49,291 bases of DNA from a virus. The position numbers and the translations under genes were made by a program. The notes beneath the pieces were generated by a model. The model worked only from the letters and a program-made list of their open reading frames with translations. It did no database searches and was not told the DNA's origin. The stretch is taken from the IMG/VR virus record IMGVR_UViG_3300006924_000035, positions 1 through 49,291 of that record. One strand, given 5' to 3'. This document shows positions 1-49,291 of the stretch, piece by piece; within the stretch, counting starts at the first letter, position 1; each line of letters starts with the position of its first letter.

Positions 1-2
1 AC

Positions 3-1040
3 AGAACTGTAATTAAAGGTACTGTTGATGATGGTGTTGTGTTTATTGTAAGTAATTCAGAATTTACAATAGATACTACAGATCCAGCGAATGCCATTAC
101 TGGATTTGATGTAGTACGTCAAGGACTTACCCTAAGAAATACAACTAGTTCAGCAAATGGTATTACTAGTTCAGCACATAGATTCCATGGTACAGCAACT
201 AATGCTGAATCATTAGGCGGCGTACTTGCAACAAACTTTGTACAAAACACTCCAGGACAAGAAAGTTCATTTGGTGAAGTTGTTAGATTTTCTGATGCAG
301 GATATACAGTAGGTGCGGCAAACGATTTAAAAATATTTGTAGATTCAGCAGGTGCAGGTAATGAGGGTGTTATTGAAAACACAGTTGGACAAAAAATTAG
401 ATTTAAAGTTAAGTCAAGTGGCGGCGTAACTACAGAACCATTCCAAATTCAATCAGTTGGACTTATTCCAACAACAACAGCAACATATGATGTTGGTGAT
501 GCAAACTATAAATGGAGAAACATGTATGCAACTTCATTTAACGGATTGGCAACACAGGCGATTGCACTACAAGTTGGATCAAATTATAGAACAGGTGATG
601 TAAATGCAACAAATAACACAGTTGCAGTGCGTGACTCAAGTGGTAATATATCAGCAAATGTATTTAATGGTGTATCAACAAGTGCAAGATATGCTGACTT
701 AGCAGAAAAATACACAACAGACAATGAGTATCCAGTAGGTACAGCAATGGCAGTAGGTGGAGACGCTGAAACAACAGCGGCTAAATCAAGTACAATGTGT
801 ATTGGTGTAATTTCTGAAAATCCAGCACACTTAATGAACGCAGAATCAGAAGGCCAAGCAATTGGACTTAAAGGCCGTGTTCCTGTAAGAGTAAAAGGTG
901 TTGTATCAAAAGGACAACCAGTGTATGCTTGGGAAGATGGTGTATGTTCAACTATAGAAACAACAGGTTTAGTCGGTATTGCATTAGAAGCTAGTGACGA
1001 TGAGTCAGAAAAGCTAATCGAGTGTGTACTTAAAGTATAA
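3..1040 (+). CDS. Tail fibre protein, C-terminal part (5' end outside window)
   Basis: The frame is open from the window edge, so the gene starts upstream; the GTG at 39 is not the true start. The visible 345 residues are rich in Gly, Ser, Thr and Asn with short beta-strand-like repeats, as in receptor-binding fibres. The C-terminal part contains SARYADLAEKY followed by EYPVGTAMAVGG, a module I recall from tail fibre C-termini of T4-like marine phages, there with a bundle or chaperone-like role. The stop codon lies inside a late-promoter-like octamer for the next gene. Virion role is inferred from composition, this module and the neighbouring structural gene; the receptor is unknown. Confidence 0.75.
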   Translation, partial: RTVIKGTVDDGVVFIVSNSEFTIDTTDPANAITGFDVVRQGLTLRNTTSSANGITSSAHRFHGTATNAESLGGVLATNFVQNTPGQESSFGEVVRFSDAGYTVGAANDLKIFVDSAGAGNEGVIENTVGQKIRFKVKSSGGVTTEPFQIQSVGLIPTTTATYDVGDANYKWRNMYATSFNGLATQAIALQVGSNYRTGDVNATNNTVAVRDSSGNISANVFNGVSTSARYADLAEKYTTDNEYPVGTAMAVGGDAETTAAKSSTMCIGVISENPAHLMNAESEGQAIGLKGRVPVRVKGVVSKGQPVYAWEDGVCSTIETTGLVGIALEASDDESEKLIECVLKV

Positions 1041-1043
1041 GTA
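1036..1043 (+). promoter_or_regulatory. T4-like late promoter octamer TATAAGTA
   Basis: TATAAGTA overlaps the stop codon of the fibre gene. It is followed by AAAAAGGAAC as ribosome binding site and the ATG at 1060. It differs by one base from the T4 late consensus TATAAATA. The same variant recurs at several other gene starts here. Confidence 0.6.
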
Positions 1044-1059
1044 TTAAAAAGGAACTATT

Positions 1060-1974
1060 ATGGCAGTAGGCGATACAATTACCGCGGCGCGGTACAACAT
1101 TATTCAAGCAAGAGTAGCGGCAGTTATTGGATTAGGTTCTGGTGATGAAGGTTACGGACAAGCTCGTGCAAGTAGTACAGCGGCAGTAGGTGCTACAATT
1201 ACAGCACAAGATATGGCAAATTTGTTTACTGATATGAACAAGATCAGATTACATCAAACAGGATCAGTTCCTACAGAAATTATAGCACCAAGTGTAGGTG
1301 ATACAGTTGAAGATTCAAATAATACTTCAAAAGAAGGTTATGTACAGTACGAAACATTAAGTACAACATGCCAAGCATCAAGATTAACTGCAAATGCAAG
1401 CCAACTAGGATTGCAAGCAGGTACAAGTAGCCAAAGAACATCAAGCTGGTCAACAGATATTAATCATATTTTTACTGTTACTTTTGGTGGATATGCAGTT
1501 ACTAATGGAGACGGAAGTACTACAACAGTTAGTGGCGCAGAACATATGCGTGTATTTTTTAATGCAGGCGGCACAATAAATTTAAGTGGTACAATTGGTT
1601 CAGGTAGTTCAACTATTAATAACGACTGGCGTAACTTAATGACATCAGTAGGTACAGTTATAGTTGGAAGATCAACTACTTCAAATGGTTCAACAGGTAC
1701 TAACTACGGTTATTCAAACTTACCTACTAGCTATACAACAATTTTTAACAAGACAGCAAGTGCTTATAGTGCTAACGATTATTTAATTGAAGCAAAGAAA
1801 AGCGGTGCAGTTTTAACATTCCGTGTTACATTTAACGAAGATAAAGGTCCTAATCCAAACTATGACGAAGCAGTTACAGCAACTACAACTAGTACTGTAC
1901 AGTTAAATAGACCTAACAATGCAAGCAGTGTAAACATTGCGGCACCAACTTTCGCCAACACAGACAACCTATAA
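1060..1974 (+). CDS. Probable virion structural protein (tail or fibre associated)
   Basis: 304 residues, starting at an ATG with AAGGAAC upstream. The N-terminus (MAVGDTITAARYNIIQARV) is alpha-helical and resembles the start of a family of structural proteins in T4-like cyanophages that I recall. The remainder is Ser/Thr/Gly-rich and beta-strand-like, without transmembrane segments or enzyme motifs. It follows the tail fibre gene and has its own late-promoter-like site. A fibre accessory, hinge or adhesin-like part is likely, but the exact place in the virion is not known. Confidence 0.55.
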   Translation: MAVGDTITAARYNIIQARVAAVIGLGSGDEGYGQARASSTAAVGATITAQDMANLFTDMNKIRLHQTGSVPTEIIAPSVGDTVEDSNNTSKEGYVQYETLSTTCQASRLTANASQLGLQAGTSSQRTSSWSTDINHIFTVTFGGYAVTNGDGSTTTVSGAEHMRVFFNAGGTINLSGTIGSGSSTINNDWRNLMTSVGTVIVGRSTTSNGSTGTNYGYSNLPTSYTTIFNKTASAYSANDYLIEAKKSGAVLTFRVTFNEDKGPNPNYDEAVTATTTSTVQLNRPNNASSVNIAAPTFANTDNL

Positions 1975-1975
1975 G

Positions 1976-2012
1976 AGTAAATAGTTATACTATAAACTAG
2001 GAGTATAACTAT
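1976..2012 (+). promoter_or_regulatory. Late-promoter-like octamer and start-codon hairpin
   Basis: AGTAAATA (1976-1983) resembles a late promoter. A perfect 10-base inverted repeat overlaps it: ATAGTTATAC (1981-1990) can pair with GTATAACTAT (2003-2012) around a 12-base loop. The loop carries most of the AGGAG ribosome site, and the stem includes the first two bases of the ATG at 2011. A transcript starting upstream could hide the start; one starting inside the repeat could not. Confidence 0.5.
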
Positions 2013-2358
2013 GGACGAAGCACTAGAGAAGGCATTAGATTTTTCTAATTTTACTTCTACACTCAACGCCCAAAAACGTATATTGCATGAAAAGTATTTA
2101 GATGAACTAGTAATGTACTCTAATAATGGCATGTTTACAATTTCAAAAGAACTTTTGAATTTTTGTTTTATGCTAACTTCTACAAACATAAACAAAACTG
2201 TATTAATAGATAGTAATAGAACTCCTATTGAAATTGATGATGTTGAAGAATTTATGTTAAAAGCAACTCAACATTACACAGATGTAACTAGTAAGTACTT
2301 ACAAGAATATAAGATTCTTAGCACCAAACGTAATGTAGAAGGTTTAGTGGATGACTAA
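2011..2358 (+). CDS. Conserved small phage protein, function unknown
   Basis: 115 residues, acidic and mostly alpha-helical by composition, with no cysteine motif, signal or membrane segment. The start is set by TAGGAG just upstream of the ATG. It is the first gene of the long packed run that carries the glycosyltransferases and radical SAM enzymes, and its last codons overlap the next start by 8 bases. I do not recognise a function. The hairpin over its start codon suggests regulated translation. Confidence 0.6.
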   Translation: MDEALEKALDFSNFTSTLNAQKRILHEKYLDELVMYSNNGMFTISKELLNFCFMLTSTNINKTVLIDSNRTPIEIDDVEEFMLKATQHYTDVTSKYLQEYKILSTKRNVEGLVDD

Positions 2359-3175
2359 TGGTGTACTATGCTTTGCACACAATAACGGAAAAGTAAATTA
2401 TATAAAGCAAGCAGAGTTTCTTGCAAAACGTGTAAAGCAACATTTGAATTTACCAACTACGTTAGTCACGTCTACTCCACACGGGCTAGACGACAACACA
2501 GTATTTGATCAAGTAATTGAAATAGCAGATGATAATAACAACGTAAAACGTTATTATAACGGCTCTTTACATCATGAAAGATTACCATTCAAAAATAATG
2601 ACAGAGTAAGAAGTTATGAATTATCTCCTTATGATACTACACTTGTTCTTGATACAGATTACATAATTTGTAATGATGTATTCAACAATGCATTTAATAG
2701 TACACACGATTTTCAAATATATAGGAACGGTATCGATTTATGTGATTGGCGTAAACATAAAGAATTTGATTACATTAATGATACAGGTATTCCTTTTTAT
2801 TGGGCAACTTGTTTTTGCTTTACAAAAACACAAGAAACAAAAATATTTTTTGACCTATTACAACACTTAGTAAGTAACTGGAAACATTATGATCACGTGT
2901 ATAATTTAGGAAGTAGAAACTTTAGAAATGATCATGTGTTTAGTATTGCTATACATATGATGAATGGATTTACAGATGGTAATTGGGCAAAAACTCTACC
3001 AGGCAAAATGTTTTATACATTAGATAGAGATATTGTAAAAACTATTAAAGATAATTCACTTACATTTTTACTACAAAAAGAAAACTATGTAGGAGAATAC
3101 ATTTTAGCATCAACAAAAGACTGTAATGTACATGTCATGAATAAGTTTAGTTTGGGAGAACTTATAAATGGATAA
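2351..3175 (+). CDS. GT-A-like glycosyltransferase (family 8-like)
   Basis: 274 residues. YDTTLVLDTDYIICND near residue 95 contains the D-x-D metal and sugar-nucleotide binding motif after a hydrophobic strand, typical of GT-A nucleotide-sugar transferases such as family 8. The N-terminal VLCFAHNNGKVNYIKQAEFLA resembles the first strand and helix of this fold. It is paralogous to the next gene, which has the same YD-x-T/V-x-VLDTD pattern. Such enzymes move a sugar from a nucleotide donor to a glycan or protein; the acceptor cannot be deduced. It overlaps both neighbours, so co-translation is likely. Confidence 0.65.
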   Translation: MTNGVLCFAHNNGKVNYIKQAEFLAKRVKQHLNLPTTLVTSTPHGLDDNTVFDQVIEIADDNNNVKRYYNGSLHHERLPFKNNDRVRSYELSPYDTTLVLDTDYIICNDVFNNAFNSTHDFQIYRNGIDLCDWRKHKEFDYINDTGIPFYWATCFCFTKTQETKIFFDLLQHLVSNWKHYDHVYNLGSRNFRNDHVFSIAIHMMNGFTDGNWAKTLPGKMFYTLDRDIVKTIKDNSLTFLLQKENYVGEYILASTKDCNVHVMNKFSLGELING

Positions 3176-3962
3176 GGGATATATTATGGTAGCTATGGGC
3201 GACGACTATGTACGCCAAGCATATTTGTGTGCTGTGAGCATTAAGAAAACACAGGCAATTAACAACGTATCAATAGTAACAAGTGACGCAGTTCCAGAAG
3301 AATATAAAAGTGTTTTCGATAAAATTATTGAAGTACCTTGGCACGACGACCCACAAAGTTTTTATATAACAGAACATCGTTGGAAAGTGTTTCATTTAAC
3401 TCCGTATGATGAAACAGTTGTACTAGATACTGATATGATATTTCTATCAGATATTTCGCACTGGTGGAAATACTTTGCACAAAAAAGTATAGGCTTTATT
3501 AGTAACGTAACAGACTATAGAGGAAATACAATTACAAATGACTACTATAGGAAAGCATTTACAGCAAATAACTTACCTAACATATATTGTGCTTTTCATT
3601 ATTTTAAGAAAGACAACACAGCATTAGATTATTATAAAGTATTGAATAGAGTATGTGATAATTATCAAAAGTATTATGAAGTATATGCCCCTAAGCAAAC
3701 ACCTACCTTAAGTAGTATGGATGTGAATCATGCTATTGCATTACTTGACAGTAATATAGATGATTATACTATTAATTCTGCATCGTTTGTACATATGAAA
3801 AGTAAAGTACAAGGATGGGATAACCCAACCGATACTTGGACTGATACTGTGCCATATTATATTAGTGACGAATTAAAAATTGGAAATTATACACAACACG
3901 GACTTTTTCATTATACTGAAAATAGTTTTTGTGAGGAGATGTTATGCAACATGTTAAAATAG
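3168..3962 (+). CDS. GT-A-like glycosyltransferase (family 8-like), paralogue of the previous gene
   Basis: 264 residues. The N-terminus (GYIMVAMGDDYVRQAYLCAVS) is characteristic of family 8-like nucleotide-sugar transferases, and YDETVVLDTDMIFLSD supplies the D-x-D site. A late HMKSKVQGW segment resembles the C-terminal His region that closes the active site in this family. The ribosome site GGGAG precedes the ATG, which overlaps the preceding stop region by 8 bases. Two tandem related transferases suggest successive sugar additions. Donor and acceptor are unknown. Confidence 0.7.
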   Translation: MDKGYIMVAMGDDYVRQAYLCAVSIKKTQAINNVSIVTSDAVPEEYKSVFDKIIEVPWHDDPQSFYITEHRWKVFHLTPYDETVVLDTDMIFLSDISHWWKYFAQKSIGFISNVTDYRGNTITNDYYRKAFTANNLPNIYCAFHYFKKDNTALDYYKVLNRVCDNYQKYYEVYAPKQTPTLSSMDVNHAIALLDSNIDDYTINSASFVHMKSKVQGWDNPTDTWTDTVPYYISDELKIGNYTQHGLFHYTENSFCEEMLCNMLK

Positions 3963-4483
3963 ATACTCCGCAGTATGTTTGTTTTAATCAAAAGACTGGA
4001 GAAATTTTTAGTGTAGGACCTAGTATTGAGCCAGGCTATCAGTATGTTGAAGTTACTGAAGAAGAGATTGAGCCTATTAAAACTTTTAAAAAAAATATGA
4101 CCGATTATGTTGTAGCTTACAATCGAGTTGAAAAGGCATTTGTACTTAAAGAGAATATCTATATCGAACACGAAGCACAGTTTACACAGATCATGCCTGT
4201 AGATGAATCTGCAATGTATGATTTGCTTTTAACGGTTGACAATAAGGCTAAAAGATGTTATATTAGTACAGGTATAGAACTATTAGATACAATGAAAACA
4301 ACTAACGTAGATTTCCAAAAAGAAATTACTTTTAGTTTTACAAAGAAAGGCGATCCGCATGTATTATACGATATGATTACGTTTAATATTGCAGATCCAA
4401 AAGAACATACAATTAATATTAAAGATACGTATAGTATCTATGCAAGTAGTGATATGGCAACTTGTATGTATAAGGAATTATAA
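3944..4483 (+). CDS. Hypothetical protein of the island
   Basis: 179 residues. The start follows GAGGAG at 3933-3938 and overlaps the previous gene by 19 bases. The N-terminal segment YVCFNQKTGEIFSVGPSIEPG looks like a beta-hairpin module found in fibre or small virion proteins, but I cannot assign a family. No catalytic motif, signal or membrane segment is visible. It lies between two pairs of transferase genes and ends by a one-base overlap (TAATG) with the next start. Confidence 0.6.
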   Translation: MQHVKIDTPQYVCFNQKTGEIFSVGPSIEPGYQYVEVTEEEIEPIKTFKKNMTDYVVAYNRVEKAFVLKENIYIEHEAQFTQIMPVDESAMYDLLLTVDNKAKRCYISTGIELLDTMKTTNVDFQKEITFSFTKKGDPHVLYDMITFNIADPKEHTINIKDTYSIYASSDMATCMYKEL

Positions 4484-5403
4484 TGAAAGTAAAAATTGCA
4501 GAAATAGATATAATTTATTTAAGTTATGACGAACCAAACGCTGATAAAAATTATGCAGACTTGTTAACTAAAGTTCCGTGGGCAAAGCGTGTACATGGTG
4601 TAGAAGGTTCTGATGCGGCACATAAAGCCTGTGCTGAACTTTCTGAAACAGATAGATTCATTACAGTAGACGGTGATAATACTATACGGCAAGATTTTAT
4701 TAATCAAGTATTAGACTTTGATGAACATACAGACTTAGAACATAGTGTAATTAGTTGGTGTGGTAGAAATTCTGTTAACGGATTGCTATATGGCAATGGA
4801 GGATTAAAATGCTGGCCAAAACAATATGTGTTAGATATGAAAACACACGAAAACGCTGATCCTAATAATAAACAAGCACAAGTAGACTTTTGTTGGGACT
4901 TACAGTATATCCAACAAAATAGTTGCTATTCAGATGTACATAATAACGAAACAGCACATCAGGCCTGGCGAGCAGGATTCCGTGAAGGTGTAAAAATGGC
5001 ACTTGATCAAGGAGTCAAACCAACTAAGGAAGAATTTTTAAACGGACATTGGAAGAATTTACACAGACTATGGATTTGGTTAATGGTTGGTGCTGATGCT
5101 AAAAACGGTAACTGGGCAATATTAGGTGCTAGAGAAGGCCTTAGTATGACAATGCTTAGTGATTGGGATTACGTACAAGTACGTGATTTTGAATATCTTA
5201 ATCAGCTTTGGGGCGGAAGAGACGAAATGCCTGCAGATGTTTTACACGATGAAATTTTTAATTATGGAAGCGAGTTAATTAATCAACTAGATTGCCCTAT
5301 TGCTATCCAACCTTTTACTGAAGAACAAAGCATGTTCTTTAAAACTGTTTATCAAAATCCTAGTAGAAGTAGTAATCAGCAGTTTATAGACAAGGAAAAA
5401 TAA
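4483..5403 (+). CDS. Glycosyltransferase-like protein with DxD motif
   Basis: 306 residues. It begins with IDIIYLSYDEPNADKNYADL and has FITVDGDNTI near residue 65, a strand followed by D-G-D as in GT-A nucleotide-sugar transferases. NGLLYGNGGLKCWPK follows in the acceptor or sugar region. The gene at 6740 is a shorter paralogue with the same start (SYFEPNAEQNFDDL), D-G-D and YGYGGVKLLP elements. A sugar-transfer role is inferred from the fold-like motifs only. It is tied to both neighbours by TAATG overlaps, so the group is probably translated together. Confidence 0.55.
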   Translation: MKVKIAEIDIIYLSYDEPNADKNYADLLTKVPWAKRVHGVEGSDAAHKACAELSETDRFITVDGDNTIRQDFINQVLDFDEHTDLEHSVISWCGRNSVNGLLYGNGGLKCWPKQYVLDMKTHENADPNNKQAQVDFCWDLQYIQQNSCYSDVHNNETAHQAWRAGFREGVKMALDQGVKPTKEEFLNGHWKNLHRLWIWLMVGADAKNGNWAILGAREGLSMTMLSDWDYVQVRDFEYLNQLWGGRDEMPADVLHDEIFNYGSELINQLDCPIAIQPFTEEQSMFFKTVYQNPSRSSNQQFIDKEK

Positions 5404-6752
5404 TGCAACAACCGCAACTAATTGAGGTCAAAGAAAAATTAGATAAAGTAGGTTGTGGATTCTGTCTGGCTAAATGGACACAAGTAACTATTCATTTAGG
5501 ATCAGGATTAACGCACAGTTGTCATCATGTTAAAGCACATCCAATTGATTTAAACGAACTTGCAAAAAATCCTGGTACATTACATAACACTGGATTTAAA
5601 AAGAACGTAAGAAAACAGATGCTTAACAACAAGCGACCAAACGAGTGTGATTACTGTTGGCGTATTGAGGATAATACAGACGAATATAGTGATAGAGTTT
5701 TTAAAAGTAGCGATCCATTTAGTTGGCCAGATTTTGATACTATATCTAAGATGACTGGTGATGAAAACTTTTATCCTCGTTATGTTGAAGTAAGTTTTAG
5801 TAATGTTTGTAATTTTAAATGTGGATATTGTAGTCCTTCTTTTAGTAGTAAATGGGCTGACGAAATTAAAGAGCATGGCCCTTACACGTTCAAAGATACT
5901 AATTGGAGATATAATCAACCAGACGAACATCAAAAACAAATACCACAACGAGAAGCTAATCCGTATGTTGAAGCATTTTGGAAATGGTTCCCAGAAGCAG
6001 TAACACATATGCACACGTTTCGTATTACAGGTGGTGAACCTTTGATGAGCAAACATACTAATAGAGTAATAGAGTACTTGATGAATAATCCTCAACCTCA
6101 ATTAGAATTTTCTATAAACACAAATGGATGCCCTCCATTAGCAAACCAATGGAAAGAATTTGTAGATAAAATTAAAATTTTAGAAGATAATAATTGTATA
6201 CAAAGATTTGTTTTGTTCGTAAGTGCAGAAAGTAAAGGAGATCAAGCAGAATATAATAGATATGGTATGGACTGGACAATGTTTACAGACAATGTTAAGT
6301 ATTATCTAAAACAAGCAACAGGTAGTTTAGTGTTTATGAGTGCATTTAATGTGTTAAGTATTCCTACATTTTTACCTTTTCTTAAGTATGTCGCTAGACT
6401 TAAAGGCGGATACAAAAATGATATTATAGTAGATATACCTTATGTAAGAAGTCCAGGATTCTTAGATGCTAAAATTGCTACTAGTAATTTAATTCAAGAT
6501 TACTTACATCCGTGTATTCCTTATATGGAAGAAAACAATTTTAATGATAGAGAAAAGTCTCAAATGAAGCGTATTGTAAAAGACTTAGATGTAAGACAAG
6601 ACAATACTAAGTTCAAACAAGAGACAATTGAAGGTCGAAGAATGTTTTATGAATGGATACAACAATACGATAAACGACGAGATGTTAATTTTTTAGAAGT
6701 ATTCCCTCAAATGAAAGATTTTTACGAGGAGTGTAAAAAGTGCATGATATAA
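5403..6752 (+). CDS. Radical SAM protein with N-terminal twitch/SPASM-like domain
   Basis: 449 residues. An N-terminal cysteine region (Cys18, 21, 40, 82, 85) resembles a twitch or SPASM auxiliary iron-sulfur domain. The radical SAM core follows, with CNFKCGYC (Cys136, 140, 143; CX3CX2C for the 4Fe-4S cluster) and a downstream TGGEP SAM-binding motif. In typical SPASM enzymes the auxiliary domain is C-terminal, so here the order is reversed. Such enzymes make SAM radicals and often modify peptides or small molecules; the substrate is unknown. The gene lies between two related glycosyltransferase-like genes. Confidence 0.85.
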   Translation: MQQPQLIEVKEKLDKVGCGFCLAKWTQVTIHLGSGLTHSCHHVKAHPIDLNELAKNPGTLHNTGFKKNVRKQMLNNKRPNECDYCWRIEDNTDEYSDRVFKSSDPFSWPDFDTISKMTGDENFYPRYVEVSFSNVCNFKCGYCSPSFSSKWADEIKEHGPYTFKDTNWRYNQPDEHQKQIPQREANPYVEAFWKWFPEAVTHMHTFRITGGEPLMSKHTNRVIEYLMNNPQPQLEFSINTNGCPPLANQWKEFVDKIKILEDNNCIQRFVLFVSAESKGDQAEYNRYGMDWTMFTDNVKYYLKQATGSLVFMSAFNVLSIPTFLPFLKYVARLKGGYKNDIIVDIPYVRSPGFLDAKIATSNLIQDYLHPCIPYMEENNFNDREKSQMKRIVKDLDVRQDNTKFKQETIEGRRMFYEWIQQYDKRRDVNFLEVFPQMKDFYEECKKCMI

Positions 6753-7429
6753 TCTTTATAAGTTACTTTGAGCCAAATGCGGAACAAAATTTTGACGATT
6801 TGTACAATAGATTTAATACTGTTGGAGTATTTGGTGACAGAGTAAAGCGTGTTACTAATGTCAAAGGTATACACAATGCTCACGTTGAAGCGGCTAAACT
6901 TGTAAGAACTAGTTACTTCTATGTAGTTGACGGTGACGCAAAGGTCGTACAAGACTTCAAATTTGCTTATATAGCAAAGGAAAAGGATATTGTACATGTT
7001 TACCGTAGTGCTAATCCTATCAATAATTTAACGTATGGGTATGGCGGTGTAAAACTGTTACCTACAACACTAACACTTAACATGGACACAACTACTAATG
7101 ACATGACTACGAGTATTAGTGATAAGTTTAAGGTGATGAACGAAGTAAGTAACACCACAGCATTTAACACTGATCCTTTTAGTACTTGGAAAAGTGCTTT
7201 TAGAGAATGTACAAAATTAAGCAGTAAAACGATCAAAGGACAAAAAAATGACGAAACAGAAGAAAGACTACACATATGGACAACAGTTGGAGGGGATGTT
7301 CCCTTCGGCGATTACGCTATTGCAGGTGCTATTGCTGGCAGGGAGTTTGGGCTTTCTAACAAGTCTGATATTAAGTTAATTAATAATTTTGATTGGTTAA
7401 AGGAAAAATTTAATGAGCAATACAGTTAA
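6740..7429 (+). CDS. Glycosyltransferase-like protein, short paralogue of the 4483 gene
   Basis: 229 residues starting at GTG (6740), eight bases after GAGGAG; the ATG at 6743 is out of frame. HDIIFISYFEPNAEQNFDD, the YVVDGDAKVVQDF D-x-D segment and YGYGGVKLLP match the elements of the gene at 4483, so the two are paralogues flanking a radical SAM gene. It is about 75 residues shorter. A nucleotide-sugar transferase role is inferred from the DGD motif. It overlaps the previous gene by 13 bases and the next by 17. Confidence 0.55.
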   Translation: MHDIIFISYFEPNAEQNFDDLYNRFNTVGVFGDRVKRVTNVKGIHNAHVEAAKLVRTSYFYVVDGDAKVVQDFKFAYIAKEKDIVHVYRSANPINNLTYGYGGVKLLPTTLTLNMDTTTNDMTTSISDKFKVMNEVSNTTAFNTDPFSTWKSAFRECTKLSSKTIKGQKNDETEERLHIWTTVGGDVPFGDYAIAGAIAGREFGLSNKSDIKLINNFDWLKEKFNEQYS

Positions 7430-8096
7430 TCTACTTAACGGATTAGAATATCTTTATCCTGAAAATAAAGTAGTTTCACAAATGAAGCGTACTCTTACTA
7501 TGTTTCCTGAAAGTGAAACTGCTATGGTAGATGCTTTTAGTTTAGGACAATTAGAAAGTAAACTGTGGCTTATTGAAAATTTACCCGACAAGTTAGGAAC
7601 TGTATTTGTTTGTGCAGGCTGGTATGGTACACTTGCAAGTTTTATGTTTGAACGTGCAAGAGACAAATTTGACAAAATACGTAGTTTTGATATTGATAGT
7701 AGTTGTGCATCTGTTGCCGATAATATGAATAGACCCTGGGTAATGGACGGGTGGCAATTTAAAGCAAGTACATTAGATATTCTTAATATGGAATATCCAA
7801 CTACACATACAACTTATAGAGCAGATGGCAGTAGTTTACAACTTACAGAAATGCCTGATACTATTATTAATACTAGTTGTGAACATATTAAAAATTTTGC
7901 AGATTGGTATGCAAAAATACCTAGTGGTAAGATGGTAATTTTACAGAGTAATAATTACTATGAAATTAAAGAACATGTCAACTGTGTTAAAGACATTTAC
8001 GAGTTTAAAGATATGGCACCGATGAATGAACTACATTATACAGGTCAGAAAGAGATGTCTAAATACACAAGATTTATGTTAATTGGAAGAAAATAA
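7413..8096 (+). CDS. Class I SAM-dependent methyltransferase-like protein
   Basis: 227 residues. VFVCAGWYGTLASFMFERA (about residues 64-82) is a motif I-like glycine loop; IRSFDIDSSCASVADNMN resembles motif II with an acidic residue for the SAM ribose; MPDTIINTSCEHIKN resembles motif IV. This is the Rossmann layout of class I methyltransferases. The loop reads AGWYG instead of G-x-G-x-G. Substrate unknown; in this operon a sugar, peptide or small molecule is plausible. AAAGGAAAAATTTA precedes the ATG, and the stop overlaps the next start as TAATG. Confidence 0.65.
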   Translation: MSNTVNLLNGLEYLYPENKVVSQMKRTLTMFPESETAMVDAFSLGQLESKLWLIENLPDKLGTVFVCAGWYGTLASFMFERARDKFDKIRSFDIDSSCASVADNMNRPWVMDGWQFKASTLDILNMEYPTTHTTYRADGSSLQLTEMPDTIINTSCEHIKNFADWYAKIPSGKMVILQSNNYYEIKEHVNCVKDIYEFKDMAPMNELHYTGQKEMSKYTRFMLIGRK

Positions 8097-8404
8097 TGAG
8101 CGATAACATATATCCTAAATGCGAAAATGCAAGAAAATTATATATTACATCTAATAGCCAAGTGCGTCCTTGCTGTTGGTTAAGTGAATGGGAAGAAGTT
8201 TCAATGGATGAAAATTGGAATTTGAAAACCAATACTATAGAACATATTTTAGAAAATGAACTTTCTGCTTATGTTCAAGGGTTAAAAGAAAATCCTGAAA
8301 AATTTGCTTGCAAAATGTGTTATAGAAAGTGCAATCAACCTTTTACAGAAACAGCAAACCCTACACAGCAATATGTGATATTTGGAGATGAAGATGAAAC
8401 GTGA
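8096..8404 (+). CDS. Stand-alone twitch/SPASM-like iron-sulfur domain protein
   Basis: 102 residues with Cys9, a QVRPCCW pair (Cys26, 27) and a late C-x2-C-x3-C cluster (Cys72, 75, 79). The layout K-C, then beta-hairpin, then PCCW, then a distal CxxC matches the N-terminal domain of the fused radical SAM protein at 13678. Here the domain is its own gene, ending inside the start of the radical SAM gene at 8394. It probably acts in trans as the auxiliary-cluster or substrate-binding subunit of that enzyme. Split versus fused is seen in the sequence; the complex is inferred. Confidence 0.65.
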   Translation: MSDNIYPKCENARKLYITSNSQVRPCCWLSEWEEVSMDENWNLKTNTIEHILENELSAYVQGLKENPEKFACKMCYRKCNQPFTETANPTQQYVIFGDEDET

Positions 8405-9071
8405 ACTACAAGACATGACACTCCATTTAGAGATGAGTAAACGCTGTTTATTGCAATGCCCTAAATGTCCTCGTACAAAATATACAGGACATTATAAAAT
8501 TGATGATCTGCCAATTGAACATATGAAGACAATAGTCAATGCTACAAATCCTAGGAGAGTTACTTTTTGTGGTAACTATGGAGATCCGCTATATCATCCT
8601 AAAATTTTAGACGCAGTTAGATTTCTACATGATTCGGACATCCCATTTGAATTTCACACTAATGGCTCTGGCAAAAAAGTATCCTGGTGGGAAGAGTTTT
8701 ATAACTGTTATGAAAATAAACCATACGGAAGAAAAGAAATTAAAAGTACAGTGTGGTTTGGATTAGATGGATTAGAAGATACTGCACATTTATATCGTGT
8801 AAACACAAATTGGAAAGAAGTTTTCGATGCAATGTGTTTAGGTGTTAAGATGAATCAAGAAATAATATGGCAATGGATTCCGTTTAGTTTCAATGAACAT
8901 CAGATTGAAGAAGCAAAGAAATTAGCAGAAGACAATGGTATACATCTACTATTACGTTTAAGTGATAGGTGGGACAGCAGACAAGGAAAGTTTGATCCAT
9001 TAGAACCTACAGAAAAGTTCAAGCCTACAACTCGTCATACCGGTAATGGATATATTCATGAAAAAAAGTAA
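8394..9071 (+). CDS. Radical SAM core protein, partner of the 8096 domain
   Basis: 225 residues from the ATG at 8394, six bases after GGAG; TTG 8382 and ATG 8388 are in-frame alternatives. CLLQCPKC (Cys18, 22, 25) is the CX3CX2C cluster motif. GNYGDPLYHP takes the place of the usual GGEP, and NEHQIEEAKKLAEDNGI near the end matches the fused protein at 13678 (GRYGDP, NEHQIEE). No auxiliary cysteine domain remains, since it is encoded by the preceding gene. The core alone may depend on that partner. Reaction and substrate unknown. Confidence 0.8.
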   Translation: MKRELQDMTLHLEMSKRCLLQCPKCPRTKYTGHYKIDDLPIEHMKTIVNATNPRRVTFCGNYGDPLYHPKILDAVRFLHDSDIPFEFHTNGSGKKVSWWEEFYNCYENKPYGRKEIKSTVWFGLDGLEDTAHLYRVNTNWKEVFDAMCLGVKMNQEIIWQWIPFSFNEHQIEEAKKLAEDNGIHLLLRLSDRWDSRQGKFDPLEPTEKFKPTTRHTGNGYIHEKK

Positions 9072-10230
9072 AAGAAAAAATAAAATACATTGTGCATATG
9101 TAGAAAAAGGAATACGAGTTAATTTTTTAAATAAATCTGGACACCCGTATGTACGTGCTACACCTTGTTGTCATTTAGATAAAGATTTTATCGAAGACCG
9201 ATTTAAATCATTCACTCCTTTAGAAGAAAAACAATCAATTGAAAAGCATATAACTTTAAGACATTTTAAGTCACATTTCAAAAAAGGAACATTTCATCCT
9301 GCTTGTGGAAGTTGTATAAATGCTGAAAAATCTAACAACGATAGTGTAAGATTAAAACTTAATAAATTAGAAAAAGAAAATCCAGATTTTGATTATTTAA
9401 AATTAGATGTAGTGATGTCTAATAAATGTAACTTAGCATGTCCTTTTTGCAGTCAAGGCTCTAGCAGTTTAATTGAGACACTTGCAAAAAAATATACATG
9501 GCACTTGCCTATGCATTGGAAAAAAGGAACACTGGAACAACCTGATACTAAACTAGTAGGAAAAACATGTGCTAATTTACTAAAAAAATATAAAATCCAT
9601 ACTTTTAAAATTATTGGAGGCGAACCATTTTTAATTGAAAACTGGGAACCTATAGGAAAAGTATTAGATGAAAACTATTGTAGCGATTTAAATTTAGAAA
9701 TTACTACTAATGGTACAATAATGAATGATGAAATTATCAAAAGACTTTCTAAAGCAAAACATACTAAATTAAGAATTAGTATGGATTCAATAGGAGAGAA
9801 TTATAATTTCATCCGCTGGCCTCATAATTGGGAAAAGATGAAACGTAATTTAACTTTTCTAAGGGATAATAAACCAGATAACTGTGACTATCAGATTTCT
9901 ATTCTTGTTAATATATTGAATTTTGAATATCTACCTCAGATAGAAGAATTTTTAGTTAATGAAAATTTAAATTATGGATTTGACTTTACATTAAAACCTG
10001 TAGACAGTCCGTTACAATGGTATAATCTTCCTTTGCCAATTATTTTTCTAATACTTGAAAAAGTTAAAGACGAAACTATTAAAAACAGTATCAAACAACT
10101 TATGCATACAGAATCAAATGTTGATTTTGATCTTATTGTAAAAGACGTAAAGTTTTATCTTGATCAAAGGAATATGAAACCTGAACATGTGCTTGGACTT
10201 AAAACTAGAGGATTTTTAGATTTAAAATGA
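9058..10230 (+). CDS. Radical SAM protein with N-terminal twitch/SPASM-like domain
   Basis: 390 residues from ATG 9058 (GGA seven bases upstream); ATG 9046 is an in-frame alternative. The N-terminal domain has Cys12, a PCC pair (Cys37, 38) and CGSC (Cys83, 86). CNLACPFC (Cys124, 128, 131) begins the radical SAM core, followed by IIGGEPFL and EITTNGT. It therefore shares the reversed auxiliary-then-core order with the genes at 5403 and 13678. The protein is very lysine-rich and its gene is among the most AT-rich in the run. Substrate unknown. Confidence 0.82.
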   Translation: MKKSKRKNKIHCAYVEKGIRVNFLNKSGHPYVRATPCCHLDKDFIEDRFKSFTPLEEKQSIEKHITLRHFKSHFKKGTFHPACGSCINAEKSNNDSVRLKLNKLEKENPDFDYLKLDVVMSNKCNLACPFCSQGSSSLIETLAKKYTWHLPMHWKKGTLEQPDTKLVGKTCANLLKKYKIHTFKIIGGEPFLIENWEPIGKVLDENYCSDLNLEITTNGTIMNDEIIKRLSKAKHTKLRISMDSIGENYNFIRWPHNWEKMKRNLTFLRDNKPDNCDYQISILVNILNFEYLPQIEEFLVNENLNYGFDFTLKPVDSPLQWYNLPLPIIFLILEKVKDETIKNSIKQLMHTESNVDFDLIVKDVKFYLDQRNMKPEHVLGLKTRGFLDLK

Positions 10231-11165
10231 TTTTAATAAAAACCGCAGACGGATTAAAACAATCTAACCTTGCTGAAGCAAAGACAACCTATAATAAATT
10301 TAAAGGTTGGTACTGTGGTGCAGGTATGGACTTCTTATGGATTAGTAACAAGGGCGAAGTTTTTGGTAATGTGTGCAGGAATAGCGGATCTTATGGAAAT
10401 GTATTCAGTAATTTTACACTGCCAACAGAACCTATGATTTGTCCTGTCAAAAGTTGCTATTGTGCAAGTGATATTAATATACTCAAAAGTAAATCTATTG
10501 AAAATTTTAAAACACTAAAAAATGACATTGATTATAATGCTCCAAAGTATAGTGGCGAAGAAATTTTAGCACTAGAATCTGTTAACAAAGAATTTGCAAT
10601 TAATTGGAATTTAGGACCAAGGTGCAACTACGATTGTAGTTACTGTCCTGCTACAGTTCACGATAATTATAGTCCTCATATTACATTTGAGCAATTTAAA
10701 TTAGCATTTGACAAAGTATTAGATCAAATAGGTAAACAAGAAAATTTAAAATTAACGTTTACTGGAGGAGAACCTACTATTAATCCAGAGTATATGCAAA
10801 TTGTAGATTATGTAGTTTCTCATAATGGAAGAGTTTATACAAATACAAATGGAACAGCTAGTATAGATAAATTAAAAAAACTTTGTAATGCCGGCGGCTT
10901 GCATATTAGTGTACACACTGAATTCTATCAAGCAAATAAATTAGCAGATAAAGTCAGCCAGTTATCACTAGAACAAGGAGTATGCATTGTTAAGTATATG
11001 TTAGTACCGGGAAGATTGCAAGAGTGTAAAGATTTTATCAACTTGCTTCCTTCTAGTAACGGATCATACAGAATCAATATAGAGCCTCTAGTTGATAAAG
11101 CTAACGGTAACAAAATACTAGATTATACACAAGAAGAACTAGAATATCTGAGAACACCCAAATGA
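10227..11165 (+). CDS. Radical SAM protein with N-terminal auxiliary cysteine domain
   Basis: 312 residues. The N-terminal domain carries Cys30, 50, 72, 77 and 79. CNYDCSYC (Cys133, 137, 140) is the core cluster motif, followed by TGGEPTINPEY and YTNTNGT. It is closely related to the next gene (CNYDCSYC, TGGEPTVNPNF), which lacks the N-terminal domain. The gene at 12475 encodes only the N-terminal domain with nearly identical cysteine spacing. These look like products of duplication and fission. The substrate is unknown; twitch/SPASM enzymes commonly act on peptides. Confidence 0.82.
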   Translation: MILIKTADGLKQSNLAEAKTTYNKFKGWYCGAGMDFLWISNKGEVFGNVCRNSGSYGNVFSNFTLPTEPMICPVKSCYCASDINILKSKSIENFKTLKNDIDYNAPKYSGEEILALESVNKEFAINWNLGPRCNYDCSYCPATVHDNYSPHITFEQFKLAFDKVLDQIGKQENLKLTFTGGEPTINPEYMQIVDYVVSHNGRVYTNTNGTASIDKLKKLCNAGGLHISVHTEFYQANKLADKVSQLSLEQGVCIVKYMLVPGRLQECKDFINLLPSSNGSYRINIEPLVDKANGNKILDYTQEELEYLRTPK

Positions 11166-11857
11166 CTTTTAAACAACCAGAAAATGTAATTGCTATACAA
11201 AGCAATAGACCACAGGATTTTTTTTATGTACATTGGAACATAGGAAGACGATGTAATTACGATTGTAGTTATTGTCCTGACAGTTTACATGATTTTAAAA
11301 GTTCGCACCGCAGTCTTGAAAATTTAATTGAAATAGCAGAAAAACTTAAAGCAAACATTCCTTCAAGTAAAAAGATTAGAATATGGTTTACAGGCGGCGA
11401 ACCAACAGTTAATCCAAATTTTCTTAAGTTTTGTAAATGGTTAAACAATGACGGAAGATTTGTAGTAGGGTTAAACACTAATGGTAGCAGGACCAAAGAA
11501 TACTTATTAGAACTTATGAGCTATATCAACATTATTCAATTTAGCAGTCATTTTGAGTATGTAGAGGAAGACAAATTTCTCCCTTCAATGAAAGCGATAA
11601 GCAATTATGTAAGTGACAAACATGGAAAAAGCATGAGTCTTAATCTAATGATGGAACCGGAGCATTGGGATAAAGCAGTAAGAATGGTTAAGTATTGTAT
11701 AGCTCATAATATTCCTTATCATATGAAACGCATAAGACCCAAAAGTGTTGTACATGAAGGTAAGAATCCATATTCGCCTGTTTATACAGAAAATCAAATA
11801 AAATTTTTAACTGATAATGAATATAGAAATGTAGTGCTAGAGGAATACGATGATTGA
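11162..11857 (+). CDS. Radical SAM core protein lacking its auxiliary domain
   Basis: 231 residues. CNYDCSYC (Cys31, 35, 38) lies only 30 residues from the start, followed by FTGGEPTVNPNF and VGLNTNGS, so the core is complete but no auxiliary cysteine domain precedes it. It is a near relative of the upstream gene and overlaps it by 4 bases (ATGA). The missing domain may be supplied by the stand-alone cysteine protein at 12475. Reaction unknown. Confidence 0.82.
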   Translation: MTFKQPENVIAIQSNRPQDFFYVHWNIGRRCNYDCSYCPDSLHDFKSSHRSLENLIEIAEKLKANIPSSKKIRIWFTGGEPTVNPNFLKFCKWLNNDGRFVVGLNTNGSRTKEYLLELMSYINIIQFSSHFEYVEEDKFLPSMKAISNYVSDKHGKSMSLNLMMEPEHWDKAVRMVKYCIAHNIPYHMKRIRPKSVVHEGKNPYSPVYTENQIKFLTDNEYRNVVLEEYDD

Positions 11858-12482
11858 ATTTTTTAAGATAGGTGATTATCAATTTCCTTATGATCCTACA
11901 TTAGAAAAAGTAGGCTTAAAAATCAGCGGTGGAGCAGATAGTAGTTTAATAGCATACATTTTAGGATTACTAAAATCACAAGGTTTAATTAAAAGCCAAA
12001 TAATTACAATGACCAATGAGCATCATGATCGTCCTTATCAGATAGATTATACTAACAAAATACTAAACTACATTACACAAAAAACAGGAAGTGTTTTTGA
12101 ATATAGATGTTCTGTGTTTTCTCCAAGTGCAGAAGAATACAACATGAATAGTAGTGCTATAGTACAAAAAACAAAAAATAGTTTAATGTTTGGTAAGCAT
12201 TATATGGGTATAACTGCTAATCCTCCAATCGAAACAGGAATAAAACAAGAAGATTTAGAACGCACACACGATAGAAATAAACTAGTATATACTGATACTA
12301 AAATTACACCGTGGATTAACTACGATAAGAAAGATATTGCTAACATTTATAAGCAATTAGACATTATGGAACTTTTTAGTATGACTAGAAGTTGCGAAAA
12401 TAAAACCTTTGACTTTACAAAGCATTGCGGTGAATGTTGGTGGTGTATAGAACGTAAATGGGGATTTGGAAAATATGAGTGA
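11850..12482 (+). CDS. QueC-like PP-loop ATPase (candidate 7-cyano-7-deazaguanine synthase)
   Basis: 210 residues. SGGADSS (26-32) is the PP-loop that binds ATP in QueC, asparagine synthetase and related N-type ATP pyrophosphatases. The C-terminus has Cys182, 193, 196 and 199 with spacing C-x10-C-x2-C-x2-C followed by R, matching the zinc site of QueC. QueC converts CDG with ammonia and ATP to preQ0. FolE, QueE, a QueD-like protein and a DpdA-like transglycosylase are on the other strand, so a DNA 7-deazaguanine role fits. Its location among radical SAM genes leaves open a different amidation role. Confidence 0.65.
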   Translation: MIEFFKIGDYQFPYDPTLEKVGLKISGGADSSLIAYILGLLKSQGLIKSQIITMTNEHHDRPYQIDYTNKILNYITQKTGSVFEYRCSVFSPSAEEYNMNSSAIVQKTKNSLMFGKHYMGITANPPIETGIKQEDLERTHDRNKLVYTDTKITPWINYDKKDIANIYKQLDIMELFSMTRSCENKTFDFTKHCGECWWCIERKWGFGKYE

Positions 12483-12843
12483 TATAATTGTTTACGACAA
12501 AGACGGTAATACTCAAGAAGTTTGGGCTAACGATATGGTCAAAGCAGAAGAAGTAAATTTTGAAGGCTGGCTCTGTGGCATTGGCTTAGAAAGTATTGAC
12601 ATAAAAAGCAATGGAGATATTTACAGAGGCACGTGCAGGATAGGAGGTCCTATCGGACACATCGATGATGAAGTTTGGAATTTGCCTACAGACTTTATTG
12701 AGTGTAATAAGAATAGCTGTACTTGTGTAGCTGATATTAAAAGTACTAGGTATAAAGACCAAGAAACAAGAAACAAATTAGAAAGTAAAGTTAAACAAGT
12801 AGTAATAGGAAAGGGTGGAGATGAGAGTTCAAATAATTTTTGA
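12475..12843 (+). CDS. Stand-alone auxiliary cysteine-domain protein (twitch/SPASM-like)
   Basis: 122 residues from ATG 12475 (TTG 12466 is an in-frame alternative). Cys34, 54, 77, 82 and 84 have spacings 20, 23, 5, 2, against 20, 22, 5, 2 in the N-terminal domain of the radical SAM protein at 10227, and the GW-x-CG, NG-x-I/V and C-x-C-x-A/S-DI contexts also match. It has no radical SAM core. The domain-less radical SAM protein at 11162 lies two genes upstream and could be its partner. The cluster-binding role is inferred. Confidence 0.65.
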   Translation: MSDIIVYDKDGNTQEVWANDMVKAEEVNFEGWLCGIGLESIDIKSNGDIYRGTCRIGGPIGHIDDEVWNLPTDFIECNKNSCTCVADIKSTRYKDQETRNKLESKVKQVVIGKGGDESSNNF

Positions 12844-13681
12844 GGACGATACTGTTTTTGACTGGCACATGCATAACAATTCATTTGTAAAAAAATGGGT
12901 AAGCATGTTACAAGAACATATTGTTAATGTTCCTAAATTACATAACTATGAGCTTACATTACAAGGATTAGGTCCTGCTGACGAATTTAAACGCCTTAAT
13001 AAAATTATTGACAAATGTAATGAACATCGTGCAAACACAATTCCAGATCATTATGTTAATAAAGCAGAATACACATTACAAGAATTAAGCGAAGTACACT
13101 ATATCTATGAAGAAATAGCACAACAGCCCGAATGGCTTAACGGATTGTTAAATGAAAATGATGCTATAAAAGCAAGAGACTTACTAAACGATTTTATTCA
13201 TCAAGCAGAAAGCAGAGCTGGAAGTAATTTAAATTTTCAAAAAAGAATAACTCCAAGAGTTAGATTTAGAATTGTTAATCCTGAAACAGGCGTGCCTAAT
13301 GCTCGTAAAGAAGATTTTCAAGATTTAGATTATAATTTATTTGATCCTATTGTACATCCTAGTATAATGTATTTAAATTATAATGCAATAGGAGAAGACT
13401 TTATTAAAACTTATAAGAGTGAACGCGAGCCTAAAGATGCTGTGCCTCTAAGACAATTTAGTCCTAGTTTCTTTTTTGTTTTACATGCTATTGATTATGA
13501 CACACAATTTAAACGGATCGAACGTTGCAAACAATGGATGCAACAAGGTGGCTTTGATCCTTTAGATGTTAAAAATTCTTTTGGATATATTCCTATGGGA
13601 ACTTTATTCAAAAGTGAAAATGACAGTGTTTATGAAAATGCATTGTTAAAATCTAAAATTAAAAAGGTAGTGATTTTATGA
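12821..13681 (+). CDS. Hypothetical protein of the radical SAM operon
   Basis: 286 residues from ATG 12821, preceded by AGGAAAGGGTGG; GTG 12815 is an in-frame alternative. The sequence is hydrophilic, mostly helical in its middle (TLQELSEVHYIYEEI) and has no cysteine cluster, signal or membrane segment. It overlaps the upstream cysteine-domain gene by 23 bases and the next radical SAM gene by 4. I do not recognise the family. A role as substrate carrier or partner for the neighbouring enzymes is possible but has no direct support. Confidence 0.6.
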   Translation: MRVQIIFEDDTVFDWHMHNNSFVKKWVSMLQEHIVNVPKLHNYELTLQGLGPADEFKRLNKIIDKCNEHRANTIPDHYVNKAEYTLQELSEVHYIYEEIAQQPEWLNGLLNENDAIKARDLLNDFIHQAESRAGSNLNFQKRITPRVRFRIVNPETGVPNARKEDFQDLDYNLFDPIVHPSIMYLNYNAIGEDFIKTYKSEREPKDAVPLRQFSPSFFFVLHAIDYDTQFKRIERCKQWMQQGGFDPLDVKNSFGYIPMGTLFKSENDSVYENALLKSKIKKVVIL

Positions 13682-14703
13682 TATTTCCTAAATGTATGAT
13701 CGGAAGAGCACCTCAAATTACATATACAGGACATGTTTTACCCTGTTGTTGGATACCATATGAAAAGGAACTAGAGTTTGTAGACGGACTATCTAAAATA
13801 AATCCTTTTTGGCGAGAAGACTTTAATTTATACAACAATAAATTTATGGACATTGTAGACAGCCCCGAATGGAATACCATGTTAGAAACTATTTACAAAG
13901 ACACGCCATTAAAGTGTTCAATTAAATGTAGCGAGTTTACAGTTAGCAAAACTGGAAAAGCGGAAACTGGAAATACTACAGTGCCAAAAATAAATCCATC
14001 AAAAACAGACAAACAAGGATATATAGAAACACTATCAGAAAGCCAAGAGATTTTTGAATACACTAAAAATAAAATTGTAGACTATAAAAAAGTTCAATTA
14101 GAAACTACAAGTAGATGTAGTTTAAAATGTCCTTATTGTCAAAGGACAGTAGAAGCAGGAACAGGTAAGTATTATAAATCCGATTTGACATTAGAAATAC
14201 TCGAAGATGTTTTAACCACTCCATATATTGAAAGAATAGATGATTGCGGTCGTTATGGAGATCCTACATTTTACAAACAATATCATGAGTTCTTAGATTT
14301 AGTTGCAGATTCAAATATTAAAAAATATAATATGAGTGTTGCGGCTACAGGACGAGGCAGTAATTGGTGGGAAACAACAATAGATAAATTTATTAAAATT
14401 AAAAACACTGGAACTATACCTATCATTACATTTGGAATTGACGGGTTAAAGGACACTAGTAATAAACATAGGATAGGACAAAACTTTGACGAAATATGGA
14501 ATGCTATGATTGACTGCCATAATGCAGGTATTAAAGTTTTGTGGCAAGTTATTCCTACAAGTGCTAATGAACATCAAATTGAAGAAATTAAAGAGATAGC
14601 AGACAGATTAGGTATTGAAATTAGAATGGTGTTAAGTAATAGATTTAGGGGAAGAGATGATCCTCTTACACCGGTTAATTTGGACCTTAGTTATATCAAA
14701 TAA
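13678..14703 (+). CDS. Radical SAM protein, N-terminal SPASM-like domain fused to core
   Basis: 341 residues. The N-terminal domain has Cys6, LPCCW (Cys23, 24) and C-x3-C (Cys80, 84). The core has CSLKCPYC (Cys147, 151, 154), GRYGDPTF in place of GGEP, GIDGLKD and NEHQIEEIKEIADRLGI. It is the fused counterpart of the split pair at 8096 and 8394, sharing PCCW, G-x-YGDP and NEHQIEE. That order, auxiliary domain first, differs from classic SPASM enzymes. It is the last gene before a late-promoter-like site at 14699. Substrate unknown. Confidence 0.82.
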   Translation: MIFPKCMIGRAPQITYTGHVLPCCWIPYEKELEFVDGLSKINPFWREDFNLYNNKFMDIVDSPEWNTMLETIYKDTPLKCSIKCSEFTVSKTGKAETGNTTVPKINPSKTDKQGYIETLSESQEIFEYTKNKIVDYKKVQLETTSRCSLKCPYCQRTVEAGTGKYYKSDLTLEILEDVLTTPYIERIDDCGRYGDPTFYKQYHEFLDLVADSNIKKYNMSVAATGRGSNWWETTIDKFIKIKNTGTIPIITFGIDGLKDTSNKHRIGQNFDEIWNAMIDCHNAGIKVLWQVIPTSANEHQIEEIKEIADRLGIEIRMVLSNRFRGRDDPLTPVNLDLSYIK

Positions 14704-14706
14704 ATA
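14699..14706 (+). promoter_or_regulatory. Late-promoter-like octamer AATAAATA, 5 bases before ATG
   Basis: AATAAATA is followed by TTAGT and then the ATG at 14712, with no Shine-Dalgarno site between. In T4 late promoters the octamer occupies about -13 to -6, so transcription would start at the A of the ATG. Identical spacing is seen at 16108 and at 26746 on the other strand. Confidence 0.5.
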
Positions 14707-14711
14707 TTAGT

Positions 14712-15404
14712 ATGTTAAAAAATATTATTAAAAATAGGTATAGTGCTAGAACATTTCTTGACATAGAAATTGAGCAAGATAAGATTGATTACATTTTAGA
14801 ATGTGCAACACATGCTCCTAGTAAACAAGGAATATATCCTTACAAGATTTTTGTGTTAGGTACTAGTGACAAAGCACAAGAAATAAAAGAGTGGTTATTC
14901 TGGGAAAACACCTGGTGTGTAAATGGACAACGTGCCATTCCAGAAGGAAAGGATAGCAATAATAAAAGATTTAATGGCCAATATAAAGCGCCGCTGGTGC
15001 TAATATATGTGGGATATCCTCCTAAATCTGTAGAAAATCATATATCTGCAGATTATATAAAAGACTTTTTAAAAAACTCTGCCGATAAAATTAATACTGA
15101 CGCAACTGTTAGTGCAAGTTTTGCAATGTTAGCCGCTGAAGAACAAGGGCTTAGAACTTGCTTTGGTAAATGCCACGATGAAAAATTAGTATCAGAAAAG
15201 TTAGGAATACCCTCGAAAGCAGTAATGGTAGTAGGTATAGGTTATGCAGAAGATTATGAAGGAGAGGACGGAATACTAAACCAAGAAGTTTACAAAGACG
15301 GTATCCTACAAGGACAGCAACCAAAAAATTTACCACAAACAACAAATATTCCAGATCATTACGATCGCCAAAGAAAGCCAAGCAACATTATGGTGGAAGT
15401 ATGA
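14712..15404 (+). CDS. Nitroreductase-family flavoprotein
   Basis: 230 residues. The N-terminus has NRYSARTFLD, the conserved R-x-S-x-R FMN-binding segment of nitroreductases, then ATHAPSKQGIYPYKIFVL, matching the A-P-S-x-x-N-x-Q-P-(W/Y) region. Further on, AMLAAEEQGLRTCFG and AVMVVGIGYAE match the dimer and FMN motifs. Members use FMN and NAD(P)H to reduce nitro groups, enones or imines, and some act in modified-peptide biosynthesis. It probably begins a late transcription unit, since AATAAATA lies just upstream and no ribosome site is seen. Substrate unknown. Confidence 0.82.
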   Translation: MLKNIIKNRYSARTFLDIEIEQDKIDYILECATHAPSKQGIYPYKIFVLGTSDKAQEIKEWLFWENTWCVNGQRAIPEGKDSNNKRFNGQYKAPLVLIYVGYPPKSVENHISADYIKDFLKNSADKINTDATVSASFAMLAAEEQGLRTCFGKCHDEKLVSEKLGIPSKAVMVVGIGYAEDYEGEDGILNQEVYKDGILQGQQPKNLPQTTNIPDHYDRQRKPSNIMVEV

Positions 15405-16102
15405 GAACACTTGAACATGTTAAAAGTATAGAAGAAAATAATTCTGATCCCTTTCAACTTTATAATTTTATCAGCAGAGTTGAAAACCAAGAACTTATTA
15501 AATTTTATGATAATACAGATAAAGAAATAAAAGCAACAGGACCTACAATAGTACGTCCTGACCTATCATTACCTGTATTTAAACAAATATTTAATAGAGT
15601 ACAAGAAACTATAGGTGAAGATGTACGTTTAGAATCAGCATTGATATTCAGTACTCCTTGGGCACATGTAATACATAATGACGACGATGTTAAAGGAAAT
15701 GCAAAGCCTTATAAAGCATTAACTATTCCTTTAGAATTATGGGGAACAGCAAAAGATACTGATATAAAACTAATGATGTTTGATCAGTATTATTATCATG
15801 GCGGCAAAAAATTTTACAATGGTGGCCCTGCCCCAAAAAAAATTGCAACCAATCTGCCTTTACTAGAATACAAAGATGTTAGTTACATTAATAATAAGGG
15901 TATACCTTATGATGTAAAGAAAAAATATCTTACACATTTACAAGATAACTGGCTAGAAGGATTATCAATCCATAGTTATTTTCCTTGGAAAATTAATAGT
16001 GCAATAATTTTTGACAGCACAAGATTACATAGTAGTAGTAATTTTAATGCTATAGGAGTTACTAAAAAACTAGCACTCAGTATCTTTACCTACCTACCAT
16101 AG
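15401..16102 (+). CDS. Putative 2OG/Fe(II)-dependent oxygenase
   Basis: 233 residues. WAHVIHNDDD supplies an H-x-D iron pair, and FDSTRLHSSSNF with TKKLALSIFTYL gives a distal His followed by a basic residue and a strand, the usual order of the double-stranded beta-helix oxygenases. The protein is short and divergent, so the call rests on this motif order. Such enzymes hydroxylate peptides, sugars or lipids using 2-oxoglutarate and oxygen. It overlaps the nitroreductase gene by 4 bases. Substrate unknown. Confidence 0.6.
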   Translation: MRTLEHVKSIEENNSDPFQLYNFISRVENQELIKFYDNTDKEIKATGPTIVRPDLSLPVFKQIFNRVQETIGEDVRLESALIFSTPWAHVIHNDDDVKGNAKPYKALTIPLELWGTAKDTDIKLMMFDQYYYHGGKKFYNGGPAPKKIATNLPLLEYKDVSYINNKGIPYDVKKKYLTHLQDNWLEGLSIHSYFPWKINSAIIFDSTRLHSSSNFNAIGVTKKLALSIFTYLP

Positions 16103-16107
16103 ATATA

Positions 16108-16115
16108 GATAAGTA
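16108..16115 (+). promoter_or_regulatory. Late-promoter-like octamer GATAAGTA, 5 bases before ATG
   Basis: GATAAGTA is followed by TTTTT and the ATG at 16121. No ribosome binding site lies between the octamer and the start. Spacing is identical to the sites at 14699 (+) and 26746 (-), which predicts a leaderless late transcript. Confidence 0.5.
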
Positions 16116-16120
16116 TTTTT

Positions 16121-16876
16121 ATGGTAGACTATAAGACTCACGACAAAAATGGTAACCCTTTAAATATTATAGATAATTCGCCTATTGAAGGTTATATAAG
16201 TCCTGCAAAAAGATGGGCTAATGAACCAGACTGGTTTGAACCTACGCAAGAAGATTTAAAATGTGAACTACAGTTATCTGCTTTAGATTTTTGGGAACCA
16301 TTAAAACAAAAAGTTAAAGAAAAAGAGTTCAGTTCTCAAATTGAACCTTACAATAATAAATGGATACCTTATTTGCGTAAAGAAGGTATTATGAATGATA
16401 GAGAAGGAATGTTGCTTTCAGGTCTCAACGGTGATACCTATACAGATAGTCTAAGCATGCCTGAAGCAATAAAACGTTCAGGGAAATATTTGTACGATAA
16501 GGACTTTAAATATCCAACAGAACTTTATAATAATTTAACATGCTTGCACCCTGTATTAGATATGTTTGGTCCTCTTGGCAGAACTGTTTTAATTAAAATG
16601 AACAAGGGATCTTTTTTTGTACCTCATAAAGATGATCCTTGGCTGGTTAGAGACTGTTTTAGGATTGCCGCTTTCTTTGGTAACACTCGCAACTTTGAAT
16701 GGGAAATGTGTGGTCAGAAAGTTGATATTGAGCCTGGAAGATTTTATTATATTGATACACGTAAAACTCATAGAACACATTCTTGGCAACATAGTAGTAT
16801 TCATTTAATTGTAAATATTCCAAAGACTTGGAAAAATGTTATGACACTTATAACAAATTTAGAAAGAGCTCCATGA
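16121..16876 (+). CDS. 2OG/Fe(II) oxygenase-like protein (Asp/Asn beta-hydroxylase-like)
   Basis: 251 residues. SFFVPHKDDPW gives the H-x-D pair in a strand. CFRIAAFFGN, VDIEPGRFYYIDTRKTHRTHSW and SIHLIVNI follow in the order expected of aspartyl/asparaginyl beta-hydroxylase-like folds, with His in KTHRTH as the distal iron ligand. The residue expected to bind the 2OG carboxylate is not an obvious Arg. Start by the ATG after a late-promoter-like site, with no Shine-Dalgarno. Substrate unknown. Confidence 0.65.
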   Translation: MVDYKTHDKNGNPLNIIDNSPIEGYISPAKRWANEPDWFEPTQEDLKCELQLSALDFWEPLKQKVKEKEFSSQIEPYNNKWIPYLRKEGIMNDREGMLLSGLNGDTYTDSLSMPEAIKRSGKYLYDKDFKYPTELYNNLTCLHPVLDMFGPLGRTVLIKMNKGSFFVPHKDDPWLVRDCFRIAAFFGNTRNFEWEMCGQKVDIEPGRFYYIDTRKTHRTHSWQHSSIHLIVNIPKTWKNVMTLITNLERAP

Positions 16877-17697
16877 AATTATTATGTGATGGATGGTGTG
16901 CCGACTACGATATCAAACTAAAAGGTATGCCCAAAGATGAATTACAAGAAGTTTTTAAAGACATATACAAATACCTTGTTCTAAATTTTCATAATCAAGA
17001 TTTAGACGAAGCAGACCTATTGCGTATTAGTGAAGTAGTAGGTAGTGTGCAGAAGCAAGATCCTAAAGACGCCCAAAGGGCTCACGGCGGTGGCGGTGAT
17101 GTGTGGGCAGGTGAAGGCATACTTAGAGTAGGCGGCGACGATTTGACAGGTAAGCCTAGTCTGTTTAGTCACAAGCATGATTTAGATTGGCATGCTAATC
17201 AACCTAGTAATCCTAAAAGAAAACATTTAATTTGGTTATATGCAGTAACTGGCACCGTTGGAAGTCGCACAAGTTGGTTGAATAATGCATGGTCATACGA
17301 AGACTTACCTGCTGACATAAAAGAGACTCTTGAAAATGTTCATGTTTATTGTGGTTATCAAGCAGGTAGATATAGCGATACTCCATTATTTAAAGACCAT
17401 ATACAGAGAGATAATCCTGTAAAACTTATTCAAAATTTTGGCGAACATAAAGGAATCTTTTTTCCTTTTTATCAAATATTTGAAGTTGTAGGATGGGATA
17501 AAAAAGAAAGCGAAGAACTTATTTCATATCTACAAAATCATATATTGAACGAAAAATATATGTATCACCATCATTGGAAAAACGGCGATCTCAATATAGC
17601 TGAACAAATTGTTACTATTCATAAAAGATGGCATTTTGAACAAATGGGTCAACGTATACTTTGGAGAGTAGCAAGTGGTCACGAAAATTTGCAGTGA
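16873..17697 (+). CDS. TauD/TfdA-like 2OG dioxygenase with atypical iron site
   Basis: 274 residues from ATG 16873, after AGAAAGAG and overlapping the previous stop as ATGA. DLDWHANQPS corresponds to the W-H-x-D strand of TauD-like enzymes, followed by a spaced LYAVTGTVGSRTSWLNN. HHHWKNGDLNIAEQIVTIHKRW matches the W-x-x-GDL-x(9)-H-x-R end of the family, with Arg in QRILWRV as the 2OG ligand. The carboxylate of the iron triad appears as Asn (H-A-N), which is unusual. Substrate unknown. Confidence 0.68.
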   Translation: MKLLCDGWCADYDIKLKGMPKDELQEVFKDIYKYLVLNFHNQDLDEADLLRISEVVGSVQKQDPKDAQRAHGGGGDVWAGEGILRVGGDDLTGKPSLFSHKHDLDWHANQPSNPKRKHLIWLYAVTGTVGSRTSWLNNAWSYEDLPADIKETLENVHVYCGYQAGRYSDTPLFKDHIQRDNPVKLIQNFGEHKGIFFPFYQIFEVVGWDKKESEELISYLQNHILNEKYMYHHHWKNGDLNIAEQIVTIHKRWHFEQMGQRILWRVASGHENLQ

Positions 17698-17701
17698 AAT
17701 A

Positions 17702-18436
17702 ATGGCTCTTAGTACTGCGGTACGAACTAACGTACTTGCGGATGTAACCCACGCTGTATCGGGCTTAAAATGCGATTTAGACGGTATATATCCGTACTCT
17801 ACAAGTATAGTTGATTGGCTTAAACCAGTTGTAGATCTATCGAATTTCCATGTGTATCCTATGAACGGTATTACACAAGGGCTAGATTGGTGGTACGATA
17901 AAGAGCGTAGAGCTGTAACAATGGAACGTGGAGACTATCAATGGATACATCCAAAAGCAGGAGTAAAACGTATTCATTATATTAGTGTGCCTAGTGCTAT
18001 TGACGGAAACTTTATAGACATACCCAGAGACACACCTACAGCAGTTGACCTTGCATATTTAGGAAGCACAGATATACATAAAATAGATATACCAAAAAAT
18101 GTAGAGTATGTGTTTTATAGTTTAAGTAAACCTTTTGGTGTACGTAATGTTCGCACAGGTTGGATTTTTACTCGCAATCTAGATACAAGATTAGATGCTA
18201 TTACCAATAGTGCTAAGTACTATAACTATTATGCAAATAGTGTTGCAGAAACAATCATAAACAAATTTGATATTGACTATGTATGGAATACTTTAAAAGA
18301 CAAGCAAATAGATATTTGTAATACATACGGATTCACACCAAGTGATAGTGTGTGGCTTGCAACAACAAACAATCCTGCATACGATAAATTTAAAAGAGGA
18401 GATGTAAATAGGTTATGCCTCGCACCGTGTTACTAG
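17702..18436 (+). CDS. Compact PLP-dependent aminotransferase-like protein
   Basis: 244 residues from ATG 17702 (GTG 17675 is an in-frame alternative). YVFYSLSKPFGVRNVRTGWIF closely fits the S-x-S-K-x(5-7)-R-x-GW motif of class I/II aminotransferases, where the Lys forms the PLP Schiff base. VYPMNGITQGLDWWY resembles the upstream region that holds the cofactor phosphate. At 244 residues it is much shorter than the usual 380-420, apparently missing most of the small domain. It may aminate an oxidised sugar or peptide intermediate, or act only as a partner. Its end overlaps the B12 radical SAM gene by 22 bases. Confidence 0.6.
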   Translation: MALSTAVRTNVLADVTHAVSGLKCDLDGIYPYSTSIVDWLKPVVDLSNFHVYPMNGITQGLDWWYDKERRAVTMERGDYQWIHPKAGVKRIHYISVPSAIDGNFIDIPRDTPTAVDLAYLGSTDIHKIDIPKNVEYVFYSLSKPFGVRNVRTGWIFTRNLDTRLDAITNSAKYYNYYANSVAETIINKFDIDYVWNTLKDKQIDICNTYGFTPSDSVWLATTNNPAYDKFKRGDVNRLCLAPCY

Positions 18437-19935
18437 GAACTATCTCAAGTGTATATCACGATTGGGTACCATACCCTGTAGGATGCCTCATCTCTCATTG
18501 TATGAAAAATCCTACTATAGCAAAAGACACAACTTTTTTAGAACCTTTGTATAAAAGCAAATGGGATAATGAAGATACACATGCAAAATTAAAACAAGCA
18601 GACATACTTGGACTTACATGTTATGTATGGAATCAAAATGCAAACGATGAAATTTCTCAGTTATTTAAAAAATATAATCCTAAAGGTGTAATTGTATACG
18701 GCGGTCCTAATGTACCAGAACAAAATTTACAAGAATTTAAACGTCCTTATGTAGATCATTATATGACCGGTCCAGGCGAGTTACAATGGGAAAAGTTTTT
18801 AGATCCTACTAGCAGTAGTGAGTATGCTATACCAACTCCTTATACAGATGGAATATTTGATGACTTACTAAAACGTGAAGATGATATTGCAGTAGCATTT
18901 GAAACCAACAGAGGATGTCCATATCATTGTGCATTTTGTGATTGGGGCGGAGTAAGTCGCAGTAAAATTACAAAACTAAAAGATGCCGCAGTAAAAGAAA
19001 CTATAGAGCATGTACTGAGCTTTGACAATGTAAAGCGTTTAGAAATACTAGATGCAAACTATGGCATATTTCCTAGAGATGTAGATTTTGTACAACACAT
19101 TGTTGATAATAAAAAGCGTGACGATATGATGCTTACTTTTGCTGGCTTTGCAAAAAATGGATCTCCATACTTGCCTGAGATCATGAATCTCACAATGGAT
19201 AATTTTAATGACAAAATGCGTAATGTAAAAATTAGTTTGCAAACATTATCGCCAGATGTACTAGATACAATTCAACGTAAGAATATTAGTACAGACAAAC
19301 TATTGCGTATAATGGATCAACTAAGAGATATCAAAGTAAATTCAGAACTTATTATAGGCTTGCCAGGAGAAACAGCAGACAGTTGGGCAGATACATTATT
19401 CAAACATCCAGAACTAGGTATTGATTTTGCAAGAAGTTATCCTTTATATGTTTTACCTAATACACCTATGGCAACAAATGAATATAAAGAAGAATACGGA
19501 ATAAAAACTAAAAAAATAATTTTGCCTAATAAAGAACAGTTTGAAATGATATATCAATGTAATAGTTATGATTTAGAAGAAATCACAAAAATATATCTTA
19601 CTTGGTGGTACTTTAACACATTCTATAATTTTGGCATTGATAAATCAGTCACAAAAGAAACAATGAAAACTTTTTTTAATAACTTAGACAGCATGCCTTA
19701 TGTTAGTTGTTGTGTTGAAGAAGTACGTATGGCATTACATAGAATATTTAAACCTGAGGACGAATTGCATCTAGAAGGATATGATTATAGTTTTTTACAT
19801 AAACAGTTAGGCAGAGGAAAAGAATTACTTTATTTCAAGCAAAATCAAAAACAGATATGTAAAGAACTAGGAATCAAGTTTAATATCAATAATGATGATA
19901 AAGAATTAGGGAGTGCATTTGCATATATAAAATGA
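18415..19935 (+). CDS. B12-binding-domain radical SAM protein
   Basis: 506 residues. Residues 1 to about 155 form a Rossmann-like cobalamin-binding domain (ADILGLTCYVWN, VIVYGGPNVPE, DHYMTGPGE). The core has NRGCPYHCAFCDW (Cys168, 172, 175), ILDANYGIF, ISLQTLSPDVL and ELIIGLPGET. This is the class B radical SAM layout, whose members include methyltransferases acting on unreactive carbons as well as ring-forming enzymes. Length is typical. Substrate unknown; its operon partners are an aminotransferase-like protein and several oxygenases. GTAAATA four bases before the ATG may be another late-type site. Confidence 0.87.
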   Translation: MPRTVLLGTISSVYHDWVPYPVGCLISHCMKNPTIAKDTTFLEPLYKSKWDNEDTHAKLKQADILGLTCYVWNQNANDEISQLFKKYNPKGVIVYGGPNVPEQNLQEFKRPYVDHYMTGPGELQWEKFLDPTSSSEYAIPTPYTDGIFDDLLKREDDIAVAFETNRGCPYHCAFCDWGGVSRSKITKLKDAAVKETIEHVLSFDNVKRLEILDANYGIFPRDVDFVQHIVDNKKRDDMMLTFAGFAKNGSPYLPEIMNLTMDNFNDKMRNVKISLQTLSPDVLDTIQRKNISTDKLLRIMDQLRDIKVNSELIIGLPGETADSWADTLFKHPELGIDFARSYPLYVLPNTPMATNEYKEEYGIKTKKIILPNKEQFEMIYQCNSYDLEEITKIYLTWWYFNTFYNFGIDKSVTKETMKTFFNNLDSMPYVSCCVEEVRMALHRIFKPEDELHLEGYDYSFLHKQLGRGKELLYFKQNQKQICKELGIKFNINNDDKELGSAFAYIK

Positions 19936-20597
19936 AAGATATAATTTTTACACCATTAGCAATTCCACCTATTCCGAATAAACAAAAAATATTAGATAGG
20001 TTCAATGCACCTGATTTTTATATTTGGTGGGATGAAGAAACATTATTAGGTGAAAAGGAAAATAATAATCCTTTAGGTAATCCGCAACAGTGGACAGATA
20101 AAGCAAAAGAAAATTATCCTGAGCTTATAGAATGGATCGAAACTTATATTCCTTGTGATGATTTTTACTATATTCGTATTGCAAGAGCTAAACATTCAAT
20201 ACCTCCACACATAGACGGTAATGCTGTTAAACCAACACATAAACATCATCTTGCTATTATGCCTGAAACATTGGAATATAATATGGCGCATGAACCTATT
20301 GGTTATCGTTTTGTTGTTGCAGGTAGCAAGGATAAAATGTATATGTGCAAAGACTATGATTATACAAAGGACATGTCTTGGCAACAAAAGCATAGATGTA
20401 TTGTGCCTGAAGAAACAGATGCGTTCTTAATACGCAACCAAGACCAAGCACATGGAGTTGAAGAAGATACTGAAGATAGACTAATAGGATTTATACTTGG
20501 TAAAGTTAATGCCAGGAAGCATTGGGATCTAATAGAAAAAAGCGTAAGTAAGTATAGTGATAAAGTTATAAGGAAACAAGATGTATTCAATGCATGA
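19932..20597 (+). CDS. Putative 2OG/Fe(II)-dependent oxygenase
   Basis: 221 residues. IPPHIDGNAV provides the H-x-D pair, and QAHGVEEDTEDRLIGFIL provides the distal His and, ten residues later, an Arg that could hold 2OG, followed by a final strand. Between them is a GYRFVVAG segment like the domain's central strands. Motif order and length fit small beta-helix hydroxylases. It overlaps the B12 radical SAM gene by 4 bases and the next methyltransferase-like gene by 17. Substrate unknown. Confidence 0.65.
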   Translation: MKDIIFTPLAIPPIPNKQKILDRFNAPDFYIWWDEETLLGEKENNNPLGNPQQWTDKAKENYPELIEWIETYIPCDDFYYIRIARAKHSIPPHIDGNAVKPTHKHHLAIMPETLEYNMAHEPIGYRFVVAGSKDKMYMCKDYDYTKDMSWQQKHRCIVPEETDAFLIRNQDQAHGVEEDTEDRLIGFILGKVNARKHWDLIEKSVSKYSDKVIRKQDVFNA

Positions 20598-21195
20598 TGG
20601 CGCAAATATTAGTGTACACCAACAAGTAGCCAAACGACTACAACCAAAAACGTGTGTAGAGATCGGAACTTATTATGGTGGCATCACATACAAGTTAAGT
20701 AAGATGCTCCCTGATAGTCATTTCTTTGCTGTGCAAAGTTATCACGATCATAAACTTAATCACATGCCCAATACTGACAGAGGCGAATATAGTATTGGTC
20801 AAGCAAGAGAAGATAAAAGTGAAGGGCTTGATAAGAACCTTAAAGAACAAGATTGGAAGCGTAGTGTTAAGAGACATTTTCCAGAAGAGTATCACGACTA
20901 TTTTGATTTTAATCTACTAGCAAAAACATTTGAAGACTGTAACAATGTAAGTATTATATTAGATACTAGTCCTTTTAAGTATGATTGGAAAATTGGATTT
21001 GATCTAGCAATATTTGATGTATCACCGTTGTTAGAAGAAAACGTAAAACAATTTAATTATTGGTGCAAGTACGGCAATCATCATGCTAACATACTTATGG
21101 GTGCATATAATCATCAACAAGAATTTTATGATTATGTAGACAAAAGATATAAAGCAGAAAAAATAGGAAATGATTATGTTCTCGTGTGCATATGA
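20581..21195 (+). CDS. SAM-dependent methyltransferase-like protein
   Basis: 204 residues. The start follows AAGGAAACAAG. QPKTCVEIGTYYGGITYKLSKML is a motif I strand-loop-helix (E-I-G-x-Y-x-G), and FDLAIFDVSPLLEENVKQFNYW resembles motif IV and the following helix, as in class I methyltransferases of the family 24 type used in polysaccharide and antibiotic pathways. LILD-like VSIILDTSPF lies between. The ribose-binding acidic residue is not clear. Overlaps neighbours on both sides. Substrate unknown. Confidence 0.6.
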   Translation: MYSMHDGANISVHQQVAKRLQPKTCVEIGTYYGGITYKLSKMLPDSHFFAVQSYHDHKLNHMPNTDRGEYSIGQAREDKSEGLDKNLKEQDWKRSVKRHFPEEYHDYFDFNLLAKTFEDCNNVSIILDTSPFKYDWKIGFDLAIFDVSPLLEENVKQFNYWCKYGNHHANILMGAYNHQQEFYDYVDKRYKAEKIGNDYVLVCI

Positions 21196-21841
21196 ACTTA
21201 ACATAGACATCACACAAGTACGTGAAGAACTACAACATCTAAATAATCCTAAATACAAGTATGCAGGCTACGATGATATGTGCTTTTACGTATCAGACGA
21301 AACAGTAAAACAACAAAGTTGTGATGCTGTTGTAAGTTTCAAAGAAAAATTTAATAACGGTTTTGTAGATGGCATACGTTTTCTTAACATGTATCCAGAA
21401 CAAAAATATTTGCCCCACGTTGATTCCAATGAACAAGGATTTCATAAAGACATACCTATGGATGTACAACATCCTGGCAATGTAAATATTTTGTTAAGTA
21501 AACCAGTTGGTGATACCACAGTATGGTATATAGATCCTGACCTTAGGAAATTATGGCCTTGGGCATTTAGTAACAACGGAGATCTATTTCCTGATAATGT
21601 TAATAATTATATTACAAACGAAACCATGGGGCAAGATAGATCAACACTTCAACAAGTAGATAAATTTAAACTAACTGACAAAGCAACATTGTTTAATACG
21701 TCTGCACATCATACTATAATAAGTGAAGATGTAAATGAACCACGCTCTAGTGCATGTTTTATATTTTGGCCATACAATAGTTGGCAAGGTATAGTTGAAG
21801 CAGTAAGAGCAAAGAGATTATTGCATGACCGCATGGAATAA
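21176..21841 (+). CDS. Putative 2OG/Fe(II)-dependent oxygenase
   Basis: 221 residues from ATG 21176, after AGGA; ATG 21170 is an in-frame alternative. KYLPHVDSNEQG gives H-x-D, and TSAHHTIISEDVNEPRSSACFIFW gives the distal His and an Arg followed by a strand. VNILLSKPVGDTTVWY forms the middle strands. A WPWAF and a long loop are inserted between. The call rests on motif order. Overlaps the methyltransferase gene by 20 bases and the sulfotransferase gene by 17. Substrate unknown. Confidence 0.65.
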   Translation: MFSCAYELNIDITQVREELQHLNNPKYKYAGYDDMCFYVSDETVKQQSCDAVVSFKEKFNNGFVDGIRFLNMYPEQKYLPHVDSNEQGFHKDIPMDVQHPGNVNILLSKPVGDTTVWYIDPDLRKLWPWAFSNNGDLFPDNVNNYITNETMGQDRSTLQQVDKFKLTDKATLFNTSAHHTIISEDVNEPRSSACFIFWPYNSWQGIVEAVRAKRLLHDRME

Positions 21842-22352
21842 AGAAAAAATCTTTATACATATTCCTAAGACAGGCGGAATAAGTATGACGTCTACAATGG
21901 GCAAAGTAAATATTAAACCACATGCACCTATATGTGATCCAACACTTCCTAAATTACCTAGTTTTACAGTAATAAGAAATCCATATGAACGTGCAGTTAG
22001 TTGGTGGAAGTATTCTAAACAATACGGAATTGATGTTGGATTTTTAGAATATTTGTATGTTTATTTTGACAAGCCATGGCCTAATTGGCGTAAACAATTT
22101 GAAGAATATACAACTACAACAGCAGATTTCTTTTTAGGAGAATTTAAACCTAGTATTCCTATGATGGATTATATAACAATTAATCATAAAATTGCAGTAG
22201 ATGAAATTATAAGATACGAAGATATGCAAATCCAAGAACGACAAAATGTGTCTAAGTTCAAAATAAATATTAATGAGGTACTCACACCAGAAGCAAAAAA
22301 CGTTATAGAACACTATTATCGTGTTGATTTGGAAAGTTTTGATTATGAATAA
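21825..22352 (+). CDS. Sulfotransferase-family protein
   Basis: 175 residues. IFIHIPKTGGISM (about 9-21) is the PAPS 5'-phosphosulfate loop of carbohydrate-type sulfotransferases, and FTVIRNPYERAVSWW matches the 3'-phosphate binding R-(D/N)-P-x-x-R-x-x-S motif. RYEDMQ follows as in family members. It is short, but both PAPS motifs are intact. Members transfer sulfate from PAPS to sugars or, less often, proteins or lipids. In this island it suggests sulfation of a glycan or fibre. The host must supply PAPS, since no PAPS genes are seen. Confidence 0.82.
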   Translation: MTAWNKEKIFIHIPKTGGISMTSTMGKVNIKPHAPICDPTLPKLPSFTVIRNPYERAVSWWKYSKQYGIDVGFLEYLYVYFDKPWPNWRKQFEEYTTTTADFFLGEFKPSIPMMDYITINHKIAVDEIIRYEDMQIQERQNVSKFKININEVLTPEAKNVIEHYYRVDLESFDYE

Positions 22353-22968
22353 AAAGCATTTACCTAGTATATACAACTATAATTTAAATATCGACTTAAA
22401 AAAATTACAAAACGACTGTGATAAATTAGCAGAAAAATTTGTTGATGTACGCACAGCAAATCCTATGCTGTGTATGAATCATGAAGATTTAGTTAAGAAT
22501 GTATACGACAACTTTGAACAGATAAACCTTACTACACCTAGTGAGATTTTACCGCACACAGCCAGCATTAAGGAGCGTCTAAGACGCCGAGAAGAACACC
22601 TTTATAATGTTCCTACTGACGATTATCCTGGTAGTTACTTTGAGCAAGTTATTACACAACTTAAAGCACCTGCAAGCCGTATAAGAATTACAAAACTTGC
22701 ACCAGGTAAAAACATACCATTTCATGTAGACTATGATGTAAGTTATGCAGTACGTTGTATTGTACCTATCTACGGAGATAACCAAGTTATAAATTTATTT
22801 AAAAGAGATGGCAAATTAGAAGCATATAATTTAGAAAATGGAAATGCTTACTTTCTAAATATAGGATATCCACATGCAGTTGTTAACATGAGTAGCAAGC
22901 CACGTATTGCTTTAATGTTTAGTTTAGATGGGACAGACGATATTAGTCATCTTTCCAACGGTTCCTAA
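22345..22968 (+). CDS. Asp/Asn beta-hydroxylase-like 2OG oxygenase
   Basis: 207 residues from ATG 22345 (GGAAAG upstream; the longer frame from 22321 would lie inside the sulfotransferase gene). ASRIRITKLAPGKNIPFHVDYD is the strand leading to H-x-D; VRCIVPIYG follows; AYNLENGNAYFLNIGYPHAVVNMSS gives the distal His and KPRIALMFSL the 2OG-binding Arg. This is the typical beta-hydroxylase domain order. It is the last + strand gene; its 3' end overlaps the 3' end of the opposing gene by 26 bases. Substrate unknown. Confidence 0.75.
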   Translation: MNKKHLPSIYNYNLNIDLKKLQNDCDKLAEKFVDVRTANPMLCMNHEDLVKNVYDNFEQINLTTPSEILPHTASIKERLRRREEHLYNVPTDDYPGSYFEQVITQLKAPASRIRITKLAPGKNIPFHVDYDVSYAVRCIVPIYGDNQVINLFKRDGKLEAYNLENGNAYFLNIGYPHAVVNMSSKPRIALMFSLDGTDDISHLSNGS

Positions 22969-23461
22969 CTTCAGATGTTATAAATGGCCAACCACTAAGA
23001 TTAAGTCTTTGGCCACTACATGGTTCGACCCAGTGATCAAATCCTGTACGCATTATTACAAGCCTATTACGCTTTGGAAGTATACGCATATCTTCTGTAC
23101 ATAATTCGCCATCAGTCTCATCTGTAAGATAAAGCATCCATACCCAGTCTCCATAAACTTCTGGATCTTCTTTGTGCTTGCCTATGTGACTGCTAGGGGT
23201 AAACTTTTTGGCAAACAGTTGCATAGGTTCTAGATCCTGTGTAGGTATACTTGTGCCAATGTGTTCGCCTATTTCGCTCAACAACATTAGTCTATGGGGA
23301 CTAGTTCTAATGTTATTTTTTATCATTTGCCATTCGTATTCTGTATATTCGCCTACATGTGACCCTGTTTCACTGTCTAGTTGTAACAGTTCTCCTTTGC
23401 AAAGTTCATCTAGTTCTTGTAGATAATCCTCTTCAAAAATATCGTCAACTACTATAACCAT
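22943..23461 (-). CDS. Putative 2OG/Fe(II)-dependent oxygenase (prolyl hydroxylase-like)
   Basis: 172 residues from ATG 23461, after GCGGAAGAAA. MQLFAKKFTPSSHIGKHKEDPE gives His-x-Glu in place of His-x-Asp; WVWMLYLTDETDGELCTED and LPKRNRLVIMRTGFDHWVEPC follow the prolyl-4-hydroxylase-like order, with the distal His and then Arg in GQRLNLSGW. The N-terminus (VIVVDDIFEEDYLQEL) is the usual helix entry of this fold. It is the last gene of the - strand operon and overlaps its upstream neighbour by 17 bases. Substrate unknown. Confidence 0.7.
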   Translation of the reverse strand: MVIVVDDIFEEDYLQELDELCKGELLQLDSETGSHVGEYTEYEWQMIKNNIRTSPHRLMLLSEIGEHIGTSIPTQDLEPMQLFAKKFTPSSHIGKHKEDPEVYGDWVWMLYLTDETDGELCTEDMRILPKRNRLVIMRTGFDHWVEPCSGQRLNLSGWPFITSEVRNRWKDD

Positions 23462-24197
23462 TTTCTTCCGCCCATTCTTTCCAAGTTGTGTTAGTATCCT
23501 CAATCCATTGATTGTTATGTTGTTTCCCTACACTATGAGGACCATTTATACTAGCCACGGCATGCAGTCTTACACTACGACAAGGAACTACAGCATGAGC
23601 TTTGCTTGTATTCAAAATAAAAGACTCTCCAGGCTTACAAAATACAGGACCGTCAGCAGTTTCTATGCTACTTGTAATTCCTTCACCGTCATTTAATAAA
23701 ACATGATGATATCTAAATCCTGTATCACCGTCAGTGTGCCAAATAAATCTGCAATCGTGTTCCATATAGCTAAACCAAAAATTGCTACGCAAATTAGGAA
23801 TAACTGCGTCGATTTCATTACAATGTTTTTTTCCTAATTCTTTAAAGTCTTTATGAACAAAACAATAAATGTTTAAATGCTGATCCGGTTCTATTCTAGC
23901 ATTTTCATGTCTTAGTTTAACATAATACAAAACTCCTGAATCATAGTGATATTCATCCACATAATCTAACCAGTTCTCTTCATCCTTCATATCAAATCCT
24001 CTAAGTCCGTTGTATATGTCACGTTTATCCATAAGTTTTTCTGACCGACGCATATACACATTAAGATAAGTTTGATCACCAAAATTAAGATCTGGCCAAA
24101 TTTCTTCAGTCATATCATAAAATAACTTTGTAAGTTCTTTAGTGTTGTTTACAGTGTCACAAAGAACAAATGCTTCTTTCATATGTTGATCAAACAT
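23445..24197 (-). CDS. Putative 2OG/Fe(II)-dependent oxygenase
   Basis: 250 residues from ATG 24197, eight bases after GAGGAG; the ATG at 24182 is in frame but has no ribosome site. CRFIWHTDGDTGFRYHHVLLND gives H-x-D; ADGPVFCKPGESFILNTSKAHAVVPC gives the distal His and SVRLHAVASI the 2OG-binding Arg. This is a full beta-helix motif series. About 100 N-terminal residues are of no recognised family. The start overlaps the end of the preceding gene by 19 bases. Substrate unknown. Confidence 0.72.
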   Translation of the reverse strand: MFDQHMKEAFVLCDTVNNTKELTKLFYDMTEEIWPDLNFGDQTYLNVYMRRSEKLMDKRDIYNGLRGFDMKDEENWLDYVDEYHYDSGVLYYVKLRHENARIEPDQHLNIYCFVHKDFKELGKKHCNEIDAVIPNLRSNFWFSYMEHDCRFIWHTDGDTGFRYHHVLLNDGEGITSSIETADGPVFCKPGESFILNTSKAHAVVPCRSVRLHAVASINGPHSVGKQHNNQWIEDTNTTWKEWAEENGYSS

Positions 24198-24640
24198 TCT
24201 ACTAACTCCTCTATCGGTTGCTCAAAGCAAATTTGAAAATTATATCTAGGGTATTCATTATTATTAATATAGTGAGGTAACTGTGTGTTAAACAATATAG
24301 GTTTTTCATGTGTAACAGTTGGACCGTCTATAAAATGGCAAGGTGCATAATCTTTATGCCAAAACAATGGAACAATTAATACAGTGTTCCTCTTCCATTT
24401 AGTATTATCTACATGTGCAACTACCTTTGCATTTGCAGGTTGATGTACAAACATTGTATAACAATTATAGTTAAATCTTTTAAAATAAGGTAAATCTAGG
24501 TCCCAACACAAGTTACCATCTTTTTTACCGCTTATGGTATCGTAACCAAGAAAATTTGCTTCAGGACTCTTACATAAATTTTCTAAAAAATTTACATCTT
24601 CTGAAGAAATAAGATCTGTTGTTTCATAAAACGGAATCAT
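24179..24640 (-). CDS. Small 2OG/Fe(II) oxygenase-like protein
   Basis: 153 residues from ATG 24640, overlapping the upstream stop as ATGA; the longer frame to 24706 would run 70 bases into the upstream gene. AKVVAHVDNTKWKRNTVLIVPL gives H-x-D and a strand; PILFNTQLPHYINNNEYPRYNFQICF gives the distal His and Arg. This is close to the minimal size for the fold. One of four oxygenase-like genes in a row in this operon. Substrate unknown. Confidence 0.65.
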   Translation of the reverse strand: MIPFYETTDLISSEDVNFLENLCKSPEANFLGYDTISGKKDGNLCWDLDLPYFKRFNYNCYTMFVHQPANAKVVAHVDNTKWKRNTVLIVPLFWHKDYAPCHFIDGPTVTHEKPILFNTQLPHYINNNEYPRYNFQICFEQPIEELVECLINI

Positions 24641-25302
24641 GTATATATTTGTCTTTTCATTTCTATTATTGCATCCATACACATCTCTATATTCATTACA
24701 AGCCATATACTGTCGCTAGAGCCCGGATTAAATAACGAGTGCGTTTTTAAAGTATTTAAGAAATAAATTCCACCTTCTATCCAATTAAGTACATTGTGAT
24801 TTTTATAGTCGCCATGCATCCAATAAAAATTTGGAGGGTTTACATTTTTTATAGGTACAACTAATCTAAACGTTTCGGGAGACCGGCTCATTGCTTCATC
24901 AACATGAGGAGGAAAGTATCCACCAGGTGGAATTTTAATAAACTGTGTTCTTCCTAAAAAGTTCTTCCAAGGAGTTAATATTCTTTGTAATTCCTGACTT
25001 GAATTATATAAAGGTGTAGGAATTTTAAAATCTAATTCGCTATATAGTGTCACCTTCGACTTTAAAGCCTCTTCCTTCTGTTGGTCAGATTTTCTTAAAC
25101 TGCCTTTACTTTGATTAAATTTTCCGTCTAACGATGTAACTGCTAAAGAATATCTTGGAATATGAGGTTTATTAGGATTATATTGAACCCATTCTGTATT
25201 ATATTGTTCTATACTGGTTAGTATTTGTTTTGTACTAACTGAAGTTGTTAATTTAACAAAGTCACCGTTACTGATTAATGCACTAAATATTTCCCAACTC
25301 AT
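24637..25302 (-). CDS. Putative 2OG/Fe(II)-dependent oxygenase
   Basis: 221 residues. FIKIPPGGYFPPHVDEAMSR is the typical lead-in strand and H-x-D site; ETFRLVVPIKN and NWIEGGIYFLNTLKTHSLFNPGS follow with the distal His, then SIWLVMNIEM as final strand. The position usually occupied by Arg is Ser or absent. The layout is like Asp/Asn beta-hydroxylase-type proteins. It overlaps the SDR-like gene upstream by 20 bases and the next gene by 4. Substrate unknown. Confidence 0.68.
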   Translation of the reverse strand: MSWEIFSALISNGDFVKLTTSVSTKQILTSIEQYNTEWVQYNPNKPHIPRYSLAVTSLDGKFNQSKGSLRKSDQQKEEALKSKVTLYSELDFKIPTPLYNSSQELQRILTPWKNFLGRTQFIKIPPGGYFPPHVDEAMSRSPETFRLVVPIKNVNPPNFYWMHGDYKNHNVLNWIEGGIYFLNTLKTHSLFNPGSSDSIWLVMNIEMCMDAIIEMKRQIYT

Positions 25303-25750
25303 TTGTTACCTCCTTTACTGCATCTTGTATAGTTATATCTGTTTCTAATTCTGGGTTATTGTCTAATATAGGATTTTCTTTTGTAAATCCCCATGTAAGA
25401 TAAGGTTGCTTAAATTTTTTACTCATATGTTCTAGTGTAATTTTATTGTCCTTTTTTATAATGTCCCAATGATCTGTAACTTTTGCTTCTGTGATTTTAC
25501 TACCAATGTTTATACATTTAATTTTGTTACGATACGCTCTTATACTAATATTAACTTGAGCATTTCCAATATCTGCACAATTTATCATACAATCCAGCTT
25601 ATCTTCAAATATTTTCTCCACATCAAAATTTAAGTCATATCCTGTTGCTCTACTATAACCTTTAATACTGTGTCCTAGCTCTTTGCACTCATTAGCAATA
25701 TGTTTGCCAAAGCCGCTTGTATGACCAGTTATGCCAATCGTAAGACCCAT
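25283..25750 (-). CDS. Small SDR-like NAD(P)-binding protein
   Basis: 155 residues from ATG 25750, six bases after a full AGGAGG. LTIGITGHTSGFGKHIANEC is the T-G-x-x-x-G-x-G nucleotide-binding turn of short-chain dehydrogenases. LDCMINCADIGNAQ resembles the N-A-G strand. A clear Y-x-x-x-K catalytic pair is missing (TLEHMSKKF occupies about that place), and the protein is shorter than the usual 230-260. It may be a degenerate or minimal reductase. It is placed between an acyltransferase-like gene and oxygenases, downstream of a desaturase. Confidence 0.6.
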   Translation of the reverse strand: MGLTIGITGHTSGFGKHIANECKELGHSIKGYSRATGYDLNFDVEKIFEDKLDCMINCADIGNAQVNISIRAYRNKIKCINIGSKITEAKVTDHWDIIKKDNKITLEHMSKKFKQPYLTWGFTKENPILDNNPELETDITIQDAVKEVTNELGNI

Positions 25751-26184
25751 TGCAGTCCTCCTAAAGGAATTTCTTCTTGGGTAATTTTCCAATTATAAAA
25801 ACTATGTTCTTGAAACCATTCAAGCAGTTTAGGATTTTCTTCCCTGCTTACCCATATATCTTTATAGCCCATATCAAGTGCCATCTTTGTACTAAAACCT
25901 AATGTAGCATTTCCTCTTTGCAGATCATCTTTCATTGTACCCCAATCATAATTTCGATCACGAGTATGACGGCTCATAATTCTAATGCCGCCGTTGTATT
26001 CTGGTCTTGCAATACCAGCACTATAATAAATTAAATGAGGATCCCAACCCATGCGGGCAAACTTTGTATGTTCAAACAAAGGCCACTTGCTATAGTTATC
26101 TGCATGTTTGTGTCCTTGTGTTTTTTCAAACAGTTCTTTAATGTCCTCTATGTGAGGTTCAATCTCTTCTAAACGCCATTTCAT
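25729..26184 (-). CDS. GNAT-like N-acyltransferase domain protein
   Basis: 151 residues. YYSAGIARPEYNGGIRIMSRHTRDR and RGNATLGFSTKMALDMGYKDIWVSREENPKLLEWF look like the strands and the acyl-CoA-facing helix of GNAT proteins. I recall similar proteins in T4-like cyanophages annotated as N-acetyltransferases, often near a desaturase. A clear R/Q-x-x-G-x-G/A loop is lacking, so the call is tentative. Its start overlaps the desaturase end by 26 bases, and its end overlaps the SDR-like gene by 22, so translation is coupled. Confidence 0.5.
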   Translation of the reverse strand: MKWRLEEIEPHIEDIKELFEKTQGHKHADNYSKWPLFEHTKFARMGWDPHLIYYSAGIARPEYNGGIRIMSRHTRDRNYDWGTMKDDLQRGNATLGFSTKMALDMGYKDIWVSREENPKLLEWFQEHSFYNWKITQEEIPLGGLQWVLRLA

Positions 26185-26740
26185 GATGATCTTTATGGTT
26201 TCCTTCGAACGGTGCGATTAAATTTACCCAAATATTATTAATCGGTCCTTTACTGTCATGCCCCCAAAAGTTCAATGCGCCAAAGCCGAAGTAGGCTAGT
26301 GCGTAAATTATTGCTAATACTACAAGTGCGTTGAATCCAAATACCAGTGTTAGTAGTATTGCGTTTGTAATGTAAATTAAATTTCTATGTTTATGAAAGA
26401 AAACTACTCTAGGATTTGTAATTATATCCTTTAAGAATTTACGTGGTATTCTCTCTACTCTCCATAGACTAAACAATATTGAATACCAAGGTTGATATTT
26501 TGCACTATGCGGATCTTTTGGTGTATCTGCATATACATGGTGCATACGATGTACACCTACCCAACCTAGCGGACTTCTGTTACCACAAAGCAATCCGCAG
26601 TATAGCATTACTATTTCTTGCCAAGGCTTTGCAGAAAATTCATTGTGAGAAAAATATCTGTGATATCCATACGTAATGCCAATAGTGACAATTAGCATAT
26701 AGGCTAGATAAGAGAATAGAATAATATATAGTATTTGCAT
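26159..26740 (-). CDS. Fatty acid desaturase (acyl-CoA or acyl-lipid delta-9 type)
   Basis: 193 residues. All three di-iron histidine boxes of membrane desaturases are present: HRYFSH (about 27-32), HRMHH (about 64-68) and NHKDHH near residue 182. Hydrophobic stretches at the N-terminus and at about 121-155 fit membrane helices. At 193 residues it is shorter than the bacterial 270-330 but is complete at the boxes. It would introduce a double bond into acyl chains of the host membrane. It is the first gene of the operon and is preceded by a late-type octamer without ribosome site. Confidence 0.87.
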   Translation of the reverse strand: MQILYIILFSYLAYMLIVTIGITYGYHRYFSHNEFSAKPWQEIVMLYCGLLCGNRSPLGWVGVHRMHHVYADTPKDPHSAKYQPWYSILFSLWRVERIPRKFLKDIITNPRVVFFHKHRNLIYITNAILLTLVFGFNALVVLAIIYALAYFGFGALNFWGHDSKGPINNIWVNLIAPFEGNHKDHHEMAFRRD

Positions 26741-26745
26741 ACTAA

Positions 26746-26753
26746 TACTTATC
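26746..26753 (-). promoter_or_regulatory. Late-promoter-like octamer GATAAGTA before the desaturase
   Basis: On the - strand GATAAGTA is followed by TTAGT and the ATG at 26740. The spacing of 5 bases and lack of Shine-Dalgarno match the sites at 14699 and 16108; the linker TTAGT is identical to that at 14699. Confidence 0.5.
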
Positions 26754-26773
26754 TTTATTGCATTGGGGAGTTA

Positions 26774-27799
26774 TTAAATAAGGTTAGCCCAAGAACCGTT
26801 TTCATAGCCTTGGAATTTATTATCTGAAGTATTATAGATAACCATACCATTTGCGGCTGTAAGTGCATCACGTTGTGTAGTTGTTAATGAACCAAATTGT
26901 ACAAAGCCAGTTGCTTTAGCATTACCTAAAACTTCTAATGCTTCAGTTGGCTCAGAAAAGTCTGAGTTTGCAGGTTCAATTTTTACTTTTAATCCACCAA
27001 ATACCTGATGAGAATTATAAAGTGATACGCCAGTCAATCCAGTATCATTATGACTCATGTAAGTATTATTAACACGAGTTTGCATAACAAATTTTTGTTG
27101 TCCGTCGACTCTAGTAACTAATGTGCTTGCAGGATCTGATCCTGGAGGTGCACCTACTCCCTGAGTGTCAAAGCCAAATTCAAGTCTTGCTGTTGTACCA
27201 ATATTGCCTGTTCCGTTAACAAACAGTCCGCTTGTACCTACAGTTACTTTATCTGTATCTACGTTACCTGTAATTTTGCTGTTATTACTATCAATCAATA
27301 CAGTTGAATCGTCTGCAAAAACAGAGCCTACCATATCACCTACAACTGAACCAAAGTGTGTACCTGTTGTATTACCAACTACGTTACCTGTTACAGACCC
27401 AGTTACATCTCCTGTTAAGTTACCAACTACGTTAGTTGCTGTTACTGAACTAGATACTACTGGTCCTACAATTTTTCCGTTTATAGCATCAACTAGGAGC
27501 GTTGAGTCATCACCATAAATGTTACCACGTATATCAATTTGTGGATTGTCAGTTGCGGCCCATTGTGTGCCGTTGTATACAAGGATTTGATCGTTCTGTG
27601 CGGCTAACGCTTGTACGTTACCTAAATCTTCTAAATTCTGTGTTGATACAGATACTGGAGTACCACCTGTTGTGGCTCCGTCTCCAACAAATACTTCTTT
27701 GCTGTCTGTTGTGTAAACAAGTTCACCTTCAGCTGGTACATAACCTGGACTGGTTTGTAGTGCTGTTTTAGTGCCTCGTTTGATTCGTAAAGTACCCAT
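26774..27799 (-). CDS. Tail fibre-like protein with N-terminal attachment module and Gly/Val repeats
   Basis: 341 residues. The N-terminus (LRIKRGTKTAL, then GELVYTTDSKEVFVGDG) is the module found at the start of many phage fibre and tropism-determinant proteins. Residues about 110-170 contain short repeats of the type G-x-(V/L)-(V/T)-G-(D/N/S) that would form a beta-helix. The C-terminal QRDALTAANGMVIYNTSDNKFQGYENGSW is a common short fibre end. AGGAG and a TATAAATA late promoter precede it. Distinct from the fibre at the left edge. Receptor unknown. Confidence 0.8.
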   Translation of the reverse strand: MGTLRIKRGTKTALQTSPGYVPAEGELVYTTDSKEVFVGDGATTGGTPVSVSTQNLEDLGNVQALAAQNDQILVYNGTQWAATDNPQIDIRGNIYGDDSTLLVDAINGKIVGPVVSSSVTATNVVGNLTGDVTGSVTGNVVGNTTGTHFGSVVGDMVGSVFADDSTVLIDSNNSKITGNVDTDKVTVGTSGLFVNGTGNIGTTARLEFGFDTQGVGAPPGSDPASTLVTRVDGQQKFVMQTRVNNTYMSHNDTGLTGVSLYNSHQVFGGLKVKIEPANSDFSEPTEALEVLGNAKATGFVQFGSLTTTQRDALTAANGMVIYNTSDNKFQGYENGSWANLI

Positions 27800-27826
27800 G
27801 TAATGCTCCTAATTCATTGTTACATG

Positions 27827-27834
27827 TATTTATA
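27827..27834 (-). promoter_or_regulatory. Consensus T4 late promoter octamer TATAAATA
   Basis: Perfect TATAAATA on the - strand, 27 bases before the ATG of the fibre gene at 27799, with AGGAG in between. This is the exact T4 late consensus and fits a structural gene. Confidence 0.75.
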
Positions 27835-27851
27835 TCAAAACTACGATATCT

Positions 27852-28166
27852 CTACTTTTTCTTTTTAGTAGGATTCTTTAAAAATGCTCTAGTTTGCTTT
27901 TGAACATCGCGTTTTACCTTTGTTGTATTTAATCTAAAGTCAACATGCACAATTTCATCGCCGTATTCGTTAAACAAATCGGCGATAGTATCGTCTAAAT
28001 TTGCGCCTGTACTACGTTTAGCATTACAATCAATCTCCCAAATTTTACCTTCTTTAAATTCAATGCGTATTGAATGCAGGTAGTCAATAGGTATAGTCTG
28101 TATATCTATATCTCTAAAAACTTCGGGCCAATGTTTGATTACATCATCAGGTAGCGGCTTTGGCAC
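27852..28166 (-). CDS. Conserved T4-like phage protein, unknown function
   Basis: About 104 residues from GTG 28166; in-frame starts at 28193 (TTG) and 28247 (ATG) exist, but the latter would overlap the preceding gene by 101 bases. PLPDDVIKHWPEVFRDIDIQTIP, YLHSIRIEF and DEIVHVDFRLNTTKVKRDV are segments I recall from small conserved proteins of T4-like cyanophages next to virion genes. The C-terminus is basic (KNPTKKKK). Probable virion or assembly role, inferred from the neighbours only. Confidence 0.6.
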   Translation of the reverse strand: MPKPLPDDVIKHWPEVFRDIDIQTIPIDYLHSIRIEFKEGKIWEIDCNAKRSTGANLDDTIADLFNEYGDEIVHVDFRLNTTKVKRDVQKQTRAFLKNPTKKKK

Positions 28167-28806
28167 TTTTAGTCTTCTTTGTAGTAGGAACAAGCTCTTC
28201 TGCTTGTGCTCTAAGCGCCTTTGCTTCTTTATATAATCTATCCGCATCTGAACGATATTTTGCGGCTAGGTCTGCATCAGTTAGTACACCATCATTAGGT
28301 GCCTGTAACTTAGCAGTTTGTGACTCAGCTACCACTGCTGAATTTGCTGTTTTTGGCATTTCGTTAACGCTACCAGCTTCAGTAATTGTTGTACCTTCTG
28401 GAAGTTCGTTAGGATCTTTCATTGCCAAGTCAGCAATAGTAACACCCCTTTGATCTGCAATAATCTTGTTAAGTTCATCTAGACCAATTACAGTTGCAGT
28501 GTTTGGTGTCATTTCAATTTCACTCATAGGTAATGATTGTAATTTACCTGTGCTGTGAAATCTTGCTAACATATTAGCACCGTCACTTAATTGTGTTCTT
28601 GCCATTACTTCTGCAAACTCAAATGCTGTTTGAGATGAGTTACTTTCAACTGTCTTAATTAAGACATCGTGATCTTCATCTCTAAGTGTAGCAGTATCAA
28701 TTACTAAAGCATTTGCAGGAGGATTTTCTCCTGGAATAACTCTGTATGCTACTACAACTTTACGATTGTTTGTCTTAAGTCTGCCTACGTGTTTAATTTC
28801 GGCCAT
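28147..28806 (-). CDS. Conserved probable virion protein of T4-like marine phages
   Basis: 219 residues. The N-terminal EIKHVGRLKTNNRKVVVAYR and the DVLIKTVESNSSQTAFEFAEVM segment resemble a protein family common to T4-like cyanophages that I recall as structural. The C-terminal third is alanine-rich and helical (ADLAAKYRSDADRLYKEA, LRAQAEEL) and ends in a basic tail. AGGAGACG precedes the ATG, which overlaps the upstream stop (TAATG). No enzyme motif. Virion assignment is from memory of the family, not from a search. Confidence 0.6.
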   Translation of the reverse strand: MAEIKHVGRLKTNNRKVVVAYRVIPGENPPANALVIDTATLRDEDHDVLIKTVESNSSQTAFEFAEVMARTQLSDGANMLARFHSTGKLQSLPMSEIEMTPNTATVIGLDELNKIIADQRGVTIADLAMKDPNELPEGTTITEAGSVNEMPKTANSAVVAESQTAKLQAPNDGVLTDADLAAKYRSDADRLYKEAKALRAQAEELVPTTKKTKSAKAAT

Positions 28807-29099
28807 TATGCGTCTCCTTTAGGTGCTTCCGCTGGAGCAGTTCCTTCTTTGCCTGCTTTCGCTTCGTCTTCGGCTTTTTGAACTGTTTGTAGGAATGCAT
28901 CTAATTTATTAAATGTTTTTCCAACTGCTTCCATTTCGTTAGCTTTAAATGCGCCTCTTTGTGATGCGACATCAATGATTGATCTTAGTACTCCAAGATC
29001 TTGTACAGTAAGTTCAACTGGTGCTGTTGACACACCTGCTTGTGGTGCTTCACCTGCGGGTGCCGCTTGAGCTTCTGCTGTTTTTGTTTCTTCAGACAT
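28806..29099 (-). CDS. Small Ala/Glu-rich conserved phage protein
   Basis: 97 residues with an acidic Ala/Pro/Glu-rich head and tail around a helical centre (VQDLGVLRSIIDVASQRGAFKANEMEAVG). AAGGAG and a late-type AATAAATA upstream. Its central segment resembles a conserved cyanophage small protein encoded next to the same partner as here. Probably part of the virion or its assembly; no catalytic motif. TAATG overlap with the next gene. Confidence 0.6.
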   Translation of the reverse strand: MSEETKTAEAQAAPAGEAPQAGVSTAPVELTVQDLGVLRSIIDVASQRGAFKANEMEAVGKTFNKLDAFLQTVQKAEDEAKAGKEGTAPAEAPKGDA

Positions 29100-29136
29100 A
29101 TTATTTACTCCTTGTATGTATTATATATGCACTTAA

Positions 29137-29144
29137 TATTTATT
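29137..29144 (-). promoter_or_regulatory. Late-promoter-like octamer AATAAATA
   Basis: AATAAATA on the - strand, about 37 bases before the ATG at 29099 with AAGGAG between. It overlaps the stop of the upstream gene and would drive the three probable structural genes at 27852-29099. Confidence 0.55.
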
Positions 29145-29421
29145 TGTACTTTAAAAGTGGACATGCTAAAACGAAATATGAAAGTTCTTTTGGATCCTCA
29201 AATCCTGCTCTAAGAACAGTTTCAATTTTATTCTCTTTAGTTAATCCTACTACCTTTTTTAGAAAGTATCTCTTTTTTAGATTAGAATTAATCCATTTAG
29301 AAATAGCAGTTTCAATGTTATAGGTATGTGGTAAGTCTATTGTAGCAAGATGTGAAGGCTCATAAGATAGCCTTCTTATCTCAAAAAAGTCTTGAGCTGT
29401 AACTTTATTTTTAACGATCAA
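29140..29421 (-). CDS. Small hypothetical protein
   Basis: 93 residues starting at TTG (29421) just after GAGGAGGCACG; the start overlaps the stop of the VWA gene as TTGA. The protein has a mixed helical sequence (AQDFFEIRRLSYEPSHLATIDLPHTYNIETAIS) without recognised motifs, cysteines or membrane segments. Coupling to the metallopeptidase gene suggests a linked role, but I do not recognise the family. Confidence 0.55.
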   Translation of the reverse strand: MIVKNKVTAQDFFEIRRLSYEPSHLATIDLPHTYNIETAISKWINSNLKKRYFLKKVVGLTKENKIETVLRAGFEDPKELSYFVLACPLLKYK

Positions 29422-30704
29422 CGTGCCTCCTCATAGTGGGCAGTTACACCAAATGGTGCTTTAGTATTCTTATCATGATGACCGTGTATAATGAATACAG
29501 TTTCACAGTAGTCTGCATCACCCCAGCTACCAAACGGATAACCATCTGTAAACATAATAAACTTCTTAGGCTCAATGCCGTGTTCTTTCATGTATTTCCA
29601 GTTAGCATCAAAGTCAGTACCACCGCCACCTTGTATATCGTAATCAAGCAAGTCATCACCGCCATCTGAACTAAAGTCTTGTTCATTGTAAACATCTGTA
29701 TCAAAAGTCCAAAGTTTAATATTATAATCTTTGTATTCTTCCATGATGCCTTTAATTTCACCTAAGAAATCTTTTGCTTGATGATCACCTATTGAACCAC
29801 TCATGTCAAGTCCAATAGCAACATCAATGGTATCCATAAAGTTCATACCTGGAAGTATTGCACCAGTATGCCATCCTTTACGTGAAGGACGACTAAATGT
29901 ATAATCGTTACGTATTGTAGATTGTATTTGCTGACGTAACAGTTCACGCCAGTTCATTTTAGGTTCTGTAAGTTCTTTAATAATACGTTGCACTTCTGCA
30001 GGAGTGTTACCAGCACCTGCGGCTTGTGCAGAACTTATCATGTTCTCTTTTATTTCATCACGTATTTTTTTAAGTTCATCTTTAGTATATGTAGGTCGGC
30101 CTTCGCCTTCTGCACCTTCTCCTTTACCCTTACCTTGATCTCCACCTTTAGGATCTTTCTCCCAATCAATATGTTCATCAAGTAAATCGCCAAGTGATTC
30201 TAAATACTCTTGTCCTTGTTGTTCTGCTTTTTCAAATAAGTCGTCGTATACTGCTTCACTCATCCAACCATCATATTTAAAGTCTTGATAGCATTGTACG
30301 ATCTTAACCATCTCACCAATACGGTCACGTACTAGTGTATTGTTTACGATGTAATCACATGCGATATTGTGTAGTACTGGAATACGATCTTCTCTACGTG
30401 TAATATGATCAAATACACAATGCAAAATTTCGTGTGCGATTACAAATTCTATTTCCTTATTGCTCATAGCATTAAAGAATTGTGTGTTATAATATAAATG
30501 TTTACCGTCTGTAGCGGCAGTAGGACACCAATCATCACAGTTTTTAACAATAAGCCTAGTAGCCATATTACCAAAGAAAGGATGTCTAAGTAGTAAACCA
30601 ACACGAGCAACGATAATTCTATCAGCTACGTCTACTCGCATTTCTGCAAGTTCTTCTGGTGTAATATCTGGATTAGGTTGAAAACCTTTTATATCTATGC
30701 CCAT
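29418..30704 (-). CDS. DUF2201-type protein: metallopeptidase-like domain plus VWA domain
   Basis: 428 residues. VIAHEILHCVFDH (HEILH at 91-95) is a zincin-type H-E-x-x-H site with a further His. VAIGLDMSGSIGD near residue 298 is the D-x-S-x-S MIDAS of a von Willebrand A domain, with GGGTD and FTDGYPFG completing it. The middle (about 170-225) is charged and low in complexity. This arrangement is the DUF2201 family, normally partnered with a MoxR ATPase, as in the gene just upstream at 30829. Such pairs are thought to act as metal-dependent chaperones in assembly or maturation. Target unknown. Confidence 0.85.
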   Translation of the reverse strand: MGIDIKGFQPNPDITPEELAEMRVDVADRIIVARVGLLLRHPFFGNMATRLIVKNCDDWCPTAATDGKHLYYNTQFFNAMSNKEIEFVIAHEILHCVFDHITRREDRIPVLHNIACDYIVNNTLVRDRIGEMVKIVQCYQDFKYDGWMSEAVYDDLFEKAEQQGQEYLESLGDLLDEHIDWEKDPKGGDQGKGKGEGAEGEGRPTYTKDELKKIRDEIKENMISSAQAAGAGNTPAEVQRIIKELTEPKMNWRELLRQQIQSTIRNDYTFSRPSRKGWHTGAILPGMNFMDTIDVAIGLDMSGSIGDHQAKDFLGEIKGIMEEYKDYNIKLWTFDTDVYNEQDFSSDGGDDLLDYDIQGGGGTDFDANWKYMKEHGIEPKKFIMFTDGYPFGSWGDADYCETVFIIHGHHDKNTKAPFGVTAHYEEAR

Positions 30705-30731
30705 ATTGTGTACTCCTTGTGTGCCATTTTA

Positions 30732-30767
30732 TACTTATAGTATACAGTATTTAATACCATTTGTCAA
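30732..30767 (-). promoter_or_regulatory. Overlapping sigma70-like and late promoters
   Basis: On the - strand: -35 TTGACA (30762-30767), 17-base spacer, -10 TATACT (30739-30744), overlapping the late octamer TATAAGTA (30732-30739). It precedes the VWA gene start at 30704 with AAGGAG between. Both early and late expression are suggested. Confidence 0.6.
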
Positions 30768-30781
30768 TAGTTTTGGTAAAA

Positions 30782-30816
30782 TATTGGGCAAGGTCTTATG
30801 CATGCCTTGCCCAATA
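30782..30816 (-). terminator. Rho-independent terminator downstream of the MoxR gene
   Basis: A perfect 12-base stem (TATTGGGCAAGG with its complement at 30805-30816) and an 11-base loop. Read on the - strand it is followed by TTTTACC. It lies 12 bases past the MoxR stop and before the next promoter. A small hairpin GTGCC/GGCAC (30822-30836) spans the stop codon. Confidence 0.75.
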
Positions 30817-30828
30817 CTACCGTGCCTA

Positions 30829-31917
30829 TTAGGCACTCTGTGCGGCTTGGATATACTTACCAAAACGCTCATGGAACTCATCAAAACATTCTACTTCATC
30901 TGGGTCTATTGGAAGTGAATATTGTGTTAGAGCTAGTTTGATACCCATAACAACTAATTCAGTATCAAAGTTATCCATTGCAAAACGTAAAAAGTTATTT
31001 ACTTTGTTGTCAAACTTCTTATCGTTTTTATCGCAGGCGTCTTTAAGTTCATAGCAAAGTGAAACAGTCAAGGAATACATGGCACTGATTTCTTTAGTTT
31101 CACAATCCTTAACCTTACCTTCAAGTATGTCAGTAGGGTCAGGAAGTTTTGAAGCAACCTTACGATGCGCCATAAACTTAACGGCAAGTCCTTCGCCGAC
31201 AGAACCACTTACCAAATCGGTAGTGGTGTTCTCATCATCATCGTCTTCGATAAGCTCGGAAACAAATGACCAAGAACGAGGTGTAGCAAACGAACGACTT
31301 GGGCTCTTTGGATCAAAGTCATACAAGTCCTTCTTGCTAAATGTCAAGTAACCAACAACATCTTGGTGTATGTCGTGGTCTACTGCCCACTGGAACCAGT
31401 CATCAAAATCAACTGCTAGTTCTAAGTGAACAAATCTATTTGCTAACGGAGCAGGCATTCTGTACGTAACACCTTTGTCAGCATCTCTATTACCAGCCGC
31501 AACAATAAGAACATTGTCTGGCAGTTTGTATTGTCCAATACGTCTGTTAAGAATAAGTTGGTAAGCCGCCGCTTGTACAGCCGGAGCCGCAGAATTCATT
31601 TCGTCTAAGAACAATACGATATAATCGAATTGTTTTGCAAACTCTTCTGTTGGAAGTTCTTGTGGCGGTGCCCAAGCCATTACATTATCATTTGCTGAAT
31701 AGTATGGAATACCTTTAATATCTGTAGGTTCCCATAGTGACAAACGAATGTCAATTAAGTGTGAATTTTTTAGTTGTTGTGTAATTTGTCCAACGATATC
31801 AGACTTACCAATACCTGGAGGTCCCCACATAAACACAGGACGTTTTTTCTTGAAAGCTCGCATAATGCTTTTTTTAGCGCCATTGGGCGAAACAGTACGT
31901 AGTGCAGTATTTTCCAT
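30829..31917 (-). CDS. MoxR-family AAA+ ATPase
   Basis: 362 residues from ATG 31917 with GAGGAAT upstream; the ATG at 31950 has no ribosome site. GPPGIGKS (32-39) is Walker A; YIVLFLDEMNSA is Walker B; LIVAAGNRDAD is sensor 1; MPAPLANRFVHLEL is the arginine-finger region of MoxR proteins. Forms rings that work with VWA proteins; the DUF2201-type partner is the next gene. In a T4-like phage the pair may help a late assembly or metal-loading step. A strong sigma70-like promoter precedes it and a terminator follows. Confidence 0.87.
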   Translation of the reverse strand: MENTALRTVSPNGAKKSIMRAFKKKRPVFMWGPPGIGKSDIVGQITQQLKNSHLIDIRLSLWEPTDIKGIPYYSANDNVMAWAPPQELPTEEFAKQFDYIVLFLDEMNSAAPAVQAAAYQLILNRRIGQYKLPDNVLIVAAGNRDADKGVTYRMPAPLANRFVHLELAVDFDDWFQWAVDHDIHQDVVGYLTFSKKDLYDFDPKSPSRSFATPRSWSFVSELIEDDDDENTTTDLVSGSVGEGLAVKFMAHRKVASKLPDPTDILEGKVKDCETKEISAMYSLTVSLCYELKDACDKNDKKFDNKVNNFLRFAMDNFDTELVVMGIKLALTQYSLPIDPDEVECFDEFHERFGKYIQAAQSA

Positions 31918-31973
31918 ATTATATTCCTCTTCTATTGTTATCAGTGCCATACTTTATTTCTAAGTATGTATAT

Positions 31974-32002
31974 ATAATACACTAAGTTATGCCAGAAGTC
32001 AA
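31974..32002 (-). promoter_or_regulatory. Sigma70-like promoter of the MoxR gene
   Basis: TTGACT (31997-32002), 17-base spacer, TATTAT (31974-31979) on the - strand. The rest of the gene-free stretch to 32181 holds no gene or clear structure that I can identify. Confidence 0.7.
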
Positions 32003-32181
32003 CCACTTTTGGACGTTTTTTACAATTTATTTTTTTCGTACCATTTAATAGAACCTATGCGACAGACACCTTAAATGTACGATTTTCACGTCTAAATGGC
32101 TCTTAAACTGCGTTTAACGTTTTTCTGGGGTGTTTGTATGTATTAGACTATAAGACCGTTATAAGAGCATTTAATGACGTT

Positions 32182-32577
32182 TTATTCGTGCCGTTTCATG
32201 GCCTTTGTAAGTCCGTACTTGCGTAAGTCACCACTAAAAAGATGTAATTCCATGCTCTTTTTTTCGTCTGTAACCCATATACTGTATGTGGTTAGATAGT
32301 AAGGGCATGTAATAAATTGGTCTAAAAATATGTAAGTTTGTGTCGTAAATTTGAAATCCCTAGGAAAAGGAATTTCATACATCTGTATATCTAATTTTTC
32401 TTGTAAAAAATCAAAGCCGTCTTCAGTAAGTCTTAGTCCGCCTGTTGCTTTACCTCTGGTGTTTTGCCACCAGTCTGACATATACTGTTTAACATTGGCA
32501 TCGCTAATAGCAATATCTGATTGCTTTAGAAAGACTTTAGTAAATGTTTCTTTCCAGTTCATTTCTTTCCAGCTCAT
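32182..32577 (-). CDS. Conserved T4-like phage hypothetical protein
   Basis: 131 residues. GLRLTEDGFDFLQEKLDIQMYEIPFP and TQTYIFLDQFITCPYYLT are segments I recall from a protein widespread in T4-like cyanophages, without known function. No catalytic motif; aromatic-rich strands suggest a small globular fold. It overlaps the gene upstream by 4 bases. AGCTGGAAAGAAATG near the start allows a second in-frame ATG as alternative start. Confidence 0.6.
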   Translation of the reverse strand: MSWKEMNWKETFTKVFLKQSDIAISDANVKQYMSDWWQNTRGKATGGLRLTEDGFDFLQEKLDIQMYEIPFPRDFKFTTQTYIFLDQFITCPYYLTTYSIWVTDEKKSMELHLFSGDLRKYGLTKAMKRHE

Positions 32578-32864
32578 TCATCTGTAACCAGTTCACCTGA
32601 GGTAAGTTTATATACTGCAAAGTCTTCACTTCTAAATAAATCGTTTAATTTTTTTGCTAGATTGTGTGCATGTCCTGGATTACTAAAGGATACTTTTTTA
32701 TACTTTGGTCCAGGATAGTTTGTTATTGCGTTTGATGTCTTTAGATTAAACGGAGCACCTTTAAAAAACACAGCCCAAATAGCTTCAGCCTGTAAAACTT
32801 GCTCGCACTTATAAGATGCTTTGTCAACATTTTCTAAAATAATCGTTGGTTTTGGTCTACTCAT
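32574..32864 (-). CDS. Small hypothetical protein
   Basis: 96 residues. The start has AAAAGGATACGC upstream. Features are VLQAEAIWAVFFKGAPFNLKT and YPGPKYKKVSFSNPGHAHNLAKKL, the latter similar to small conserved cyanophage proteins of unknown function. No motif for catalysis, signal or membrane. It overlaps the next gene by 4 bases and has a late-type octamer upstream. Confidence 0.55.
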   Translation of the reverse strand: MSRPKPTIILENVDKASYKCEQVLQAEAIWAVFFKGAPFNLKTSNAITNYPGPKYKKVSFSNPGHAHNLAKKLNDLFRSEDFAVYKLTSGELVTDE

Positions 32865-32893
32865 ATGCGTATCCTTTTAATTAACTACGCATA

Positions 32894-32901
32894 TATTTAT
32901 C
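32894..32901 (-). promoter_or_regulatory. Late-promoter-like octamer GATAAATA
   Basis: GATAAATA on the - strand, 29 bases before the ATG at 32864 with AAGGAT between. One base from the T4 late consensus. Confidence 0.5.
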
Positions 32902-32929
32902 TTTTTTTATTAGAAAACTACCACTATAA

Positions 32930-33172
32930 TTAGACGTCTTGTGTATTTCTATATTCTAATAGTATCTTTAATTGATTTTTATCAATACAAAATACGTGTT
33001 CAATTTTTTCCATTCGACCTTCGTAGTCTTGTATTAGTTTTTCAACTAGAGTTGGATAAAATTGAGGATCTGTTATACTACCTATACATTGATCTTCTGA
33101 ATCAAATGTAGGTTTTGTAAAAATATACGGATCACCTTGATTAAAAAATAATACTAATATGAACCACTTCAT
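32930..33172 (-). CDS. Small protein with hydrophobic N-terminus
   Basis: 80 residues. MKWFILVLFF forms a short hydrophobic segment that may be a signal or membrane anchor. The remainder (FTKPTFDSEDQCIGSITDPQFYPTLVEKL) resembles a small conserved cyanophage protein. GGTGGAGACTGGAA precedes the ATG, and it overlaps the end of the upstream gene by 4 bases. Function unknown. Confidence 0.55.
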   Translation of the reverse strand: MKWFILVLFFNQGDPYIFTKPTFDSEDQCIGSITDPQFYPTLVEKLIQDYEGRMEKIEHVFCIDKNQLKILLEYRNTQDV

Positions 33173-33417
33173 TTCCAGTCTCCACCGCCGTCCATAGTAA
33201 CTGTTACAGGTTCATCATCTGCACTAGATTTATTATCAATAATAAGTTTTTCTAGTCTTCCTTGATGATTTGCCATTACAGTTCCTAGGGCGTATACAAG
33301 TGCTTTGGCTTGTGCTAGTGGAATTCTGATTTCTTTTTGGTTAGTAGTTTCAGCAGTCTTTACAATTTGTATAAACTGTTGAATTGGTATAGTATTAATT
33401 GGTTCGTTTGTTTGCAT
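33169..33417 (-). CDS. Small hypothetical protein
   Basis: 82 residues; AGGAACTTTCAG precedes the ATG. The sequence is helical (IQQFIQIVKTAETTNQKEIRIPLAQAKALVYALG) with an acidic C-terminus ending GGGDWK, where its DNA carries the ribosome site of the next gene. Similar small proteins exist in T4-like marine phages; function unknown. Overlaps the upstream gene by 23 bases. Confidence 0.55.
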   Translation of the reverse strand: MQTNEPINTIPIQQFIQIVKTAETTNQKEIRIPLAQAKALVYALGTVMANHQGRLEKLIIDNKSSADDEPVTVTMDGGGDWK

Positions 33418-33874
33418 CTGAAAGTTCCTGCCTCATTGTAAATTCAGTTTTGAAAGGACCTCTGTAATCATACTTTTCAAGTGTGACTAGTTTAGGACAA
33501 AAACTTCGGACCCAACCCTTGTCAAAGTGAATAATGTAATATCCTGCCGCATACAAACTCTTAGACTTTTTACTTTTAGTAAAGAGCGGTAATTTCTTTT
33601 GTACATTATACATTACATTGTAAGGTGTACTAGACGTTGAAAAACCGTGTATTTCTTTAGTAGCAGAACTACCGTCTGATATAGTTGCTTTATCGTAACT
33701 AATACCGCCAATAAAACTATTAAAAGATTTAATATCAGTAAAGTAATCTGTTCCAGATGAACAACTATACATATATCTTTTGTCTTCTTGTTTTGATAGT
33801 GTACCAATACGTTCACCATCTTTTTCTACAATCCAAAATTTGTTCTTTAGGATTGGTTTTGCCTTAAGTGTCAT
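33395..33874 (-). CDS. Conserved T4-like phage hypothetical protein
   Basis: 159 residues from ATG 33874, five bases after GGAGG; longer in-frame starts up to 33964 would run into the RNase H gene. LKAKPILKNKFWIVEKDGERIGTLSK and SLYAAGYYIIHFDKGWVRSFCPKL resemble a protein conserved in T4-like cyanophages near replication genes. It has an odd SCSSGTDYF segment and no catalytic motif that I can name. Function unknown. Confidence 0.6.
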   Translation of the reverse strand: MTLKAKPILKNKFWIVEKDGERIGTLSKQEDKRYMYSCSSGTDYFTDIKSFNSFIGGISYDKATISDGSSATKEIHGFSTSSTPYNVMYNVQKKLPLFTKSKKSKSLYAAGYYIIHFDKGWVRSFCPKLVTLEKYDYRGPFKTEFTMRQELSDANKRTN

Positions 33875-33887
33875 TTTTGCCTCCATG

Positions 33888-34871
33888 TTATGAATACCTC
33901 GCATTGAGTGGATCAGCATATAACTGAACATTGTCTGCAATACGTTGCATATCGTGTTTAGCACAAAATTTCATTAAACGCATACCTACCTGTGTAACTT
34001 CTTTTGCAACCATGTTGTCTTCTATTACATCGTTAATAATACTTCTAATGTCGCCGGGTTGTGCAGTTAAATCACAAAGGACAACGTTACGTTGATAGTC
34101 ATCAAGTACACGATGTTCTACACCTTCATGATCAGTCCAGCGTTGTAGCATCATGTTGTTCCAGTTGTAACCTTTGTTGTCTTTATCTTCAAATGCTTCA
34201 ATAAGACCAACTTTGTTCTTAGTACCTTTTGTACGTACACCAGGGTAAGCACTGAACACATTATCACTTGTGTCACCACGCATACACTTTTCAAACAACA
34301 TAAATTCTGGATTAGGAGCAGGCTTCGCCTCTTTAGTTTTCTTGTCAATAACAGGTTGCTTCTTCTTATCATCAAAGTAACCTTCATGTGAAATAATTGT
34401 ATTACTAACACCATTGTACTGTGTTACATTGGGTGCAATAAGTTGTGCAAAGTCACCGTCAGTACTAATAATAACATGATTATCATTAGGATGTGCTTGT
34501 ACCCAACCTGCAATAAGATCATCTGCTTCTAGTTGTGGATGTTGCATTACAGTACAGTTAGTCTTTGTACTTACAAAGTCTTTGAACTCATCAAACATCT
34601 CCCAAAACACTTTATCTTCTTCAGCCTGCGATTCAGTAAGTGCATCACGTGCAACCTTTCTGTTACGCTTGTAAGGCTCGTAAAAGTCCTTACGCCAGCT
34701 ACGTCCTTCTAAACAGAACACAACATGACTGCCGTCAAAGTCAGCCCATGCTTTCTTAATACTGCTTAGTGTAATATGAAAAGCCATGCCTATCTTTGTA
34801 TCAAGATCACCACGTATAACGTGTCTTGCACGGAAAAATGTATTAGCTGTGTCTACTAGAATGTATGTCAT
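33888..34871 (-). CDS. rnh: T4-type RNase H / 5'-3' exonuclease (FEN family)
   Basis: 327 residues. ILVDTANTFFRA (first acidic residue), EGRSWRKDFYEPYKRNR (phosphate-binding basic residues), PQLEADDLIAGW, ISTDGDFAQL and CMRGDTSDNVFSAYPGV are the successive metal-binding motifs of the FEN/T4 RNase H family. It removes RNA primers and flaps during lagging strand synthesis. Length is near the 305 of T4 Rnh. A perfect sigma70 consensus promoter stands upstream, which fits early expression with the replication genes. Confidence 0.87.
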   Translation of the reverse strand: MTYILVDTANTFFRARHVIRGDLDTKIGMAFHITLSSIKKAWADFDGSHVVFCLEGRSWRKDFYEPYKRNRKVARDALTESQAEEDKVFWEMFDEFKDFVSTKTNCTVMQHPQLEADDLIAGWVQAHPNDNHVIISTDGDFAQLIAPNVTQYNGVSNTIISHEGYFDDKKKQPVIDKKTKEAKPAPNPEFMLFEKCMRGDTSDNVFSAYPGVRTKGTKNKVGLIEAFEDKDNKGYNWNNMMLQRWTDHEGVEHRVLDDYQRNVVLCDLTAQPGDIRSIINDVIEDNMVAKEVTQVGMRLMKFCAKHDMQRIADNVQLYADPLNARYS

Positions 34872-34900
34872 TAGTTTGCCTTTGTAATTATTATAGTAGT

Positions 34901-34929
34901 ATTATAGCACCAGATCTGGCTTTTGTCAA
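34901..34929 (-). promoter_or_regulatory. Consensus sigma70 promoter of the RNase H gene with central palindrome
   Basis: TTGACA (34924-34929), 17-base spacer, TATAAT (34901-34906) on the - strand. The spacer holds the palindrome CCAGATCTGG (34910-34919), centred between the boxes, which may be an operator. Confidence 0.8.
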
Positions 34930-34932
34930 GCA

Positions 34933-35316
34933 TTATTTAACTTCAGCTTTACCATTATCGTCTGCTTTACTAGTATTGATATACCCCATACCGCGATTAG
35001 GTTCTTGACCTTCTTCATCTAAAACTTGTGTAGCAATAGTTCTAAACCATTGATCTATAATCTGTTCTGGTTCTTCACCTTGATATCCTGCATCAATAAG
35101 TTGTTCAATAAACTCGTTATTCCAATCGAGCTCAAAGAACCCGTTCTTAATGTTATCTGGATTCACTTGTGTATCTAGTACTGCTACCCAAGGCTTTTTA
35201 TCTTTAGTTGCTTGTGCTTTTTCTTTTTCAAGAATAGCTCTGCGTTCTTCTTCTGCAGAAAGTACTTTTACTTTTTCGGGTTTCATACCCAATGCTTTTT
35301 TTACTTTATCTAACAT
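34933..35316 (-). CDS. Conserved T4-like phage hypothetical protein
   Basis: 127 residues. PWVAVLDTQVNPDNIKNGFFELDWNNEFIEQL with a following EEPEQIIDQWFRTI is a segment I recall as strongly conserved in T4-like cyanophages, of unknown function. The N-terminal third is charged and helical (KALGMKPEKVKVLSAEEERRAILEKEKAQA) and may form a coiled coil. It follows queE with an 85-base gap that may encode a 32-residue peptide. Confidence 0.6.
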   Translation of the reverse strand: MLDKVKKALGMKPEKVKVLSAEEERRAILEKEKAQATKDKKPWVAVLDTQVNPDNIKNGFFELDWNNEFIEQLIDAGYQGEEPEQIIDQWFRTIATQVLDEEGQEPNRGMGYINTSKADDNGKAEVK

Positions 35317-35319
35317 ATA

Positions 35320-35418
35320 TCACCATCCTGCCTTTCTTATTTTATCTTCGTTAATAGGCGCCTTCATCGCCCTTTCGTGTTGCTTGTTCTTGTATTTTGC
35401 ATCAAGTGCCCCACGCAT
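35320..35418 (-). CDS. Possible 32-residue ORF between queE and the 34933 gene
   Basis: An ATG at 35418 lies 17 bases inside the queE end and opens a short frame ending just before the next start (TGATATATG). It encodes a basic, helical peptide (NKQHERAMKAPINEDKIRK). GGA directly precedes the ATG, too close for a normal ribosome site. It would fill an otherwise empty 85-base gap in a packed operon. Weak support. Confidence 0.25.
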   Translation of the reverse strand: MRGALDAKYKNKQHERAMKAPINEDKIRKAGW

Positions 35419-36310
35419 TTCCGAAGAGTGAAATGTGTAGTCTGGGGGTAAATCTCCACCCTTCGGCCATACACGCTTCAGCCACGTCTTTAACGTTGAG
35501 GGCATATTCTTCACTGCGTCCGCCCAACGGCATAAGATATACTGGACATTCCAACCCGGCACCTCTGTAAGCTTCAACAGCTCTTTTGACTTCATCAAAG
35601 TCACCTTGAGTAGCGACAACAAACTTAAGATACATGTCGCTGTCAGTAACAAGCTGATACTCACTAGCCACGTCAGGCTTAATAGCAGTATCCCAAGGTT
35701 CTCCGCTAACGCTAAGTTTCGGGGAACAAGACCAAGTGACTTGGATTCTATCTTGATCATTAAGATAGTTAAAGAAATCTTCGTGTAAATGTTGTGTAGT
35801 GTTTGTTTCAAATGTAACATTTTTTAAATCCTTCATACGTGGATGTTCAAATAAATCAATGTAGAGCCTTTGCCACGCTAATAACGGCTCACCACCTGTT
35901 AAGATAAGGTGAACATCTTGTCCATTATCTTGTACCCATTTACCATTAGGAGTAAGTGATAGTAAATGTTCAACAACAGCATCAACACCTGCTAGTTTAT
36001 TAAAATGTTTAAACTCTGGATAGATACTTGCATATGTATCACAGCCTGTATGTATGATAGGCAAGTCGTTAAACTCTTTTGTAGTTTCGTGTACACCTTG
36101 GTTAATAAGTTCCATTACTTCTGCGTTATGTTTCTTACCTGCTTTATGTTGTTCCCAACGGTCACGTTTTTCATCTGTACCAAAGTTCATGCAACGAAAG
36201 TTACAACCAAATGTACGTAAGAATACACTAGGTACTCCTACAAATTTGCCTTCACCTTGTACACTATAAAATGCTTCTGAATATCTTAATTGTTTTTCTT
36301 TACTTTCCAC
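35402..36310 (-). CDS. queE: 7-carboxy-7-deazaguanine synthase (QueE), phage type
   Basis: 302 residues from GTG 36310, seven bases after AGGAG that lies inside the folE end. RYSEAFYSVQGEGKFVGVPSVFLRTFGCNFRC is the QueE signature, later LTGGEPLLAW and FTPRLHISLFGN. It converts CPH4 to CDG using SAM and a 4Fe-4S cluster. Unlike CX3CX2C, here the third cysteine comes about 49 residues after the second (CX3CX49C), within TGCDTYASIYPEF; a charged insert lies between. T4-like cyanophages have a similar layout as far as I recall. Overlaps folE by 11 bases. Confidence 0.87.
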   Translation of the reverse strand: MESKEKQLRYSEAFYSVQGEGKFVGVPSVFLRTFGCNFRCMNFGTDEKRDRWEQHKAGKKHNAEVMELINQGVHETTKEFNDLPIIHTGCDTYASIYPEFKHFNKLAGVDAVVEHLLSLTPNGKWVQDNGQDVHLILTGGEPLLAWQRLYIDLFEHPRMKDLKNVTFETNTTQHLHEDFFNYLNDQDRIQVTWSCSPKLSVSGEPWDTAIKPDVASEYQLVTDSDMYLKFVVATQGDFDEVKRAVEAYRGAGLECPVYLMPLGGRSEEYALNVKDVAEACMAEGWRFTPRLHISLFGNAWGT

Positions 36311-36989
36311 AAGCAAACTCCTGTTGCAGTTTAATGTTATCCATAAACTCTTTTTTAGTACCTGCGTCATCTTTAAACGCACCTTTGAGTACAGTTGTTT
36401 GTGTAAGACTACTATGTGCCTTAACACCTCTGTTCTCTACACAACCATGCGTTGCTTGTACATAAACACCTAAGTGTTCTGCATCTGTTGCTTTTTGTAT
36501 TTCGCGAGCAATATCATTTGCAAGTTCTTCTTGCAATGTACCACGTTCAGCACACCATTGTGCAATACGGGTGTATTTACTTAGTCCAATTAATTTGTCT
36601 GCGGCAATAATACCAATGTATGCAACACCTTTTACAATCTGATGATGATGCGAACACATACTTGTAAGTTCACTTCTAACAACTAACATACCTTCATAAC
36701 GATCCATACTGTCATTTGGAAATGCTGTCGCTTTTGGAATTGGATCATAACGTCCTGCCATTAATTCATTAATATACATCTTTGCTAGACGTTTACCAGT
36801 TCCCATACTATTAGGATCATTATGCCTGTCAATTACGAGTGAGTCTAGTACACTCTCAAAGGCTACAGTTGCTTCGTCAATTAGTGCTTCTTTGTCGCCT
36901 TCTAATAAAACGTCACTGATGTTGTCACCAGCCCAAGATCTAATGCCAGCCTCTTCTAACCTTGCTTTAATTTCTTCACTTTTGTTCAT
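36300..36989 (-). CDS. folE: GTP cyclohydrolase I (FolE)
   Basis: 229 residues. TSMCSHHHQIVKGVAYIGIIA is the zinc and substrate site (Cys and two His), LIGLSKYTRIAQWCAERGTLQEEL is the conserved core, and VYVQATHGCVENRGVKAH holds the second zinc Cys and the family signature. It turns GTP into 7,8-dihydroneopterin triphosphate, the entry step for folate and for queuosine-type bases. With QueE next to it and a DpdA-like enzyme further on, the 7-deazaguanine route is the likely use. Consensus promoter upstream and a small hairpin in its leader. Confidence 0.93.
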   Translation of the reverse strand: MNKSEEIKARLEEAGIRSWAGDNISDVLLEGDKEALIDEATVAFESVLDSLVIDRHNDPNSMGTGKRLAKMYINELMAGRYDPIPKATAFPNDSMDRYEGMLVVRSELTSMCSHHHQIVKGVAYIGIIAADKLIGLSKYTRIAQWCAERGTLQEELANDIAREIQKATDAEHLGVYVQATHGCVENRGVKAHSSLTQTTVLKGAFKDDAGTKKEFMDNIKLQQEFACGK

Positions 36990-37006
36990 TTAGTTCTCCG
37001 ATGTTA

Positions 37007-37022
37007 AGGCAGTGGATTGCCT
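37007..37022 (-). promoter_or_regulatory. Short hairpin in the folE leader
   Basis: AGGCA and TGCCT flank a 6-base loop in the untranslated leader between the promoter and the ribosome site CGGAGAA. It could affect folE translation. It does not fit a preQ1 riboswitch as I know it. Confidence 0.35.
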
Positions 37023-37034
37023 GTAATAGTTTAT

Positions 37035-37063
37035 ATTATACAATATATTTAGGTCTGTGTCAA
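37035..37063 (-). promoter_or_regulatory. Consensus sigma70 promoter of folE-queE
   Basis: TTGACA (37058-37063), 17-base spacer, TATAAT (37035-37040) on the - strand, 46 bases before the folE ATG. Confidence 0.8.
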
Positions 37064-37872
37064 CCTTTTTTAACATAATTTAAGTAGTCTTTAGCAATTA
37101 ATTCATGTATATGCTTAGTATAATGCTCGCCGTCGACTCTATGTTCGTCCGTTTCTATGTTAATGGCTTTTGCTAATTGCAAATAACCTTCTGCGGACGA
37201 TGATGCTTTTGTACCTGCTTGCCAATCTCCGTAAAGCTCAACATTGTCAGGAACAAATACTCTATTGTTAATCGTCCATTGATACCATTTAATATCTCGT
37301 CTAGCACACATAGTATCAATTGCTAATAAGTCTAAACAATAGTCTTTGTATTGTAAAGGTGTTACTAGCTCGTGCCAAAGTTTTGTGTAGATATATTTTT
37401 CATGAAAGGGTTTAAAGTCTGCTTGTACTTTCATATCGTCAAAAAAGAAACCTTTAAATTCTTCGTAGTTTTCTTTTCTAACTTGATCAATCATTTCAAT
37501 GTAATTTTCAGTTACACGATGATCTGTATATCTTTTTATCTTTTCGTCTTTTGGTTGATTGTCATCTAAGAACAAATCTACATTTGTATTTTCACCAACA
37601 TCTAAGTTACGTGAACATGCAAGTAAGAATCTATTCCAATATGTACTTTGCACAAATACTTCATCAATGTCATCATAACGATCAAGCATTGATTTAACCC
37701 AAGCAGGATATTTTCTGTTACATCCACCTGGTTGACTATAGATAATAACTTCTTTATTATTTTCTTCGGCATATATCTCAGCATAGTTATTATCTTGCCA
37801 TGCTGAGATTGTATCACCGATTTCAGAGTATCCGTGTGCGTGACTATCGCCGATGAATAGTGTTTTAGTCAT
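37060..37872 (-). CDS. SGNH-hydrolase-like protein
   Basis: 270 residues. TLFIGDSHAHGYSEIGD (GDSH at 8-11) is the nucleophile-Ser block I of SGNH esterases; YSQPGGCNRKYPAW gives a block II-like Gly; VFVQSTYWNRF resembles block III; DGEHYTKHIHELIA at the end supplies a D-x-x-H block V. Such enzymes remove acyl groups from sugars or lipids. The phage could use it on host surface glycans or during virion assembly. Its end overlaps the folE promoter, and its start overlaps the next upstream gene by 8 bases. Confidence 0.72.
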   Translation of the reverse strand: MTKTLFIGDSHAHGYSEIGDTISAWQDNNYAEIYAEENNKEVIIYSQPGGCNRKYPAWVKSMLDRYDDIDEVFVQSTYWNRFLLACSRNLDVGENTNVDLFLDDNQPKDEKIKRYTDHRVTENYIEMIDQVRKENYEEFKGFFFDDMKVQADFKPFHEKYIYTKLWHELVTPLQYKDYCLDLLAIDTMCARRDIKWYQWTINNRVFVPDNVELYGDWQAGTKASSSAEGYLQLAKAINIETDEHRVDGEHYTKHIHELIAKDYLNYVKKG

Positions 37873-38071
37873 TAAAATACTTGTTCAACATTTCTAGTCT
37901 ATCATCAGCAGTTGCCATAGCATCTAATTCTTTTTGAATTGTTTCGATGATGTCTGAATGTTCGCCAATGCCTACAACCTTTTCCATATACACATTAATA
38001 TTAGTTTTGTGTAATAGGACTTCTGCTTCGGCATGTTTTCTTGCCGCTTCAATCATTTGCTGTTTCAACAT
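37865..38071 (-). CDS. Small conserved phage protein
   Basis: 68 residues, helical. MIEAARKHAEAEVLLHKTNINVYMEKVVGIGEHSD with the following IIETIQKELDAMA resembles a small protein widely seen in T4-like cyanophages, of unknown function. AGGAAAGGAACTT precedes the ATG. Overlaps the HIT gene upstream by 23 bases. Confidence 0.6.
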   Translation of the reverse strand: MLKQQMIEAARKHAEAEVLLHKTNINVYMEKVVGIGEHSDIIETIQKELDAMATADDRLEMLNKYFND

Positions 38072-38417
38072 AAGTTCCTTTCCTGTAGTTTCCTTGTTTA
38101 GGTATTACGTGTCGTACGCCGCCGCGTGGATCATCCATATCGCCTTTGCGCCTAGGAATTAAGTGAACGTGTGGATAGTTAACAGTTTGTCCTGCCGCTT
38201 CTCCAACGTTTTGTCCGATGTTGAACGCATCACAGTATCCACGTTCAACCCAATCATAGCCCCATTTATATGCGGCCTCCATACATTTTGTTAGTCCTCT
38301 CCAGTCTTCTTGTTTAGGCACAAAAAGAATGTGTCCTTCAGTAACCGGATAGCCATCTTTGTATACTGTAAAGTCTTTTGACTCAATTAGTACATCTGTC
38401 CAAGGTTTAGAATCCAT
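38049..38417 (-). CDS. HIT-family hydrolase-like protein
   Basis: 122 residues. EGHILFVPKQEDWRGL and GQNVGEAAGQTVNYPHVHLIPRRKGD are typical HIT motifs. The histidine triad reads Y-P-H-V-H-L-I (His83 and His85), so the catalytic and one flanking His are kept and the first is Tyr. Members hydrolyse dinucleoside polyphosphates or nucleoside phosphoramidates. In the phage it may clear Ap4A-type nucleotides. DDPRGGVRHVIPKQGNY at the end is as in cyanophage homologues I recall. Confidence 0.8.
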   Translation of the reverse strand: MDSKPWTDVLIESKDFTVYKDGYPVTEGHILFVPKQEDWRGLTKCMEAAYKWGYDWVERGYCDAFNIGQNVGEAAGQTVNYPHVHLIPRRKGDMDDPRGGVRHVIPKQGNYRKGTYVETAND

Positions 38418-38988
38418 AATTAAATGCCACCATTATACGTTCTTTATCTGTAAGTTGTTGTTCAACTTTATGATGCAAATGACTTGGAAAGATAATTAAA
38501 CTTCCTGTCATTGCCGCACAAGTTACATTAGGAGAGTTTGCTTCATTTAGTTCTGAAACATTTACTCTCGGCCAGTTAGCTTTCATATTAGGATTAACAA
38601 GTGTTAGTCCTGGATGATCTTGATCTGCTTGAATATAGTATACTCCACTCCATGTGTCTGGAAGATGATTATGTTCTTCGTGGTAAGTGTACTTACGATT
38701 AATACTAAACCAACTGCTCTTAAGTGAAGGCGTATGTTGTAGTTTAGTTTCTTTATGACACTCTTTTACACTTGCATCAATAAAGTTTTTTAAATCTTCA
38801 AACAACGGATGTTCTAAAATACTTTCACTGCCGTATGATGTATATCCGTTAGCAGTATATCTTATAGGAGATTTATCTGTTTTTTCTTTTGCTAAAAGCT
38901 CTTTAACTACAGACTTTTGTAGCTCTTGAGCTTTGTCGTATACAGCTCTAAATACTTGTGTTGGAAATATAAACTGCTTCTCAATCAT
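38407..38988 (-). CDS. 2OG/Fe(II) oxygenase of the phage type (PF13759-like)
   Basis: 193 residues from ATG 38988, seven bases after GGAG and overlapping the upstream stop (TAATG). YTYHEEHNHLPDTWSGVYYIQ and TGSLIIFPSHLHHKVEQQLTDKERIMVAFNY match the 2OG-FeII oxygenase family common in T4-like cyanophages, with H-x-H at the first iron site, a distal His and an Arg for 2OG. FPTQVFRA at the start is also usual. Unlike the oxygenases of the island it lies among nucleotide-metabolism genes. Substrate unknown. Confidence 0.82.
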   Translation of the reverse strand: MIEKQFIFPTQVFRAVYDKAQELQKSVVKELLAKEKTDKSPIRYTANGYTSYGSESILEHPLFEDLKNFIDASVKECHKETKLQHTPSLKSSWFSINRKYTYHEEHNHLPDTWSGVYYIQADQDHPGLTLVNPNMKANWPRVNVSELNEANSPNVTCAAMTGSLIIFPSHLHHKVEQQLTDKERIMVAFNYGF

Positions 38989-39533
38989 TAATATTCTCCA
39001 ACGTGTTCCCAAGGATAAACTAACCAAACATCTTCTTCTGCTTTATTTACTTCGTGGCAACTATAGGATATTGTACTATTGAAATCACTTGCTAAATTAT
39101 CGGTTAGTGTAGCAAAGCGAACATTGTTACCAAACACATTATTCCATTTAGGATCATCAGGCAAACACCCTTGTTTCCAGTCTTGCATAATCCAATTAAA
39201 CGTAGCACCAGTATCGTTAATATCATCTACAATAAGAATTTTCTTTTCTAATGGCCCTGCTGTTACTTTTGTACCATCGTTGTATCCATATGCATCTTCT
39301 GCCATCCATAACATACTATCGCCAGTCTTACCTGACTCTCCATCACGTAAACTTACTTTAAGTGCTTCACAACGTATACCTGTGATGTTACTAATAATAG
39401 TAGCAGGTACATTACCACCACGTGTAATACCTACAATGTAATCAGGCTTCCAATTGTCAGCGTACATTTGATTTACAATACTAACGCACATACGTTCTAC
39501 GTCTTGCCAGTTGTAATAGTGTTTTTTAATCAT
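38988..39533 (-). CDS. Phosphoribosyltransferase-family protein
   Basis: 181 residues from ATG 39533 (in-frame ATGs at 39542, 39545 and 39551 are alternatives). YIVGITRGGNVPATIIS and KKILIVDDINDTGATFNWI form the type I phosphoribosyltransferase fold; the latter is the PRPP-binding acidic pair and loop. Similar to xanthine/hypoxanthine-type salvage enzymes, with an altered base-binding hood. It may salvage purines or act as a regulator. Overlaps its neighbours by 8 bases and by one base (TAATG). Confidence 0.8.
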   Translation of the reverse strand: MIKKHYYNWQDVERMCVSIVNQMYADNWKPDYIVGITRGGNVPATIISNITGIRCEALKVSLRDGESGKTGDSMLWMAEDAYGYNDGTKVTAGPLEKKILIVDDINDTGATFNWIMQDWKQGCLPDDPKWNNVFGNNVRFATLTDNLASDFNSTISYSCHEVNKAEEDVWLVYPWEHVGEY

Positions 39534-39708
39534 GATATCCATCATCCTCATCTAATATTTTAATAGTTGGTTTATTAATAAACCAGTTTGGAACCTCTGG
39601 ACAAGCATCTTTAATTTCTTGACTAGTATATGATTCAGGTTGTCTAATACCATATTTGTTCATTTGGTCTAAAGCCCAATCTGTAACATCTTGCTTGTTC
39701 TTAAACAT
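39526..39708 (-). CDS. Small hypothetical protein
   Basis: 60 residues, starting at an ATG after AAGGATTATTTAAAG. QDVTDWALDQMNKYGIRQPE and an acidic end (LDEDDGYHD). No motif recognised. It overlaps the phosphoribosyltransferase by 8 bases and the cupin-like gene by 8, which supports it as a real gene in a coupled operon. Confidence 0.5.
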   Translation of the reverse strand: MFKNKQDVTDWALDQMNKYGIRQPESYTSQEIKDACPEVPNWFINKPTIKILDEDDGYHD

Positions 39709-40117
39709 TCTTTAAATAATCCTTGTTGTCGATCCATTTACCATTTTTTACAAAGCCCCAGCTTTGTGCTTTTCTACCCATGAAGAATAAACTCCAACAT
39801 GGAATGTTATTTCCATCTTTGTCCTTTGCAAGCTCTAACCAATGTAGATCTTTTGCTGAACGAAAACGTATGCTACCTGGACCACGCCAAAACTTGCCTT
39901 GTGGTGTATGTTCCCAATAGCCGCCTTTAATAATAAATGCTCCCCAACTCCAAGGATGATCATGTAGTGTAGGCTCATCACTTACTAAAACTTTATGTAG
40001 TGTGATGTTGAAAGGAAAGTTTTTTCTTTCTTTTAAAAACAAATAATATCTTACTAGGTAAGGTACTTTACCGCTTCTATCTGTAATTACACGTTTACGG
40101 TTTTTAAAAAAGTTCAT
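39701..40117 (-). CDS. Cupin-like metal-binding protein
   Basis: 138 residues. DEPTLHDHPWSWGAFIIKGGYWEHTP is a cupin motif 1 with H-x-H and a later Glu and His; FRSAKDLHWLEL resembles motif 2. Homologues I recall occur in T4-like cyanophages without assigned role. A single small barrel of this size could be an isomerase, dioxygenase or binding protein. AGGGGAAATAAAAG precedes the ATG. Overlaps both neighbours. Confidence 0.68.
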   Translation of the reverse strand: MNFFKNRKRVITDRSGKVPYLVRYYLFLKERKNFPFNITLHKVLVSDEPTLHDHPWSWGAFIIKGGYWEHTPQGKFWRGPGSIRFRSAKDLHWLELAKDKDGNNIPCWSLFFMGRKAQSWGFVKNGKWIDNKDYLKNV

Positions 40118-40451
40118 CTTTTATTTCCCCTGATTCTTTTTTACCTTTGTAATCTTGCTTAACCATATTATATACACTTTCAAAGTTGCGCCAAACTTTT
40201 ACAAGTGCAGGATATTCTTTACACATGTTTTCTACTTCGTCTGGATCAATCATGGTATCTAAAATATTATAATAACCACCTGTACTACCTGCACTATCAA
40301 ATGTAATATTTGGACCTGCACTATTTGTATTGATAATGTATTCACCACCAGTATCATTTACACCATCAATGGTAATTGTTACATCACTAAGACCATAATC
40401 CATACTTGGTGAATCTGTTGTAATATAACCTGTATCGTAATCATCACCCAT
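40104..40451 (-). CDS. Conserved T4-like phage hypothetical protein
   Basis: 115 residues. The N-terminal half is Gly/Thr/Ser-rich with strand-like segments (ITTDSPSMDYGLSDVTITI). The C-terminal half, IDPDEVENMCKEYPALVKVWRNFESVYNMV, is a module conserved at the C-terminus of T4-like cyanophage proteins I recall. AGGAGGTAAGCA precedes the ATG. Possibly a protein-interaction module; function unknown. Confidence 0.58.
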   Translation of the reverse strand: MGDDYDTGYITTDSPSMDYGLSDVTITIDGVNDTGGEYIINTNSAGPNITFDSAGSTGGYYNILDTMIDPDEVENMCKEYPALVKVWRNFESVYNMVKQDYKGKKESGEIKDELF

Positions 40452-41523
40452 TGCTTACCTCCTTGTATAATGCTTCGCCACTAAAGAAAGATCTTTTTAA
40501 GTTGTATAATTGTTTATTCATAGGACCTTTATAACTATCATAGTTTTCCATATAATCAATTACTTTGTCAACAAGTTGCGGTCTAAATTTTTTGTATTGC
40601 TCAAAGTTCTTAGTCCAAATACTTGGATACTTGAAAGGCTGATCTGCCATTTCACTATAACTAAGTCTATCAGGAACCATAGGAATAGTATCAACTAATA
40701 AACCTTCGTACCAACTAATACCTAGTGTTTCTTGTAGATTAGCACTAAACACAAGTTTAGCTTTACCTAACAAATTATGGTAGTCATTTTTTGATAGTTG
40801 TTTTTCTTGACACACAATAAATTCATATTGCGGTAATTGTTCTTTTAAATCTCTAAAGATTTCAACTTGTTTTTCTGGAGCAACTCTGTGCGGAAACAAA
40901 ATTATATCTTCTTTAGGCATGCTTTTATAACTATCTAAACTAGTAGCCAAGTACTCCATAGGCCATCCAACACGTTTAATTTTATCTTCGTTAACGTGCC
41001 TATTATCTAAAATAGGATCACCTTTGTTTTTAAATGTTTGTAAAAATAAGTCTATATGAAACTGTGTAGCAAAAAAGTTATGATCATAACAATCAAACAT
41101 ACTACGTTCTGCATTCCTTACCCAAGGTTTATTACCTATAAGTCTACCTAAAAAATCTTGCGGATCATAACTACCTGCATGCCACAAACCACCAATGCGA
41201 ATATCAACACCCAATAGCTCTGCCATATAGCGTAATTGAATAACTGTAGGATTCCAGGCATCGGTATAGATAAAATAATCATCATCTTTAATTTCACCAC
41301 TTGCAAACATCCTGCTAATCTCTAACATCTGTTGAGATTTGTAATTGTTAGTTCCGGCAAAGTTAAGAAATGCCCCAGGCGTTGTAGCCTGAGGTACTTC
41401 TCCACCACTAATAACAATAACTTCTTCATTCGTAGATCGTTGCAGTTGCTTTGGAAGATATTCTTTCCACTGCTTAGTATACCTAGTATCTACTGCTTCA
41501 ATGTCTACGATAAAGATTGTCAT
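40444..41523 (-). CDS. GT-B-type glycosyltransferase-like protein
   Basis: 359 residues. Two Rossmann halves are suggested: an N-terminal half with VDIEAVDTRYTKQW and a C-terminal half with IILFPHRVAPEKQVEIFRDL, KLVFSANLQETLGISWYEGL and TIPMVPDRLSYSEM, the last matching the E-x7-E-like donor site of family 4 GT-B enzymes. HAGSYDPQDFLGR lies between. It sits with replication and DNA modification genes, so DNA glucosylation is one possibility, as in T4; a glycan target is equally possible. AGGAGA precedes the start. Confidence 0.7.
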   Translation of the reverse strand: MTIFIVDIEAVDTRYTKQWKEYLPKQLQRSTNEEVIVISGGEVPQATTPGAFLNFAGTNNYKSQQMLEISRMFASGEIKDDDYFIYTDAWNPTVIQLRYMAELLGVDIRIGGLWHAGSYDPQDFLGRLIGNKPWVRNAERSMFDCYDHNFFATQFHIDLFLQTFKNKGDPILDNRHVNEDKIKRVGWPMEYLATSLDSYKSMPKEDIILFPHRVAPEKQVEIFRDLKEQLPQYEFIVCQEKQLSKNDYHNLLGKAKLVFSANLQETLGISWYEGLLVDTIPMVPDRLSYSEMADQPFKYPSIWTKNFEQYKKFRPQLVDKVIDYMENYDSYKGPMNKQLYNLKRSFFSGEALYKEVSNG

Positions 41524-41789
41524 TAGTGTCTCCTATTACTCTGATAACGACCTTGATTATTACGATCATTACGATGGTTATTAAATTTACGTTTGCCGCC
41601 TGAACGGAATCTGCTATAAGCCTGCCAAGCACGACTTTTATTATTATACAGATTTCTTTCGTCCCAAGTATAGCCATCATGACCAAACAAGTACGCGGTC
41701 CTGCAGAACGCTTTGAAACGTTCCATATCGTCAAAGATTTTTACAATCTCTGGGTTTTTAGCAAAGTATTCACCCTGGTTGTAAGCCAT
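41523..41789 (-). CDS. Small basic protein, possibly nucleic-acid binding
   Basis: 88 residues. The N-terminal half (YNQGEYFAKNPEIVKIFDDMERFKAFCRTA) resembles a conserved small cyanophage protein; the C-terminal third is rich in Arg, Asn and Gly (GGKRKFNNHRNDRNNQGRYQ), as in nucleic-acid binding tails. GGAGATAATAA precedes the ATG. Function unknown. Confidence 0.58.
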   Translation of the reverse strand: MAYNQGEYFAKNPEIVKIFDDMERFKAFCRTAYLFGHDGYTWDERNLYNNKSRAWQAYSRFRSGGKRKFNNHRNDRNNQGRYQSNRRH

Positions 41790-41801
41790 TTATTATCTCC
41801 T

Positions 41802-42263
41802 TTAATAGCTAGGGTATGTAATTTGTGCACCGTTCTCTCCGTCTTCGGAAATCTCGATGTGGACCTCACGTCCAGTATATTTTGTTGTAATCTGCTCATA
41901 CAAATCATCTGACATCATTTCACATGACTTATAATCTAGTTCAAGTGTTTTTTCTGCGTAAAGTTTCTCCATCCATCTTTTAAATTGAATAAACTCGATA
42001 TCTCTGTCATTATGTGTAACAGTAATACCTACTCTAAAATGAAATATGTGTCTATGGGGATATCCCAAAAAACTAACATCATATTCATCACCTGTTGCAA
42101 GACTAGGATCATCTAGTGCCGCAGGATACTTATGGATACCTTCTTTCTTAAAGGTTACCCAAATCATACGTTTTGCTTCTTTCATTGCTTTGTCTTTAGC
42201 ATCAATCATATCTTGTTCTCTCATTCTACGCATCATATAGTCATAATGTCGTTCTTGTTGCAT
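41802..42263 (-). CDS. QueD-like T-fold protein (candidate 6-carboxytetrahydropterin synthase)
   Basis: Up to 153 residues; the true start may be one of the in-frame ATGs downstream (42236, 42233, 42224, 42209, 42185, 42167), because a consensus promoter would start transcripts inside the first codons. GIHKYPAA, YPHRHIFHFRVGITV and DIEFIQFKRWM follow the order of QueD motifs (zinc His, H-x-H strand, then the D-F-x-x-L/F-K segment), and SCEMMSDDLYEQITTKY with VHIEISEDGENGAQ fits the C-terminal helix and strand with Glu. FolE, QueE and a DpdA-like gene are close by. The family is usually listed as hypothetical in cyanophages; the QueD assignment is my inference. Confidence 0.55.
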   Translation of the reverse strand: MQQERHYDYMMRRMREQDMIDAKDKAMKEAKRMIWVTFKKEGIHKYPAALDDPSLATGDEYDVSFLGYPHRHIFHFRVGITVTHNDRDIEFIQFKRWMEKLYAEKTLELDYKSCEMMSDDLYEQITTKYTGREVHIEISEDGENGAQITYPSY

Positions 42264-42265
42264 TT

Positions 42266-42294
42266 ATTATACTACCTTTACTCATTGTTGTCAA
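42266..42294 (-). promoter_or_regulatory. Consensus sigma70 promoter before the QueD-like gene
   Basis: TTGACA (42289-42294), 17-base spacer, TATAAT (42266-42271) on the - strand, with the -10 only two bases before the ATG at 42263. It lies at the 3' end of the upstream gene and beyond. Expected start of transcription is near 42259. Confidence 0.7.
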
Positions 42295-42823
42295 TAGATA
42301 TTGGTGAATCATTTTCGTATTTTTCCCAAGATGTAAACTTATCTCTTGACTGCAAATCTCTAGCATAATGTACCCAAACACCTGCATTTGATGCTTTAAA
42401 GTCTTTATCATCAATTTTAATACATGCATTGTAGTTAAGTTGATCAATATAAGGTAGTTTTACGCTAATCATACTAATAAACTTTTTATGTTCATTATAC
42501 CCAGATTCTAACACCCAACTATGAAACTTAACATCATAGTCTAGTGTAACCCAAAAGCCAGCTTTACATAATCCATCAACTAATAGATCCCATGCTGTAT
42601 TTTGTTCGTTCTTACCGTATGGCAATTCAATGTCAAAACTTTGATTGGCGCCTAAGTAAATGTGTTCGACTGATTCCGCTTTTGCTCTTTCAATCACGTC
42701 ATCAACATCTTGTGGTCCTACAACAAACAATGTATGTTCATTGTGAACTGGTGTATGCTCTACTTCATAACCTGTAAAATATACAACGTCATCTTTGACG
42801 CCATCATCGTAATCTCTATTCAT
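42278..42823 (-). CDS. Conserved T4-like phage hypothetical protein
   Basis: 181 residues. TLFVVGPQDVDDVIERAKAE, HIYLGANQSFD and WVTLDYDVKFHSWVLESG are segments I recall from conserved cyanophage proteins without function. KLPYIDQLNYNACIKIDDKDF with NAGVWVH and LQSRDKFTSWEKY follow. It looks like a small alpha/beta enzyme or binding protein, but no catalytic signature is obvious. Placed between the DpdA-like and QueD-like genes, so a link to base modification is worth testing. Confidence 0.6.
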   Translation of the reverse strand: MNRDYDDGVKDDVVYFTGYEVEHTPVHNEHTLFVVGPQDVDDVIERAKAESVEHIYLGANQSFDIELPYGKNEQNTAWDLLVDGLCKAGFWVTLDYDVKFHSWVLESGYNEHKKFISMISVKLPYIDQLNYNACIKIDDKDFKASNAGVWVHYARDLQSRDKFTSWEKYENDSPISIDNNE

Positions 42824-43001
42824 CTTTTGCTAACTGATCCTTTATTGCAAGTTTTTCTTTTTTTAGATTAATAAGGTGTGATTTGTGATTATATGATCTA
42901 TCACCTTCACGTTCTTTTTCTATTGCTTCAACTTTGTTGTGTAAGTAGTCGTGCATATTTTGTAACTTTTTTGCACTTTTACTTTTTCTTCCTGTCGCCA
43001 T
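42816..43001 (-). CDS. Small coiled-coil protein, DUF465/YdcH-like
   Basis: 61 residues, highly charged and helical. The pattern YLHNKVEAIEKERE, then SHLINLKKEKLAIKDQLA resembles DUF465 (YdcH), whose members have H-x(3)-L/V and a C-terminal LKKEKLxLKDxI. GGAGG precedes the ATG. Function unknown in cells as well. Confidence 0.6.
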   Translation of the reverse strand: MATGRKSKSAKKLQNMHDYLHNKVEAIEKEREGDRSYNHKSHLINLKKEKLAIKDQLAKDE

Positions 43002-43003
43002 CT

Positions 43004-44536
43004 TTATACCTCCGTAAATAAATTTGAAAAGCCTGTATTTGCATTTACAGTCTTTTTACCTACTGCTCCTCTAGTGCCAATAATTGACATCCAGAATTTA
43101 CTATATTCTTCTATGATTGCTTCTGCTTCGTCTCTGTTTGAAGTTGCAAATATTGCTTCCACAACATCTTTAAAATATAGCCTGTCGAATTGTTCCTCCA
43201 CAAGCATTGCCGGAACATTTCCATTGTCGTATTGTCTGTTTGCTTCTTGTACTGCATTAACATGACTCCATACGTTGTGACCCATTTGTATAGCATAACT
43301 AAAACTATCCCAACTAGTTGAGTCACGTTTACGAATAATTTGATTACCGTCTTCGTCTAGTATAGGATTACCATGTTTGTCTCTATCAATTTCTCCTGCT
43401 AAAATTTTAGGACCACCAACTTTGTTAGTGTCACCAGGAGCATATATACAAACATCGTTTACTTTAATATTTTTAGTCAAAGGACTATCAGTAAAGTTTT
43501 TAAATATTCCATCTGCTAGTACACCATCTCTAAAGTTACGTGTATCAGTTGCATACTTTAATTCATCAATACTTGGAACCATTCTGTAGACCCATTTAGT
43601 TCTATCTTCAGTTTCAGTTTGAATGTAAATTTGTCCATTTGCTGTAGCAAGGAAAGGAGAAGCACAATCAAATGTAATTGTAAAGTTTGGATTATGATAC
43701 TTACGTACTGCTCTTTGTATATCAGTTAGTAGTGTAGCCCATTCTAGTTTGCTTGTTCCTAGAAAGTGCATAAAGTCATGTTTACCTTGTTCAAGTAATC
43801 CATCAAAACGTAATGCTACAATACGTTTAAGAACTAAGTGTATATCACACATGTTCTGTCCACCCATCGACCATCCGTTAAAGTGATTCTCATACTTTGC
43901 AGGATCACAATAGTCTTTCATCTGTTGATACCAATCTTCAGCATCAGCATGATTCTCACCTTGTAATACATTTAAGAACTTACAAGCACCTGTTCTGTGT
44001 TTCATAAAGTAGTCGTTGTTAATACGTGTAGCATTAACAGCCTCTTGATATGTACTAATACCTGTTGCTTTTGCACCAGCAGGTGAACGTGCCACCCAAG
44101 CCGGAATATCAAGTATCATACCATAGTCCATATAAGCATCCATCCACGCAAGTACTTGCTCACGTTTCTTTTGTGCTTTAGGACAATTAGGATCTTTCCA
44201 ATCGCCTTCCCAAACACCTTTACCAATTTGGAAGCCACCTGAGTCACCTAACAACCAACTGTTCTCACGATCACGTTCTCTAACCATAAGTTCTTTTGGA
44301 GCATCTTTATTGATATCTAATTCAGCATGTCCTGCTGAGTACAGAGTCCAATGATAGTTAAACATTCCTTCTTTTTTGTTTAACCAATTCATACTTTCCA
44401 TACTAGGATAAGGAATACGACTTTCTTCAACATATTCTTCACGCCTTTGCTTACCTACAAATGTTGCGTAGAATCCACTTAGAGCTGGAAGAAATATTGC
44501 ATAGTCTTTTTGTGCTGTTGTTAAGTCAGTATTCAA
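43004..44536 (-). CDS. DpdA-like DNA guanine transglycosylase (TGT superfamily)
   Basis: 510 residues from TTG 44536, seven bases after AGGAG; the ATG at 44626 would lie inside the clamp gene. GDSGGFQ (Asp98), MILDIP (Asp143), NVLQGE (189-194), GWSMGG (221-226) and TFDCASPFLATANGQIYI (Asp290) follow the order of tRNA-guanine transglycosylase motifs, with Asp290 at the place of the nucleophile. TGT-type phage proteins of this kind (DpdA families) put preQ0 or derivatives into DNA. With folE, queE, and QueD-like and QueC-like genes in the window, DNA modification is the likely job. C-terminal zinc cysteines of the tRNA enzyme are not evident. Confidence 0.78.
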   Translation of the reverse strand: MNTDLTTAQKDYAIFLPALSGFYATFVGKQRREEYVEESRIPYPSMESMNWLNKKEGMFNYHWTLYSAGHAELDINKDAPKELMVRERDRENSWLLGDSGGFQIGKGVWEGDWKDPNCPKAQKKREQVLAWMDAYMDYGMILDIPAWVARSPAGAKATGISTYQEAVNATRINNDYFMKHRTGACKFLNVLQGENHADAEDWYQQMKDYCDPAKYENHFNGWSMGGQNMCDIHLVLKRIVALRFDGLLEQGKHDFMHFLGTSKLEWATLLTDIQRAVRKYHNPNFTITFDCASPFLATANGQIYIQTETEDRTKWVYRMVPSIDELKYATDTRNFRDGVLADGIFKNFTDSPLTKNIKVNDVCIYAPGDTNKVGGPKILAGEIDRDKHGNPILDEDGNQIIRKRDSTSWDSFSYAIQMGHNVWSHVNAVQEANRQYDNGNVPAMLVEEQFDRLYFKDVVEAIFATSNRDEAEAIIEEYSKFWMSIIGTRGAVGKKTVNANTGFSNLFTEV

Positions 44537-44546
44537 CTTGTTTCTC

Positions 44547-45293
44547 CTACTTAGATTGTGCTGGCAAAATGTAATTGTATGTTCCCATACCACTATCAAC
44601 TGTAATTTGCATTGCACCTTGATCACTTAGACTCATTGTTGCTTGTCCGTCCAAGTTTAAGATTGCTTGTACTTGTGCTACAGGATATGTCCATGCATGC
44701 TTTAATGTACCTTCAACACCTGTTTGGAATACAAACTTACCTGCGTGTGTATTTGCATCACCAAAGTAAAACATTACATCAGTAACACCACTAGTTTCTT
44801 CAACTTTAATTGTAAAAGTTGTTTCTTCTGAATGTGCCGCACTTTGCAATTTCATTCTAGTAATTGCCGCTAACGATGGAGTAAATGATACATCCCATGT
44901 TGCACCTTTAAACTTAACACTTTTAAGTTTTTCATTAATAATCTCTGTTGACATAAAACGGAAATCGTTTTGGAAATCACCTGCTTCATTCTCAAAGTGA
45001 ATACCAGTTGGAATAACTGTACCATTACGATCTTGTTCGGTAATTGTAAGTTTGCTATTCTTTTGATACTCTGGATTCTTTAAATGCAATGCAAGTTTAT
45101 CTAAGTTAGGCATACCAAAAATGTTTGCGCCAAATTCAGCTACCTTTTCTTTTGTGTTTGCTGACAGAATTACACTGCGATCTTCTGCCATTGATTCAAC
45201 AGTAGTACTACTGTCGTCTCCTGTTACTTTCACTAAGCTCAAAAAGCCTAAAGAATGTGTCTTTGCTACTACGTCTTGTAAAATATCTTTCAT
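44547..45293 (-). CDS. Probable DNA polymerase sliding clamp (gp45-like)
   Basis: 248 residues. ANIFGMPNLDKLALHLKNPEYQ, DVSFTPSLAAITRMKLQSAA and FYFGDANTHAGKFVFQTGVEG give the repeated strand-helix halves expected of a T4-type clamp, and the C-terminal TMSLSDQGAMQITVDSGMGTYNYILPA is a typical terminal strand pair. In T4, gp45 is both processivity clamp and late transcription co-activator, which fits the late octamers here. It diverges from T4 gp45 and the call depends on this architecture and the neighbouring polymerase. AGGAGA precedes the start; consensus promoter upstream. Confidence 0.6.
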   Translation of the reverse strand: MKDILQDVVAKTHSLGFLSLVKVTGDDSSTTVESMAEDRSVILSANTKEKVAEFGANIFGMPNLDKLALHLKNPEYQKNSKLTITEQDRNGTVIPTGIHFENEAGDFQNDFRFMSTEIINEKLKSVKFKGATWDVSFTPSLAAITRMKLQSAAHSEETTFTIKVEETSGVTDVMFYFGDANTHAGKFVFQTGVEGTLKHAWTYPVAQVQAILNLDGQATMSLSDQGAMQITVDSGMGTYNYILPAQSK

Positions 45294-45316
45294 AATACTT
45301 CTCCTATGTTCCTTTT

Positions 45317-45348
45317 ATTATACGACATTTTGTTGATAAAGTCAACAA
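45317..45348 (-). promoter_or_regulatory. Sigma70 promoter of the clamp gene with inverted repeat over the -35
   Basis: TTGACT (45340-45345), 17-base spacer, TATAAT (45317-45322) on the - strand. TTGTTGA and TCAACAA (45342-45348 and 45330-45336) form a 7-base inverted repeat across the -35, a possible operator. The -35 also contains the stop codon of the upstream gene. Confidence 0.75.
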
Positions 45349-45749
45349 CTTTTTACTCTATTTCGGAGATCACTGCTCGAAAAACGGTGCTCTCTTTTGT
45401 TAAAAAACAGTTCGATTCCTCGTTTGGCACATATAGCCCTACCAGTAAACTTACCATTTTTGTATTCTTCACCTAAAATCCTTACATCAATATGAAGCAT
45501 ATTTAGAATGTCTTCTAAGTCAGTTTCTGTTTGATATGGGATTATTTCGTCAACGTACTTGACAGCACTAAGTTGTGTATGTCTTTCTACTATAGTTTGT
45601 ACGGGTGAATTTTTCTCTGGACGATCAAGACTTGGATCAATTTGTAGGCCACAAATCAAGTAGTCACATTGTTCTTTTGCATCTCTCAGCATTTGTATAT
45701 GACCTGCGTGGAGCAGATCAAATGTACTACATGTGAAGCCTATTCTCAT
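45342..45749 (-). CDS. Cytidylyltransferase-like nucleotidyltransferase
   Basis: 135 residues. GFTCSTFDLLHAGHIQML is the H-x-G-H nucleotide-binding motif with its flanking strand; ILGEEYKNG and RFSSSDLRNRV match the later conserved blocks (R-x-x-x-x-S-T/S-x-L). Closest in size and motifs to glycerol-3-phosphate cytidylyltransferase (TagD) and HldE-type adenylyltransferases, which activate polyol or sugar phosphates. It is coupled to an epimerase and a UDP-sugar dehydrogenase-like gene, suggesting a nucleotide-sugar pathway. Confidence 0.82.
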   Translation of the reverse strand: MRIGFTCSTFDLLHAGHIQMLRDAKEQCDYLICGLQIDPSLDRPEKNSPVQTIVERHTQLSAVKYVDEIIPYQTETDLEDILNMLHIDVRILGEEYKNGKFTGRAICAKRGIELFFNKREHRFSSSDLRNRVKSC

Positions 45750-46459
45750 TTCTTAAAGCCTTGTTCTTTTAAAAATCCATCTACTGTATATTTAGGTCTA
45801 AAGCCTAACTTATCCATCAAATGTGTATTTGCCTGTGTTTTTGTTCTTTCGCCAATAGTATTTAACTTTACTGGCAAATCAGGTCTTATGTCCTGGATCC
45901 TTACACATTCTCCAGTACCAATGTCAATATTACCTGTTAGGTCTTTGTCCATTAATAACATAATACCATCTGTTAAATCTTCTAAATGTATAAAATCTCT
46001 TAGATGATTTGTTGTGTATTCTAATGTATTGTTAAGCAATTTATCAAAGAACATTTTAGCTCTTGGACTTTCGCTGTACACTGTATGAAATCTCATAAAC
46101 AATGCATTAGGGTGTGGAATGTTTTCAATTACATTCTTACTTGCGGCATATGGATTAAGATGTGGTTCGTACTGTGAACTTGATCCTGCTACTAATACTC
46201 GAACATTATCGTAGAACTCAAGTATACGTTTTGTTCCTTCTACATTAGTGTCCCAATACTTTTTAGGATCAGCAAGACTTTCTCTTACGCCGCCAATGCC
46301 TGCTAAGTGTATTACAAAATCTACCTTAGGTAGTTCTGAGGTTAATATATTAGTACCTTCTTTAATATCTATACCGACAACATCATGTCCATCTACAACT
46401 AACTTTTCTTTTAGTCTTGATCCGATGAAACCTAGATGCCCTGTAATTAGTATCTTCAT
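45746..46459 (-). CDS. NAD-dependent epimerase/dehydratase (extended SDR)
   Basis: 237 residues. MKILITGHLGFIGSRL is the G-x-x-G-x-x-G NAD site, DFVIHLAGIGG follows, VLVAGSSSQYE gives the Ser, and NPYAASKNV is the Y-x-x-x-K catalytic pair. RDFIHLEDLTDGI is the usual later motif. Shorter than the typical 310 residues, as in phage versions. It probably interconverts or dehydrates a nucleotide sugar. ATGA overlap with both neighbours, AAAGGAAAG ribosome site. Confidence 0.85.
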   Translation of the reverse strand: MKILITGHLGFIGSRLKEKLVVDGHDVVGIDIKEGTNILTSELPKVDFVIHLAGIGGVRESLADPKKYWDTNVEGTKRILEFYDNVRVLVAGSSSQYEPHLNPYAASKNVIENIPHPNALFMRFHTVYSESPRAKMFFDKLLNNTLEYTTNHLRDFIHLEDLTDGIMLLMDKDLTGNIDIGTGECVRIQDIRPDLPVKLNTIGERTKTQANTHLMDKLGFRPKYTVDGFLKEQGFKK

Positions 46460-47211
46460 GTTTCTTTCCTTTTGTTCTTATTGCTTGTTACAGCAGTTGA
46501 TAATATTGGTAGTGTGGCGCCAATTACATTTGCTGAATACAGCAATGCTTCTGTATCTTTTGGAAAGCATGCTCCTCCAAAACCTTTGTCGCCATCTGGA
46601 CCTGGAACTTGCATATGACTATGTGTAATTCTTTTGTCCTCACCTACCAATGCTTTAACTTGATTATAATCTATTCCTGCTGATTCGCATAGATCAAATA
46701 CTTCGTTAAAGAAAGCAACCTTGGTTGCTAAAAAACTATTGCGTAAATATTTTGTTAATATTAATTCTTCTACCGTAGCATAGATTGGATTGAATCCTTT
46801 ACATAAAATAAACACATCATTCCAAAACTCTACATTACCTCCACCAAATAACATTGTTGTTTGATTTTTAAAGTCTTCGTTTGCATTGGCCGCAGTTAAA
46901 AACTCAGGGCTAAATGTAATTTCTTTATTTTGTGGCTTAAGATCTTTGCGCCACCCTTCTAAACTAATTGTGCTTTTAATTAAAATAGGTTTATCACTTG
47001 GACATGCTTTAACTACAGTTTCAACAATAGTCATATTACATGCTCCTGTTACTGTAGCAGGTGTTGGAACACAAATAACATAACCGTCGCTATCGTTATC
47101 AATAACATTATCGTTATATTCAGGATCAACAATCTTTACTTCATGATAGTCTTTGAGTACTTCGTACACAGCCTTGCCTACAAAGCCATACCCAATTAAA
47201 GTTAGTTTCAT
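46456..47211 (-). CDS. UDP-glucose/GDP-mannose dehydrogenase-like protein lacking the C-terminal domain
   Basis: 251 residues. LTLIGYGFVGKAV is the NAD-binding start, YVICVPTPAT and SPEFLTAANANEDF follow, KYLRNSFLATKVAFFNEVFDLC is the central helix, and GFGGACFPKDTEAL holds the catalytic Cys. The protein ends with the central domain, so the C-terminal UDP-binding domain (family total 390-430) is absent. It may be active with a partner or have another substrate. AAGGAGG precedes the start. Operon with epimerase and cytidylyltransferase. Confidence 0.8.
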   Translation of the reverse strand: MKLTLIGYGFVGKAVYEVLKDYHEVKIVDPEYNDNVIDNDSDGYVICVPTPATVTGACNMTIVETVVKACPSDKPILIKSTISLEGWRKDLKPQNKEITFSPEFLTAANANEDFKNQTTMLFGGGNVEFWNDVFILCKGFNPIYATVEELILTKYLRNSFLATKVAFFNEVFDLCESAGIDYNQVKALVGEDKRITHSHMQVPGPDGDKGFGGACFPKDTEALLYSANVIGATLPILSTAVTSNKNKRKET

Positions 47212-47423
47212 TTAGCCTCCTTCTTTGCTTGCAATTTAGGATGTGGAGTTTTATCGTTAAAGATATCTCCAGCCATTGCTTGTATTTGTTCTACTAGATG
47301 AGTAACTAACTGTTCGTCATACTTCTCACCTGGTGCCTTTTTATATTTTTCTCTATGTGCTTGAACAGCCATTCCGTGCATTGCACTAACCTTGTCCATT
47401 AGTTGTTGTATTGTATGTTGCAT
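47208..47423 (-). CDS. Small hypothetical protein downstream of gp43
   Basis: 71 residues; helical (TIQQLMDKVSAMHGMAVQAHREKYKKAPGE) with a basic end (LQAKKEAK). Preceded by GGAGGTGAATA and overlapping the polymerase stop by one base (TAATG). No recognised motif. Coupling suggests it is a real gene translated with the polymerase. Confidence 0.58.
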   Translation of the reverse strand: MQHTIQQLMDKVSAMHGMAVQAHREKYKKAPGEKYDEQLVTHLVEQIQAMAGDIFNDKTPHPKLQAKKEAK

Positions 47424-49291
47424 TATTCACCTCCAAAGTCAAACAAACTATTGAACGTATTGTTCTGTTTAGTGTCTTCTAAATCATAGTTTAGAACACC
47501 AATTAGGTTATCTAGTTTGTTATCAATAATAGTTGCTTCCATAGCATCGCCATCAAATGGCAGTTCTTTGAACCATTCTGGAATACGCAATTCATCTGTA
47601 GGGTATGCAACACTTGTGTAACCTAGCGGATTTTGTTTTAGTTTGCATACAATAACTTTCATACCGTCAACAATCTCTTGCGAGTACTTGTCACCATTCA
47701 TACGTTTTAGTGTATTCCAATTAATACTTGCTCTAACATGCCCAGGCATGTTTGCTTTACCTTGCTTTTCTTCAAGACGTTGATAGTGTCCTACTTTGTT
47801 TGCACGTTTAGGTGCACCTTTTTCATAACCTGGACGTAGTTTAAACTCCTTACGAAATTGTGTAATACGATCTAATACTTTTCTTTCTTCAACATCAGTA
47901 AGTACCATAAGCAATAGCTCACTTAAGAACTCCTGCATAAACACAGGTGTATCTGATCTACGCAAGTCTAAGCCCATTGCTTTTACTTTGCCTGGTTTAC
48001 CATCTTCATCTGTTCTAAAGCCTTCGTTATCAATTACTAGTGCCGCATAACGCTTCTTAGTAATATACAATCCGCTTTTTGCAACAATTTCTCTACCTGC
48101 GGCAATAACGTCTGCACGACTCTTTGGACAATGGAATGCTTGTAGCATAAAATCTATAAATGTACTGTCAACAGCATCACTTACTTGATCATAAAGTTTG
48201 ATAGCGTTCTCAGTACTCCAAGGAATGTCTCCTTTATCAATACCTTCTTTAAGCATTGGGTAAGCACTAAAGTAAACAGAGTCTGTATCACCATATATAA
48301 CAGCATCACCTACGTGATCATATGTACCTGTAATAACTTTGTTTGCTTCTGCACTCATATGCTTAACAATAGTACGACCTGACAGTGTTGTTGACTGTCC
48401 AATACGTTTGTCAAAGAATCTACAACCAGGATTAAGAATAGCACCATACAAACTGTTCAAGTTAATCTTTTTAACCAACTGTCGCTTGTCCCAGTATTCA
48501 ATCTCTGTAGCATTGCCGGCATCCTTAGCCTTCTTTAACATTGCTTGTAGTTCTTTACGTTCTGAATACCAACGTTTTAGTAGTCCGGGTATAACACCTT
48601 CGTGTTCTGTTGTAAAAATAGTACCGTTTGCACTAAGCATCCAAGGTTGATTGCTATCAAATACAAGTTTATAAATCTCTGCACCTGATAATACATCACT
48701 TTGTCCGTTCTCCCAGTCAACAGTTAGTGCAGTATCACGTTTCTGTTCCATAACTGCTTCATATTCTTCTGTAGCAAAACGTCCTTCCCAACTGCCTGCG
48801 AAACTTTTCTTCTTAAGACCCATATCTTCTTTTACACGAGCATCTGAAACGTCTGGACGTAGTTGTCCAACAACTGTTGCTGGATCCATATTCAATGCAC
48901 GAATAACACTAGGATACAGACTGTTCAAGTCCATACTAGCAATCCATTTGTGCAAGCCTTTTTTTGGAAATGCAACATAAGCACCTGCCGCTTGTGTGTT
49001 TTCTTCATCACGGTGCGGACGATTAGGTACTTGCATACCACGTCTGTGTGCTTCATTAACAATCGCTTGTTCTGTAACTGCGACAGCACCCATAGTGGTC
49101 TGTAGCAAAACAGTGTTTGCATGTGCAAGTTCGTTACTTAGATCAATAAATCTTAGTTTTTTGTCCAGCTTGTCCAGTAGTGCGGTATCTTGTATGTTGT
49201 ATTCGATGAACTTTCTAAAGTCATTGTTGTACAACTGGTCCAAAGTGCCTTCATAAGGGACTTTGTTTTCACCAACTTCGATTTCGCCAAT
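47423..49291 (-). CDS. Family B DNA polymerase gp43, C-terminal part (5' end outside window)
   Basis: The frame is open to the window edge; 622 residues are visible. FRKFIEYNIQDTALLDKLD is the end of the exonuclease domain (Exo III-like Y-x3-D). MDLNSLYPSVIRALNM is polymerase motif A, KKINLNSLYGAILNPG motif B and YGDTDSVYFS motif C, all intact. KKRYAALV follows, and the C-terminal end (FNSLFDFGG) resembles the clamp-binding tail of T4 gp43. It copies the phage genome with the clamp. The TTG at 49243 is not a real start, because upstream codons match the family (EVGENKVPYEGTLDQLY). Confidence 0.93.
   Translation of the reverse strand: MGEIEVGENKVPYEGTLDQLYNNDFRKFIEYNIQDTALLDKLDKKLRFIDLSNELAHANTVLLQTTMGAVAVTEQAIVNEAHRRGMQVPNRPHRDEENTQAAGAYVAFPKKGLHKWIASMDLNSLYPSVIRALNMDPATVVGQLRPDVSDARVKEDMGLKKKSFAGSWEGRFATEEYEAVMEQKRDTALTVDWENGQSDVLSGAEIYKLVFDSNQPWMLSANGTIFTTEHEGVIPGLLKRWYSERKELQAMLKKAKDAGNATEIEYWDKRQLVKKINLNSLYGAILNPGCRFFDKRIGQSTTLSGRTIVKHMSAEANKVITGTYDHVGDAVIYGDTDSVYFSAYPMLKEGIDKGDIPWSTENAIKLYDQVSDAVDSTFIDFMLQAFHCPKSRADVIAAGREIVAKSGLYITKKRYAALVIDNEGFRTDEDGKPGKVKAMGLDLRRSDTPVFMQEFLSELLLMVLTDVEERKVLDRITQFRKEFKLRPGYEKGAPKRANKVGHYQRLEEKQGKANMPGHVRASINWNTLKRMNGDKYSQEIVDGMKVIVCKLKQNPLGYTSVAYPTDELRIPEWFKELPFDGDAMEATIIDNKLDNLIGVLNYDLEDTKQNNTFNSLFDFGGE

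Follow-up and report, generated by a model that had tools for sequence, protein, structure and literature searches.

Marine phages have many genes for 2-oxoglutarate (2OG) oxygenases in their metabolic repertoire. In the window, the whole 49,291-nt stretch of IMG/VR record IMGVR_UViG_3300006924_000035 that was analysed, a marine bacterial virus related to T4 carried ten mutually divergent 2OG/Fe(II)-oxygenase-fold genes packed into one 10-kb block (nt 15401-25302). Six plus-strand orfs (15401-22968) and four minus-strand orfs (22943-25302) formed two convergent runs, which met tail-to-tail with an overlap of 26 bp (22943-22968). All ten orfs and both runs were found at the starts given in an initial annotation of this DNA, but its array end at nt 24640 would cut the tenth gene, c10, and the true end was nt 25302. 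The eleventh oxygenase gene that it had placed at nt 38407 was backed by a family match. The polymerase of this virus was closest to those of rhizobial jumbo phages (44% to 49%). The oxygenase genes, with the presumed iron and 2OG ligands, and the genes that accompany them were as follows.

15401..16102, +, c1, 2OG-oxygenase-like, no Pfam or PHROG family; H92, D94, H210, with K223 at the 2OG-anchor place
16121..16876, +, c2, AspH-like oxygenase; H169, D171, H224 or the H220 region, without a distal Arg
16873..17697, +, c3, TauD-like, PF02668; H107-x-N109, H250, R261
17675..18436, +, small PLP-aminotransferase-like partner; 43% identity to Mosig_00079 "putative aminotransferase"; weak PDB match to a PLP decarboxylase (E 0.024)
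18415..19935, +, B12-binding radical SAM, KedN5-like C-methyltransferase; PF04055 (E 2.2e-11) and NF033712 (E 1.6e-47, under the curated cut-off)
19932..20597, +, c4, 2OG-oxygenase-like, no family; H93, D95, H174, R183
20581..21195, +, weakly methyltransferase-like partner; PF02390 (E 0.047, under cut-off), order conserved
21176..21841, +, c5, 2OG-oxygenase-like, no family; H81, D83, H179, R190
21825..22352, +, sulfotransferase-like partner; PF03567 (E 8.3e-4, slightly under cut-off)
22345..22968, +, c6, aspartyl/asparaginyl beta-hydroxylase-like, PF05118 (E 2.9e-6); H127, D129, H177, R187
22943..23503, -, c7, 2OG-Fe(II) oxygenase, PF13640 (E 1.3e-5; 26.5 bits versus a cut-off of 27) and phrog_61 (1.6e-4); H110, E112, H157, R166, ligands invariant
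23445..24197, -, c8, 2OG oxygenase of AspH fold, without a sequence family; H154, D156, H201, R210
24179..24706, -, c9, 2OG-oxygenase-like, no family; H98, D100, H145, R154
24637..25302, -, c10, AspH-like; H133, D135, H188, without a distal Arg
25283..25792, -, short-chain dehydrogenase-like partner; PF01370 (E 0.0067, under cut-off), order conserved
25729..26184, -, small conserved partner (58% to 100% identity) with no family match, GNAT-like by eye only
26159..26740, -, fatty-acid-desaturase-like membrane diiron enzyme; PF00487 (E 4e-10), 35% to the Mosig FA_desaturase gene
26774..27799, -, tail-fibre-like protein adjoining the block, Mtd N-terminal domain; PF18454 (E 8.4e-11)
38407..39027, -, c11, 2OG-Fe(II) oxygenase outside the array; PF13759 (E 3.2e-18) and phrog_81 (4.3e-38)

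The initial annotation had recognized nine of the array oxygenases by H-x-D/E followed by a distal His and, in most cases, a later Arg, and c3 by a TauD-like motif. Counting such motifs was dropped as proof of identity, since the loose motif occurred in 46% of shuffled array proteins and in 19 of 61 other proteins of the window, a frequency not above chance. The case for the oxygenase fold rests instead on ligands that are conserved in IMG/VR relatives, on comparisons of profiles, and on AlphaFold models of two members. The H-x-D/E...H residues were present in nine of the ten array products and formed invariant columns in each of these nine families, the exception being c3 with H-x-N; a distal Arg or Lys was conserved in seven of the nine (Lys in c1, and c4 to c9) and absent from c2 and c10. 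An invariant motif together with this distal residue was a property of 7 of the 10 array families and of none of the other families tested. The ligands were invariant in 6 sequences of 39% to 60% identity for c1, in 11 for c4, and in 10 for c9; in c5, the four ligand residues were among just nine invariant columns of 18 sequences.

Family matches covered c3, c6, c7, and c11, while no oxygenase match in Pfam or PHROG was obtained for c1, c2, c4, c5, c8, and c9, and tblastn of c1, c4, c5, c8, and c9 against 50,697 phage records returned nothing. The profile of alignment A6, used for c2 and c10, matched beta-hydroxylase and proline hydroxylase structures in the PDB; the closest solved structures to the c2/c6/c10 group were small-molecule hydroxylases, acting in a nucleoside-antibiotic pathway and on free proline. 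PDB profile searches with alignments A1-A4 and A7 gave no match, and the weak cellulose synthase matches of the A5 profile were regarded as chance. Comparison with A6 by hhalign gave 93% for c8, 56% for c5, 46% for c9 with the ligands superposed, and only 16% for c4, over 35 columns in the H-x-D region; a search for distant relatives with the c4 alignment recovered the same lineage only. As hhalign of c1 against the other array families was empty, its assignment depends on conserved ligands and a model.

Structure prediction, proposed in the initial annotation as a check on the fold, was applied to two members lacking a family match, c1 and c8, and both models resembled 2OG oxygenases. The c1 model (pLDDT 63, pTM 0.64) retrieved by Foldseek, among the matches listed, 2OG oxygenases only (HygX, E 1.9e-5), including ALKBH structures, and superposed on vCPH with Z 12.7 and rmsd 4.0 over 157 residues. 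The c8 model (pLDDT 84.6, pTM 0.85) matched AspH (Foldseek E 1.9e-7; Z 11.9, rmsd 3.3 over 157 residues). The double-stranded beta-helix fold is therefore predicted for c1 and c8 from models; family or PDB-profile matches point to it in c2, c6, c7, and c10, and profile comparison only suggests it in c5 and c9. Taken together, all ten array products almost certainly have the 2OG/Fe(II)-oxygenase fold, with strong evidence for c2, c3, c6, c7, c8, and c10, good evidence for c1, c5, and c9, and the weakest of the ten for c4, a candidate supported by its invariant ligands.

The gene set and fold originally claimed were thus upheld, but the iron triad of the TauD-like member was not canonical. Membership of c3 in PF02668 was clear (E 2.9e-25; 90.1 bits versus a cut-off of 27), and its H-x-N, which aligned with the H-x-D of 5bke, was invariant in 9 aligned sequences and in 88 phage homologue frames. 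Because Asn was found in every homologue read, c3 is not claimed as a canonical TauD-type iron enzyme; its iron-binding site, as predicted from sequence, is an unusual one. Cellular homologues of this clade numbered 0 in 289 genomes of one phylum, and a PF02668 control over 59 genomes gave one partial match.

The order of the oxygenases and of the aminotransferase-like, B12-radical-SAM, and other tailoring genes was kept in about a dozen contigs, all fragments, and relatives with a complete array possessed 10 to 12 oxygenases each. The dN/dS values of 0.03 to 0.27 in the testable array oxygenases indicated purifying selection. The statement that the array did not arise by simple recent duplication held broadly, except that c2, c6, and c10 were detectable paralogues (c2 and c10 sharing 30% identity, E 1.6e-12) and that tandem c5 copies occurred in relatives, in some of which a c5 copy took the place of the sulfotransferase-like gene. 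The array lay between tail, baseplate, and fibre genes on one side and the Mtd-type fibre gene on the other. Genes 2351, 3168, 4483, and 6740 were glycosyltransferase-like by motif only and had no Pfam glycosyltransferase match. A gp23 search in the relatives gave no match, and its control likewise matched nowhere.

Conserved synteny, purifying selection, the fibre-island position as in pelagimyophages, and a gene mix like that of Pelagibacter phage Mosig suggest that the array encodes tailoring hydroxylases of a phage-encoded pathway, within a host-recognition island, that decorates a surface glycan or small molecule; this reading is tentative, with a probability of about 0.42. The oxygenases would be hydroxylases each with its own substrate or position, so that their divergence would reflect different substrates or positions rather than gene dosage. 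The target that they would share with the partner tailoring enzymes would be a small molecule or a sugar/amino-acyl group; placed on a surface glycan of the host cell under infection, or on one of the virion, it would change phage recognition. The small-molecule hydroxylases nearest to c2, c6, and c10 are in line with decoration, as is the conservation of core genes while tail fibres differ: c4 was 65% to 97% identical across relatives and the fibres 31% to 71%, and contig 018428_4722 combined 94% for c4 and 87% for c5 with 31% for the fibre. Against it, the AspH, PHD, and P4H folds also act on proteins. A narrower version, in which the block would be a phage-owned, hydroxylase-rich pathway for one specific amino-acyl/sugar decoration and the H-x-N clade would perform non-standard iron chemistry or be a non-oxygenase, is doubtful.

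That the oxygenases hydroxylate virion proteins, above all the tail fibres encoded next to them, and so tune receptor binding is unlikely. The array does adjoin fibre genes, the c1 fold was nearest prolyl hydroxylases including viral collagen P4H, and that of c8 was nearest AspH, a protein hydroxylase. However, no collagen-like repeat was present in the window or in the relatives' loci examined, and array identity generally did not track fibre identity in a small sample (n = 5-9), a few genes nearest the fibre excepted; the suggestion that fibre proteins are the substrates thus gained no support. Unrelated cargo in a hot spot that gathers and exchanges metabolic genes with no common pathway is also improbable: although neighbouring genes of one contig had sharply unequal identity levels and the upstream radical-SAM section varied among relatives, the core block kept its order and content under purifying selection.

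Still less probable is AlkB/TET-like modification or repair of phage or host DNA or RNA. Nucleic acid is the target of some phage 2OG enzymes, the ALKBH matches of c1 fit such an activity, and FolE-, QueE-, and QueC-like genes (7-deazaguanine-type) are present in the record; but the array lies in the fibre island, away from replication genes, and amino-acid hydroxylases were what c8 and the c2/c6/c10 group matched best. Drawdown of 2OG or nitrogen signalling, in which the enzymes would count as 2OG consumers as proposed for cyanomyophages by Sullivan 2010 (PMC3037559), is very improbable, as ten divergent families with their own conserved residues and orthologues suit substrate specificity better than dosage.

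This compact, conserved, syntenic set is a defined group to assay jointly, and with its likely partner enzymes offers expression work an alternative to scattered single oxygenase genes. Whether a 2-His-1-Asn site is functional is a question for which the H-x-N TauD clade offers a natural test case. Since five array families lacked a Pfam or PHROG oxygenase match, profile-based virome counts of such genes are probably too low.

Large oxygenase sets in marine phages are already known, and the assumption of one to a few per phage does not hold for the marine T4-like group. Cyanomyophages have up to five 2OG oxygenase genes each plus phytanoyl-CoA-type genes (PMC3037559), Mosig EXVC030M has 14 annotated, and cyanophage S-SCSM1 has 24, of subfamilies pfam13640, 13661, 13759, and 05721 (PMC9602691). 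Like the present virus, S-SCSM1 is a marine phage of T4-like type whose numerous 2OG genes diverge from one another, whereas here 6 of the 10 genes had no Pfam match and all ten lay in a single block. The AspH family (PF05118) and the bacterial beta-hydroxylase 7v4f are fold or sequence relatives of c6, c2, and c10, and of c8 by fold, but the AspH-like array members have H-x-D throughout as the first ligand motif and no TPR domain. With the TauD/TfdA dioxygenases (PF02668; 5bke, CarC 1nx4), c3 shares a sequence family over its full length and differs in the H-x-N of its phage clade.

In pelagimyophages, which infect SAR11, the host-recognition cluster lies between VrlC and the neck gene gp14 and is rich in LPS-type genes (Zaragoza-Solas 2020, PMC7029224). 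The array likewise occupies a large variable island next to baseplate and fibre genes, and its position and gene company match that island. Mosig has a comparable gene mix at a comparable place: genes of radical SAM, AspH-like, TauD-like, desaturase, nitroreductase, and aminotransferase type run there on opposing strands, and the mix includes an ArnB-like aminotransferase and a carbamoyltransferase. Just three of its annotated oxygenases are in this stretch, the rest being elsewhere. Identities to Mosig proteins were 69% for c6 (Mosig_00072), 43% for the aminotransferase-like gene, 34% for c10 (Mosig_00081 "Asp_Arg_Hydrox"), and 25% for the TauD-like protein.

The oxygenase-like genes were located by ORF reading as follows:

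15401-25302, six genes on the + strand and four on the - strand, convergent: oxygenase array, c1 to c10
38407-39027: eleventh oxygenase, c11 (PF13759, E 3.2e-18)

In this viral record of 49,291 bases, four other genes are interspersed among the + strand oxygenases, and the two runs overlap by 26 bases, tail to tail. The ten genes in two convergent runs and the eleventh at 38407 thus agree with the initial annotation, except that its end at 24640 truncated the tenth gene; the array ends at 25302. Both c11 and c7 (22943-23503) are 2OG oxygenases, yet match phrog_274, labeled "DNA endonuclease V"; the label, which Mosig_00058 of Pelagibacter phage Mosig also carries amid a run of 2OG genes, may be a misannotation.

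The genes had been recognized by a motif. Because a loose version of it, H-x-D/E with a His 33-129 residues later and Arg/Lys 9-14 further on, was present in 46% of shuffles of the candidates and, of the 61 remaining window proteins, in 19, the motif by itself is no evidence for oxygenases; therefore, relatives were gathered from IMG/VR and ligand invariance was examined. Across these relatives, nine of the ten showed invariant iron ligands. In c5, H81, D83, H179, and R190 were four of just nine invariant columns (18 sequences, identity down to 21%). When all window genes having four or more homologues were screened, invariant H-x-D/E, distal His, and Arg/Lys occurred jointly in c1 and c4 to c9, and in no non-oxygenase family; c2 and c10 possessed the triad, with the distal Arg absent.

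Pfam matches were obtained for c3, c6, and c7 (c7 slightly below the cut-off), and for c10 only at E 0.12. The mutually homologous c2, c6, and c10 gave a joint profile matching the solved structures of a beta-hydroxylase (7v4f, 2e-4) and L-proline cis-4-hydroxylase (4p7w, 1e-3). Profile-profile comparison linked c8 (93%), c5 (56%), and c9 (46%) to this group with ligands superposed, versus at most 2.3% for five control families; c4 reached 16%, and its assignment is the least certain in the array. Structure prediction, proposed earlier as a check, was run on c1 and c8, both without any family assignment, and both AlphaFold models matched 2OG oxygenases. The c8 model (pLDDT 85, pTM 0.85) resembled AspH (Foldseek 1.9e-7; Z 11.9, rmsd 3.3 over 157 residues). 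For c1 (pLDDT 63, pTM 0.64), all of the 50 matches listed by Foldseek were 2OG oxygenases (HygX, 1.9e-5), and comparison with a viral prolyl hydroxylase gave Z 12.7 and rmsd 4.0 over 157 residues; middling Z values are frequent, but the match lists of c1 and c8 consist of a single superfamily.

The TauD-like protein c3 matched PF02668 strongly and possesses H107-x-N109 where TauD/TfdA enzymes carry H-x-D (aligned to that of 5bke). With search patterns omitting the Asn, H-x-N was found in 88 of 88 profile-matching open frames from 80 IMG/VR loci, in addition to c3 itself, although many are near-identical marine contigs and the count exceeds the independent events. Distal His and Arg were kept in all 85 frames with C-terminal coverage, identities reached down to about 24%, and Mosig_00075 belongs to the same phage clade, likewise with H-x-N. 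Human AspH provides an established precedent for an atypical iron site in a 2OG oxygenase (PMC13168262), so loss of activity cannot be assumed.

Gene order was preserved in about a dozen IMG/VR contigs:

First run: TauD-like, aminotransferase-like, B12-radical-SAM, c4, methyltransferase-like, c5, (c5 copy or sulfotransferase-like), c6
Convergent run: c7, c8, c9, c10, dehydrogenase-like, small conserved gene, desaturase-like, fibre

Relatives with a complete array had 10-12 oxygenases each by profile count, and IMGVR_UViG_3300025070_002761 was almost identical to the window. The dN/dS of the testable oxygenases was 0.03-0.27 (c2 and c10 excluded as too diverged), reliable in direction alone since dS often exceeded 1. 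The upstream radical-SAM section differed among relatives. About eight radical SAM genes (5403-14703, 18415-19935, and 35402-36427) occur in the record, seven of them inside or immediately upstream of the array. Four glycosyltransferase-looking genes with DTD/DGD-type motifs and no Pfam match lie at 2351-3962, 4483-5403, and 6740-7429. QueE-like (phrog_2076, 1.8e-51), GTP cyclohydrolase (phrog_2197, 3.8e-43), QueC-like (PF06508, 3.6e-7), and phosphoribosyltransferase genes at 35402-36989, 11850-12482, and 38988-39551 indicate possible 7-deazaguanine chemistry. A contig in a Puniceicoccaceae MAG (L049, 1-17639) appears to be phage DNA, with a B12-radical-SAM gene (38% to that at 18415), several 2OG genes, and one desaturase-like gene. 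On visual inspection it also has SufC- and SufB/D-like genes, a potential source of Fe-S clusters.

Beyond the fold, ligands, conservation, order, and neighbouring genes, which the analysis has shown, the array oxygenases would hydroxylate specific substrates within one common tailoring pathway, the product of which may alter a surface. This is suggested by the aminotransferase-like, KedN5-like methyltransferase (below the curated cut-off), and other transferase partners, and by the small-molecule substrates of the nearest solved relatives of c2, c6, and c10. Possibly, the array is instead unrelated cargo gathered in an exchange hot spot. Modification of the neighbouring fibre, proposed initially as a place to look for substrates, is not favoured, because most members' identities did not track that of the fibre (c4 94% and c5 87% where fibre was 31%; small sample) and no collagen-like repeats were found in the window and fetched loci, although identity of the desaturase adjoining the fibre correlated with that of the fibre (0.95, n 9).

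Beyond the array, on its far side, a 99-kb relative encodes gp46/47-like, portal, baseplate, and fibre proteins; a 4,997 aa open frame (4549-19539 of the relative's contig) follows a baseplate wedge gene there. In the window, a DUF2201 metallopeptidase/VWA protein (PF13203, 3.5e-42) adjoins a MoxR-like AAA ATPase (29418-31950; 70-93% in relatives). The closest relatives of the family B DNA polymerase were those of rhizobial jumbo phages (44-49%). In pelagimyophages, a large variable host-recognition cluster that includes LPS-type and radical SAM genes adjoins VrlC (PMC7029224), and the window's gene mix resembles the region between VrlC and the fibres in Mosig, a cultured phage. Eleven oxygenases in one phage are not exceptional, since cyanomyophages have up to five 2OG genes each (PMC3037559), S-SCSM1 has 24 (PMC9602691), and Mosig (1-130000) has 14 annotated 2OG, AspH-like, PhyH, or TauD genes; the earlier view that phages normally carry one to a few is thus wrong for marine T4-like phages. 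Neither Pfam nor PHROGs gave an oxygenase match for c1, c4, c5, c8, or c9, and tblastn against 50,697 phage records matched none of them. The array differs from known marine phage sets in its dense conserved order, these five unmatched families, and the H-x-N clade.

Follow-up and report, generated by a model that had tools for sequence, protein, structure and literature searches.

7-Deazaguanine synthesis and its phage variants

QueD, which belongs with PTPS to family PF01242, is a T-fold enzyme with three zinc-binding histidines, the first of which ends strand 1 while the other two form an HxH motif where strand 2 begins. Its catalytic cysteine lies between the first histidine and the HxH motif, an Asp-His dyad follows helix 1, and a glutamate in a late strand holds the pterin. 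In phages, Cui et al. reportedly described dDG and dCDG in 2023, together with DpdL, a predicted 7-carboxy-7-deazaguanine (CDG) decarboxylase; to our knowledge, the account of DpdL makes no link to a glycosyltransferase.

FolE, QueD, QueE and QueC make preQ0, the substrate of QueC is CDG, and a phage that lacks QueC alone might carry CDG (PMC6884629). QueC (PF06508) is characterised by an SGGxDS PP-loop and a C(x)8CxxCxxC zinc motif (PMC13329287).

A predicted T-fold protein in a viral genome fragment

The stretch of DNA analysed here, referred to as the window, is a viral sequence of 49,291 nucleotides (IMG/VR record IMGVR_UViG_3300006924_000035). The gene under study was defined from its open reading frame, an AlphaFold2 model, alignments and phrog_17812:

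41802-42263, minus strand: predicted QueD-fold (T-fold) protein, 153 aa, ATG start

The product consists of an N-terminal helix (residues 6-28), which is missing or different in shorter relatives, and a T-fold core spanning about residues 31-150. The motifs from which the initial annotation had read a resemblance to QueD/PTPS are all present in the 153 aa frame, namely GIHKYPAA (42-49), HRH (70-72), IEFIQFKRWM (89-98) and CEMMSDDLYEQI (114-125), as is the glutamate (E140) within a late strand. The protein is a member of phrog_17812 (E 1.2e-34), which is the same family and whose function is listed there as unknown.

Residue conservation was counted from 190 aligned rows, 189 of which were used and dereplicated at 90% to leave 110 relatives. 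Ten residues are invariant (110/110): H44, L66, H70, H72, F74, R87, E90, S113, E115 and E140; C114 and D141 (109/110 each) and H84 (108/110) are nearly so. As judged from this alignment, the conservation is far above chance.

The AlphaFold2 model, built on alignment A2 (29 sequences), has a pLDDT of 92.4 and a pTM of 0.77. After the N-terminal helix its elements run E33-44, E70-81, H87-103, H114-128, E134-140 and E144-150, which is the bbaabb order of the QueD T-fold. H44 closes strand 1 and H70 and H72 open strand 2; we take these to be the places of the zinc histidines of QueD, and E140 to be that of its pterin-holding glutamate, both being mapped by element order and secondary structure and not by residue-level superposition. 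The histidine triad is a predicted metal site of the QueD type.

Foldseek comparison of the model with the PDB places E. coli QueD or its PTPS homologue at ranks 1-8 (E 4.0e-4 to 1.0e-3, probability 1.00), and viral QueD/PTPS proteins occupy ranks 3-7 of the BFVD search (E 3.6e-3 to 1.6e-2). Three structures tie within 1 Z in VIA-align: QueD (Z 10.5, rmsd 2.7, 109 aligned), DHNA (Z 10.5, rmsd 2.8, 102 aligned) and the PTPS of P. horikoshii (Z 11.1, rmsd 2.3, 95 aligned). The T-fold assignment is firm at the level of the model, and QueD is its best, though not its sole, structural match. The QueD/PTPS element order proposed from the sequence is therefore borne out by a predicted T-fold (pLDDT 92) whose best Foldseek match is QueD, and the two features on which that proposal had been staked, a T-fold and a histidine cluster, are both found, the former in the model and the latter as invariant H44, H70 and H72.

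QueF-like enzymes that act on preQ0 are likewise T-fold enzymes working on a 7-deazaguanine. They enter the Foldseek list no higher than rank 21, with a best E of 8.2e-3, below QueD, and the histidine triad of the window protein is of the QueD type. QueF-like and DHNA T-folds were set aside as closest kin; both fit the fold, yet QueD tops the Foldseek list.

Divergence from QueD

The T-fold family and QueD/PTPS have in common the fold, the order of elements, the places of the histidine triad and the late-strand glutamate; they differ in that QueD/PTPS has a conserved catalytic cysteine, an Asp-His dyad and a match to the PF01242 profile, whereas the T-fold family is without these. Across the 110 relatives no cysteine is conserved between H44 and H70, a cysteine at any position in this interval occurring in 28/110, and no conserved Asp-His pair precedes S113 in the 29 aligned T-fold sequences. 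Neither the SGGxDS PP-loop nor the C(x)8CxxCxxC motif of QueC is present in the 153 aa protein, which has one cysteine.

Profile and sequence searches give a similar picture. PF01242 matches none of 29 T-fold members at E <= 1, NCBIfam gives no match to the window protein at E <= 10, and phmmer against PDB sequences returns nothing significant. The A2 profile likewise has no significant match among PDB sequences, with QueD 4ntm at E 1.4; its top rows are bacterioferritins (E 0.034-0.22), which are probably chance matches. With hhalign, the T-fold family aligns to canonical QueD at a probability of 16% (E 0.0016), to four phage PTPS at 43% and to HGY-type PTPS (see below) at 87% (E 3.6e-6), the last over the C-terminal half only, while comparison runs against FolE and against reversed QueD gave 0.4% and 0.2%. 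Of 30 column shuffles, 28 scored <=16.4 and two produced nonsense matches near 137, one of which spans 9 columns, and owing to these two the shuffles are not a clean control. Homology to canonical QueD is thus weak at the level of sequence.

Genes surrounding the T-fold gene

The initial annotation had placed the gene close to FolE, QueE and a DpdA-like protein, and genes of all three kinds do lie nearby on the strand of the T-fold gene. The relevant neighbours are:

35402-36427, minus strand: QueE-like radical SAM protein (7-carboxy-7-deazaguanine synthase), phrog_2076 at E 1.8e-51
36300-36989, minus strand: FolE, GTP cyclohydrolase I, PF01227 at E 4.5e-37 and phrog_2197 at E 3.8e-43
38988-39551, minus strand: phosphoribosyltransferase, PF00156 at E 4.1e-12
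40444-41523, minus strand: glycosyltransferase-like protein (GT), 359 aa, family profile matching 8xsg
41523-41789, minus strand: 88 aa open reading frame between GT and the T-fold gene, kept in 74/80 close viral loci
42278-42823, minus strand: 181 aa open reading frame between the T-fold and DpdA genes, kept in 75/80 close viral loci
43004-44626, minus strand: DpdA-like guanine transglycosylase, 540 aa, D128-SGG motif, assigned from motif, profile and model

The best NCBIfam QueE models match 35402-36427 at E 1.4e-12 to 1e-7, all under their cut-offs, and the listed start of this frame is GTG, its true start being uncertain. The DpdA-like frame also has a GTG as its listed start, and the true start may come later. 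Pfam gives no match of its product to Tgt. Structure was used for this protein because PF01702 (Tgt) finds a match in none of 15 phage records, phages with known DpdA included, and so fails to detect DpdA of phages. DSGG.Q is invariant in 15 DpdA-like sequences, the hits of their profile at E <= 1 comprise 39/41 Tgt chains (best E 0.013), and the 14 best PDB matches of an AlphaFold2 model of residues 30-540 (pLDDT 79.9) are Tgt-superfamily chains, DpdA 7ui4 among them. As modelled, the product has a Tgt fold with a DSGG motif and is DpdA-like. The GT family profile matches 8xsg, a putative glycosyltransferase, at E 8.6e-4. The two short frames on either side of the T-fold gene are possible further parts of the module, and the phosphoribosyltransferase is present in 55/80 close viral loci. 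PADLOC returned no hits on nine proteins.

Neighbours were counted within the fetched flanks, so that genes farther out are missed, and many loci stop at contig ends. The 80 close viral loci contain DpdA in 76, GT in 79, FolE in 68 and QueE in 44. Loci from cellular genomes, of which 18 were counted after one (L110, at a contig end and with no T-fold reading frame) was left out, contain GT in 17, DpdA in 16, FolE in 6 and QueE in 5. For 80 diverse loci with flanks of up to 8 kb, the counts are 52 for FolE, 46 for QueE, 41 for PTPS and 0 for QueC.

Distribution of the family

A tblastn search over 50,697 phage records found T-fold matches in 26, from phages of Sinorhizobium, Rhizobium, Pseudomonas, Acidovorax, Aeromonas, Xanthomonas, Vibrio, Cellulophaga and Chryseobacterium and of one lake Synechococcus. 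The last, a single record (PCC 7942, lake isolate) at 34.8% identity, is the only Synechococcus phage among the 26, and Prochlorococcus phages are absent from them; the description of the protein as a conserved cyanophage one is not supported. Its description as a widespread hypothetical is, with at least 598 relatives in IMG/VR and a hypothetical protein under the match in 26/26 phage records, four of which also show names of neighbouring genes. From the 26 records, 11 named phages were chosen, one per distinct phage group as judged by us; FolE is found near the T-fold gene in 10 of these and QueE in nine, no QueE being found near it in the other two. The T-fold protein is CGPG_00067 in Cellulophaga phage phiST and gp125 in Acidovorax phage ACP17.

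Cellular genomes, sampled at one genome per species for 84,980 species, contain 19 T-fold loci. No matches came from single divergent T-fold queries in two viral scans, from a plasmid search with the Magnetospirillum-type T-fold, or from a DNA-level search of phages with window positions 36000-44700. The phages to which the close viral contigs belong are probably marine.

Coexistence with PF01242 proteins and absence of full-length QueC

PF01242 was searched in 22 records, made up of the window record, every one of the 11 named phages and 10 of the 19 loci from cellular genomes. A PF01242 protein separate from the T-fold protein is present in 10/11 named phages and in 10/10 assemblies; it was not found in Vibrio D479, the sole exception among the named phages, nor in the window record, which is a fragment. 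PTPS lies within the fetched flanks of 41/80 diverse loci, and FolE, QueE and PTPS occur all together in 30/80. Close to the window, where 22 contigs over 50 kb were available among the 80 close loci (L001-L080), PF01242 was found in 2/22, in contigs whose T-fold proteins are 79.6% and 80.5% identical to that of the window.

The 41 PTPS partners fall into two types. Thirteen are of the HGH type, with the cysteine, HGH and Asp-His in 13/13 and the first histidine in 6/13 by a crude pattern; 28 are of the HGY type, with the cysteine and Asp-His in 27/28 and the first histidine in five. Asp-His is present in 40/41 overall, the remaining sequence being cut short. HGY-type phage PTPS (L082, L084, L086, L087 and others) are common beside the T-fold gene; in these HGY replaces HGH and the first zinc histidine is mostly gone, while the cysteine and Asp-His are kept. 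From their sequences, HGY-type proteins may perhaps not be working QueD. Seven named phages (Phosso, X1, MA9V-3, RHph_I1_18, ACP17, phiST and BUCT-ZZ01) have the HGY type only, PA5oct has both types, and Bakedbeans and Ahp1 have the HGH type, that of Ahp1 being barely over the cut-off.

No full-length QueC (PF06508) was found in any of the 11 named T-fold phages, the only matches being partial ones in Xanthomonas X1 (16 bits) and Vibrio D479 (32.8 bits, C-terminal). The 22 close contigs over 50 kb have none either, with weak partial matches in four, and QueC is near 0/80 diverse T-fold loci. In the control phages CAjan, nt-1, 9g and Dp-1 the pattern is reversed, with QueC and PF01242 in 4/4 and the T-fold protein in 0/4. 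A profile built from six QueC of cellular genomes, with the four control-phage QueC kept out of its build, recovers the latter at E 2.4e-41 or better (130-202 bits) and gives the partial matches 28 bits at most. The gap in the T-fold pathways is QueC, not QueD.

A PP-loop protein is also encoded elsewhere in the window:

11850-12482, plus strand: PP-loop protein, 210 aa, SGGADS motif, zinc tail resembling that of QueC, between radical SAM genes

Its match to PF06508 (30.3 bits) covers the C-terminal part, and the QueC equivalog model, whose cut-off is 150.3 bits, gives 18.2; by sequence it appears to be a relative of QueC and not canonical QueC. The partial QueC matches come from PP-loop relatives, this protein among them, and divergent proteins of this kind that end in a zinc tail like that of QueC occur in the window, in Vibrio D479 and in some relatives.

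Proposed function of the T-fold protein

On balance, the T-fold protein is probably a diverged QueD paralog that acts after QueE, in the place of QueC, on CDG, and is likely a decarboxylase. It would have retained the fold, the histidine metal site and the pterin-type glutamate and lost the cysteine and Asp-His dyad of QueD. FolE, QueD and QueE, of phage or host, would convert GTP to CDG, which would pass to the T-fold protein, replacing the CDG to preQ0 step of QueC. The T-fold protein would most likely strip the carboxylate to give 7-deazaguanine, and the Tgt-fold DpdA would then exchange guanine in DNA for the resulting base.

The observations behind this reading are the predicted fold, the conserved residues, the neighbours, the coexistence with PF01242 and the absence of full-length QueC. 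CDG is the likely substrate because a QueD-fold protein joins operons of FolE, QueD and QueE and is not found with QueC. Loss of the carboxylate is the simplest reaction and most likely the one performed, and it agrees with what Cui et al. are said to have proposed in 2023. We infer the metal, the supply by the host where a phage has no QueD, and the insertion into DNA. The setting that DpdL would need (FolE, QueD and QueE, with no QueC) is matched in the named T-fold phages, with DpdA in some of them, and the T-fold protein is probably DpdL, the predicted CDG decarboxylase. Several observations weigh against this reading: the weak sequence homology to canonical QueD, the DHNA structures that score within 1 Z of QueD, the seven named phages whose PF01242 protein is of the HGY type only, the low count of PF01242 (2/22) in long contigs close to the window, the two named phages in which no QueE lies near the T-fold gene, and the divergent PP-loop proteins related to QueC. 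A GT would also be odd if the product were plain 7-deazaguanine, on which there is no obvious handle for a sugar. On the proposed reading a widespread hypothetical protein would acquire both a fold and a position in the 7-deazaguanine DNA pathway, where it would follow QueE and stand in for QueC; the family should not be annotated as QueD.

The glycosyltransferase and alternative readings

An alternative that we consider unlikely is that the protein works on CDG or a related 7-deazaguanine by another reaction, such as one providing a handle for GT, which would result in a glycosylated DNA base. It is favoured by the presence of GT in 79/80 close viral loci and 17/18 genome loci. Against it, the T-fold gene occurs without GT in 6/11 named phages and 38/80 diverse loci, and GT consequently follows the DpdA type more. 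GT is present in 5/5 named phages with the DpdA type of the window, ACP17 and PA5oct among them, in 0/6 T-fold phages without that type and in 0/4 QueC control phages, and phiST is one of those that lack GT; among the 80 diverse loci, 29 have GT and DpdA, 13 GT alone, two DpdA alone and 36 neither. GT thus tracks the window's DpdA type, imperfectly, more than it tracks the T-fold gene.

The same reading draws on bacterial operons of the Magnetospirillum type, since GT, T-fold and DpdA genes overlap on seven bacterial contigs (L098, L099, L100, L101, L103, L106 and L108), five of which are titled Magnetospirillum. On the Magnetospirillum aberrantis contig (L100, 7182-13681), genes for a CoiA-like nuclease, GT, T-fold, DpdA and a PF01242 QueD follow one another in this order; the ends of GT, T-fold and DpdA overlap and QueD (PF01242 E 1e-22) lies 360 bases downstream. 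This operon may be a chromosomal DNA-modification island. A 288 aa frame comes after QueD in L100, and by eye the frame at 15774-16346 is integrase-like.

That the three genes found in the lineage of the window overlap on Magnetospirillum contigs hints at a glycosylated 7-deazaguanine. A broader and quite tentative proposal, which we regard as possible though doubtful, is that T-fold, DpdA-like and GT proteins form a module placing glycosylated 7-deazaguanine in DNA, in which the T-fold protein makes the inserted base from the product of QueE. The link to GT points to what could be a new hypermodification of DNA, in phages as well as in bacteria; if the proposal is true, very common, probably marine, phages and Magnetospirillum-type bacteria would carry a new hypermodified DNA base. 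Among the papers searched, none joins deazaguanine, phage, DNA modification, DpdA and a glycosyltransferase.

It is rather improbable that the T-fold protein is a functional QueD among the near relatives of the window, a clade with FolE and QueE but mostly without a PF01242 protein, where it would make 6-carboxytetrahydropterin and thereby bridge FolE and QueE. That QueD is the top structural match and the histidine triad is retained would fit such a role, as would the lack of detected PF01242 in 20/22 long close contigs and in the window record and, in many relatives, the HGY-type partners whose QueD activity is unproven. The coexistence with PF01242 in 10/11 named phages and 41/80 diverse loci, and in two contigs with T-folds as close as about four-fifths identity to that of the window, argues against it; a QueD would be redundant beside an HGH-type partner with cysteine and Asp-His (13/80 loci, and PA5oct, Bakedbeans and Magnetospirillum), the family has neither a conserved cysteine between H44 and H70 nor an Asp-His dyad, and QueD of the host could presumably supply the step. 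The QueD identity first proposed for the protein therefore stands for the fold and the histidine triad, while the function is mostly contradicted. The associated idea that it closes a gap in the pathway is in general unsupported, the missing enzyme being QueC; it keeps some likelihood near the window, where only 2/22 contigs have PF01242.

An anti-defence protein binding a nucleotide signal, such as a relative of the Thoeris inhibitor Tad6, is very improbable and was rejected as an identity: the Pfam Tad6 match is weak in the window protein (E 0.041; 14.4 bits, where the cut-off is 27) and in 5/29 members (best E 0.025), the neighbours are base-synthesis genes, and the T-fold gene also occurs on bacterial contigs beside DpdA and QueD.

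T-fold domains within longer proteins

In some loci the T-fold forms part of a longer reading frame, with an extra C-terminal part in L181 (7995-8948) and L194 (7992-8735) and an extra N-terminal part in L088 (7503-8384); Pfam gave no match on the long frames of L181 and L088. Among BFVD models, a T-fold lies within a 459 aa chain named 'Alcohol dehydrogenase, N-terminal' (A0A6J5LEZ6, 42% identity) and within a 300 aa chain named 'AAA domain protein' (A0A8S5V119, 30% identity), which, if they are real fusions, might hint at the chemistry of the neighbours.
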